36,325 nucleotides of DNA from a virus, in IMG/VR virus record IMGVR_UViG_3300005613_000205, positions 1 to 36,325 of that record, one strand, 5' to 3'. Below are positions 1-36,325 of this stretch, one piece after another. The notes under the pieces are model-generated. The model did no database searches, had not been told where the DNA came from, and saw only the letters and a program-made list of their open reading frames with translations. The position numbers and the translations under genes are program-made. The first letter of the stretch is position 1. Each line of letters begins with the position of its first letter.

Positions 1-21
1 AGTCAGTTCAGGGGTGTTCAT
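1..21 (-). CDS. possible start of a gene running off the left edge (partial)
   Basis: An ATG on the minus strand at 21-19 opens a reading frame that leaves the window after seven codons (MNTPELT). It lies about 40 nt downstream of a good sigma70-like promoter and has only a weak ribosome-binding site (AAAGAGA, about 10 nt upstream). The position suggests the first gene of a leftward, host-polymerase-transcribed early region. The fragment is too short to name. If the window ends were joined, this frame would continue without interruption into the partial gene at the right edge; see findings. Confidence 0.3.
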
Positions 22-67
22 TTTTGTATGTCTCTTTGTTAGAGGTTATCGTTCGTTCGTACGGGGT

Positions 68-97
68 ATTATACCACAGGTCGGCTGGTATTGCCAA
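68..97 (-). promoter_or_regulatory. sigma70-type promoter reading leftward out of the window
   Basis: On the minus strand a -35 box TTGGCA (97-92; one mismatch to TTGACA) is separated by 18 bp from a perfect -10 box TATAAT (73-68). The expected transcription start is near position 60. It lies after the terminase terminator and in front of a possible start codon at 21, so it most likely drives a new leftward unit. In T7-like phages host-polymerase promoters drive the early genes. The boxes are seen directly; the early role is inferred. Confidence 0.65.
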
Positions 98-150
98 GGA
101 TTTCTGTGATAATCTTTTCGCCCAAAACACATACAGCGACTCCGCGCATA

Positions 151-200
151 AAACAAAAAAGTAACCTAACGCAAGCCAACAGGGTCAAGCATTAGGTTAC
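151..200 (-). terminator. intrinsic terminator after the terminase gene
   Basis: The arms at 161-172 and 189-200 form a 12-bp stem on the minus strand (GTAACCTAATGC with GCGTTAGGTTAC, one T-G wobble) around a 16-nt loop. The descending arm is followed at once by TTTTTTGTTTT. This is a classic rho-independent terminator for leftward transcription, about 120 nt past the terminase stop codon. It would end the late transcript before the promoter at 68-97. Confidence 0.8.
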
Positions 201-316
201 TAATACAAAGGTATATCTAATAGTATATAGTATTGATAGTAAGGGTTTAGTAATAAAAAATCAAATAAACTTATATATACATTATATAAAAGCTACAATC
301 TCCAGATTCTTCAGGA
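201..316. other. AT-rich non-coding stretch between terminase gene and terminator
   Basis: This segment is strikingly AT-rich, with many TATA and TTTA steps, and contains no reading frame I would call. It is the 3' untranslated region of the late transcript. In T7-like phages the segment after the terminase gene is near the genome end, so packaging or end-processing signals could lie here, but I recognise none. Confidence 0.5.
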
Positions 317-1984
317 TTATCTTCGTTTTCTTAGAGCGTTCCCATAATTGAATCCATTTTTCATGGTATGCTTACTGATTCCATACTTTACAAAGGAGTG
401 AGAGTGGATTATATTTTCTAGTTCATGATCAAACAATCTTTGCTCGTAATCTTTCTTTATATCTTGCTCACTTACTGCCAGTTGTTGTTGTAGGAAAGCT
501 AGACCTATAGCTAGAGCATCTATCCTGTCATCGTTATTACTATAAATATTATCTAGATCTATAGACATGGCTTGTTGGAACATATTGTACTGGTAGTTAC
601 TCGTCTCTCTTTCAAACCACTTTCTATCACAAACCAGCTTGCCCGAGGTTAGAAATGGTTCTACGGTTTCTATGATTCTTCTTGACTTCTTTCCCTTTGA
701 GATTATATCCAGGCATCCTAGACCTTCTATTCCTAACTCCTTTATGTACTTGATTAATAGCTCTGTTGCCATTCCGTTTCCGTAGTTTCTTTCAAGAACG
801 ATTGTTGATACTTTGTTTCTTCTGGCTACATCAATAAGACCTTTCATTGTCTCTTCACTGTAACCTTCTCTACTGTAGTAACTATCAACAATAAATACTC
901 GTCCTCCTGCCGTTTTTAAAACTACTGCTGCGGTTTCATCAAGCCCCTTGCCTGCTGGATCAACTGCCAAAATAGCATTGTCATAAAAATCATTTAGATG
1001 ATCTGCTGGGCGATATACTCTGTGTAGATATTGTCCTGTCTGAAACTCACCAGCATCCTGGTAAACAAGATTTGCCCTGTCAGGATCACAGTCCGTTAGA
1101 TATATGTATTTAGTCTGTAAGGGGAATCGTTCAGCATCCGTGAGGTCAGTGTCAAGCATATACTGAAGCTGAAATAGACTATTACCATAAGCCTGACGCC
1201 TCGACTCAATATCCTCTGGTGTAAATCTTTGTGTCTCTGTGATTGTATGGATTACCCCAGGATTATCTTGCCTTATTTTATCTAGATAGGGAGCTAGGTT
1301 TTCATATGAGAATGATGGAAAGAAGATGGGGTACTTGAGAGTCTTGAAACCATCCAGATCGTTGTAAATACTAAACCTAGATTGTGGAGTACCAATAATA
1401 TAAATCTTTCCACCAGGAAGAAGCAGAGCATTAGCTTCCTTCATAGCTTCACTCAGTTTAGTTCTGGCTGCTTCCGTTGTAGAATTACTGCTAATCTCTA
1501 CGTCGTCATAAATAACTCTCGTTGCTCTGGCTCCAGTTACCTGTCCTCCAATCCCGACTGCTTTTAGTGAAGCAAACTGACTAGGCTTGCTACCCACAAT
1601 GTCAAATCCATAAACGCTTGTCCTATGCTTGCGGTTTTGGATGCTTGTATCAATGAGATGTCTAAGTACAGGAGTTTTTTTGATAACATCTTTAGCGAAT
1701 CGGACAAAATCCTTAGCCCTAGGCGCACTCGCGGACACGACAACAACTTTCTCGTCTGGGTTAATGTAAAGTACCCATATAGCAAATAGAGCAAGTAGAT
1801 ACGATTTACCAAAGCCCCTAAAACAAGATAGGAATAAACGAGGATGTGTTTCATACTGTAAAACCCTACAGAAATCCTTCTGTAACTCAGTAAGAGGACC
1901 AAGTTGTAGGGTGGTTCTAAAGATGACATCAGCGAAGAACACAAAGTCCTCGCGCATCTTTTGTTGTAGCTCTTCTATATCCAT
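317..1984 (-). CDS. terL: terminase large subunit (T7 gp19-like)
   Basis: This is the DNA-packaging motor ATPase and concatemer-cutting nuclease, which docks on the portal. The 555-aa protein has an N-terminal ATPase with a Walker A-like loop RGFGKS (residues 56-61), a Walker B ending in the acidic pair DD (160-161) and a coupling motif GTPQS (198-202). The C-terminal RNase H-like nuclease shows the expected acidic positions: D342 in AVDPAG, E398 in VLERNYGNG and D486/D489 in NNDDRIDA. The length is close to T7 gp19. Its ATG overlaps the tail tubular B stop by one base (TAATG), so translation is probably coupled. It is the last gene of the late block and is followed by a terminator. I find no convincing small-subunit partner beside it, whereas T7 encodes gene 18 close upstream. 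Confidence 0.95.
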   Translation of the reverse strand: MDIEELQQKMREDFVFFADVIFRTTLQLGPLTELQKDFCRVLQYETHPRLFLSCFRGFGKSYLLALFAIWVLYINPDEKVVVVSASAPRAKDFVRFAKDVIKKTPVLRHLIDTSIQNRKHRTSVYGFDIVGSKPSQFASLKAVGIGGQVTGARATRVIYDDVEISSNSTTEAARTKLSEAMKEANALLLPGGKIYIIGTPQSRFSIYNDLDGFKTLKYPIFFPSFSYENLAPYLDKIRQDNPGVIHTITETQRFTPEDIESRRQAYGNSLFQLQYMLDTDLTDAERFPLQTKYIYLTDCDPDRANLVYQDAGEFQTGQYLHRVYRPADHLNDFYDNAILAVDPAGKGLDETAAVVLKTAGGRVFIVDSYYSREGYSEETMKGLIDVARRNKVSTIVLERNYGNGMATELLIKYIKELGIEGLGCLDIISKGKKSRRIIETVEPFLTSGKLVCDRKWFERETSNYQYNMFQQAMSIDLDNIYSNNDDRIDALAIGLAFLQQQLAVSEQDIKKDYEQRLFDHELENIIHSHSFVKYGISKHTMKNGFNYGNALRKRR

Positions 1985-4911
1985 TATCTAGTGTGGCGTT
2001 TTTGCCCTTCACTAATACTATACTCGTAGTTGATTAGGTTGAAAGGCACATAAGCATCGTTCGTAATATACAATCTTACATCTCTGTTTCTAGCCTGAAC
2101 AAAGCATTGAGCAAAGTCTACTGGATTCTCATATGCTCCAAGGCTCTGAGTGTTTAGTATATTAGAAGCGTATGTCTTCACATAACTTTTTCCATTTGTA
2201 TTTACACTTGACATATCAAATGTTTGGAAGTTGTTTTTATCAAAAGCTACAAGGAACTCATCCAGAATCAGTTGATCATTTACAACTGGTCCTTGCCCTT
2301 GACGGCTTTGTGGATAGAATCTTGAGAAAGCAATTTGTGAAGTAAAGTTTTTACCAAATACAATATTTCTAGCTGTTGTGTCTGTTTCTACTACAAACTT
2401 AGTTGGTTCTATACCTGAAAAGTTAATAGATTGCTTGTTATCTTCATCTACAGCAACCCATCCTGTAGTTTCTGTTACAAAAGGAATAGTATACTCTGTA
2501 GTATCTGTTGCTGAATCATATGTACCAGCAGCTAAAACACCAGAAGTAAGTTTTACATCCAAGTAAGTTTCATCAAATAAAGGATCTTTGTCAATTGTTA
2601 ACAACATCCTGTGCTTGCCTTGATACAATCCTACGATACTCAGAATATTATCAATGTACTTTAGATGCTCTACTTCTATATCCTCTAAAGTATATCTATG
2701 CCAAGCAGAAATTAATCCTCTTGTCTGATCTACTTTGACGGTATATGTAATAATTTCACTAAGATCATTGTCAGTAACCAGAGCCATTGTGTCTTGACCA
2801 TTATTAGTTACTGTTTGTATATTACCAGTAATGAGTCTGGGTACTTCTTCAGTTACATCCCTTGAGACATAGTTTCCCTTGAACTCTCGTTCTACAATTT
2901 CGTGCATTAGCTGACTATCTCTTCGATTCTCAAAGAAATACAAACGATCACCAAGAACGAAAGGTCTTGTTTTTGTGTTAGACCTGTAAGCCGTAGCAAG
3001 AGTAAAGTTTACTGATTCAGGAGTCAACCCTGGTTCACCTACAAGTGCGAACTGACCTTCTTTAGAGAATACCAGTAAAGTGTTTTTATAGCTAACAGCG
3101 TTAACTAGCTCTCTTGTAATGTTATCAGTAGTCTGAACTTCGATGGGAGCAGTATCAAGAACCTCCTGAACAGTAATGCGGAAGAAGTTAAAGAACTCAC
3201 CAAACTCAGATAAGGTTACTGCATCTTTAGATACAAAGGCTAATCTGTTTCTATGTAGAACTACATCATTGATACTGTTATCAACAAAGCTGGGTACAGG
3301 ATTAGTAATATCATCTCCTGATTCTCTCACCGCATATTTAAATTGTTTGTAGGTTTTAGCTACTACATTGACAACAGGAAAGTATGTTCCAGTTAGTGTA
3401 GTATATGTAATTGTGTCTGAAACAGGTGTCTCGGAGATCTTTATCTTGGTATTCCCGTCGATCTCTTTTACATAATATTCCCTATTTGGTAGGATTGAAG
3501 AAGGGAAGGTTGCTGATACTTGTTGCTCTTCAGCAGTATACTGTGTTCCAGATATGTATGAGAACTGAACACGATCACCTGCTACAAAGTCATGGGTAGC
3601 TCCACCACTAAAGGTAAGCCAACCATTAGGACCGTCTGAGAAGAAGTTAGAAGTATTATCTAGGCTTGGATCATTGTTTACAGAGAAGGCATCTCCATCC
3701 ATTTTATTGACGAGAAAAGAGCCATCAGGTCTTTGAACAATGATGTGAGGCATTGTGGCTGTATCAAACTTGTACTTGAGACTAAATCCAGCACACTCTC
3801 TCCAAGCTCCTAGATCATCAAGAGTAACATCAATACCAGAATAATCATATGGAGTATCTGGGTCTGCTGCTGCTGTGTTATAGGTTCCTGTCTCAAGAGA
3901 ACTAAGATTAAGTTGTTTTTCTAAAGAGAAAGCGTCTTTTATGTATCTTACATAGAAGTCATCACTAAGGTCTGCTCTGTTGCCTACAATACGAATGATT
4001 GGAGTTTCATCAGGCATCCGTAATGGTAAATCATCAAGAGTATTAGCAGTCTTCCACATGAGGATTAGAGCATCATCACCTAGACCATCAGTAACATTCC
4101 AGTTTTCAAAGGGTGCTCCATCAGTAGTAAATACTTTTACTACACTACCTATACTCTTGATAGCTGATACATCTGTATTGGCCCAATTTTGATGAGCTTC
4201 TTCAGTAGCGCCTGGAAGAGTTATATCATTTGGTCCAGGCTCATTGTTGATAGTTTTCATGATGTAAATAGCCAAAGCCTCAGTATTGATACCTAACTTT
4301 GACCACCATCCATCAGCATCTCTTACAGCCTTTACTGTTCCAGCATCCTTAGCTGTTGTTACTTGTCCGTAATATGCTTCTCCGCTAAGGTTAAACCACC
4401 ATCTAAGAGGGATCCAACCAAATTGTGCTTGCTTTACAAATAAATAAGCTACAGATCCATCAGCAGGATCCGTAAGGTCTGGAGATAATCTAGTGGTTAC
4501 ATCATTTCTAGCAACAACTACACCATCGCCAATTGTTACTGTTCTGAATACATCTCTAGGATTTGATATGGGAGCACCCGTTCCTGAAAAGTAATTAGAC
4601 GCATCTAAAGAACCATATTTGATTGACCTTTCAACCCCGCTGTTATCATAAATCTTAACAGCAGAACCATCCATTACCATAAAGTAATGTTCGTCCTCTG
4701 ATTTGATGAAAGTGTGAATGTACGCATTGTTCGCGCTAACATCCATCTCTAGAGAAGATACATATAACGATGGGTTTCTTTTATAAATACCATCCTCAAG
4801 ACTAACATCACAGTTTAGTACATCTTCAAACTGATTTAGCCTTCTTAGTCTTTCTGATTTCTGGCTAATACCACCATAAAAATTAGGTATAGTTACTGGT
4901 TGAATAGCCAT
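1984..4911 (-). CDS. tail tubular protein B, nozzle (T7 gp12-like)
   Basis: This tail component forms the nozzle below the adaptor ring and contacts the fibres. The N-terminus (IPNFYGGISQKSERLRRLNQ, residues 8-27) matches the GGISQQPDILR pattern of T7 gp12. The strongest family signature is near residues 540-585: PSFVDNSINDVVLHRNRLAF, followed by EFFNFF and DTAPIEVQTT, closely parallel to T7 PSFVGSSINDV, YFNF and DPIDVAVST. At 975 aa it is longer than T7 gp12 (about 794), mostly through extra sequence in the N-terminal half. It starts 3 nt after the tail tubular A stop and overlaps the terminase start by one base, so all three form one unit behind the candidate promoter at 5529-5546. Confidence 0.93.
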   Translation of the reverse strand: MAIQPVTIPNFYGGISQKSERLRRLNQFEDVLNCDVSLEDGIYKRNPSLYVSSLEMDVSANNAYIHTFIKSEDEHYFMVMDGSAVKIYDNSGVERSIKYGSLDASNYFSGTGAPISNPRDVFRTVTIGDGVVVARNDVTTRLSPDLTDPADGSVAYLFVKQAQFGWIPLRWWFNLSGEAYYGQVTTAKDAGTVKAVRDADGWWSKLGINTEALAIYIMKTINNEPGPNDITLPGATEEAHQNWANTDVSAIKSIGSVVKVFTTDGAPFENWNVTDGLGDDALILMWKTANTLDDLPLRMPDETPIIRIVGNRADLSDDFYVRYIKDAFSLEKQLNLSSLETGTYNTAAADPDTPYDYSGIDVTLDDLGAWRECAGFSLKYKFDTATMPHIIVQRPDGSFLVNKMDGDAFSVNNDPSLDNTSNFFSDGPNGWLTFSGGATHDFVAGDRVQFSYISGTQYTAEEQQVSATFPSSILPNREYYVKEIDGNTKIKISETPVSDTITYTTLTGTYFPVVNVVAKTYKQFKYAVRESGDDITNPVPSFVDNSINDVVLHRNRLAFVSKDAVTLSEFGEFFNFFRITVQEVLDTAPIEVQTTDNITRELVNAVSYKNTLLVFSKEGQFALVGEPGLTPESVNFTLATAYRSNTKTRPFVLGDRLYFFENRRDSQLMHEIVEREFKGNYVSRDVTEEVPRLITGNIQTVTNNGQDTMALVTDNDLSEIITYTVKVDQTRGLISAWHRYTLEDIEVEHLKYIDNILSIVGLYQGKHRMLLTIDKDPLFDETYLDVKLTSGVLAAGTYDSATDTTEYTIPFVTETTGWVAVDEDNKQSINFSGIEPTKFVVETDTTARNIVFGKNFTSQIAFSRFYPQSRQGQGPVVNDQLILDEFLVAFDKNNFQTFDMSSVNTNGKSYVKTYASNILNTQSLGAYENPVDFAQCFVQARNRDVRLYITNDAYVPFNLINYEYSISEGQKRHTR

Positions 4912-4914
4912 ATA

Positions 4915-5511
4915 TTATCTCCTGCTGTTTCTTCCTTCTCTTCGTGGTGATCCCCAGATCCTGAAGCTATCGTAAGTATTTAGCATGTTTAGATCTGCTT
5001 GATCAGCTTCCCATCTTTGCCAGATATCGTAGTGCATTTTCTCTTCACCAACTAAGTATTGAAGATGTTGAGAAGGACCAAATAGTTTGAGATACAACTT
5101 TCTAGCAGCAGCGTGGATTATATAACGCATAACTACTTCTGGTAAATCAGCAAAGTCTAGGTAGTATTGAACTTCAAACTCTTGAGGTCCGTCCCACACA
5201 AAGGTTTTATCTGTGTGATTATATACCCTATTTCCTTTGATAAGGGCTTTAGTAACTCCATCACCTTTTAGTTCTACATTGTAAATATCATCACTAATGT
5301 AAATAAAACCGTTTACATCTGTATCTAGAGTTACATCCTCAAAAGTATTATAAAAACTATTCTGAACAGCTAACATCTTAAGACTTTCATCTAAGGTCTG
5401 TTCAGCAGCAATAACATCCTGACGAAGTGGATCATCAAGACTTGCTATAGTATTTACTCCAATCAGTGTAAGCATTTCGTTGATAGCATCAACTCTTGTA
5501 GTTCTAACCAT
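4915..5511 (-). CDS. tail tubular protein A, adaptor (T7 gp11-like)
   Basis: This protein forms the dodecameric adaptor ring between portal and nozzle. The 198-aa length matches T7 gp11 (196). It shows the family layout: an N-terminal helix with INEMLTLIGV and a later ASLDDPLRQD, a central YISDDIYNVEL, the PEVVMRYIIHAAARKLYLKLFG helix region (described in parts, about residues 124-144) and a C-terminal LNMLN. The ATG at 5511 is preceded by GAGG about 7 nt upstream and lies 24 nt after the GG of the AGGAACTT element. It follows directly after the capsid-gene terminator and therefore needs either read-through or its own promoter. It is the first gene of the tube-terminase unit. Confidence 0.93.
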   Translation of the reverse strand: MVRTTRVDAINEMLTLIGVNTIASLDDPLRQDVIAAEQTLDESLKMLAVQNSFYNTFEDVTLDTDVNGFIYISDDIYNVELKGDGVTKALIKGNRVYNHTDKTFVWDGPQEFEVQYYLDFADLPEVVMRYIIHAAARKLYLKLFGPSQHLQYLVGEEKMHYDIWQRWEADQADLNMLNTYDSFRIWGSPRREGRNSRR

Positions 5512-5528
5512 AGTAGTACCTCATTCTA

Positions 5529-5546
5529 AAGTTCCTATCAAAGAAA
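5529..5546 (-). promoter_or_regulatory. candidate phage late promoter, copy E (AGGAACTT element)
   Basis: The minus-strand sequence is TTTCTTTGATAGGAACTT. The octamer AGGAACTT is shared with four other sites in the window. It is followed by 6 nt and then GAGGT as ribosome-binding site, with the tail tubular A ATG 24 nt after the GG. It abuts the U-tract of the capsid terminator, so termination and re-initiation appear back to back. I infer a phage RNA-polymerase promoter; it could instead be a conserved leader element. Confidence 0.5.
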
Positions 5547-5570
5547 GGACCAGCCCAAAAGGACTGGTCC
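5539..5570 (-). terminator. intrinsic terminator after the capsid gene (T-phi position)
   Basis: On the minus strand GGACCAGTCC (5570-5561) and GGGCTGGTCC (5556-5547) form a 10-bp stem with one T-G wobble and a TTTT loop, followed by TTTCTTTG. It lies 46 nt past the capsid stop codon. T7 has its single strong late terminator, T-phi, at exactly this place, between genes 10 and 11. The U-run is interrupted by one C and one G, so partial read-through is likely. Confidence 0.82.
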
Positions 5571-5615
5571 CCAGCGAAGTCACACGAAAGGCGTATTGCC
5601 TCAACGCAGGTTCGA

Positions 5616-6719
5616 TTATGGTGCAGCGGTCTTGATAAGGTTCACAGCAGCATCGGTACGAAGTGGTGCAATACCAGCAGCCATCTTAGCAACGAAGAGA
5701 TTTCCTTGGTTTTGAATCATGTATTCTGACTCAACTTGGAGATCTTTTAGTTTAGCCATACCAGCAGCAGACTTGTGAGCAACAACGCCAACAATATTAG
5801 CCATGTTTACTCGAAGTTCTGTGTTGTATTGACCATCTTCTGCGGTGCTCATATCAATACCAAATCCACCGTTGTTAGTTACGATTACGGGACATCCAGC
5901 AACCATGAGAACTCGCCCTTCAGCAAAGTCTCCATTACCCATGCTGTAATCACGGCTGAGAAGGGCAGCGTAGGACTGATCTGGTCCAATGCCTCCTGCG
6001 GCGCGAAGTAGTAGGTAGTACATGGATGGAGGAAGAACGCAGAAACGCTCGTCAGTGGGAACATCAAACTCATCTAGTTTTTGGATAGCACCAATGATGC
6101 TGGAAGCAGCAACATCAGCCTGGACAGCCATGTTGGCGTCATAAACAGCTTGGCCTCCACGAAGAGGACCAACACCAGTTCCAGAAGCAGCACCAACTAG
6201 AGCACGAACAGAAAGGTTATCAGCGCGACGAGCGAGAGCCTTACCAAGCTCAGAAGTATAGGTGCTACGAAGGTCGTAGTGAGCCTTAGCTTCTTCTAGG
6301 TCGTCAATGAAGACGGAAGCGAGCATAAGATCATTGATAAGAATGGTCTTCTGCTCGGCACCTAGGTTGCTGAGGTAAGGAACATCAGAAGCCTGATAAG
6401 CAATTGGGCGTCCTGCACCAGTTCCGTCTCCAGAAGCATCAACATAAGTGTTGGTAGACTTGTTAGTCTTATCAAGAATGTCTTGACCAGGAACATGGTG
6501 ACGAGCTAGAGCACGACCGTGAATTGGAAACTGAACGCTTTTGCCTGCACTAATAGTTCTTTGCATAATGCGGGGTGAAACCTCGATGGCTTTTTCGTAA
6601 GCAGCAAGGACTTCACCACCGAAAATACGAAGGAAAAGCTCGTTATCGGTGCTAAAGGTTCCAGTCCAAGTGTTATCGTTGGGATTACCAGCGTAACCGT
6701 AATTAGAAATGTTAGTCAT
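5616..6719 (-). CDS. major capsid protein (T7 gp10A-like)
   Basis: This is the HK97-fold shell protein of the icosahedral head. Residues 33-70 contain the family signature FGGEVLAAYEKA, then TISAGKSVQFPIHGR, matching T7 FGGEVLTAF and IASGKSAQFPVLGR. Further on, LASVFIDDLEEAKAHYDLRS matches T7 ADVLIYDIEDAMNHYDVRS. The 367-aa length is slightly above T7 gp10A (345). A strong ribosome-binding site AAGGAG precedes the ATG at 6719. It has the longest leader among the late genes, about 166 nt from the nearest AGGAACTT element, and its own terminator behind it, as expected for a highly expressed gene. I see no T7-type frameshift extension (gp10B). Confidence 0.95.
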   Translation of the reverse strand: MTNISNYGYAGNPNDNTWTGTFSTDNELFLRIFGGEVLAAYEKAIEVSPRIMQRTISAGKSVQFPIHGRALARHHVPGQDILDKTNKSTNTYVDASGDGTGAGRPIAYQASDVPYLSNLGAEQKTILINDLMLASVFIDDLEEAKAHYDLRSTYTSELGKALARRADNLSVRALVGAASGTGVGPLRGGQAVYDANMAVQADVAASSIIGAIQKLDEFDVPTDERFCVLPPSMYYLLLRAAGGIGPDQSYAALLSRDYSMGNGDFAEGRVLMVAGCPVIVTNNGGFGIDMSTAEDGQYNTELRVNMANIVGVVAHKSAAGMAKLKDLQVESEYMIQNQGNLFVAKMAAGIAPLRTDAAVNLIKTAAP

Positions 6720-6735
6720 TTTATTATCTCCTTTA

Positions 6736-6816
6736 TTATGACTTTGGGTTATGTCCTAAAACATTATTAGAAAAAAACGATTTGATTTTACCCAAACCAC
6801 TTTCTTCTGCTACCAT
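6736..6816 (-). CDS. possible 26-aa leader peptide before the capsid gene
   Basis: An ATG-started frame encodes MVAEESGLGKIKSFFSNNVL plus six residues (GHNPKS) and a TAA. It ends 16 nt before the capsid ATG, and the capsid ribosome-binding site lies between the two. Its own Shine-Dalgarno is weak (GAGG, about 12 nt upstream). It could be a real micro-protein, a translated leader that helps expose the capsid start, or chance. I recognise no homologue. Confidence 0.25.
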   Translation of the reverse strand: MVAEESGLGKIKSFFSNNVLGHNPKS

Positions 6817-6822
6817 AATAAA

Positions 6823-6847
6823 GGTATCCCTCGCAAGGGGCTCTACC
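6823..6847 (-). other. stem-loop in the capsid mRNA leader
   Basis: On the minus strand an outer GGTA/TACC pair and an inner CCCT-TGCG-AGGG hairpin form a bulged stem-loop. It lies in the 166-nt leader between the AGGAACTT element at 6879-6896 and the capsid ATG. No long U-tract follows, so it looks more like an mRNA-stabilising or processing structure than a terminator. It is weak and could be coincidental. Confidence 0.35.
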
Positions 6848-6878
6848 GTTCACAGATAAAGCGTGGGTGTCACTTCTT

Positions 6879-6896
6879 AAGTTCCTTTCTTAAAAT
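6879..6896 (-). promoter_or_regulatory. candidate phage late promoter, copy D, before the capsid gene
   Basis: The minus-strand sequence is ATTTTAAGAAAGGAACTT. It shares AGGAACTT with the other four copies and, with copy A, the longer run AGAAAGGAACTT. It overlaps the last codons and the stop of the scaffold gene. Unlike the other copies it has no Shine-Dalgarno 6 nt downstream; a long leader to the capsid ATG follows. A site lacking a ribosome-binding context argues that the element is not merely part of a translation start. Confidence 0.5.
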
Positions 6897-7705
6897 CTAG
6901 ACCTTGCAAGCCTTTTTTCTACCTGGGCTCTAAATGCAGGGTCTTTAGCGTAGCGAGGATCAGTCATAGCTTGAACCATCTCTGATTTAGACTGGAAGCC
7001 TCCTGATTCTGTACTTGTTCCGTCTGTTGGGGAAATGAATCTTTTTCCAGTAGTAGCTCCCATTCTAGCCTCAATAGACTTATAGGCTGTAACAATGCGA
7101 TCAAGATCTCCAGAATCAATAAGATCATTGTAACTCTCGATCTCAGCATCTGTTAAATTATTTTCAGCCCAATCTACAATCTCTTGGACATGCTTTTCTC
7201 CACCAAGTTTTTCGTTGATGGTCATTACCATAAGACTAGTTTGAGCGTTGATTCCTTCTAAATACTGATTGATGTACTCTTCTGGAATACCTTTTTTTAC
7301 TAATTCTTTTACAGTATCTTCTGATAGCTGTCCAGTTTGAGAGAACTCCTCAGCACCTTTAGAAAATAGATCAGCAGGAAGATTCTCTACAGCTTCTGCT
7401 ATCTTTTCAGCTTCCTCTTTTTGCTCAGGCTCTTTGCTTCCTAGCTTTGATTCTAGCTCCTTGTAAGCTCGTTCTAGCTCCTCTGCTGATTTATATTTAC
7501 CAGCTAGTAAAATCTCCTCTTCTTGGAGCTTGTCCTCAACTTTGATCTTGTGTTGATCTCTAAAGTTTTCTTCTTCAGTTCTTACACGCCCTTCTTTAAT
7601 TGCTCCTTCTGGAGTATGATCAGCTTCTGCGCTTTCATCAGGAGTCATGTAGACTCTTTGAAAATTATCACTTCCTGTATTTCTTGCGATTGGTTCTTCG
7701 CTCAT
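6890..7705 (-). CDS. capsid assembly scaffolding protein (T7 gp9-like)
   Basis: Scaffold proteins guide capsid assembly around the portal and then leave the head. The assignment rests on position between portal and capsid genes and on composition: 271 aa (T7 gp9 about 307), highly charged, rich in Glu and Lys, predicted mostly helical, with motifs such as YKSAEELERAYKELESKLGS and a C-terminus PAFRAQVEKRLARSRF. A basic C-terminal helix is typical of scaffolds and contacts the coat protein. The start at 7705 has AAAGGAG upstream, just after the portal stop. Confidence 0.85.
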   Translation of the reverse strand: MSEEPIARNTGSDNFQRVYMTPDESAEADHTPEGAIKEGRVRTEEENFRDQHKIKVEDKLQEEEILLAGKYKSAEELERAYKELESKLGSKEPEQKEEAEKIAEAVENLPADLFSKGAEEFSQTGQLSEDTVKELVKKGIPEEYINQYLEGINAQTSLMVMTINEKLGGEKHVQEIVDWAENNLTDAEIESYNDLIDSGDLDRIVTAYKSIEARMGATTGKRFISPTDGTSTESGGFQSKSEMVQAMTDPRYAKDPAFRAQVEKRLARSRF

Positions 7706-7719
7706 AATTTATTTCTCCT

Positions 7720-9261
7720 TTATTGTGGTTGGGTTCCTCTAAACCCTTGCATCATATTTTCTACGGTAGCTTGACCTGCTACTCCTGCGACGCCAGAACC
7801 GATTCCTTGTAGACCATTATCAGCCATTGTTCGTAGCAGGTTGTTCTGTGTTCTTACCACAGCATCCTCTGGGTTTTGTGGTACATCTGGATCAACAATA
7901 ATTTGATCAATGTCTAATCCAATTCCTTTAGCAATTTCCTTGATTACAGCAACGGGATTGACAAACTGTAAAGCCTGTGGGCCTAAACCTTGAATCAAAG
8001 CAAGAAACTCTTGAATCTGAGCAACCTTGCTTTTACGATCTAAAAGATCAAGACCTGTAATAATGTTGATTGTAACCCCATCGGGAAGTTCTGGAATAGT
8101 TTTTGACTCTTCCATGTTTTGAATCATGAGTTCAAGGAATGGAAGTTGTAGTGTTTGAGATAGCTGGCTGTATACCCCTCCTAAACCAGCTTCAATTTCA
8201 GAAACTCTAGCTCTTGTTTCCGTTGCGGTTAGTTGACGATCTGGGAATGTTTCGGCAGTCATCAGGAAAGCCTTACCAATACGCTCTTTTAGCTCTGCGA
8301 TATGATTAAATACAATACCTAAATCTGCTGACTTTTGTGATTGTAAAATAGTTACATCGGTAGCCCTACCAGAAATAACATCTCCAGTTTGTGCTTGTGC
8401 TAGATCTCGTCCTCGTAAAGCTCCTGCTGGATCAACAAGGAAGATATGCTTACTGGCGATTGCCGCACTTTGAGCAACTGCTTCACTCAATCTTTCCATT
8501 GTGTAAAGATCACCCTGTAATTCTTCTACCACAGAACGACCATAATCCTCATCATCTAGCAGATTAGAGGTTACTACAAAGATTGGAGGTTTCTTGAATT
8601 CTTCCTCTACAACTCTCTCGTTTTCAATCTCCTGACAAACTTTGACTGTTCCATCCTCGTTGTAATACTGAATAGTATATAAATCGTAGTATTCTTTCTT
8701 CTTGTCTTCACAAACTTGAGGAGCTATTTCCATAGCCTTCTCTTTTGTAATCTTGTCTTTGTAGACTACATAATTAATCTTTCTGTCTGGGTGTCTACGA
8801 ACAACAAACTGATTCAGTCTAAGGACTCGAAAAGCATTATCAAGGAAAGATAGAACTACGGTTCCTCCAACTAGCAATAGTCTAAGGGAGTTGTAAAGAT
8901 GTGCTCTTAGTGCCTTCTTGTCTATCTCTTTTAGAATAATCTTCTCAATTCTTTGTAGTGCAGTGTCTACTTCAAAGACTAATTCCATGTCTTCTTCTTC
9001 ATTTAGATCACTGGATAAACGGAAGAAGGGTTGATTGGTTGGAAATAGAACATTGAGAAGTTGGCTGGCTAGATGGTTTACCCCGCGTGCTCCTAACGAT
9101 TGGTAAGGACTATCAAATTCTTCACCTTTTTCGTGGTCTGTATCAGGATAAAGATAGGGGATAGTTACGACAGAGTTATCTCTAGCAACTTCTAGGTACT
9201 TTTCTCTTGTAGAAAGTCCCTTATCAAATAATTGTTTAGCTGTTTTTCTGTCGTAATTCAT
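7720..9261 (-). CDS. portal (head-tail connector) protein (T7 gp8-like)
   Basis: The dodecameric portal is the DNA entry and exit channel and the base for the internal core and tail. The 513-aa length is near T7 gp8 (536). It contains the family pattern QSLGARGVNHLASQLLNVLF followed by PTNQPFFRL near residues 53-82, a central RSVVEELQGDLYTMERLSEA and the later TATETRARVSEIEAGLGGVY. The start ATG overlaps the stop of the upstream GIY-YIG gene (ATGA), so portal translation may depend on translation of that endonuclease gene, an odd dependency for an essential head protein. Confidence 0.94.
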   Translation of the reverse strand: MNYDRKTAKQLFDKGLSTREKYLEVARDNSVVTIPYLYPDTDHEKGEEFDSPYQSLGARGVNHLASQLLNVLFPTNQPFFRLSSDLNEEEDMELVFEVDTALQRIEKIILKEIDKKALRAHLYNSLRLLLVGGTVVLSFLDNAFRVLRLNQFVVRRHPDRKINYVVYKDKITKEKAMEIAPQVCEDKKKEYYDLYTIQYYNEDGTVKVCQEIENERVVEEEFKKPPIFVVTSNLLDDEDYGRSVVEELQGDLYTMERLSEAVAQSAAIASKHIFLVDPAGALRGRDLAQAQTGDVISGRATDVTILQSQKSADLGIVFNHIAELKERIGKAFLMTAETFPDRQLTATETRARVSEIEAGLGGVYSQLSQTLQLPFLELMIQNMEESKTIPELPDGVTINIITGLDLLDRKSKVAQIQEFLALIQGLGPQALQFVNPVAVIKEIAKGIGLDIDQIIVDPDVPQNPEDAVVRTQNNLLRTMADNGLQGIGSGVAGVAGQATVENMMQGFRGTQPQ

Positions 9262-9848
9262 GCTCTTGTTACCTCAACTATTCCTGCTTTTCGCATTTTT
9301 GTAGGAATGTTTTTTTGTTTATACCAGCCTTTTTTGTCTTTATATCTAGATAGATAATCTCTAAGAGCCTCTCTACTAATACCAAAGGTTTCTGCTGTTT
9401 TTTTTATACTTCGGTAAACCTCTGTTTTCCCGTCCTCATAAGCAACCTTCACTTGTTTACTTTGAGGCATCTTTAGGATTGACTCATCTGTATGCTGCTT
9501 ACCGTAGAAATGATTATTCTCTCCAGTTAGCTTTTCTAAAACCTCTGGTGTAAATTGAGGTGGTCCTCCAGCAGAGGGATTTAGGTTCATACACCAAGGT
9601 TTATCATAATACAGATCAAGCAAAACCTGTTCCTTAGCATATTGCTCTTCTCTAGGCACTTCCTTTAGAATCTTGAATATAAAAGAGTCTTCACCATACT
9701 TGTTCCAGCAGCTTTGGAGTCTAGAGTTTTCGTGTTTGTTATTTCGTAGACTATATTTATGCTTTTGAAGTCTTTTATTTACTTCCTTGCTAGAGCCAAA
9801 ATAACAATGCCCATTAGCACACAGAATCATGTATAAATGTGAAATCAT
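9258..9848 (-). CDS. GIY-YIG homing-type endonuclease with NUMOD3-like and HTH DNA-binding parts
   Basis: This is a 196-aa free-standing endonuclease gene. The GIY-YIG core is residues 1-90: HLYMILC (4-10) and CYFGSS (15-20) stand for the two name motifs, R27 is the expected catalytic arginine and E73 in KEQVLLDLY the metal-binding glutamate. A NUMOD3-like motif, GENNHFYGKQHTDES (109-123), and a C-terminal NUMOD1/HTH-like segment with KKTAETFGISREALRDYLS (149-167) would bind DNA. Such enzymes cut a specific site and spread their own gene. Here it overlaps both neighbours by ATGA, with no intron sign, so it is integrated in the portal operon. All key residues seem present, so it may be active. 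Confidence 0.9.
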   Translation of the reverse strand: MISHLYMILCANGHCYFGSSKEVNKRLQKHKYSLRNNKHENSRLQSCWNKYGEDSFIFKILKEVPREEQYAKEQVLLDLYYDKPWCMNLNPSAGGPPQFTPEVLEKLTGENNHFYGKQHTDESILKMPQSKQVKVAYEDGKTEVYRSIKKTAETFGISREALRDYLSRYKDKKGWYKQKNIPTKMRKAGIVEVTRA

Positions 9849-10069
9849 GTAGGTTCTTGACCTCCGCTACTAGTTTTTGATTCTTGTTCTTGCTTAGATG
9901 GTATCTTGTATTGTGGCACGCCTGCGCGTCTAAATATGTATTTTCTAGCCACAGGATCAAACTTTCCTTGTGGCGTTACTACATCCCGCTTCTCGGCAAT
10001 CTCAGGAGGGATTACAATACTTGGCGGGCTGGGTGGAATCGGTGCTTCTATTGATGGTCCTCCACACAT
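9845..10069 (-). CDS. small proline-rich protein starting Met-Cys-Gly-Gly
   Basis: This 74-aa protein of unassigned function has an N-terminus MCGGPSIEAPIPPSPPSIVI that is rich in proline, and a polar C-terminus with many Gln, Glu and Ser. It is the third of three consecutive small proteins with cysteine at position 2, as in T7 gp6.7 (which I recall as starting MCFSP), a minor ejected virion protein encoded before the portal gene. Position and N-terminus suggest a minor virion protein, but this is inference. A GGAGAGGAG ribosome-binding site precedes the ATG, and its stop overlaps the start of the endonuclease gene. Confidence 0.75.
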   Translation of the reverse strand: MCGGPSIEAPIPPSPPSIVIPPEIAEKRDVVTPQGKFDPVARKYIFRRAGVPQYKIPSKQEQESKTSSGGQEPT

Positions 10070-10071
10070 AA

Positions 10072-10332
10072 TTAAATCTCCTCTCCGTATACTGGAGTTT
10101 CAGAAACGACTTGTTTTTTATATTCAAGATTATAAGCCAATTGCGCGTTTCGCCCTGTCCCATCTACCCTTGCTCTGGCTTCTGCTGCTAGTTGTTCTGG
10201 TGTTTTTAGTCGTCTTGCTCGGAGTCCTCGATCAATACGACCTACCATATCATAATCCGATTGACGAATACGACTTGAAAGAGCTTGATCTTTTTGAGCT
10301 TGACTGATCTTCTTTTTTCCACCACCACACAT
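10072..10332 (-). CDS. small basic protein starting Met-Cys-Gly-Gly-Gly
   Basis: This 86-aa protein begins MCGGGKKKISQAQKDQ and continues with an Arg-rich predicted helix (GRIDRGLRARRLKTPEQLAA) and an acidic tail. I do not recognise the family. The Met-Cys-Gly start matches the next gene and resembles T7 gp6.7-type minor virion proteins; the basic central part could bind DNA. It begins one base after the stop of the previous gene and ends 2 nt before the next ATG, so the three form one tight unit ahead of the portal genes. Confidence 0.75.
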   Translation of the reverse strand: MCGGGKKKISQAQKDQALSSRIRQSDYDMVGRIDRGLRARRLKTPEQLAAEARARVDGTGRNAQLAYNLEYKKQVVSETPVYGEEI

Positions 10333-10333
10333 T

Positions 10334-10555
10334 TTAGACTCTACTTGTTCTATTGTTACGCATGATCTTCTTAGGTTTAGCTACAGCATTGACATCTGTT
10401 GCAGGCTTACCCTGAGCTACACCTAATTGACTTGCAATCTTTTGCGTCATGTTAATGTTCTTGGTACTTGTTCCTGATCCTTCTGGAGCAGAGCTTTTCC
10501 CATTAGTTGCCGATTTTCCTTTTTTGGTAAATGTTTTTCCTGGTATTACACACAT
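10334..10555 (-). CDS. small basic Ser/Lys-rich protein, T7 gp6.7-like
   Basis: This 73-aa protein starts MCVIPGKTFTKKGKSATNGK and ends in a basic stretch, KPKKIMRNNRTSRV. Its size, Met-Cys start, low-complexity Ser/Gly/Lys middle and location upstream of the portal gene are like T7 gp6.7, a minor virion protein ejected into the host. Similarity in sequence is slight, so this is a positional and compositional assignment. It is the first gene after the AGGAACTT element at 10573-10590, with GGAGG 8 nt before the ATG and the ATG 24 nt after the element's GG. It would therefore lead the head-gene transcript. Confidence 0.75.
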   Translation of the reverse strand: MCVIPGKTFTKKGKSATNGKSSAPEGSGTSTKNINMTQKIASQLGVAQGKPATDVNAVAKPKKIMRNNRTSRV

Positions 10556-10572
10556 AATAAGCCTCCTTGAGG

Positions 10573-10590
10573 AAGTTCCTAGCTAAATCT
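10573..10590 (-). promoter_or_regulatory. candidate phage late promoter, copy C, before the head-gene block
   Basis: The minus-strand sequence is AGATTTAGCTAGGAACTT, followed by CCTCAA and the ribosome-binding site GGAGG. It overlaps the stop codon of the 135-aa gene at 10583. It shares TAGGAACTTCCT with copy B. T7 has promoter phi6.5 at the comparable place before gene 6.7. The arms AGGAA, TTCCT and AAGGAGG could also form alternative hairpins that hide or free the ribosome-binding site. Confidence 0.5.
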
Positions 10591-10990
10591 TTTTTCTTAA
10601 TTTAATAAGATATCTATATCTTTCTTCGTCTTCAGATGTTGGGAGTCTTCCATGTTCATCTTTTATGTATCCCATTATCTTTAGCTCTTGTGATATTTCT
10701 GGACGCTTTAGTTTGAGAATGTGACTTTTGAACGCCCTCTTCAGTAAATAACACTTTTGTATAAAGTCGTCGTTGTCTCCGCGTTTAGGAGTAAAGTATT
10801 TGTATCTTCTACAAAGTTCTAACTCTAACTTTATTAGAGCGTCTTCTTGATCGAAAGTTGAAGTATATAGCCCTAAATATATTCGTAAAGCTCTGTCAAG
10901 CTCAAACCAGTATAGGTTGTTTTCTACTTTATCGGTTAGGTTGAACAGCAGATTATATAAGGGTTGTAAATGTTTTTGGATTTTCTTCAT
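10583..10990 (-). CDS. hypothetical protein, 135 aa
   Basis: I do not recognise this protein. It is basic and mainly helical, with many Leu, Lys and aromatic residues: residues 1-50 hold LYNLLFNLTDKVENNLYWFE, the middle has LELCRRYKYFTPKRGDNDDF, and the C-terminus is DEERYRYLIKLRKKI. There are no transmembrane segments. It is the first minus-strand gene after the divergent intergenic region at 10991-11282, so it probably has its own promoter there, and it precedes the AGGAACTT element of the head block. A DNA-binding or small-terminase role is conceivable from size and charge only. Confidence 0.7.
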   Translation of the reverse strand: MKKIQKHLQPLYNLLFNLTDKVENNLYWFELDRALRIYLGLYTSTFDQEDALIKLELELCRRYKYFTPKRGDNDDFIQKCYLLKRAFKSHILKLKRPEISQELKIMGYIKDEHGRLPTSEDEERYRYLIKLRKKI

Positions 10991-11282
10991 ACAATATCTA
11001 GGGTGGTTGGAACTTTATTAGTGGAAAAATATTATTTTTATATAGTTTGGTGTTCAGCTTCACTATATAACTATGATACGATAGAAAAGCAGTTTTCGTG
11101 ACTCCCATATTGGTGCCAGTGTTCTTATTGGTTCTTAGCTGGGTTCACATCAAGAACAGAGAAACGAAAACGAATGGAATGGATTTTTGCCTAAGAACCA
11201 TTCTATTCATAATTAGATGTTTTCTTTCTTTCTTCTTTCAGCGGGTTTATTCTTTCTTTCTTTTAGACTTAGGTAGATATTT
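10991..11282. other. divergent intergenic region with an inverted repeat and pyrimidine tract
   Basis: This about 290-bp stretch separates a minus-strand gene from a plus-strand islet, so it should contain outward promoters in both directions. I see AT-rich -10-like boxes (for example TATGAT at 11072-11077 on the plus strand) but none with a convincing -35. It holds the inverted repeat at 11129-11200 and a pyrimidine-rich plus strand of about 40 nt (about 11219-11271) made of TTTC repeats, just before the first plus gene. A hydrophobic frame crossing it looks accidental. Confidence 0.5.
11129..11200. repeat. 10-bp perfect inverted repeat in the divergent intergenic region
   Basis: TGGTTCTTAG at 11129-11138 is matched by CTAAGAACCA at 11191-11200, with a 52-nt spacer. 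Partial copies of the half-site lie close by (GTTCTTA at 11121-11127; GGTTC and AAGAAC in the spacer). No U-tract follows, so it is not a terminator. Paired sites between divergent genes can be operator half-sites for a dimeric regulator or an RNA structure; which applies here cannot be told. Confidence 0.4.
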
Positions 11283-11534
11283 ATGAGTATTAAACAATTA
11301 GCATATGTATTAACAAGCATTTATCAAACTTATGGTGATGTAGAGTATAAAACAAGAAGTCTGTTATGGAATAGATTTCTCAACATGAGTTATGATGATT
11401 TGATCAGTAAGCTAGAAGAAGATGCGTTTCTAGCAATCAATCTCTTTCCAGATCTAAAAGATAAAATTCTTTTTGAGTGTGGGCTTGACGAAGAGGAACT
11501 TGAAGAGGAGGAAATAGAACATGCCCCAATATGA
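11283..11534 (+). CDS. hypothetical acidic protein, first gene of the plus-strand islet
   Basis: This 83-aa protein of unknown function has a helical N-terminal part (MSIKQLAYVLTSIYQTYGDV), then WNRFLNMSYDDLISKLEEDA, and a very acidic tail DEEELEEEEIEHAPI. It is one of only three convincing plus-strand genes in the window. It starts after a pyrimidine-rich leader with a modest AGGT ribosome-binding site and overlaps the following zinc-ribbon gene by 14 nt. A role with that neighbour is suggested only by the overlap. Confidence 0.7.
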   Translation: MSIKQLAYVLTSIYQTYGDVEYKTRSLLWNRFLNMSYDDLISKLEEDAFLAINLFPDLKDKILFECGLDEEELEEEEIEHAPI

Positions 11535-11718
11535 TTATAAATGTTCAGTATGTAACTGTGAGTTCACCGTAGAGTGTCCTATCTCAGAACATAAATCAGT
11601 AAGAAACTGTGGAGAGTGCTATACCCAGGATGGTGCTAAACAAATATTTAAATCCGATACTATGCCTAATGTGAAAGTATGGGACAATCCTATTTTGAAG
11701 GACATTAGCTATGACTAA
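11521..11718 (+). CDS. FmdB-type zinc-ribbon protein
   Basis: The 65-aa protein starts MPQYDYKCSVCNCEF, the characteristic FmdB opening (M-P-x-Y-x-Y-x-C-x2-C). The second knuckle is C30-x2-C33 (CGEC), so four cysteines, C8, C11, C30 and C33, can hold one zinc ion; C13 and C19 are extra. FmdB proteins are small putative regulators common in bacteria and aquatic phages, with no firmly known function. It sits in the plus-strand islet and overlaps both neighbours (14 and 8 nt), so the three are co-transcribed. Confidence 0.88.
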   Translation: MPQYDYKCSVCNCEFTVECPISEHKSVRNCGECYTQDGAKQIFKSDTMPNVKVWDNPILKDISYD

Positions 11719-11914
11719 AAAGAAACAAACACAATTCTTCTCTCCAGAGATTCCAGACTTCAACATCGACCCAGATCTATTAGAGCATCTAGAAAAAACA
11801 TTTACTAATACACTACCTCACTATCCATATGAAAGTGAAGTAGATTACGCTTTAAAGATAGGTTCAGCGCAAGTCGTAAGATATATCCGTGCTTTGTATG
11901 AGAAAAAGCGTTAG
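11711..11914 (+). CDS. hypothetical protein, last gene of the plus-strand islet
   Basis: This is a 67-aa soluble protein with no recognised domain. It begins MTKKKQTQFFSPEIPDFNID and ends in a basic helix with VVRYIRALYEKKR. It overlaps the zinc-ribbon gene by 8 nt. Its stop codon overlaps the stop of the convergent minus-strand gene (TTAG at 11911-11914), so opposing transcripts would meet here with no terminator that I can see between them. Confidence 0.7.
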   Translation: MTKKKQTQFFSPEIPDFNIDPDLLEHLEKTFTNTLPHYPYESEVDYALKIGSAQVVRYIRALYEKKR

Positions 11915-12102
11915 ATATCTCCTTTCGATAAAGCGTCTAGAAAAGCCTGAAGCTCTACATCTTGACCCTGCTCTATTTGAGTAGGGTCTTTTTGTAGGTC
12001 CTTATATAGATCTACAAGACACTTGAATCTCGTATCACTAATAGCTTCTAAATCTACACCCTGTAGATAGCCTCTAATGAGGTCTTCTAGCGTTTGCTTC
12101 AT
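11911..12102 (-). CDS. hypothetical protein, 63 aa
   Basis: This is a small acidic, predicted helical protein (MKQTLEDLIRGYLQGVDLEA, then TRFKCLVDLYKDLQKD), not recognised. Its ATG overlaps the TGA of the 18-residue Lys/Gly peptide upstream (ATGA), so translation is likely coupled. In T7 the small terminase gene (18) lies between holin and spanin, near this relative place after the fibre gene, but 63 aa is short for a small terminase and I do not assign it. Confidence 0.65.
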   Translation of the reverse strand: MKQTLEDLIRGYLQGVDLEAISDTRFKCLVDLYKDLQKDPTQIEQGQDVELQAFLDALSKGDI

Positions 12103-12155
12103 TTGCCTTTACCTTTCTTACCTTTTCCTTTTCCTTTAGTTTTTTTACCGTACAT
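12099..12155 (-). CDS. 18-residue Lys/Gly peptide
   Basis: An ATG with an excellent ribosome-binding site (AAGGAG, 7 nt upstream, inside the last codons of the previous gene) opens a frame for MYGKKTKGKGKGKKGKGK. Its TGA overlaps the next start (ATGA). Nine of the 18 residues are lysine and six are glycine. Such tiny MYGKK-type peptides are, as I recall, seen in aquatic phages. The strong start signal and the ATGA junction argue that it is translated; it could bind nucleic acid by charge or serve to couple translation. Confidence 0.5.
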   Translation of the reverse strand: MYGKKTKGKGKGKKGKGK

Positions 12156-12157
12156 GA

Positions 12158-12397
12158 TTAGCTCCTTTTTGATTTACTGCCAGAACATTTCCAGCGTTTG
12201 CGTGATAGCCTCAATGGGCTATTAGGGTTTTTTGCAGCCTTGGGAAACTTCTTCATCTGGGCAGCACTACGAGCACAGTATGAGTCCCCTTTGCTTGTTC
12301 CAGGCTTTACACTAGCACCCTTCTGACCATAGCTCACTCTTTTACCAGAAGCTGTGATCTTTAGTTTAGCTTTGCCTTTAGCGGGTCCTCTTGCCAC
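12158..12397 (-). CDS. small basic protein conserved in type with aquatic phages
   Basis: This is a basic protein of about 79 residues, with ITASGKRVSYGQKGASVKPG, then TSKGDSYCARSA and a C-terminus RLSRKRWKCSGSKSKRS with two further-spaced cysteines. I prefer the GTG start at 12397, which has AAAGGGG 7 nt upstream and overlaps the previous gene by only 20 nt. An in-frame ATG at 12454 would add 19 residues but needs a 77-nt overlap. I recall similar small CAR-S motif proteins in cyanophage genomes but can name no function. Its end carries the ribosome-binding site of the following peptide gene. Confidence 0.65.
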   Translation of the reverse strand: MARGPAKGKAKLKITASGKRVSYGQKGASVKPGTSKGDSYCARSAAQMKKFPKAAKNPNSPLRLSRKRWKCSGSKSKRS

Positions 12398-12548
12398 GAC
12401 TCTTCCCCTTTGCTGTTTTAGCAGCATCCTTGAAGTTTTGAGCCGTGGGAGCACCTTTGCTTCCTGGCTTACGCATCTTCTCTCCCGATCCTCCAGCTAT
12501 GCGTTTACGCTTTGCATGAATATTATCGTATAGTCCTTTCTTAGCCAT
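12378..12548 (-). CDS. 56-aa basic phage protein (MAKKGLYDNIHAKRKRI type)
   Basis: The 56-aa frame begins MAKKGLYDNIHAKRKRIAGG and continues SGEKMRKPGSKGAPTAQNFK with a basic end. I recall near-identical N-terminal sequences in small hypothetical proteins of cyanophages and other marine phages, usually among structural genes; the function is unknown. The ATG overlaps the stop of the 47-aa membrane protein gene (ATGGCTAA), so translation is probably coupled. Its length is similar to the recalled relatives. Confidence 0.75.
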   Translation of the reverse strand: MAKKGLYDNIHAKRKRIAGGSGEKMRKPGSKGAPTAQNFKDAAKTAKGKSRGKRTR

Positions 12549-12684
12549 TGAATAATGTAATCAAAAGTATAATGGCTATGCCCCAAGTAGCCAGGGTTAG
12601 GGCTCGTAGTTGTTTACCTCGTTGTTCAACAAGACTTTCCAACTCCCGTTCTCGTTCTGTAATAATTCTATAGTGTGGCGGCAT
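12541..12684 (-). CDS. 47-aa coiled-coil plus membrane protein, lysis candidate
   Basis: The frame encodes MPPHYRIITERERELESLVE then QRGKQLRALTLATWGIAII and a short end LLITLFNG. A charged helix (residues 8-28) is followed by one hydrophobic segment (about 28-45). It overlaps the end of the 76-aa membrane protein gene by 17 nt and the next gene by 8 nt, with no clear ribosome-binding site of its own, so it relies on coupling. A short single-membrane protein next to a holin candidate, after the fibre genes, could be a second holin, an antiholin or an inner-membrane spanin part. Confidence 0.6.
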   Translation of the reverse strand: MPPHYRIITERERELESLVEQRGKQLRALTLATWGIAIILLITLFNG

Positions 12685-12898
12685 TTGAAACGATTGAGAC
12701 AAGAATAGCCGATGCTACAGCTAACAGCCATTTAAGGATCTTCGACTGTTGTTCTAACACGATCAAAGTCTTTTCAATACCAGAAACATCATCTTCTAAA
12801 CCTAAAATTCTGTTCTCATGGTTCATTAGAAGATTAGCTTGCTCATGCGCTTTATCTCGTAGCTTTTTTATTTCTGCCTGTAGGTCTATTTCTTCCAT
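12668..12898 (-). CDS. holin-like protein (coiled coil plus C-terminal membrane segment)
   Basis: The 76-aa protein has an amphipathic, charged N-terminal coiled coil (residues 1-53, heptads such as ENRILGLEDDVSGIEKTLIV) and one C-terminal membrane segment, LKWLLAVASAILVSIVSN (55-72). This is the plan of XhlA-type hemolysin/holin proteins. T7 also has its holin (gp17.5) just after the tail fibre gene, which fits the position here. Its ATG overlaps the fibre stop by one base (TAATG). No endolysin is seen nearby; T7's is in the early region. The holin role is inferred. Confidence 0.65.
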   Translation of the reverse strand: MEEIDLQAEIKKLRDKAHEQANLLMNHENRILGLEDDVSGIEKTLIVLEQQSKILKWLLAVASAILVSIVSNAATL

Positions 12899-14310
12899 TA
12901 TAATTCTCCAGTATCATCAACGCGCTTAATATAAACGCTTCCTAAGTATTTAGGTAACACAAAAGTAATTTTATCTTTTCTATTTAGTTTTAGTAAAAAC
13001 TTTTGTAGTTTACTTTTTGGTATCAATTTTCCATTTAAATGTGCTTCATCGACATTGATCATGTTAAATTCATACACACCAGCCAAAGGAACAATAACAC
13101 TACTAGAATCATAACCCCAGCGAAAATCTTCACTTTTGATTACGTCATCTAATAGAAACTCATTACCACTACAGACAAGTTCCAAATACTCTCCAAAGCT
13201 TTTCCACCTTCCTGAAGCTGCTAAATACCTGTTCTCTGAAACGATGCCTGCTGGAGTTGGTACAAAACCCTTCTTTGTAGATGTAAATACTGGATGAGTT
13301 AGCTCTCGCTTCTCGTTTAGTATGTGCTTGTAAAAAGTATCAACAAAGCTTTCTAACCTTACTCCGTTGATTGTTCCAGCTACGCGCAAGTCTCCATGAA
13401 TATCCTCACTCACACAGCGGATGTGGTCGCCTATGAACTGCTGGTTCCTGAGAATGTCTGTAATAAGCTCTGACGAGACTTTGGCCGTGTGTGCCTCTAC
13501 TACCCCAAGATTTGCTTTCGGTGCGCTTATACTATTACACACTAAGCCTGAAGCGATGTTAGCATGAGCCCCTACCCTCAAGTTAGCTCCAACAGTCATC
13601 TCCTTGTCTACATTCAGCTTCTCAACTCCTCTTCTACCATCTGTGTGAACATACTGAAGATGATCATCATTTCCATGACCATGAATGCTTGAGTGGTTGA
13701 TTGATTCTACAGTAAAGTGAATTGACTGATTATTTAGATGCCCATCAATCTCTCCGTGAGTATGAGTACCACATCCTTTGATGTTTGAGTGATTGATGTC
13801 CTCTTCTTTGAAGTGAGTCTTTGCGTTGGAGATATGCTTATCAATTTGTTCGTGTGTATATCCGCCTGAGTTTTGAAGTCTTTTGTGGTCAATATCCTCT
13901 TGCTTGAAGTGAATATCACTCGTTCCTGCGTGACCATCAATACTTCCTTTGACTTCTCCAATATTTATTCCATTTACTCTTGAGGTTCTGACCTCATTAG
14001 CCTCTAATACATCAGTGTCAATAGTGTTTGACTTAATATGTTTTGTGTGTACTCCATCTAGGATGGCTTCATCACTCTCCACTTTCGGAGTTTTGATGGA
14101 GCCATCTGCTTTTATTTCTGTAAGGGTTTCTCCTCGAAAGCTATTGAACTTGATAAATGGGGCTTTATGACCGAGCGCGCCTCTGAATGTTAATCCAACA
14201 ACAGTAGCCTGAGCAGGTAATATCTGATTTCTAGTATCAGCAGTTGGATTAGCATAGACATATTGCTTGTGATCATCCTTGCTGAGGTTCTCTAAGTCTT
14301 CGTGCTTCAT
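12898..14310 (-). CDS. histidine-repeat tail fibre protein
   Basis: This is a 470-aa fibre-like protein. Residues 123-213 hold three tandem repeats of about 28-33 residues with the frame TH-x2-IDxH-x6-HF-x2-EDI-x-H, followed by DDHLQY (215-220). A similar DDHKQY occurs at residues 12-17, and such DDHxQY motifs are typical of trimeric phage fibres. Regularly spaced histidines can bind iron or zinc along a threefold axis, as in the T4 gp37 tip. The later part (residues 225-330) has fibre-like beta repeats ending in a LRVAGTINGVRLE pattern. The C-terminal about 140 residues are of unknown fold and may be the receptor-binding tip. ATGA overlap with the previous gene. Confidence 0.8.
   Translation of the reverse strand: MKHEDLENLSKDDHKQYVYANPTADTRNQILPAQATVVGLTFRGALGHKAPFIKFNSFRGETLTEIKADGSIKTPKVESDEAILDGVHTKHIKSNTIDTDVLEANEVRTSRVNGINIGEVKGSIDGHAGTSDIHFKQEDIDHKRLQNSGGYTHEQIDKHISNAKTHFKEEDINHSNIKGCGTHTHGEIDGHLNNQSIHFTVESINHSSIHGHGNDDHLQYVHTDGRRGVEKLNVDKEMTVGANLRVGAHANIASGLVCNSISAPKANLGVVEAHTAKVSSELITDILRNQQFIGDHIRCVSEDIHGDLRVAGTINGVRLESFVDTFYKHILNEKRELTHPVFTSTKKGFVPTPAGIVSENRYLAASGRWKSFGEYLELVCSGNEFLLDDVIKSEDFRWGYDSSSVIVPLAGVYEFNMINVDEAHLNGKLIPKSKLQKFLLKLNRKDKITFVLPKYLGSVYIKRVDDTGEL
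13672..13944 (-). repeat. three tandem His-rich protein repeats within a fibre gene
   Basis: The DNA encoding residues 123-213 of the fibre at 12898-14310 contains three successive units (123-150, 151-180, 181-213). Each has an IDxH element, an HF element 6-7 residues later, an EDI or ESI acidic turn and a final H before a glycine-rich link. The repeats are diverged at DNA level, so this is an old duplication rather than a recent slippage product. Confidence 0.75.
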
Positions 14311-15650
14311 CTGATTTTTTCTACTGTTAGATTGCTAGTGCCAATTGTAGTGTCCCAAGAACCTGCTGCACCTCCAATGTTAGAAACGATTTCTATATAA
14401 TCTCCTGCTGATAATGGATAGATAAAGCTAGAAATATGGACTGAGGCTTCATTGTGGTTTGACGCTGCTCTAATATATCCGCATCCTGACTTAGGGCCAA
14501 AGAACGTCGTTCCGTTCAAGCGCATTTGAACAATGATATTAGATCTTTGAGTAGTTGATTCTCCATAGATGCTACAAGCTATTTTATAATCACCATCGGT
14601 AAGAATCTCCAGCCTAGTTCTGTTAGCAATACTCCAGTCAAGATCTGTACCAGCAGAAGCCTCAAGCGTTTGAATGTTCAAAGCAACATCACTAGCATTT
14701 AGGTTTTGTGTAGTACCATTAGCGCGAGATTGATAAGAGGGATAATAATATGGAGCAGACTCGTATGATAGACCATTGAAGATTAGTGTTTGATTAGTCC
14801 CTGGAGAACTTGGGAAGGCAGGCTGAGGAGTCCATTTAGGTTGTTGGTTAGAGTTGTCCCAAGTTAGTTGATGATTAGCACCAGGAGATCCAGGAATAGT
14901 TGCTGTGCCAAAATCTATTTGACCTGCTGTAGGATTTCCTTTCCAAAACAGAACTCCTCCGTTTTCAAAATCTCCACTTGTAAGTGCTGAAACTGTTGTT
15001 CTTATATCTGCTCTAGAGAATACATTATTGTTTTGAACATAGATATAATCAATATCATCTGAGCTTTCTACAGAGCTAACATTGGGAACATCATTACTTC
15101 TATAAGCACCAGCTACTTTTACAACAGCATTAGTAGGGTGAGCCTGCATCAGAATACCAATATTCTGAATAAGGTGTGATGGGTCTGTTGGCTTTGCTAG
15201 TTGTACTGCGCCAGGAGTTGTAGGAGAGATATAGAGCTTTTTGCCCTCATCGGTAGAAGTCCATCCATCATCAACGCCCGTAACCTTACCAAAGCTAACT
15301 ACAAGCCCTTCTGCTCCATCAGCTACATCAGTATAGAGCAATCCAATAGCAGGCATTTTATCTGGATCAGAAGCATCTGCTAGGTCTACATTGACAATAT
15401 TTGAGTTCTTAGAACTTTCAATGTAAACAGCATCTCCTCTGCTTAGTGGTCCCCCTGTATTATTAAATACTCTTACAAATACCCTATCATCAAAATCATT
15501 TATCCAGTTGCCTGTAGCCTCATCATATCTTAGAATCTGGGTATCTAAAGCATCAGTAATCTCGATACCACTAATGCTAGATAAATAGATTACTCCGTCG
15601 TCACAAGGACCAACGAGGCAATCAAATATGAAGTTTCCAGAGACATCCAT
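14307..15650 (-). CDS. tail fibre/adhesin with C-terminal C1q-like jelly roll
   Basis: In this 447-aa protein the N-terminal half has a repeated small beta domain seen in phage structural proteins, with VRVFNNTGGPLSRGDAVYIE and, later, TSTDEGKKLYISPTTPGAVQ. The middle is a Gly/Pro/Asn-rich linker (TIPGSPGANHQLTWDNSNQQ). The last about 150 residues look like a C1q/TNF-type jelly roll: RTRLEILTDGDYKIACSIYG, then IVQMRLNGTTFF and FIYPLSAGDYIEIVSNIGG. Such tips bind surface glycans or proteins. It overlaps the next gene by ATGA and the previous one by TAATG. Its exact partner on the tail is unknown. Confidence 0.8.
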   Translation of the reverse strand: MDVSGNFIFDCLVGPCDDGVIYLSSISGIEITDALDTQILRYDEATGNWINDFDDRVFVRVFNNTGGPLSRGDAVYIESSKNSNIVNVDLADASDPDKMPAIGLLYTDVADGAEGLVVSFGKVTGVDDGWTSTDEGKKLYISPTTPGAVQLAKPTDPSHLIQNIGILMQAHPTNAVVKVAGAYRSNDVPNVSSVESSDDIDYIYVQNNNVFSRADIRTTVSALTSGDFENGGVLFWKGNPTAGQIDFGTATIPGSPGANHQLTWDNSNQQPKWTPQPAFPSSPGTNQTLIFNGLSYESAPYYYPSYQSRANGTTQNLNASDVALNIQTLEASAGTDLDWSIANRTRLEILTDGDYKIACSIYGESTTQRSNIIVQMRLNGTTFFGPKSGCGYIRAASNHNEASVHISSFIYPLSAGDYIEIVSNIGGAAGSWDTTIGTSNLTVEKIR

Positions 15651-16000
15651 TATCTATTATCGTTGTAAACTATCCAAATTCTAACTCTTTTACTTTGATC
15701 ATTACCTGCTACATACCCAATAAAAGCGTTATAGTTACCATCAAAAGGTAAATATATGGCACCTTCTTGTGTAGTAGCAATAAGTTGGGTATCATCAAGA
15801 TAGTAATTTGTTATGTTTTGAGTTTTAGCAGCAAGTGGGTTTAGTGAGTTTTCTAACCGTTTTCCCACAACAATATTCATAGCATCGTCTACCGCATCTT
15901 CAACATGAATAAGTGCTCCCATAGGTCCAGGACCAACATTGATATTTACTTGATCCCCTAATCCGTTACTGGTTGAATCAAAAATTAATCTATTTTGCAT
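15650..16000 (-). CDS. small tail-associated protein, 116 aa
   Basis: I do not recognise this protein. It is beta-rich and glycine-containing: MQNRLIFDSTSNGLGDQVNI near the N-terminus, AIYLPFDGNYNAFIGYVAGN and RVRIWIVYNDNR near the end, the last resembling a jelly-roll strand. It sits inside the fibre cluster, overlaps the upstream adhesin gene by 11 nt and the downstream fibre by one base. A fibre decoration, chaperone or short adhesin are all possible. Confidence 0.7.
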   Translation of the reverse strand: MQNRLIFDSTSNGLGDQVNINVGPGPMGALIHVEDAVDDAMNIVVGKRLENSLNPLAAKTQNITNYYLDDTQLIATTQEGAIYLPFDGNYNAFIGYVAGNDQSKRVRIWIVYNDNR

Positions 16001-17015
16001 TTGCGTTATGAACCAAGTATGTTTTTATGTTAGCATCTGTTGTGCTTAGATTTTCTATCTTAATTTGATAGTGAGGGTATGCTACGATTGTAGATCCAGT
16101 ATTAGAGTTAGCAGCTAAAGAGCTATCCTCATAGACTACAGGCAATATATCAAAGTTGTATTTATCAGTAGTAAATACTGGATAATAGGTTGATGGAATA
16201 GAAGGAACAGTATCAAAGTATTCTGCTTGTGGTTGAGTTACATACATTCGTAGTCCAAGCCAACTATCAGGATCATTATCTGTTCCTAGATAATAAGTAG
16301 CAAGTAGCCTGTCATTATCTTGTTCGTTTTCTGGGCTTCCCGTTAAAAAGTCAGATGGTTTGATTCCTACTGCTAGTCTATACCAACCATTACCAACACT
16401 TTGTATTGAAGAAAAGCTCATAGCAGTAATAGCATCACCTTCAGTAGCTAGTTCTGGTGCTCCTCCGTAAGTAGGAAAGTTGAATCTAATCGAGTGCTGT
16501 CTAGTAGCAGCATTGTCACCGTCCAAATTGAATAAGGCTAATTTACATGAACTAGCGGCAAAGGCTTCTACTTCATACTGCTTTACATAAAGACTAAAAA
16601 CATTTGTTTTATCTACATCGGCAGGAAGATAGTTGTTATCTTGATATCTAGCATTTACTGTTGGAATCTGTCCTGTACCTGCTGCTGTAAGACTTCCAGA
16701 GACTTGATAATAACCTATACCTTTAGAGAAGGGTAAGTTAGTAGAACCATTTATAGCACTTACAGCACATCTAGTAGCAGTCCAATAAGAGGTAACATCT
16801 AAACTCTGTGTTCCATAAAGCTCGTTCTTTGACTCACTGTAAAGCCGATCAATAAACCCTGTATTAGTAACACCAACAATCTTTACTGAGCCTGTTCCTG
16901 CCCCACCCGAAGTATGAAATGCTAAAAAGGCTGATGGATCTTTCACATCAACTGTAGCAAACGAAACTGAGCTTGCTGTTCCTTCTAAGCATTTTCCTAT
17001 TACTCTTGAATTCAT
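15990..17015 (-). CDS. tail adhesin with lectin-like beta-sandwich
   Basis: This 341-aa protein has features of the concanavalin/CBM-like domains common on phage tails: NVFSLYVKQYEVEAF, then SSIQSVGNGWYRLAVGIKPS and the closing LRMYVTQPQAEYFDTVPSIP followed by STYYPVF. The last corresponds to the frequent W-G-x-Q-x-E...P-T-S-Y-x-P signature. Such domains bind surface sugars. The N-terminal 100 residues hold another small beta domain, and the last 60 residues are unassigned. It starts 2 nt before the next upstream gene ends. Host recognition is inferred. Confidence 0.75.
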   Translation of the reverse strand: MNSRVIGKCLEGTASSVSFATVDVKDPSAFLAFHTSGGAGTGSVKIVGVTNTGFIDRLYSESKNELYGTQSLDVTSYWTATRCAVSAINGSTNLPFSKGIGYYQVSGSLTAAGTGQIPTVNARYQDNNYLPADVDKTNVFSLYVKQYEVEAFAASSCKLALFNLDGDNAATRQHSIRFNFPTYGGAPELATEGDAITAMSFSSIQSVGNGWYRLAVGIKPSDFLTGSPENEQDNDRLLATYYLGTDNDPDSWLGLRMYVTQPQAEYFDTVPSIPSTYYPVFTTDKYNFDILPVVYEDSSLAANSNTGSTIVAYPHYQIKIENLSTTDANIKTYLVHNANAK

Positions 17016-17016
17016 T

Positions 17017-17346
17017 TTAGTTATATCCTATACAAACTGTTACATTAGCGTTATCGCCATTGTTTGATACTTTTGCTCGTAAGAAAGTAAAGACTCCAAT
17101 GGCTTTTCCTACGGTAGTATTTATATCAATATTAGTAAAGGTTACTATATCAACCCATCCAGTATCGACAGCAGCATCATCAGAATTTACCAGCTTTCCT
17201 TGAACTGTTACTGTAGGAGTAGCTTCAGTTCCTGTTCCAACAACTTCTACAGTACAAAGACCGATGACAGTAGTTTTTGTACTGATAAACGAAGTATTAC
17301 CAGTATTATCATTAGCGTTTGAGTTGTAGATAGTTGCTTGTAACAT
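17017..17346 (-). CDS. small beta-rich tail protein, paralogue 2 of a tandem pair
   Basis: This 109-aa protein shares its core with the gene just upstream: CTVEVVGTG, then TVTVQGKLVNSDDAAVDTGW, and the ending CIGYN against AIGYN. The conserved core suggests a small beta-sandwich; no family is recognised. The ATG overlaps the stop of its paralogue by one base. Location in the fibre cluster suggests a virion decoration or fibre-associated part. Confidence 0.75.
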   Translation of the reverse strand: MLQATIYNSNANDNTGNTSFISTKTTVIGLCTVEVVGTGTEATPTVTVQGKLVNSDDAAVDTGWVDIVTFTNIDINTTVGKAIGVFTFLRAKVSNNGDNANVTVCIGYN

Positions 17347-17681
17347 TAGGCTCTATGGTTATATCCAATTGCTACTTGAACAGCTTTTGAGTCTGTGTTT
17401 CCTGTAATTGCAGCACTCATGTTTGGAAGAATGTCAATAGGGAACCCAGAAACATCATTAGCTGTAGCAGCAGTCCAAGAAGCTAGTTCTGCCCAACCAC
17501 TATCTACAGCAGCATCATCAGATTGAATCAGCTTACCATACACAGTAATTGTTGGATTGTTTACTCCAGTACCCTGAACTTCAACAGTACAGGTTCCTTT
17601 TTGATAGTCTCTGCTGGCAGAGTTAACTTGATCTCCAACAGCAACATTAGTGGTACTTTGTGTTACGATTTCTACATACAT
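17346..17681 (-). CDS. small beta-rich tail protein, paralogue 1 of a tandem pair
   Basis: This 111-aa protein is clearly related to the following gene: CTVEVQGTG, TITVYGKLIQSDDAAVDSGW and VAIGYN. The N-terminal 30 residues differ between the two, while the central strand pattern is kept, so the duplication is old and the copies have probably specialised. The start at 17681 has a TAAGGAGAT ribosome-binding site, overlapping the end of the upstream fibre gene region. Function unknown; a fibre or head decoration is plausible. Confidence 0.78.
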   Translation of the reverse strand: MYVEIVTQSTTNVAVGDQVNSASRDYQKGTCTVEVQGTGVNNPTITVYGKLIQSDDAAVDSGWAELASWTAATANDVSGFPIDILPNMSAAITGNTDSKAVQVAIGYNHRA

Positions 17682-17693
17682 GGGTTTATCTCC

Positions 17694-19472
17694 TTAGAAG
17701 GATTGGTAAAATGAATCTCCTGTTAAGTATAACAAGAAGTTTGCATCAATAAAAAAGTTACTTGAATTATAAGTACCAGATTGCGCTATAAATAAGGTAG
17801 AAGCAGAGTCATCTGGATATCTATATAGTTCAATAATCATATGCCTATACATATCACTACCAGTGTTGTTTGTAGGCATAAGTGTTTGGTTATTAGTACT
17901 TAGTCTAATTCGAGAGTTATTATATTCAGTAGCTAGTTCATTATATCTAGGACTACCAATTATATGACATCTTGAATCTATTTTAGGTGTAAATACTCTA
18001 GCCAATCCAACAGGATTTGATGTAGTTGAAAACCAACAATTTCCATTTACTACAAATCTTGGATCTTGATCTGCTGGTAAATTTCTTGTGTTTGATATGA
18101 CAAGATCTAAAAGAAGATTTTGTGAAAAAGTTACAAATAAAATAGGTTTGAACGCTAAGGGAAAGTTTGCTACTTGCGAAACTGGAGGATTACCAATTCC
18201 TACAAAATCAACTGATTGTATTGTAGGAAGACCTACATTTGTTCCAACTGCGTTCTGGTTTGGTGTAAAGAGAGCTTCAGAATAATAAAAATTGTTAAGT
18301 GGTAGAGTGGGATTTTTATCATATGCCAAGACCTCACACGCTTCATCAAACCCCCCACCAACGAAGTAAGCATCTGCATCAAAAAAGTTACTAAGATTTA
18401 CACCAGCATTTGCCGCATACTGGAATCCACAAATAGGAATATTTGATGCTTTTATAAAGGGTTTTCTATTTTGAAAATTTCCTGTATCTGTAAAGTTAAA
18501 CGCCTCATGCTGACTAAATGTATTAAACTTTGCGAAAGAATCTGTTAAAATTACACTTTTATCTGTTATAACTGCGCTTAAAGCATTTTGATTATATGAT
18601 ACTACTGGATCATCGAAAGGGTTTAGAGCTTCATAAGCATTGGTAGTATATAATCCAGAAGTATCAAAACGCAATTGGGAACCACCATATTCAGTACCAG
18701 TTGTAATGGTTATTGCAGAACCTGCGGTATCAAACTCTATACCAGAAGTGTTTGTTGCAGATAAATAAGAATCAATATTATTAGTGGTTGCATTAAAAGT
18801 TATAATTCTATAGTCACTATCTGCAAAGGGAGCATCTATACTAGCAGAAGCTCCAAGAACGCTTGTATCATATAATGTTCCAGTATAGAAGTTATCTGCT
18901 GAAAGACTGGTAGAGCTAACACTGTTGGCAATAATCTCTGTGTTATCAACATCATTAGTTCCTAAGACATTGTTTACAAAAGCAATATTCTTTGCAGACC
19001 AAGCCCCATTATCTGTTACTGCAAATAGATCGTCTCCAGTATCTGCGCTTGGAAAGGCTCCAGATTCAATCCAAGCATTTAAAGTATCATCACCTAGTTG
19101 AGCTAATAAATTAGCAGTGTTTAGTGCTAAAGTTAAAGATCTATTTAAAGCTCTTGAATCTAGGGCATATCCTTTTGGGTACTTTTGTTTTGTGAGATCT
19201 AGGAATAATGAGTTCAAAGAAGACTCAATCGTTACAATATCTCCTAACTTTGGTTGGTAATTTGTAAATAAAACATTACCATCAGCATCTAACTCCCAAG
19301 AGTATTTAGGATCATTTTGTGCAACTTCGCGTCCACCAACAACAACTTTTAAAGAACCTGTAGAAACTGCTGGAGGATAGTATAAAGGCGTACTTGCTCC
19401 ACTAGCAGTATAGATTCTGCGTAGTGGAGAAGTTACTCCCGACTTTGGTTGTGGTTCAATAGGTTCTACCAT
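17694..19472 (-). CDS. tail fibre protein with diverged T7 gp17-type N-terminal adaptor
   Basis: In this 592-aa protein residues 13-130 follow the plan of the T7 gp17 N-terminal tail-binding domain: SPLRRIYTASGASTPLYYPP, a middle with YSWELDADGNVLFTNYQPKL, and a helix YALDSRALNRSLTLALNTAN equivalent to the LNxxDLNxxxxQ segment. Then comes a beta-rich shaft with Asn, Thr and Ser (DNTEIIANSVSSTSLSADNF) and a C-terminal half of unknown fold that probably reaches the receptor. It is the second protein with this kind of tail anchor, so two fibre types may be mounted on one tail or joined in series. TAATG overlap with the first fibre gene. Confidence 0.8.
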   Translation of the reverse strand: MVEPIEPQPKSGVTSPLRRIYTASGASTPLYYPPAVSTGSLKVVVGGREVAQNDPKYSWELDADGNVLFTNYQPKLGDIVTIESSLNSLFLDLTKQKYPKGYALDSRALNRSLTLALNTANLLAQLGDDTLNAWIESGAFPSADTGDDLFAVTDNGAWSAKNIAFVNNVLGTNDVDNTEIIANSVSSTSLSADNFYTGTLYDTSVLGASASIDAPFADSDYRIITFNATTNNIDSYLSATNTSGIEFDTAGSAITITTGTEYGGSQLRFDTSGLYTTNAYEALNPFDDPVVSYNQNALSAVITDKSVILTDSFAKFNTFSQHEAFNFTDTGNFQNRKPFIKASNIPICGFQYAANAGVNLSNFFDADAYFVGGGFDEACEVLAYDKNPTLPLNNFYYSEALFTPNQNAVGTNVGLPTIQSVDFVGIGNPPVSQVANFPLAFKPILFVTFSQNLLLDLVISNTRNLPADQDPRFVVNGNCWFSTTSNPVGLARVFTPKIDSRCHIIGSPRYNELATEYNNSRIRLSTNNQTLMPTNNTGSDMYRHMIIELYRYPDDSASTLFIAQSGTYNSSNFFIDANFLLYLTGDSFYQSF

Positions 19473-20668
19473 TAGAATAGTTGAAATTGAAAATCAGCGT
19501 CTGCCGCAGCTGTTCCTAAAGTATCGGAGAAAACATAAACATCAAATCTTCCTAATGCTCCAGACCGCCCATTTACTCCAATTGTATATGCACCAGCAGG
19601 AATCTCATACAGATTAACATTTATAATCAGACGAGTTACATCAGGTTTAGCAAATACATCAGTATTTAAAAATAATCTATATTGACCAGTATTAATTCTT
19701 GTAACAGAACTTACACCATAAGTCTCGGGTGTCAGACCTATAGTTCCCGTAGCAGCAGTTCCAGAAACAGTACCCCATCCTTTAGTTGTGTTGGCTGCAA
19801 CAACCTTTCCCGATCCACTTAAGGCTAAAGCTACTTTATTATATTGACCAAACTCTGTTTGATCTAAATAATTAGGAAGTGTGTCTCCATAGTTATGAAG
19901 TAATCCCGCATTATCAAAAATTCTAGGTTGTATTCTAAATACTTCTTCGTTTCCTGGTTTAAAAACTATAGATCCCTGTTGTGTAGTACCAATTATAAAA
20001 GGATTATTTGAAAGATTCTTAATTTTTGTATAATCCTGACCATCATCATATATTACTAGACCACCACTTACATTGGAAATTGTTGCATTTTCTATGGTAG
20101 CACTAACAGAGCTGACTTCTGTAGCAGAAACGCTTGCACTTTTTACTGTATTAAAAGTAGCATTATTATCAATACCTAAACCTAAAGTATCAAGAACAAA
20201 CGCGGGGGATCGGATCTGCCAAAGTCCTCCTTCAGAAACAAGGAAGAAATCATCCTCTTGTCCCTCTCCAGGAAGAGGAGCATTTCCAGCACCCTCAAAT
20301 AGTCCTTCAGCTTCTAAGTAGTCATCGTAACCCTCTTGTTCAATAAATAAAATCTGCTTAAAAGAGTTATTTAGATCTTCAGCGTTTAGTGGCTCATTAG
20401 TAAAAGTTTTGTAAATATTGTCTCTGGGTGTATCTCTAAAAACAATAACCTGTGATCCTAAAGGTGGAGCAGATCCTGTGATTACAACCGCAGTTGGGTT
20501 ACTTAAGCTATCTGGTGCCCAGGGATATGTTGCATCATCTCGCTCAATAATGACATCATTTATTTCTAATTTAATATCAGCTTGAGAGATGACATCAAAA
20601 GGTATAGGACCAAAGTTTGTCCTTGATCCTGTACCCTGATAAATAACTTTTGATTTAAAGTCAACCAT
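19472..20668 (-). CDS. tail fibre protein with T7 gp17-type N-terminal domain
   Basis: Residues 1-115 form the conserved anchor that attaches T7-like fibres to the tail: VIYQGTGSRTNFGPIPFDVI, GSQVIVFRDTPRDNIYKTFT and EPLNAEDLNNSFKQILFIEQ. A short shaft (TEVSSVSATIENATISNVSG) follows and then a C-terminal beta-sandwich (INTGQYRLFLNTDVFAKPD, near residue 330). With 398 aa it is shorter than T7 gp17 (553), suggesting that the receptor-binding end is on the later genes of this cluster. The ATG lies 25 nt after the GG of the AGGAACTT element, with AGGAG as ribosome-binding site. Confidence 0.9.
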   Translation of the reverse strand: MVDFKSKVIYQGTGSRTNFGPIPFDVISQADIKLEINDVIIERDDATYPWAPDSLSNPTAVVITGSAPPLGSQVIVFRDTPRDNIYKTFTNEPLNAEDLNNSFKQILFIEQEGYDDYLEAEGLFEGAGNAPLPGEGQEDDFFLVSEGGLWQIRSPAFVLDTLGLGIDNNATFNTVKSASVSATEVSSVSATIENATISNVSGGLVIYDDGQDYTKIKNLSNNPFIIGTTQQGSIVFKPGNEEVFRIQPRIFDNAGLLHNYGDTLPNYLDQTEFGQYNKVALALSGSGKVVAANTTKGWGTVSGTAATGTIGLTPETYGVSSVTRINTGQYRLFLNTDVFAKPDVTRLIINVNLYEIPAGAYTIGVNGRSGALGRFDVYVFSDTLGTAAADADFQFQLF

Positions 20669-20686
20669 AGTAGTTCTCCTATCAGG

Positions 20687-20704
20687 AAGTTCCTATTCCT
20701 CTAA
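20687..20704 (-). promoter_or_regulatory. candidate phage late promoter, copy B, before the fibre cluster
   Basis: The minus-strand sequence is TTAGAGGAATAGGAACTT, followed by CCTGAT and the ribosome-binding site AGGAG. It overlaps the stop codon of the giant gp16-like gene. T7 has promoter phi17 at the same relative place, just before its fibre gene. It shares TAGGAACTTCCT with copy C. Either a phage polymerase promoter or a conserved leader element. Confidence 0.5.
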
Positions 20705-23700
20705 AGCAGTCATTAGAGCTTGCATAATTTTGAAGAATCTAGCGTTGCCTGACATCTTTTGTAAATTGTTATCAAAGTTTTTAGGTTTTACACCAGCAGC
20801 CTCAGATGCAGCTCTTACTTTTTGATAGGTATTGCCAGGGTTATATTCATAGATACTTTCCATACTTTGTCTGATATCTTCATCAGCCGCACTTTTGGCT
20901 AGGTTAAAAGCATCTTGAGTAGGTTGTTTTATAACATCCCTGAAGAATCTGTAGGCGGCAATTCCGTTAGCAAGATCAATAGCAGTTTGATCCTTGTGTT
21001 GGAATTCATTTTCGTACCAAGAAGTAGGATCTTGAACTCCTGTCATGCTATATGCAATATCAGAACCAAAGTCAGCCACACCTAAAAGACCAAGTAGAGA
21101 TCCTGCAATAATTCTTCCTGTTGGAGTCAGGTTTTCTCCTTGATCTCTATTTAGATCTTCTTTGACCTTATCTGGATTGTAGATAGCATACTGTAAGAAA
21201 GCATAGGCTGTACTCATCATCGCAGTAGTTACTAAAGCAGCAGTAGCATTAGCTCTTGACTTTGACAACATAGGTCCGCCTTGAGGACTGGCAGCCCTTT
21301 GTAGTAGAGGTACAACCATCTTCTGATACTGAGCTACACCAAAACTTCTAAACTGTCCAATAAGCTGTAAGAAAGGAGAACTCATAAAGAGTGGTAAATC
21401 TCCTGCATCTGGTCTTACAACATTTTGACCAACCCAGTTATATACTGGTGTTAAGATTTTTGATCTATAACTAGGAGGCATAACTCTATCGTGCATCAAA
21501 GATCCTAAATCGTAGTATTTTATTCCATTCTTTACTCTTGGTTTATGTCTTTCTAAAGATGCTCTCATAACTAAAATAAAAGATCTAAAACTACTATAAG
21601 AAAACCCTAGTTGTGCAAAGACTGGTTTTGGGATAATACCGTGTATGATATCATTACCTCTGCTGTTTTTAACAGATCTACCAACATCGGTTGTTAAAAT
21701 TTCAATTTGTTCAGGAGTAAGTTTTTCAATTCTTCTGATTAGTTTAGTCATAAAGCTATTGAATACAATCTCTTGAGACTTCTTAGTGATAAAGTTTAGA
21801 GAAAAGTATTTACCTAATTTAGGTAGTTTATCAGATCCTGGAATAAGTGGGAACAGGTTTCCTTCTGCTCCTGAGTCAATTGCGTTATCTAAATACTTTT
21901 CTACTCCTCTTACAACTTTATCTTTAGCAGATGGTCTACCTACTTCTTCGGGTTTTGCAGCAGCAGTAGTTATTGGGTTATTTTCGTCAAAGACAAGCGA
22001 TGCTCTAGTAGATCCAGTGTTTCTATATAACAAGCCCTCTGTTCCCACACCAGCACCGTACATAACATCAAGAAGGAAACCTTGTTTTTTTTCTAGTTCA
22101 GCAATTTGTCTTTGAAGCTCAAACACTTCTTCAGTAGTTCCCTGCTGTCTGCTTAGTCTTTCAACCTGCCTTTGTAGCTTATCAATCTGGGGTTGGAAGT
22201 TTTCAATGCTTTGAGCACCATCAATAACCTGAGAGATAATTGGAATCTTGCTAACAAGTCTTTGCATATTTCTGGCGGTTACAACAGAAAGCTCAACCAT
22301 AGCAGGAATACCAAATCCAGCAACACTAGCAGCGTTAGCTCCTTTTTGCATTAGTCTAATAAAGTCACCAACCTCTCGTTTGTGGTTGTTTTTAACCTTT
22401 CCAGTAATGACAGACTCCATGTACTCAAGCATACGAAGACTCTCACGAACATTGGTTACTTTACCAGCCTTTACTAAAGCGTCTAGCTCTGATTTGATAA
22501 GGTTAAATATCTCTGAAACACTTTCAAATCTAACTATATTTCCATCAGCATCTTTTACATTAGCTGCTTTAAGTCTATCGTTGAATTCAGCAATAAAGGC
22601 GTCTTCCATCGCAACATCAATAACTCTTTTTCCTTGATATTCGATGTCATCAAGACCATAATAAGCACCAAGATCAGCTAATGAAAATCCTTCAATAGTA
22701 GAATCGGTTGCATCTATTTTTGATCCAATTTTAGATTTACCTTTTATTCTTTTATATTCTTCATTTTTAGTGACATTCTGGTCAATAGCTACTGTGTGTT
22801 TCTTTTCAGTATTAACCTTAATGCCAATCTCATTGTTTTGTATATTTTCTATTGCGAATTGTTCTTCTGGGCTGAGATTTCTTTTATTGGAAAACTTCTC
22901 ATCAAACATAGCTCCATAAAGATCTTCAAAGAAAGTATCTATATCTTTTAGAGTTTCCATGTTATCAAGAACTTCTCTTATACTTTCTTTGATAGCTGGC
23001 ATGTCAAGGTTTCCATTTTTGTCAAGTGTAACTTCAAAGTTATATTTTAATTTAATTCTGTTTAAAACGTTACTGTTTAATCCTATCGTAAAATTAGTAT
23101 TTAAAAACTTAACTTTAAGTCCATTCTTAAGTTGACTAAGATGCTCAATACCACCATTAACAAAAGTCTTTTTATTACGATCAAAACGAAGATTTTGATT
23201 ACTTTCAATAGCTCTTTCTATTTTAGGAAGTATTGTAGTCTCATATCTTTGTCTTTGTTCAGGAGTTAAGGCATCTATTCCTTTTTCTTCAACAATGCGT
23301 ACAATAGAGTTATCTTCAGCAGTAAGTCTATTACGTTTATCTTTTAAGAATCTAATTGCAGCCCCTATTTCAGTAGGTCTGTTAGAAACTTTTGTAATAG
23401 CTTCTAGTAATAATGGTTTCAGAGAAGCAACAGAACCGAAAAATGATTTAAATTCAGATCTTGGGAACAATTCATCAAGTAATGTCTCAGCTAACTCTTG
23501 ATCTGATATTCCTTTATATTGGCCCTGATCAAACTCTGGGAATACTTCTTTTAATCTTCTTACATCTAAATGCTCTCTTATTAGCCTGGTTACAATCTTT
23601 CTATTTGCCCGTGGAAGGCCATCAAGAAGATTTAGCTGTGAGAGAACGGTAAGATTTCCAGAACGAATCTCAGCTAAAATAAGATAAGCTAGTAGATTCT

Positions 23701-26700
23701 TTGCACCCGTACTCAAAGGAAGTCCGTTGCTATTCTCTAACTCAAGAGAATCACTTATGACTCTTTCTAGTTGTCCATCTTCTAAAACCCTATCTAAACT
23801 AATTAAAGAATCATTAGAAAGAATATTTAGTTGCGCTCGTTCATAGATAATTTTACGTAAGGGATGATCCACAGGAAGTGCTCTTGCCATACTTTGTCTA
23901 ACCCTATCTACTTTAGCCATATGGTCTATAACTTGAACCACATTACTAATTTTTACTTCTCTATCTGTTGTAGTTCTAATGTCTAACTCTTCAGGAATGG
24001 TAAATCCAAGCTCCTCTATATCTGTTAAAAAGTCTATTAGACTTTCAGTGGTTCTTAGTCTTTGGAATATCTCATTAGCGGTTGGAACTTTTTCGTCATT
24101 TAAAAGAGCTTTTTCTCTAGCCCACTTTACACCCTCATAAAGAACTGTTAGTATCTCATCAAACCTTTCTGGTGTTACATTTAGGGTTTTTATCAGATAG
24201 GCTTGCTTCTTTCTAAGAGTGTCCATCTTACCTAAGAAGTTACCAAGTAGTCTGTTTCTATACCTAGCTATACCATAACTAATTGGGCTTCTGGCAGCGT
24301 GGTGATCACCAGCATTGTAAAGTTTTCCATTAACTTTTTCAAATAGCTCTGATCCAAATACCATTCTTCCTATCATTCTAATAACACCAAGCTCATTAGC
24401 TCCTGCTCTTGATCGAGCAGATCTTAGGAAGTTTAGTTCTGGAAAAGATCTTGCAAATGCTGTAAATGGTATGTCTGATCCAATATTAGCTATCCATTCT
24501 CCAATAGTATTTACAACCTTTCCTCCTGCGGTTGACCAATACCTCTCTAACTCTACAAGTCCTCTTTTGCGACTTACGTTGTTTCTGAAAGATCCTCTAG
24601 TCAAGACCTTAAGATCAGAAGCAATAAAACCCATTCTCTGAGCAATATTCTCAGATAACGCTCCAAACAGTTTGAAAGGAAGCTCTAAGAAATCACCAAT
24701 ATTGATTCTCCCTGATTTAGGTCCAGAAGGACGCCTGCGGCCACCGCCTAAACCTGGATCTTCTGGTGGATCTATAATCGTTTTTAGTGTTTCGTTTAGT
24801 GTATAGTCACTATAAATATCATCCAAGTTCTCATAATAAAACTCCTCTAGAAACTCCCTGTAAGTGGCTCGCTTTTCTTTAGAGATAAGATCTTTTATAA
24901 AGTCTTTTGCTTTATTGAAATCAAAATCTAAAGTTTTTATAACCTGAGTCAGAGCCTTAGCAATTCCTTCCTCAGTTCGTAAAATAGTTAAATCATTTAG
25001 TAAAAAGTCAGCAAACTCATCAGCAGTTGTAAGTAAGCTAAATTTTTCTAACTTTTCTGTTTGAGCTTTTCTAATTACTTGCTCTGCTGTAATTGTAGGA
25101 TCAAAAGTAGTATACTTGACCCGTTGCTTAGGCTTTCCAAAGTTATCAAACTTTAGTCTAGAGATTAGACTTTCTGCATTTTCTACATAGTTATCCATAG
25201 CCCTATCAATAACATTCCTTACTTCTTCTGGGAAGTTATCGTACATTGGGCTATTTAGAACATCTTTAAACCTTTCTTTTATAGTTGCAATTCTTTGTGT
25301 AGCATCTGCAATTCTTTCAGCTAGTTTAGCATCTGTAAGCCTTGCTAGATCGTCAGTAGAGAATCGCACAGCAGCAAGCTCTAGATCAAAATTAAGGAAA
25401 GTGTCAATGTTATCGAAAATCTGTTTTACATCATCAGGAATGACAGCATTTGCATACTTATCAGTAAGCCCCTTTATAAAGGTTTTTAGTTCAAACCTGA
25501 TCTGTTGAGCAGCGGCTCTTGGAAGTTGAGCATCATCAAATACACCTGATCTTAGGAAATCTAGACGCTGGTAGTTTACTGAAACCTCTGGATAAGGCTC
25601 ATCAAGGGCTGCTAATAAATGAACTTGATTTATGCTTTTCTGAATGTTTTCCTCTATAGAGTCCAGAACCTCTAAATAAGCAGCACTATCTGTTTTTTGT
25701 TTGGCTGATCGTACTGAGTTTAGTTTTGTTTCTAATTCAATTCTGATTCTTTGAACCTGATCTTCTATGACTGACTTGCTTGTTTCCATATCAAACTTAT
25801 CAGCCCAATCTCTTACAGTCTTGTCAAAGAACTCAGCATACTTACCTAAAGACTCAGTAAGACTATCGTAAATGTCTTGTACAAAAGGATCTTTTTCTAG
25901 ATTAGCAAACTTTTCTGCTCGACTTTTGTAGTAACGCACCTCAGAGTTCAGGTCTACAATATCTCCATCAGACAATCCAAAATAGTCTCGATTATCAATC
26001 ATGTACTGAGCAATTTTGGCTTGTCTGTTGAAGTACTTAGTTTTTTGTTTTACGCTATTTGGGTTTAGATGAGAAAGAACCTGCTCAACATTAGCAACCC
26101 AACGCTTCCATCCTTCTTGTCTTGAGCTTGGAAGAAGAATAGCTTCCAGTCGTTCTGGTAGACCCATAGGTCCGATTGGGCCAAGAATAGCCTCAATATC
26201 CCCCTCTGTTGGAACTCTACCCTTAGTCGCCTTGCGTAGTTCTTGAGCAATCTTTTCTAGTTCAAGAGTTACAGTTCTATGAAGACCTCCAACAACATAA
26301 GCACTATCTTCAAGAATTTGTTTTAGGTTTTCTCCTTTGGATAAAGCATCAGCAATATAAGCATAAGTAATATTATTTGCTACACTAAACCCAAAAACAA
26401 AATCCTCAGCAAAGGGGAAGTAGTTTGCGTATACAGCCCTGTAATATAGCTCAAAGTCCATATCAGTAATGTGAGGAATGTCTTTCATAACTACATCCAT
26501 AGGAATATAGTGTAGTCTATCAGTAAGGTTATTTACTACAGCCTCTTTGAATGAAGTAGGTGCAAAGATATTGCCTGTCATTCCAGCGAGCTTTGCTCTA
26601 AACTTGAATAAATCAAATCGAGTTCTATTGGCTGGATCAATACCAAGAGCATTATATACTCGTTCTAACTGTGGAGTTTGTCTATCCTTAAGAGCAGCCC

Positions 26701-29700
26701 GAGAATCAGCTTGCTCTAGTCTATCCATAGCCTCAAAAACATCTGATAGTCTAGAAACTAATTGAGGTAATGCAGCACCATCATAATCAAAATCAAAGTA
26801 TGCTGAATCTAGTTCTAAATCAGAGAATGTTGCAGCAATAGTTTTTAAGAAATCATCAAACTCTTTTAGGGTTTCCTTTAGAGCTTTAGTGCTGAACAGA
26901 GTCTGAGTGTCTAAGAGTGGGTTGTAAGGATCACTCAGCATATGGAATGAATCCCACATAATAGGCATCTTGCCTTGACCACCAACTCGGTTACTCCAAA
27001 GTCGTCTCAGAGTTTTATATACTTCTTTTTTAGGTAGGTTATATCGTTTAGCAAGCTCTTGTGCGTAGCTTTTTAGCTCTTTGCTACTGGCAAAAGGAGT
27101 GTTTAGATCTTTAGCAAGATCATCAGCTAAGGACTGTAGGATCTTCTCACGAATTTGAATTCGTCTTTCAAATGCGTTCTTGACCAAACCTGCTGGATCA
27201 ATACCTGTTACCTTGTGGAACAGCTTGTTCATAGCACTAAAAAGTTTAGCGATAGGACCAATAAAAAGATCCATGCTGATATACCCCCCTTTATCGCTAC
27301 TTGGTGGTCTTCTTCGTAGTGGTTTCTTTGGTTTCTTTTGGCCTTTTAGCTGATCCATAACCTGTTGTCTGGTGGAACGAAGGTAGTTCTCACCAGTAAC
27401 GACATCAGCCATAAAGGCTTCTAAGTTAGCTCTCTCAGTAAAGATAACACCAACCTTCATACCTAACTCTTCTAGAGCTTTGGATGTTGTTTCGAGCATA
27501 CTTTGATAAACTTGATTCTTCTCTGCGATTATCTTTTGTGCTCTTGGGTTTTGATTCTTAGGATCTGTTGCTCTAGCGTTGTTTTGGGCAATATACCTAT
27601 TTATATCTGCTTGACGCTTAAGTAACTTTACAGCATTATCTAAAATGCGCTTTGAGTAAAGGTACTTATTCTTCAGCCTTTCAAAGGCACGAAGAGCAAA
27701 ACGAACTCTCTTGAAACTTTCTGGTTGTGACCTTTGCCAAGAAGCATACTCTTTTAGTCTAGCTACGGTTTCTGGCTTTGGTTTAGTTACAAAAGGCTTG
27801 CCGTAGGATGGACGACCAGTAAGCTGATAGTCTAAATCCTTGTTCAAGTATTCCCCAGCAATCTCTCTTAGAACTTCCATTGGAGCACCTAGATCTCTTA
27901 TAGGTTTTCCTCTTGATCCCCCAATTGGTCTTCGAGCCCAAATATCTTCCCAGAGAGTTGAATGTCCTTCCATAGCTGCTCTAAGCGCAGCAAGTTCTCC
28001 TTCTACACCATCATTTAGTGATTTGAGAGCAGCAAGTTCAGCGTCAGTTAGATCAATCTCTTTTTTTGCCCATAGAAGCTCAAGGGTTCTAATCTTTGAA
28101 GCAAATACAGCTAGAGCTTTCTCTGCGCTAACGTTTTCTCCAACACTTCCCAGAATCTTAGATCCCTTTATTTTATCAAAAATTCCTTTTAGGACTGGAT
28201 TCCTCTCAAACTCACTTAAAGCAAACTGGAGTCCTACAGGATCCTCAAAGATCTTAGGAACCAAAGCATCTTTTTCAAGTATGGTCACATCCCCTTCTGC
28301 TCTTAGCGCAAGTGTAGCGGCTAGAATAGCATCATCAACATCCATTCCCTTTTCTTCTATAAGCTCAAGAGCCCTTAGAACAATAGGAGAAGCATCAGGA
28401 TCATCCTCAAGAACCTCTATAAGTCTGTGAACCTGTCCATAGTCTTCAAGATCAGCTAGGTTTTCTGCTTCTAAACTTCTTTGATTCTTTTTATCAGCTT
28501 GCTTTCTTGCTTGTGCTTCTAGCTTTCCTCTTTTTTGAATAAGAGCTTCAAGGGCTGGAATAACTCCGTTCTCATCCAAAGCAACAAGATCAGCAATAGG
28601 AACCTTGATCTTTCTTTTCTTGGGAAGTTCTCCTTGAAGCTCGTTTGTTCTGTAGTATTCTAAAAGGTTCTTTATGGAAAAATCACCAAGTTCCGAACTA
28701 TCACCAATGATTCTGAGGATACCTTCTGATAAACCTAACTTGTAAACAACACCTGCTAATTTTTCTGCATTAGAAAGGTCGCTGTTTGCTATAATTACTG
28801 CTTCTCTAAACTTTTGAACTGTAGGATTATCAATATTCTGGTCAGAAATGTCAAATAACCTATAGAAAAACCTAGATACAAAGGGAGCATTGTCATCAAC
28901 AACTTTGTCTATACGCTCTTCAAACTTAACTCTTTCTTTTGTCTTAGGACCTCTTTGCTGAATTCTCTCAATTTCATCTAAAGTATAACCCTTGTCGAAC
29001 AGATCAATAATACCTTGTGCGTCATACCCAGCAACAGTTCCGTCTACTGGTTCATCTATTAGACCACGACTAGCAGCATTATCTATAAGCTCTCTTTCAA
29101 CATCAGATAAGACATATAAAGGAATTCTAGGCTGAACACGCTCTGCTGGAGGAAGAATATCTTGCTCAGGATCACCACCAACTCTTTTAAGAGAGGGCGT
29201 ATCTCCTTTAGCTCTATCAACAATAACTACTTCACCATCAGAACCAATGAAGACATCAGCGTCGTCTAGGTTGTAGTCATCTTTATCTAAACGAGCTTTA
29301 GCATCATCAGGCTGAGTAGCTTCATCCAGAATATTTTTTACTTCTTGAGCAACTTTTGCTACATCATCAAGAGATTTACCAACTTGATCTGCTGCTTGTA
29401 CTTTAGCTTCGGCTGCTTTTATCTTTTTGGCTGCTCTTGCATTGAAAGCATCTAAACCTGTAGCAGCACTTTCAAAACCTACACCAAGCAAAGCTCCAAT
29501 ACCAAATGCTGATTTTAGATCAGCAGGATTTCTCATTGGATCTGATTCTTTACTATAAGCGTGCATATAAGCAGCGGCTTCCATTCCTCCAACTGTACTA
29601 TCAAAAAGAGCTCTACCAAAAAAGGCTTTAGCTCCTTCCTTTCCAAAAAGACTAGTAGCACTTGCTCTTGCTAGTCCAGCAGTTCCAAAACCCATCAGCA

Positions 29701-30862
29701 ATCCAACAGGATCAGCAAAGCCTATACCACCTTGCATAGCTAGTCTACCAAGTTGTAGGTCCGCACCAAGTACATTGTAGTTATCAAAATACCCAGCATA
29801 AGCCTCTTCAAAAGCTACTGCGTTCTTGAAAGCCTGATCTACAGCAAGAGCTTCTGTAACACTTTTTGATTGAAGAACTCTTGTGACCATCTCTTGAGAC
29901 ATGCCTTCAGTAATCTCATCAAATAAGTCCTGGTGATCTTTCCAGCTAAATGCGGGATCAGCAGGAAGAAATCTAGCAATATTATCAGAAGATCTCACGT
30001 CTTCTTGTTGCATATTAGCTAGTGGATTTCTTTCATTTATAGCTTTCCTAGCTGCTTCTTTTGCTAAAGCACTACCATAGTTGTAAACAACATCATGAGT
30101 CATTCCAGTTTGGAAGTGTTGTCTAGCTAAATAGTCAGCAATCTCTCCGTATCTCTGTATTCCTGTAGGAGTACCTACATCTTCTGGATTAAGATCCTCT
30201 ATTTTGTCAGTTTTGAAGATTGCTTTTCCAGTCTGATCTCTAGTCATATAAGGTGAAAGACTAAAGACACCCATGTTTGTAGCGAAAGCTCTTTGTCTTT
30301 CTAATACTGCTTCCTTTCTTTCGTTTCCAAGAACATCAAAAAATGGAATGTTATAATCTATAAGCGTAGTTCTTTCTATAGGAGCTACATCTTTGAAGAA
30401 GTTGTCTTGAAAAGCCTTTCTTCGAGCAGGTAAATCGTCAAACTTAGTTTCATTTAAGACATAATCATAAAAGCCCCCCATGTAATCTCTGACCGCCTGG
30501 GGAGAATACTGAATAGGATCGGGGTTTTGTTGTAAATATAGTGCTTGATAAGCGTCAACAAGTTGTTTGTTTTTTGGTCCTCCTAAATCAAAAGATCTAA
30601 CTGCATTATTTAAAGCAGCAGTAGTCTTTCCCTCTCTTAGAAGTCTATTGTACTCACCAGTATCTCTATCTACTTGAGTTAGTCTTTCTACTTCTTTAGA
30701 GATATCTTTAGTTACACTCGCACCAGAAGGTTGAGGCCATCTAAATCTAGTCGTAGTTACAGCCTCATAAACCTTTTTTCCAGCCTCTTTTAGAAGAAAC
30801 TCTCTCCAATCTCCTTCTTTACGAGGTCTATATCCAGACTCAAAGTTAAAACGATCTTGCAT
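20693..30862 (-). CDS. giant internal virion protein (T7 gp16-like), 3389 aa
   Basis: This is an ejected core protein that in T7 builds the trans-envelope DNA channel. Two regions resemble T7 gp16: residues about 370-470 (LGRLAMQGGIGFADPVGLLM, then GALLGVGFESAATGL) and the last about 540, with AMVELSVVTARNMQRL near 2855 and LFMSSPFLQLIGQFRSF near 3160, followed by hydrophobic LVTTAMMSTAYAFLQYAI. T7 gp16 has 1318 aa; here about 1,900 extra, mostly helical residues lie between them. I see no lytic transglycosylase motif at the N-terminus, where T7 has one. Two Arg/Pro linkers (near 1175 and 2035) may divide modules. At 10.2 kb it fills over a quarter of the window. Confidence 0.88.
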   Translation of the reverse strand: MQDRFNFESGYRPRKEGDWREFLLKEAGKKVYEAVTTTRFRWPQPSGASVTKDISKEVERLTQVDRDTGEYNRLLREGKTTAALNNAVRSFDLGGPKNKQLVDAYQALYLQQNPDPIQYSPQAVRDYMGGFYDYVLNETKFDDLPARRKAFQDNFFKDVAPIERTTLIDYNIPFFDVLGNERKEAVLERQRAFATNMGVFSLSPYMTRDQTGKAIFKTDKIEDLNPEDVGTPTGIQRYGEIADYLARQHFQTGMTHDVVYNYGSALAKEAARKAINERNPLANMQQEDVRSSDNIARFLPADPAFSWKDHQDLFDEITEGMSQEMVTRVLQSKSVTEALAVDQAFKNAVAFEEAYAGYFDNYNVLGADLQLGRLAMQGGIGFADPVGLLMGFGTAGLARASATSLFGKEGAKAFFGRALFDSTVGGMEAAAYMHAYSKESDPMRNPADLKSAFGIGALLGVGFESAATGLDAFNARAAKKIKAAEAKVQAADQVGKSLDDVAKVAQEVKNILDEATQPDDAKARLDKDDYNLDDADVFIGSDGEVVIVDRAKGDTPSLKRVGGDPEQDILPPAERVQPRIPLYVLSDVERELIDNAASRGLIDEPVDGTVAGYDAQGIIDLFDKGYTLDEIERIQQRGPKTKERVKFEERIDKVVDDNAPFVSRFFYRLFDISDQNIDNPTVQKFREAVIIANSDLSNAEKLAGVVYKLGLSEGILRIIGDSSELGDFSIKNLLEYYRTNELQGELPKKRKIKVPIADLVALDENGVIPALEALIQKRGKLEAQARKQADKKNQRSLEAENLADLEDYGQVHRLIEVLEDDPDASPIVLRALELIEEKGMDVDDAILAATLALRAEGDVTILEKDALVPKIFEDPVGLQFALSEFERNPVLKGIFDKIKGSKILGSVGENVSAEKALAVFASKIRTLELLWAKKEIDLTDAELAALKSLNDGVEGELAALRAAMEGHSTLWEDIWARRPIGGSRGKPIRDLGAPMEVLREIAGEYLNKDLDYQLTGRPSYGKPFVTKPKPETVARLKEYASWQRSQPESFKRVRFALRAFERLKNKYLYSKRILDNAVKLLKRQADINRYIAQNNARATDPKNQNPRAQKIIAEKNQVYQSMLETTSKALEELGMKVGVIFTERANLEAFMADVVTGENYLRSTRQQVMDQLKGQKKPKKPLRRRPPSSDKGGYISMDLFIGPIAKLFSAMNKLFHKVTGIDPAGLVKNAFERRIQIREKILQSLADDLAKDLNTPFASSKELKSYAQELAKRYNLPKKEVYKTLRRLWSNRVGGQGKMPIMWDSFHMLSDPYNPLLDTQTLFSTKALKETLKEFDDFLKTIAATFSDLELDSAYFDFDYDGAALPQLVSRLSDVFEAMDRLEQADSRAALKDRQTPQLERVYNALGIDPANRTRFDLFKFRAKLAGMTGNIFAPTSFKEAVVNNLTDRLHYIPMDVVMKDIPHITDMDFELYYRAVYANYFPFAEDFVFGFSVANNITYAYIADALSKGENLKQILEDSAYVVGGLHRTVTLELEKIAQELRKATKGRVPTEGDIEAILGPIGPMGLPERLEAILLPSSRQEGWKRWVANVEQVLSHLNPNSVKQKTKYFNRQAKIAQYMIDNRDYFGLSDGDIVDLNSEVRYYKSRAEKFANLEKDPFVQDIYDSLTESLGKYAEFFDKTVRDWADKFDMETSKSVIEDQVQRIRIELETKLNSVRSAKQKTDSAAYLEVLDSIEENIQKSINQVHLLAALDEPYPEVSVNYQRLDFLRSGVFDDAQLPRAAAQQIRFELKTFIKGLTDKYANAVIPDDVKQIFDNIDTFLNFDLELAAVRFSTDDLARLTDAKLAERIADATQRIATIKERFKDVLNSPMYDNFPEEVRNVIDRAMDNYVENAESLISRLKFDNFGKPKQRVKYTTFDPTITAEQVIRKAQTEKLEKFSLLTTADEFADFLLNDLTILRTEEGIAKALTQVIKTLDFDFNKAKDFIKDLISKEKRATYREFLEEFYYENLDDIYSDYTLNETLKTIIDPPEDPGLGGGRRRPSGPKSGRINIGDFLELPFKLFGALSENIAQRMGFIASDLKVLTRGSFRNNVSRKRGLVELERYWSTAGGKVVNTIGEWIANIGSDIPFTAFARSFPELNFLRSARSRAGANELGVIRMIGRMVFGSELFEKVNGKLYNAGDHHAARSPISYGIARYRNRLLGNFLGKMDTLRKKQAYLIKTLNVTPERFDEILTVLYEGVKWAREKALLNDEKVPTANEIFQRLRTTESLIDFLTDIEELGFTIPEELDIRTTTDREVKISNVVQVIDHMAKVDRVRQSMARALPVDHPLRKIIYERAQLNILSNDSLISLDRVLEDGQLERVISDSLELENSNGLPLSTGAKNLLAYLILAEIRSGNLTVLSQLNLLDGLPRANRKIVTRLIREHLDVRRLKEVFPEFDQGQYKGISDQELAETLLDELFPRSEFKSFFGSVASLKPLLLEAITKVSNRPTEIGAAIRFLKDKRNRLTAEDNSIVRIVEEKGIDALTPEQRQRYETTILPKIERAIESNQNLRFDRNKKTFVNGGIEHLSQLKNGLKVKFLNTNFTIGLNSNVLNRIKLKYNFEVTLDKNGNLDMPAIKESIREVLDNMETLKDIDTFFEDLYGAMFDEKFSNKRNLSPEEQFAIENIQNNEIGIKVNTEKKHTVAIDQNVTKNEEYKRIKGKSKIGSKIDATDSTIEGFSLADLGAYYGLDDIEYQGKRVIDVAMEDAFIAEFNDRLKAANVKDADGNIVRFESVSEIFNLIKSELDALVKAGKVTNVRESLRMLEYMESVITGKVKNNHKREVGDFIRLMQKGANAASVAGFGIPAMVELSVVTARNMQRLVSKIPIISQVIDGAQSIENFQPQIDKLQRQVERLSRQQGTTEEVFELQRQIAELEKKQGFLLDVMYGAGVGTEGLLYRNTGSTRASLVFDENNPITTAAAKPEEVGRPSAKDKVVRGVEKYLDNAIDSGAEGNLFPLIPGSDKLPKLGKYFSLNFITKKSQEIVFNSFMTKLIRRIEKLTPEQIEILTTDVGRSVKNSRGNDIIHGIIPKPVFAQLGFSYSSFRSFILVMRASLERHKPRVKNGIKYYDLGSLMHDRVMPPSYRSKILTPVYNWVGQNVVRPDAGDLPLFMSSPFLQLIGQFRSFGVAQYQKMVVPLLQRAASPQGGPMLSKSRANATAALVTTAMMSTAYAFLQYAIYNPDKVKEDLNRDQGENLTPTGRIIAGSLLGLLGVADFGSDIAYSMTGVQDPTSWYENEFQHKDQTAIDLANGIAAYRFFRDVIKQPTQDAFNLAKSAADEDIRQSMESIYEYNPGNTYQKVRAASEAAGVKPKNFDNNLQKMSGNARFFKIMQALMTALEE

Positions 30863-30867
30863 AATAT

Positions 30868-33800
30868 TTATTTTTGAACTATTCTTTTATAGTGGTCGTA
30901 TAAAACCATACCGTCTTTACCAAACTCTTTTGTAAAGTATGAAAGATTTAGGTTAGTAGGATATGAAGCAAACTCTTTCTCTAACTCAGCAACAAACTCA
31001 GCTTCATTTACAGACTCTGGAGTATTGTCACCAAGTTTCTTTCTAACTCTGGGCCATATTTGTGAACTGCTTGAGTGGGTGTACTTTTGAACTTGATCTC
31101 CTAAGTCCTCTATACCAATCACGAATGGGTTGTTTGTTTTCTTGTGTCTTAGAGCTTGCCCAGCTTTGTTTGCAACTACATAAGTGAAGTCATCTTGAGG
31201 AATAAGAGTAAGGTGCTCATTCCCATTATCAAGATCAAATCCAGTCCAATCAAGCTGGACTTCTTCGAGGTTTTCAGCAACTTTTGTTGCATCTGTAAAG
31301 GCTTGTAACGCATCATAAGTTAGTAAATATTCTAAGTAGGAGTCTGGTCCAGTTCTTTCTAAGTTCCTTTCAACTTCCTTTCTACGCTTGGCGTTTCTTG
31401 AAACTCGCTCTTCTACACTAAACTCATCTCGGAAAGGACGATAAGCTCTATATAACATTCTTTCAAACTGCTTTCTTACTTCTGATGCTGGTAGTTCCTT
31501 GTTTTCCTTCATGTATGCGGCTGTCATATCACTCAACATAACATCAAAAGTCTTTCTATCTGTAATAGGAACAAAATTAGAATCTACGCTGTTTTTATAT
31601 AACTTGAAGGCGTGGTCAAAGGACCTACCTGCAAGCCCAATATTTAAATTACCATAATCCTCAGAGGCTAATTCAGAGATACCTGTAATAACTTTACCAG
31701 CCTCTGAGTCATTAAGTGCTGGTTGAGTCCTTTTTTCTTCCTCTCTCATGATACCAGCTACTATCTCATTTTGTAGTTCGCCTCTGAACCTCATGATTTG
31801 AGCATTAGCAGAAGATAAAGGAGCTTCTGTTGATAAAGTTTTTAGATCTCTTAGGTATCTCATTATAGCCATTGATCTATCATCCTCATCAGGGTTCAGA
31901 TTCTGTAGATAAGGAATATGACCTTCATCATAGATTATTGAGACAGAAGCATGATCGGCAGGCGCCCACGGCCAGAAATAATCTCCATCTACAACTTGTT
32001 GGTAAGTAAACTTATCTTTAGTTTTCTTTGCAGCTTCTAGGCCAGCCTCTTTATCAGAATAGTTTTTACCTTTTAGAGATCCAAAGACATCTCCATAAGA
32101 ACCTAAAATGTGCTGTTTAAGTTCGCTAGGAAGGTTAGCTAAATTAGTTGATTTATTAATACCAGGAACTGCTCTTTCAATAAGTGCATTTACTCCTAGT
32201 CTTTCAACAGTCATCTTGGCATTACCTGGATCTACAAAAGGAATACTATCCAGGCTAAATCCATACTCTTGTTTTTGCTTCTTCTCTAGTGCTAACTTTT
32301 CTTCTTCTTGTTTGACTTCCTCAAAGGTTTCTGCAAAGAGTCCTGGATAAGTATCTTGAGTATAGTCAACACCATCTAACCTTAGAATAGTTTTTCCTAT
32401 CCTGCTATCAGTATCAATGAATACATCAAGAACTCCCTGCTCATTAGCTTGAGCCAGAGTTTGCATCAAAAATGGGTTTCCTCTTACAGCAGTCTCTGAG
32501 CTAAATACAGGATCTATTCCATATTCAGGACCACCCATCTGTTCTACCTCTTTTAGTAAATTAGCAGTGTCCCAGAACCTAGCAACAACCTTATTTCTCT
32601 CTTCTTCTGAACTTTCTCCTCGTATAGCTTCTTGATAGCCACCAAACCCATTAGCAATAAAACCTCTTACAGCACTATCAGTAGTAGATTGAGAGTCGTT
32701 TCTCGCCTCCAATAGATATCTTCCAGTAGCAGTTCTGTTATCTGTTCCATCTACAAAGGATTCTAAAGAATCTACTACCGCTTTAGTGACCTGAGCGTTT
32801 CTCTTAGCTGTATTTGATATTTGTTGTGGAGCATTTGCTCTTGTTAGCTGTTCTTTGAGTCTACCCAGTCTAGCTGCATAGCCTTCTGGATCAATATCCT
32901 TCAAAAATGAAAGCCTGCTTCTAAGTTCTTCAGCTAACTCCTCAGCAGTTTGTGGTCCTTCGTTGGTTTGCTGATTCTGTTCTAGAATATAACCAAAAGT
33001 ATTTATATCAGCATCAATCAGTTCTAAGGGTATTGCTTGTTCTCTGTAGAACTCAGCAGTAAGTCTGTTTCTTTCTTGTAAAGATTCTCGTCTAGCTCTC
33101 TCTTCCTCGTCTTGAGCTTTCTCGAATAATAGATTTAGAACTGCTTTACCTTTATCTGTGTCCATAAGAGAACCAGTTCCTGATCTAAGCTCACCTACAA
33201 CTTGTCTTGCTAATGTTGGACTTTGAATATTAGCTCCAAGCATATCTAAAATAAGATCAGTTGGATCTGCTCCTAGTCCTCCAAAACCTTCATCAGAGAA
33301 GTTGTAAAGCTCATCATAAACTGTTTGCATCTCTTCAATCGTTTCATTGAAGAAATAACCATCAAGCAGTCCTTTCATTTTATTAGGACTTTCAAGTTGT
33401 TCTCTCAGATATAGTTCTACATCGTCAATACGATCTTCTGGAATATATTTGAGTAGATCTTCTTTTGTAATGTCTCCATTACGATAATCAGTAATAAGCT
33501 CTTTACCAAATTCAACAAATCTGTCAGCTACATCAGCATCAGTGGATTTACCTAACTCTTCTCTGTATAAATTATAAGCATAAAGAGCAGAACCTATTCT
33601 AGCACTCTGCGTATTTATGTACTTATTTCTGTAATGCTCATTAGCCTCTCTACGATACTTCTGATTTACGGAAGTAAGTAATACTCCAGCCTTAGATAAA
33701 AAGCCTTCTTGAACATCTGTATTCTGGGGAAGAGAAGCATAAGTAAGATCAAACATTCTACGCATCTCTTCTTCAAAGCGATCAGGATCTTCATAGAATG

Positions 33801-34257
33801 TTTTACTTTGTTTGAGATTACTGTAAACATCATCAATGCCTACCTCTAAGTTTTGAATAAGAGATATGCCCTCTGCTTTAGATAACCCTCTTTGGAAAAA
33901 GGGATCATCAAGCAAATCAATCTGACCATCCTGTCTTAGACTTCTAAAGGATGATTTTAGATTGTTTTGACGCTCCTCAAAGGTATTACCAGATACATCA
34001 AAAGCTAATTTAGAACCAGCAATCTGACCTGCTCTTTCAGCCGCTTGTCTTCCTCTTTGAATAGTTGGTTTCAATAAAGAAGAACCAAGATCCTGAACTT
34101 GGGAAACTAGATTTCTAAGGTTTTCATACTTTCTAGCATCTAGTTGACCCTTTCTTGCAATAATATCAGACTCACCTTGAGCTATATTTGCTGGGTCAGA
34201 TGTAGTTACCTCCATTTGAGGTAGCTGAAAACCTAAACTGTCTAACATTCTTCCCAT
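30868..34257 (-). CDS. internal virion protein (T7 gp15-like), enlarged
   Basis: This 1129-aa helical, highly charged protein lies between gp14-like and gp16-like genes, the place of T7 gene 15 (747 aa). Gp15 forms the middle of the internal core and, after ejection, the periplasmic part of the DNA tunnel. Long alpha-helical stretches such as ERARRESLQERNRLTAEFYR and IDPEGYAARLGRLKEQLTRA are visible; no transmembrane segment and no enzymatic motif are. Assignment is mainly by position, size and composition. It starts 1 nt before the gp14-like stop and ends 5 nt before the giant gene's ATG. Like its partner it is larger than in T7. Confidence 0.8.
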   Translation of the reverse strand: MGRMLDSLGFQLPQMEVTTSDPANIAQGESDIIARKGQLDARKYENLRNLVSQVQDLGSSLLKPTIQRGRQAAERAGQIAGSKLAFDVSGNTFEERQNNLKSSFRSLRQDGQIDLLDDPFFQRGLSKAEGISLIQNLEVGIDDVYSNLKQSKTFYEDPDRFEEEMRRMFDLTYASLPQNTDVQEGFLSKAGVLLTSVNQKYRREANEHYRNKYINTQSARIGSALYAYNLYREELGKSTDADVADRFVEFGKELITDYRNGDITKEDLLKYIPEDRIDDVELYLREQLESPNKMKGLLDGYFFNETIEEMQTVYDELYNFSDEGFGGLGADPTDLILDMLGANIQSPTLARQVVGELRSGTGSLMDTDKGKAVLNLLFEKAQDEEERARRESLQERNRLTAEFYREQAIPLELIDADINTFGYILEQNQQTNEGPQTAEELAEELRSRLSFLKDIDPEGYAARLGRLKEQLTRANAPQQISNTAKRNAQVTKAVVDSLESFVDGTDNRTATGRYLLEARNDSQSTTDSAVRGFIANGFGGYQEAIRGESSEEERNKVVARFWDTANLLKEVEQMGGPEYGIDPVFSSETAVRGNPFLMQTLAQANEQGVLDVFIDTDSRIGKTILRLDGVDYTQDTYPGLFAETFEEVKQEEEKLALEKKQKQEYGFSLDSIPFVDPGNAKMTVERLGVNALIERAVPGINKSTNLANLPSELKQHILGSYGDVFGSLKGKNYSDKEAGLEAAKKTKDKFTYQQVVDGDYFWPWAPADHASVSIIYDEGHIPYLQNLNPDEDDRSMAIMRYLRDLKTLSTEAPLSSANAQIMRFRGELQNEIVAGIMREEEKRTQPALNDSEAGKVITGISELASEDYGNLNIGLAGRSFDHAFKLYKNSVDSNFVPITDRKTFDVMLSDMTAAYMKENKELPASEVRKQFERMLYRAYRPFRDEFSVEERVSRNAKRRKEVERNLERTGPDSYLEYLLTYDALQAFTDATKVAENLEEVQLDWTGFDLDNGNEHLTLIPQDDFTYVVANKAGQALRHKKTNNPFVIGIEDLGDQVQKYTHSSSSQIWPRVRKKLGDNTPESVNEAEFVAELEKEFASYPTNLNLSYFTKEFGKDGMVLYDHYKRIVQK

Positions 34258-34258
34258 C

Positions 34259-35194
34259 TTATATCTTCTCTACATTTAGTTGGTTAGCCTGATTTACTAT
34301 ATCAGTAGCCTCTTGTTGTGCTGATGCTAATTGTTCAGGAGTTGGAGCTACCCCTACTGTGTTGTAATAAGTACCAGCAGCTTTTAGACCATCACCAATG
34401 ATTCCAAGAACAAGATCAGTCTGATCTGGAGCTTGATCAGCTAGACTTTGAATCTTCATTCTGCTTGCTTGATACTTGACTACTAAATGCTCTCTCATAG
34501 CAATTCTTTTTTGAATACTCTTGTCCTTCAACCTTTCTTTGAACTCAAGCTCATTCCGTCTAAGAGCTAATTGAAGAACATTATAAGTTGATCCAGCAGA
34601 AGTCTCGCCCTTAGCTACAGTGAAAGTTGCTCTTTTCTTTAGAGCTTGTCTTTCAACCTGGTTTAGAGTATCGTTCAGAGCAATATCTTCTAAGCGATTT
34701 CTATTCAAAAACATAGCATTACGAGTCTTGACCACATTGACTTCGTTTTGCATCGCCTGTTTGATAGCCTTCTTTTGTTTTTTATGTGCATTTACAGCAC
34801 TAATAGCCATGACTGCAAAAGCAGCAATAGCTAAAGGACCAGCTACAGCGGCAGCAGCAGTTCCAGCAGCTATCGTAGAAGTTAAACTAGCAATTGATCC
34901 AACAATACCAGCAGTTTGAGCAGCACGATCTGGACCACCTGATCTTGGACCTCCAGCAGAACCAGGATCTCCAGATTGCATTAGTTTAGTTCCTGTTGGA
35001 GCACCTATTTTGAACTGTGTTGATAGTGCTTGTTGTACTTTTTGTTGCTTTTGCTGTTGAGTTAACCTATTAGGATCATCAAGTGCTTCTCCAAGTGTAC
35101 CAAAAGTTCTTGCAGTAGATTGATATGTTCTATTCTGTAATGGAACTCCGACTGCATCATCAAAGGCTTTATAAGCATAATTAGGATTGTACAT
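34259..35194 (-). CDS. internal virion protein (T7 gp14-like)
   Basis: T7 gp14 is an ejected core protein that makes the outer-membrane pore. This 311-aa version has a hydrophobic Ala/Gly-rich stretch (residues 94-134, including IAAGTAAAAVAGPLAIAAFA) followed by a long helical region. A segment of the gp14 type, KKRATFTVAKGETSAGSTYN, is followed by VLQLALRRNELEF, matching the A-x-G-x-S-G-S-x(5-10)-R pattern before long helices. The N-terminal 90 residues (Gln- and Gly-rich) are extra compared with T7 gp14 (196 aa). It ends 1 nt before the next gene. Confidence 0.85.
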   Translation of the reverse strand: MYNPNYAYKAFDDAVGVPLQNRTYQSTARTFGTLGEALDDPNRLTQQQKQQKVQQALSTQFKIGAPTGTKLMQSGDPGSAGGPRSGGPDRAAQTAGIVGSIASLTSTIAAGTAAAAVAGPLAIAAFAVMAISAVNAHKKQKKAIKQAMQNEVNVVKTRNAMFLNRNRLEDIALNDTLNQVERQALKKRATFTVAKGETSAGSTYNVLQLALRRNELEFKERLKDKSIQKRIAMREHLVVKYQASRMKIQSLADQAPDQTDLVLGIIGDGLKAAGTYYNTVGVAPTPEQLASAQQEATDIVNQANQLNVEKI

Positions 35195-35195
35195 A

Positions 35196-35717
35196 TTATT
35201 CTTCCTCTAAACAATCAGGATGAAATTGACAGAAGAATACGAACTTCTCTTCAGCAGCAGAGATAATATAATCCTCTTCAAAGAATAAGAAACCAAGACT
35301 CTTCAACCAGGTTTTATGTAGTGTGTTCTCGTCCCAAATGTAATTGAAAAGAACATCATACTCTTCAAACCAGTTATTGATTACATTTTGTGATATCTCA
35401 TGTAAAGCCTTTTTGTGCTTGTATACTTCATCAGTTCCTACAGCCCAAATTAGACCTGATCTTGCTTCTTCTTTTTCTTCTGTTCTATCAGAAATACCGA
35501 AAATCATACAAGGAATCTGCTTGTGACAAACTACCCAGATGCTATCAGCGTTCTCAATGCTATATTTCAGACCTTCTATTGCTGGCTCATCAAACAAAGC
35601 CTCTAACTCTCTTCGATCTACATCTCTAAGGTTATTAGCAAGATACTCTAAGTCTGTCTCTAAATACTCTCTTATGATGATATCTGGGTATTTCCTTGTC
35701 ATCTTATCTGAATCCAT
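35196..35717 (-). CDS. internal virion protein A (T7 gp13-like, GNAT fold)
   Basis: T7 gp13 (138 aa) is a minor protein needed for virion assembly and related in fold to GNAT acetyltransferases. The diagnostic part is residues 117-160: FEEYDVLFNYIWDENTLHKT, then WLKSLGFLFFEEDY and FVFFCQ, matching T7 KYDTLWNYVWVGNTSHIRFL and FHEEY. The N-terminal part begins like a GNAT domain (IIIREYLETDLEYLA). No complete acetyl-CoA loop (Q/R-x-x-G-x-G/A) is apparent, so catalysis is doubtful. The ATG at 35717 has a poor ribosome-binding site; an in-frame ATG five codons later is an alternative. Confidence 0.85.
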   Translation of the reverse strand: MDSDKMTRKYPDIIIREYLETDLEYLANNLRDVDRRELEALFDEPAIEGLKYSIENADSIWVVCHKQIPCMIFGISDRTEEKEEARSGLIWAVGTDEVYKHKKALHEISQNVINNWFEEYDVLFNYIWDENTLHKTWLKSLGFLFFEEDYIISAAEEKFVFFCQFHPDCLEEE

Positions 35718-35743
35718 GAGGTTTGTTAGCGTATTTTTGTTTT

Positions 35744-35917
35744 TTATAGACCGTAAAACCGTCTTCGTCTTTCTCGCTCTTTGCGCTTTTGCTCTTTTTC
35801 GACTGCTTCAAGATCCTCGCTATGAGTTTCTTCAAGCTCTTCTTCTTCTTCAAATAGCTCTAGCTCCTCAACCTCATCGAAATCTTCTTCAAACTCATCA
35901 AAATCAAATTCTTGCAT
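35744..35917 (-). CDS. small acidic protein at the head of the ejection-protein operon
   Basis: This 57-aa protein has MQEFDFDEFEEDFDEVEELE and further Glu runs over about 45 residues, then a basic end KEQKRKERERRRRFYGL. I do not recognise a family. I chose the ATG at 35917 because GGAGG lies 8 nt upstream; an in-frame TTG at 35932 is part of that site. Such polyacidic proteins can mimic DNA or shield basic partners, but here only charge and position are known. It is the first gene after candidate promoter A, and the start codon and ribosome-binding site are inside a hairpin. Confidence 0.7.
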   Translation of the reverse strand: MQEFDFDEFEEDFDEVEELELFEEEEELEETHSEDLEAVEKEQKRKERERRRRFYGL

Positions 35918-35934
35918 TGGAATTACCTCCAATG
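35915..35934 (-). promoter_or_regulatory. hairpin covering the start codon and ribosome-binding site of the acidic gene
   Basis: On the minus strand CATTGGA and TCCAATG pair perfectly over 7 bp around a 6-nt loop GGTAAT. The descending arm contains the ATG of the acidic gene, and the GGAGG ribosome-binding site runs from the ascending arm into the loop. Folded RNA would hinder initiation, so expression could be controlled by structure or by ribosome traffic. A control role is inferred. Confidence 0.5.
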
Positions 35935-35936
35935 AG

Positions 35937-35954
35937 AAGTTCCTTTCTGAAATA
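35937..35954 (-). promoter_or_regulatory. candidate phage late promoter, copy A, before the ejection-protein operon
   Basis: The minus-strand sequence is TATTTCAGAAAGGAACTT, followed by CTCATT and the ribosome-binding site GGAGG. The ATG of the acidic gene is 26 nt after the GG. AGAAAGGAACTT is shared with copy D. T7 has a late promoter (phi13) just before its internal core genes. No sigma70-type -10 box is obvious at this place. Confidence 0.5.
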
Positions 35955-36016
35955 AGTTTTTAGAGAGCGTTACCGTTTAGGTGAAGTTTGTTACTTTATC
36001 GTAACATAGTATCTAC

Positions 36017-36325
36017 TTATTTATTTACCTTGGAAGGGGGGTAACAGTATTCAATGGCTGTAGGACCGCGAGAAGTAAAAAGATGAAGGTGCCCGCCTGG
36101 CCCTGACCCGTAGTATCCATAACACTTTCCATAGCCCTTTCCAGGTGTGTAACCATAAGGAGTATCAAAACAATATAGTTTCTCTAGGTTCTCAACAGGA
36201 GAGGAGTAGTCAATAGTTAGTTTCTCAACCTGAGAGGAGTAGCCAGTATGAGAAGTAGAGATACTATCACCATAGTTAGTACCCTGAACAGCAAATCCTG
36301 GACCACCAGTATCGCCAGCTAGAAT
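36017..36325 (-). CDS. unrecognised protein, C-terminal 102 residues (partial at right edge)
   Basis: A frame open from the window edge runs for 102 codons to a TAA at 36019-36017. It is rich in Gly, Tyr, Ser and Thr: AGDTGGPGFAVQGTNYGDS near the edge, YCFDTPYGYTPGKGYGKCYG centrally and GGHLHLFTSRGPTAIEYCYP near the end. Three cysteines and the GGHLHLF motif are notable, but I cannot name a family. The composition suggests a compact beta-rich or extracellular-type protein. It is followed by about 60 nt of non-coding sequence and candidate promoter A. Its start is outside the window. Confidence 0.6.
   Translation of the reverse strand: MLAGDTGGPGFAVQGTNYGDSISTSHTGYSSQVEKLTIDYSSPVENLEKLYCFDTPYGYTPGKGYGKCYGYYGSGPGGHLHLFTSRGPTAIEYCYPPSKVNK

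Follow-up and report, generated by a model that had tools for sequence, protein, structure and literature searches.

A probable gp16-type ejection protein of 3,389 residues with an enlarged central region in a T7-like podovirus

The DNA analysed here, hereafter the window, is a stretch of 36,325 nucleotides (positions 1 to 36,325 of IMG/VR virus record IMGVR_UViG_3300005613_000205) from a virus represented in metagenomes alone. PHROGs matches identify T7-like proteins in its terminase, tail tubes, capsid, scaffold and portal, and its ejection genes follow the order 13-14-15-16-fibre (Table 1), such that the last and largest of them, hereafter the giant, directly precedes the tail fibre gene. 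The giant is encoded by 3,389 codons without interruption, and the plus strand across the same span is rich in stops. The original prediction had placed a gp16-type ejection protein of this length here, and the open minus-strand frame, the gene order and the gp16-type evidence presented below all agree with it.

Table 1. Positions of the ejection genes, the parts of the giant and the neighbouring regulatory features in the window
Feature	Position	Strand	Remarks
Sigma-70-like promoter, TTGGCA-18-TATAAT	68..97	-	TG before second hexamer; downstream of terminase
Perfect-stem inverted repeat	160..201		After terminase gene; T run follows on minus strand; terminator-like; also in G001
T7-type tail fibre N-terminal domain	19472..20668	-	Gene after the giant; PF03906, E 2e-8
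Giant gp16-type ejection protein (probable)	20693..30862	-	3,389 aa, 382 kDa, no cysteine
Giant, C-terminal hydrophobic pair	21056..21238	-	Residues 3209-3227 and 3245-3269; counterparts T7 gp16 1136-1154 and 1189-1207
Giant, QFRSF motif	21341..21355	-	Residues 3170-3174; QFKSF in T7 and SP6, QFRSF in phiKMV
Giant, expanded central region	21356..29443	-	Residues 474-3169; 2,696 aa vs about 700 aa in T7
Giant, N-terminal hydrophobic pair	29444..29743	-	Residues 374-398 (DPV motif at 384) and 449-473; counterparts T7 gp16 328-348 and 390-408
Giant, N-terminal part	29714..30862	-	Residues 1-383; no SLT signature
gp15-like partner	30868..34257	-	1,129 aa, no cysteine; assigned from position alone, no profile match
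gp14-like protein	34259..35194	-	311 aa, no cysteine; Pfam T7_gp14 E 8e-5, slightly below cut-off
gp13-like protein	35196..35717	-	PF11090 above cut-off; phrog_308 E 4e-29; BLAST to T7 gp13 E 1e-11

A second contig, IMGVR_UViG_3300005613_000111 (G001), encodes a homologue of the giant at the same gene position (3,316 aa, 32% identity), and we therefore dismiss an assembly fusion as the source of the giant's length. The G001 gp15-like partner is 31% identical to that of the window, while the terminases of the two contigs are 86% identical, so that the ejection proteins have either diverged far faster or been exchanged. Beyond G001, relatives of the giant were found neither by tblastn in 50,697 phage records, nor by querying IMG/VR with the giant, gp15, tube B and terminase, nor in two scans of bacterial and archaeal genomes; the nearest phage records by the window terminase show about 34-35% identity. 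Because the giant family has only two known members, AF2 models built on the two-row alignment were unusable (pLDDT 34 for residues 1-560 of the giant and 42 for a 391-residue central piece). The central region is charged and, in these low-confidence models, mostly helical, and its conservation is highest at about residues 1285-1775, 2039-2466 and from 2679 onward. RRRP linkers recurring near residues 1183 and 2042 hinted at gp16-like modules duplicated inside the giant, a possibility that neither self-BLAST nor block-to-block hhalign supported, and matches to GreA, sigma-54, HetR_C and similar families (E 0.02-0.3) were taken as chance.

Several observations point to the giant being a gp16-type protein. 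The G001 giant matches phrog_342, the family of T7 gp16 (E 1.4e-20), to which T7 gp16 itself matches over its full length, and the window giant matches phrog_16310, a family whose function is not named, near its C-terminus (E 4e-7). A DP motif within a hydrophobic stretch occurs at residue 384 of the window giant and 396 of the G001 giant, as well as at residues 338, 138, 176 and 136 of the gp16s of T7, SP6, phiKMV and HTVC019P respectively, and a QF[RK]SF motif lies near the C-terminus in the window (3170), G001 (3109), T7 (1107), SP6 (1095) and phiKMV (1189). By each of these two anchors sits a pair of hydrophobic, putatively membrane-embedded segments, the spacing of which is similar in the window giant and T7 gp16, and the two proteins are further alike in gene position and in being free of cysteine. 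Direct comparisons gave less: BLAST returned no significant match between the window giant and T7 gp16, and weak C-terminal matches to the phiKMV and SP6 proteins; hhalign of the giant's end blocks against an alignment of nine gp16 sequences yielded probabilities of 30% for the N-terminal and 12% for the C-terminal block; and custom block HMMs scored hardly above shuffled controls. The proposed resemblance of both ends to T7 gp16 thus stands on the PHROG matches, the motifs and the hydrophobic pairs, but not on any direct BLAST match to T7 gp16. We put at roughly 70% the probability that the giant is how a T7-like podovirus encodes its gp16-type internal core/ejection protein, and that the counterpart of gp16-C, its central region, has grown from ~700 to ~2,700 residues.

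The anchors also show where the extra length sits. They are separated by 2,786 residues in the giant, as against 769 in T7, 957 in SP6 and 1,013 in phiKMV, an excess of about 1,800-2,000 that bears out the predicted insertion of ~1,900 residues. Another 383 residues precede the DP motif, about 200-250 more than in the gp16s of SP6, phiKMV and HTVC019P (135-175), which lack the transglycosylase (SLT) domain. Overall, the giant is about 2.5 times the length of T7 gp16 (1,318 aa). The reference gp16s measure 1,165-1,639 aa, with four more at about 1,180-1,260 aa by annotated coordinates; the same 1,165-1,639 aa holds for the SLT-less gp16-type proteins of SP6, phiKMV, P-SSP7, Syn5, P60 and the pelagiphages, whose central region is smaller than that of the giant.

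In T7, the tunnel consists of gp15 and residues 1-228 of gp16, and a published model places gp16-C (residues 411-1118) in the host cytoplasm, where it forms a DNA-binding ring (PMC8954989). Since the stretch between the anchors corresponds in T7 to gp16-C, the added mass of the giant would, by this analogy, most likely lie on the cytoplasmic side, outside the periplasmic tunnel. Alternatively, the extra length could build a longer ejection tube, suited to a host with a thicker envelope. Such a tube would be in keeping with the longer stretch ahead of the DP motif and with the size of the gp15-like partner, which has 1,129 aa in the window and 1,183 in G001 compared with 673-1,000 in nine reference phages. 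However, most of the extra residues follow the N-terminal hydrophobic pair and so fall in the equivalent of gp16-C, the cytoplasmic ring of T7 (PMC8954989), and we regard a longer tube as unlikely. It follows that, of the longer channel or extra host-delivered domains originally envisaged, the extra domains fit better and the channel has less in its favour. The partner was also said to be enlarged, and it is, although its 1,129 aa barely pass the known range (P60, 1,000 aa).

While T7 gp16 carries an SLT domain, the giant does not appear to. A profile search with PF01464 gave no match in the giant at E<=1 (T7 gp16, as positive control, E 1.7e-31), and a motif scan found the set of signatures ES / GxMQ / AYNxG to be absent. 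Both searches therefore uphold the statement that the N-terminus lacks the E-S and G-x-M-Q signatures, and no other peptidoglycan hydrolase domain was matched in the giant by profile search either. The sole AYNxG-like motif, at residue 259 of the window giant, was rejected as an SLT signature, being lost in G001. Among the nine reference gp16s, SLT is present in those of T7 and YIMV22061 and absent from those of P60, Syn5, CRP-143, P-SSP7, SP6, phiKMV and HTVC019P. The SLT-less proteins resemble the giant in occupying the same operon position without an N-terminal transglycosylase, and in being free of cysteine save for one residue in P60. What is novel in the giant is the size and location of its extra residues; the absence of SLT is ordinary. 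The suggestion that wall digestion has moved to another protein found no backing, as none of the window proteins scanned gave a hydrolase match and an SLT-less gp16 is the usual state (seven of nine).

A further explanation is that the giant or its gp15-like partner contains a peptidoglycan hydrolase so divergent that profiles fail to reach it. Residues 1-383 of the giant lack an explanation, and the gp15 of SP6 gives a lysozyme-type match, as does, weakly, that of P60. Neither window protein, nor the relatives of either, matched a hydrolase in Pfam, PHROGs, NCBIfam or PDB. This absence is weak evidence, since phiKMV gp36, annotated in its record with a virion lysozyme motif, is likewise overlooked by Pfam; the absence from G001 of the AYNxG-like motif counts against a hydrolase as well. 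On balance, we consider a hidden hydrolase possible but doubtful.

The amino acid composition of the giant bears on its fate. Its 3,389 residues include no cysteine where 21.6 would be expected from the other window proteins (Poisson 4e-10), and the insert taken alone (residues 481-2925) is equally devoid of it. The G001 giant has a single cysteine in 3,316 residues, and the gp15-like proteins of both contigs and the window gp14-like protein have none. The same pattern holds in the reference phages, where nine gp16s contain one cysteine in 12,230 aa and nine gp15s contain none, and in the first 2,342 residues of the virion RNA polymerase (vRNAP) of phage N4, which are likewise cysteine-free. 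For N4-type vRNAPs, the lack of cysteine has been proposed to relate to injection or passage through the tail (PMC3915230). We read the lack of cysteine along the whole chain as independent evidence that the entire giant, along with its insert, belongs among the ejected proteins.

The N4 vRNAP also provides a precedent for the giant's size, as it is a chain of ~3,500 residues that is ejected as 'beads on a string' (PMC12633501). The vRNAPs of N4 (~3,500 aa) and DEV (3,398 aa), both Schitoviridae, resemble the giant in being cysteine-free single chains of ~3,400-3,500 aa with two partner ejection proteins. Could the giant be their analogue, a single-chain enzyme of ~3,400 aa that is ejected and initiates transcription? 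Its ejection-type neighbours would suit such a role, which would also explain why an RNA polymerase gene was found in neither the window nor G001. The giant differs, however, in having no polymerase signature or sequence match: DxxGR and a motif-B-like sequence are absent, no HD is common to both giants, BLAST against N4 gp50, for which the first 2,342 aa were compared, gave chance-level matches only, and the ends and neighbours of the giant are T7-like rather than N4-like. Nor did the giant match any solved chain, even though a published crystal structure exists for the N4 vRNAP polymerase domain. We therefore hold a vRNAP analogue to be extremely improbable.

Transcription of the ejection operon may fall to the host. 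The G001 counterpart of the promoter in Table 1 reads TTGCCA-18-TATAAT and is directed toward gp13-16, and the segment in which the inverted repeat is followed by the promoter (window 68-201) is nearly identical in the two contigs despite a coding divergence of about 25%. A strong sigma-70-like promoter that is near-unchanged in a relative suggests that host RNA polymerase drives the operon.

The gene content of the two contigs is unusual, consisting of virion genes and small ORFs; no DNA polymerase, RNA polymerase, helicase/primase or endolysin was recognisable in the window or in IMGVR_UViG_3300005613_000111, parts of which are cited here as L001, L008 and L009. Both window ends fall in L001 inside a single 816-base interval (11285-12101) that separates terminase from gp13, so that the window and its relative together suggest a circular or permuted unit of some 37 kb carrying virion genes only. 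Such a unit might be a bipartite genome, a helper-dependent genome or an assembly artefact. When a second genome segment was sought in IMG/VR by the promoter sequence, only G001 was found. In G001, two distinct portal-to-terminase modules (L001 1539-10965 and L009 3-7504; about 70-79% nucleotide identity) flank gp13-16 and the fibres, and the contig's end equals an internal position (L009 9617-9743) over 127 bases at 99%; these modules likely come from two strains that were fused during assembly through a sequence common to both.

Several further ORFs of the window deserve mention. A GIY-YIG-type homing endonuclease (9258-9848, minus strand; phrog_314, E 1e-26) adjoins the portal gene, and an ORF of the same kind is present at the equivalent place in L009. 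Two ORFs on the plus strand, one of 65 aa with CxxC pairs that look zinc-ribbon-like by eye (11521-11718) and one of 67 aa (11711-11914), are oriented opposite to every other gene and lie in a block strongly conserved with L008. Finally, a 76-aa ORF on the minus strand (12668-12898) has a C-terminal hydrophobic helix and, by eye, might be a holin or XhlA-like protein. No Rfam match was obtained in the 9-13 kb region of the window.

If the giant works as T7 gp16 does, a few copies would form part of the core that lies above the portal, and the chain would be passed unfolded or partly folded through portal and tail. Its N-terminal part would pack against the gp15 tunnel and its hydrophobic segments would insert into the inner membrane, with the expanded central region reaching the host cytoplasm. 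There, the extra residues might form a larger DNA-translocation ring, protect the early DNA or serve a host-directed function. Our first choice is that the insert is a larger, non-enzymatic hub for DNA handling, as no enzyme signature was found in it and gp16-C of T7 binds DNA. A bolder reading combines the genome unit with the giant, in that a T7-like phage with a ~37-kb virion-only unit, bipartite or helper-dependent, would eject ~382-kDa proteins whose ~2,000-residue central insert serves a host-directed function that no other phage is known to have, in place of the vRNAP of N4; we think this very improbable.

Under the gp16-type reading, the presumed cytoplasmic part of a T7-type ejectosome can grow about fourfold while its ends remain recognisable, which makes the giant a natural comparison for the function of gp16-C. 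Alongside N4 vRNAP, it would add a second kind of protein with ~3,400 residues that must travel through a podovirus tail. The near-absence of cysteine from gp15- and gp16-type proteins, seen in nine reference phages, would, if more widely true, offer a cheap marker of ejected proteins.
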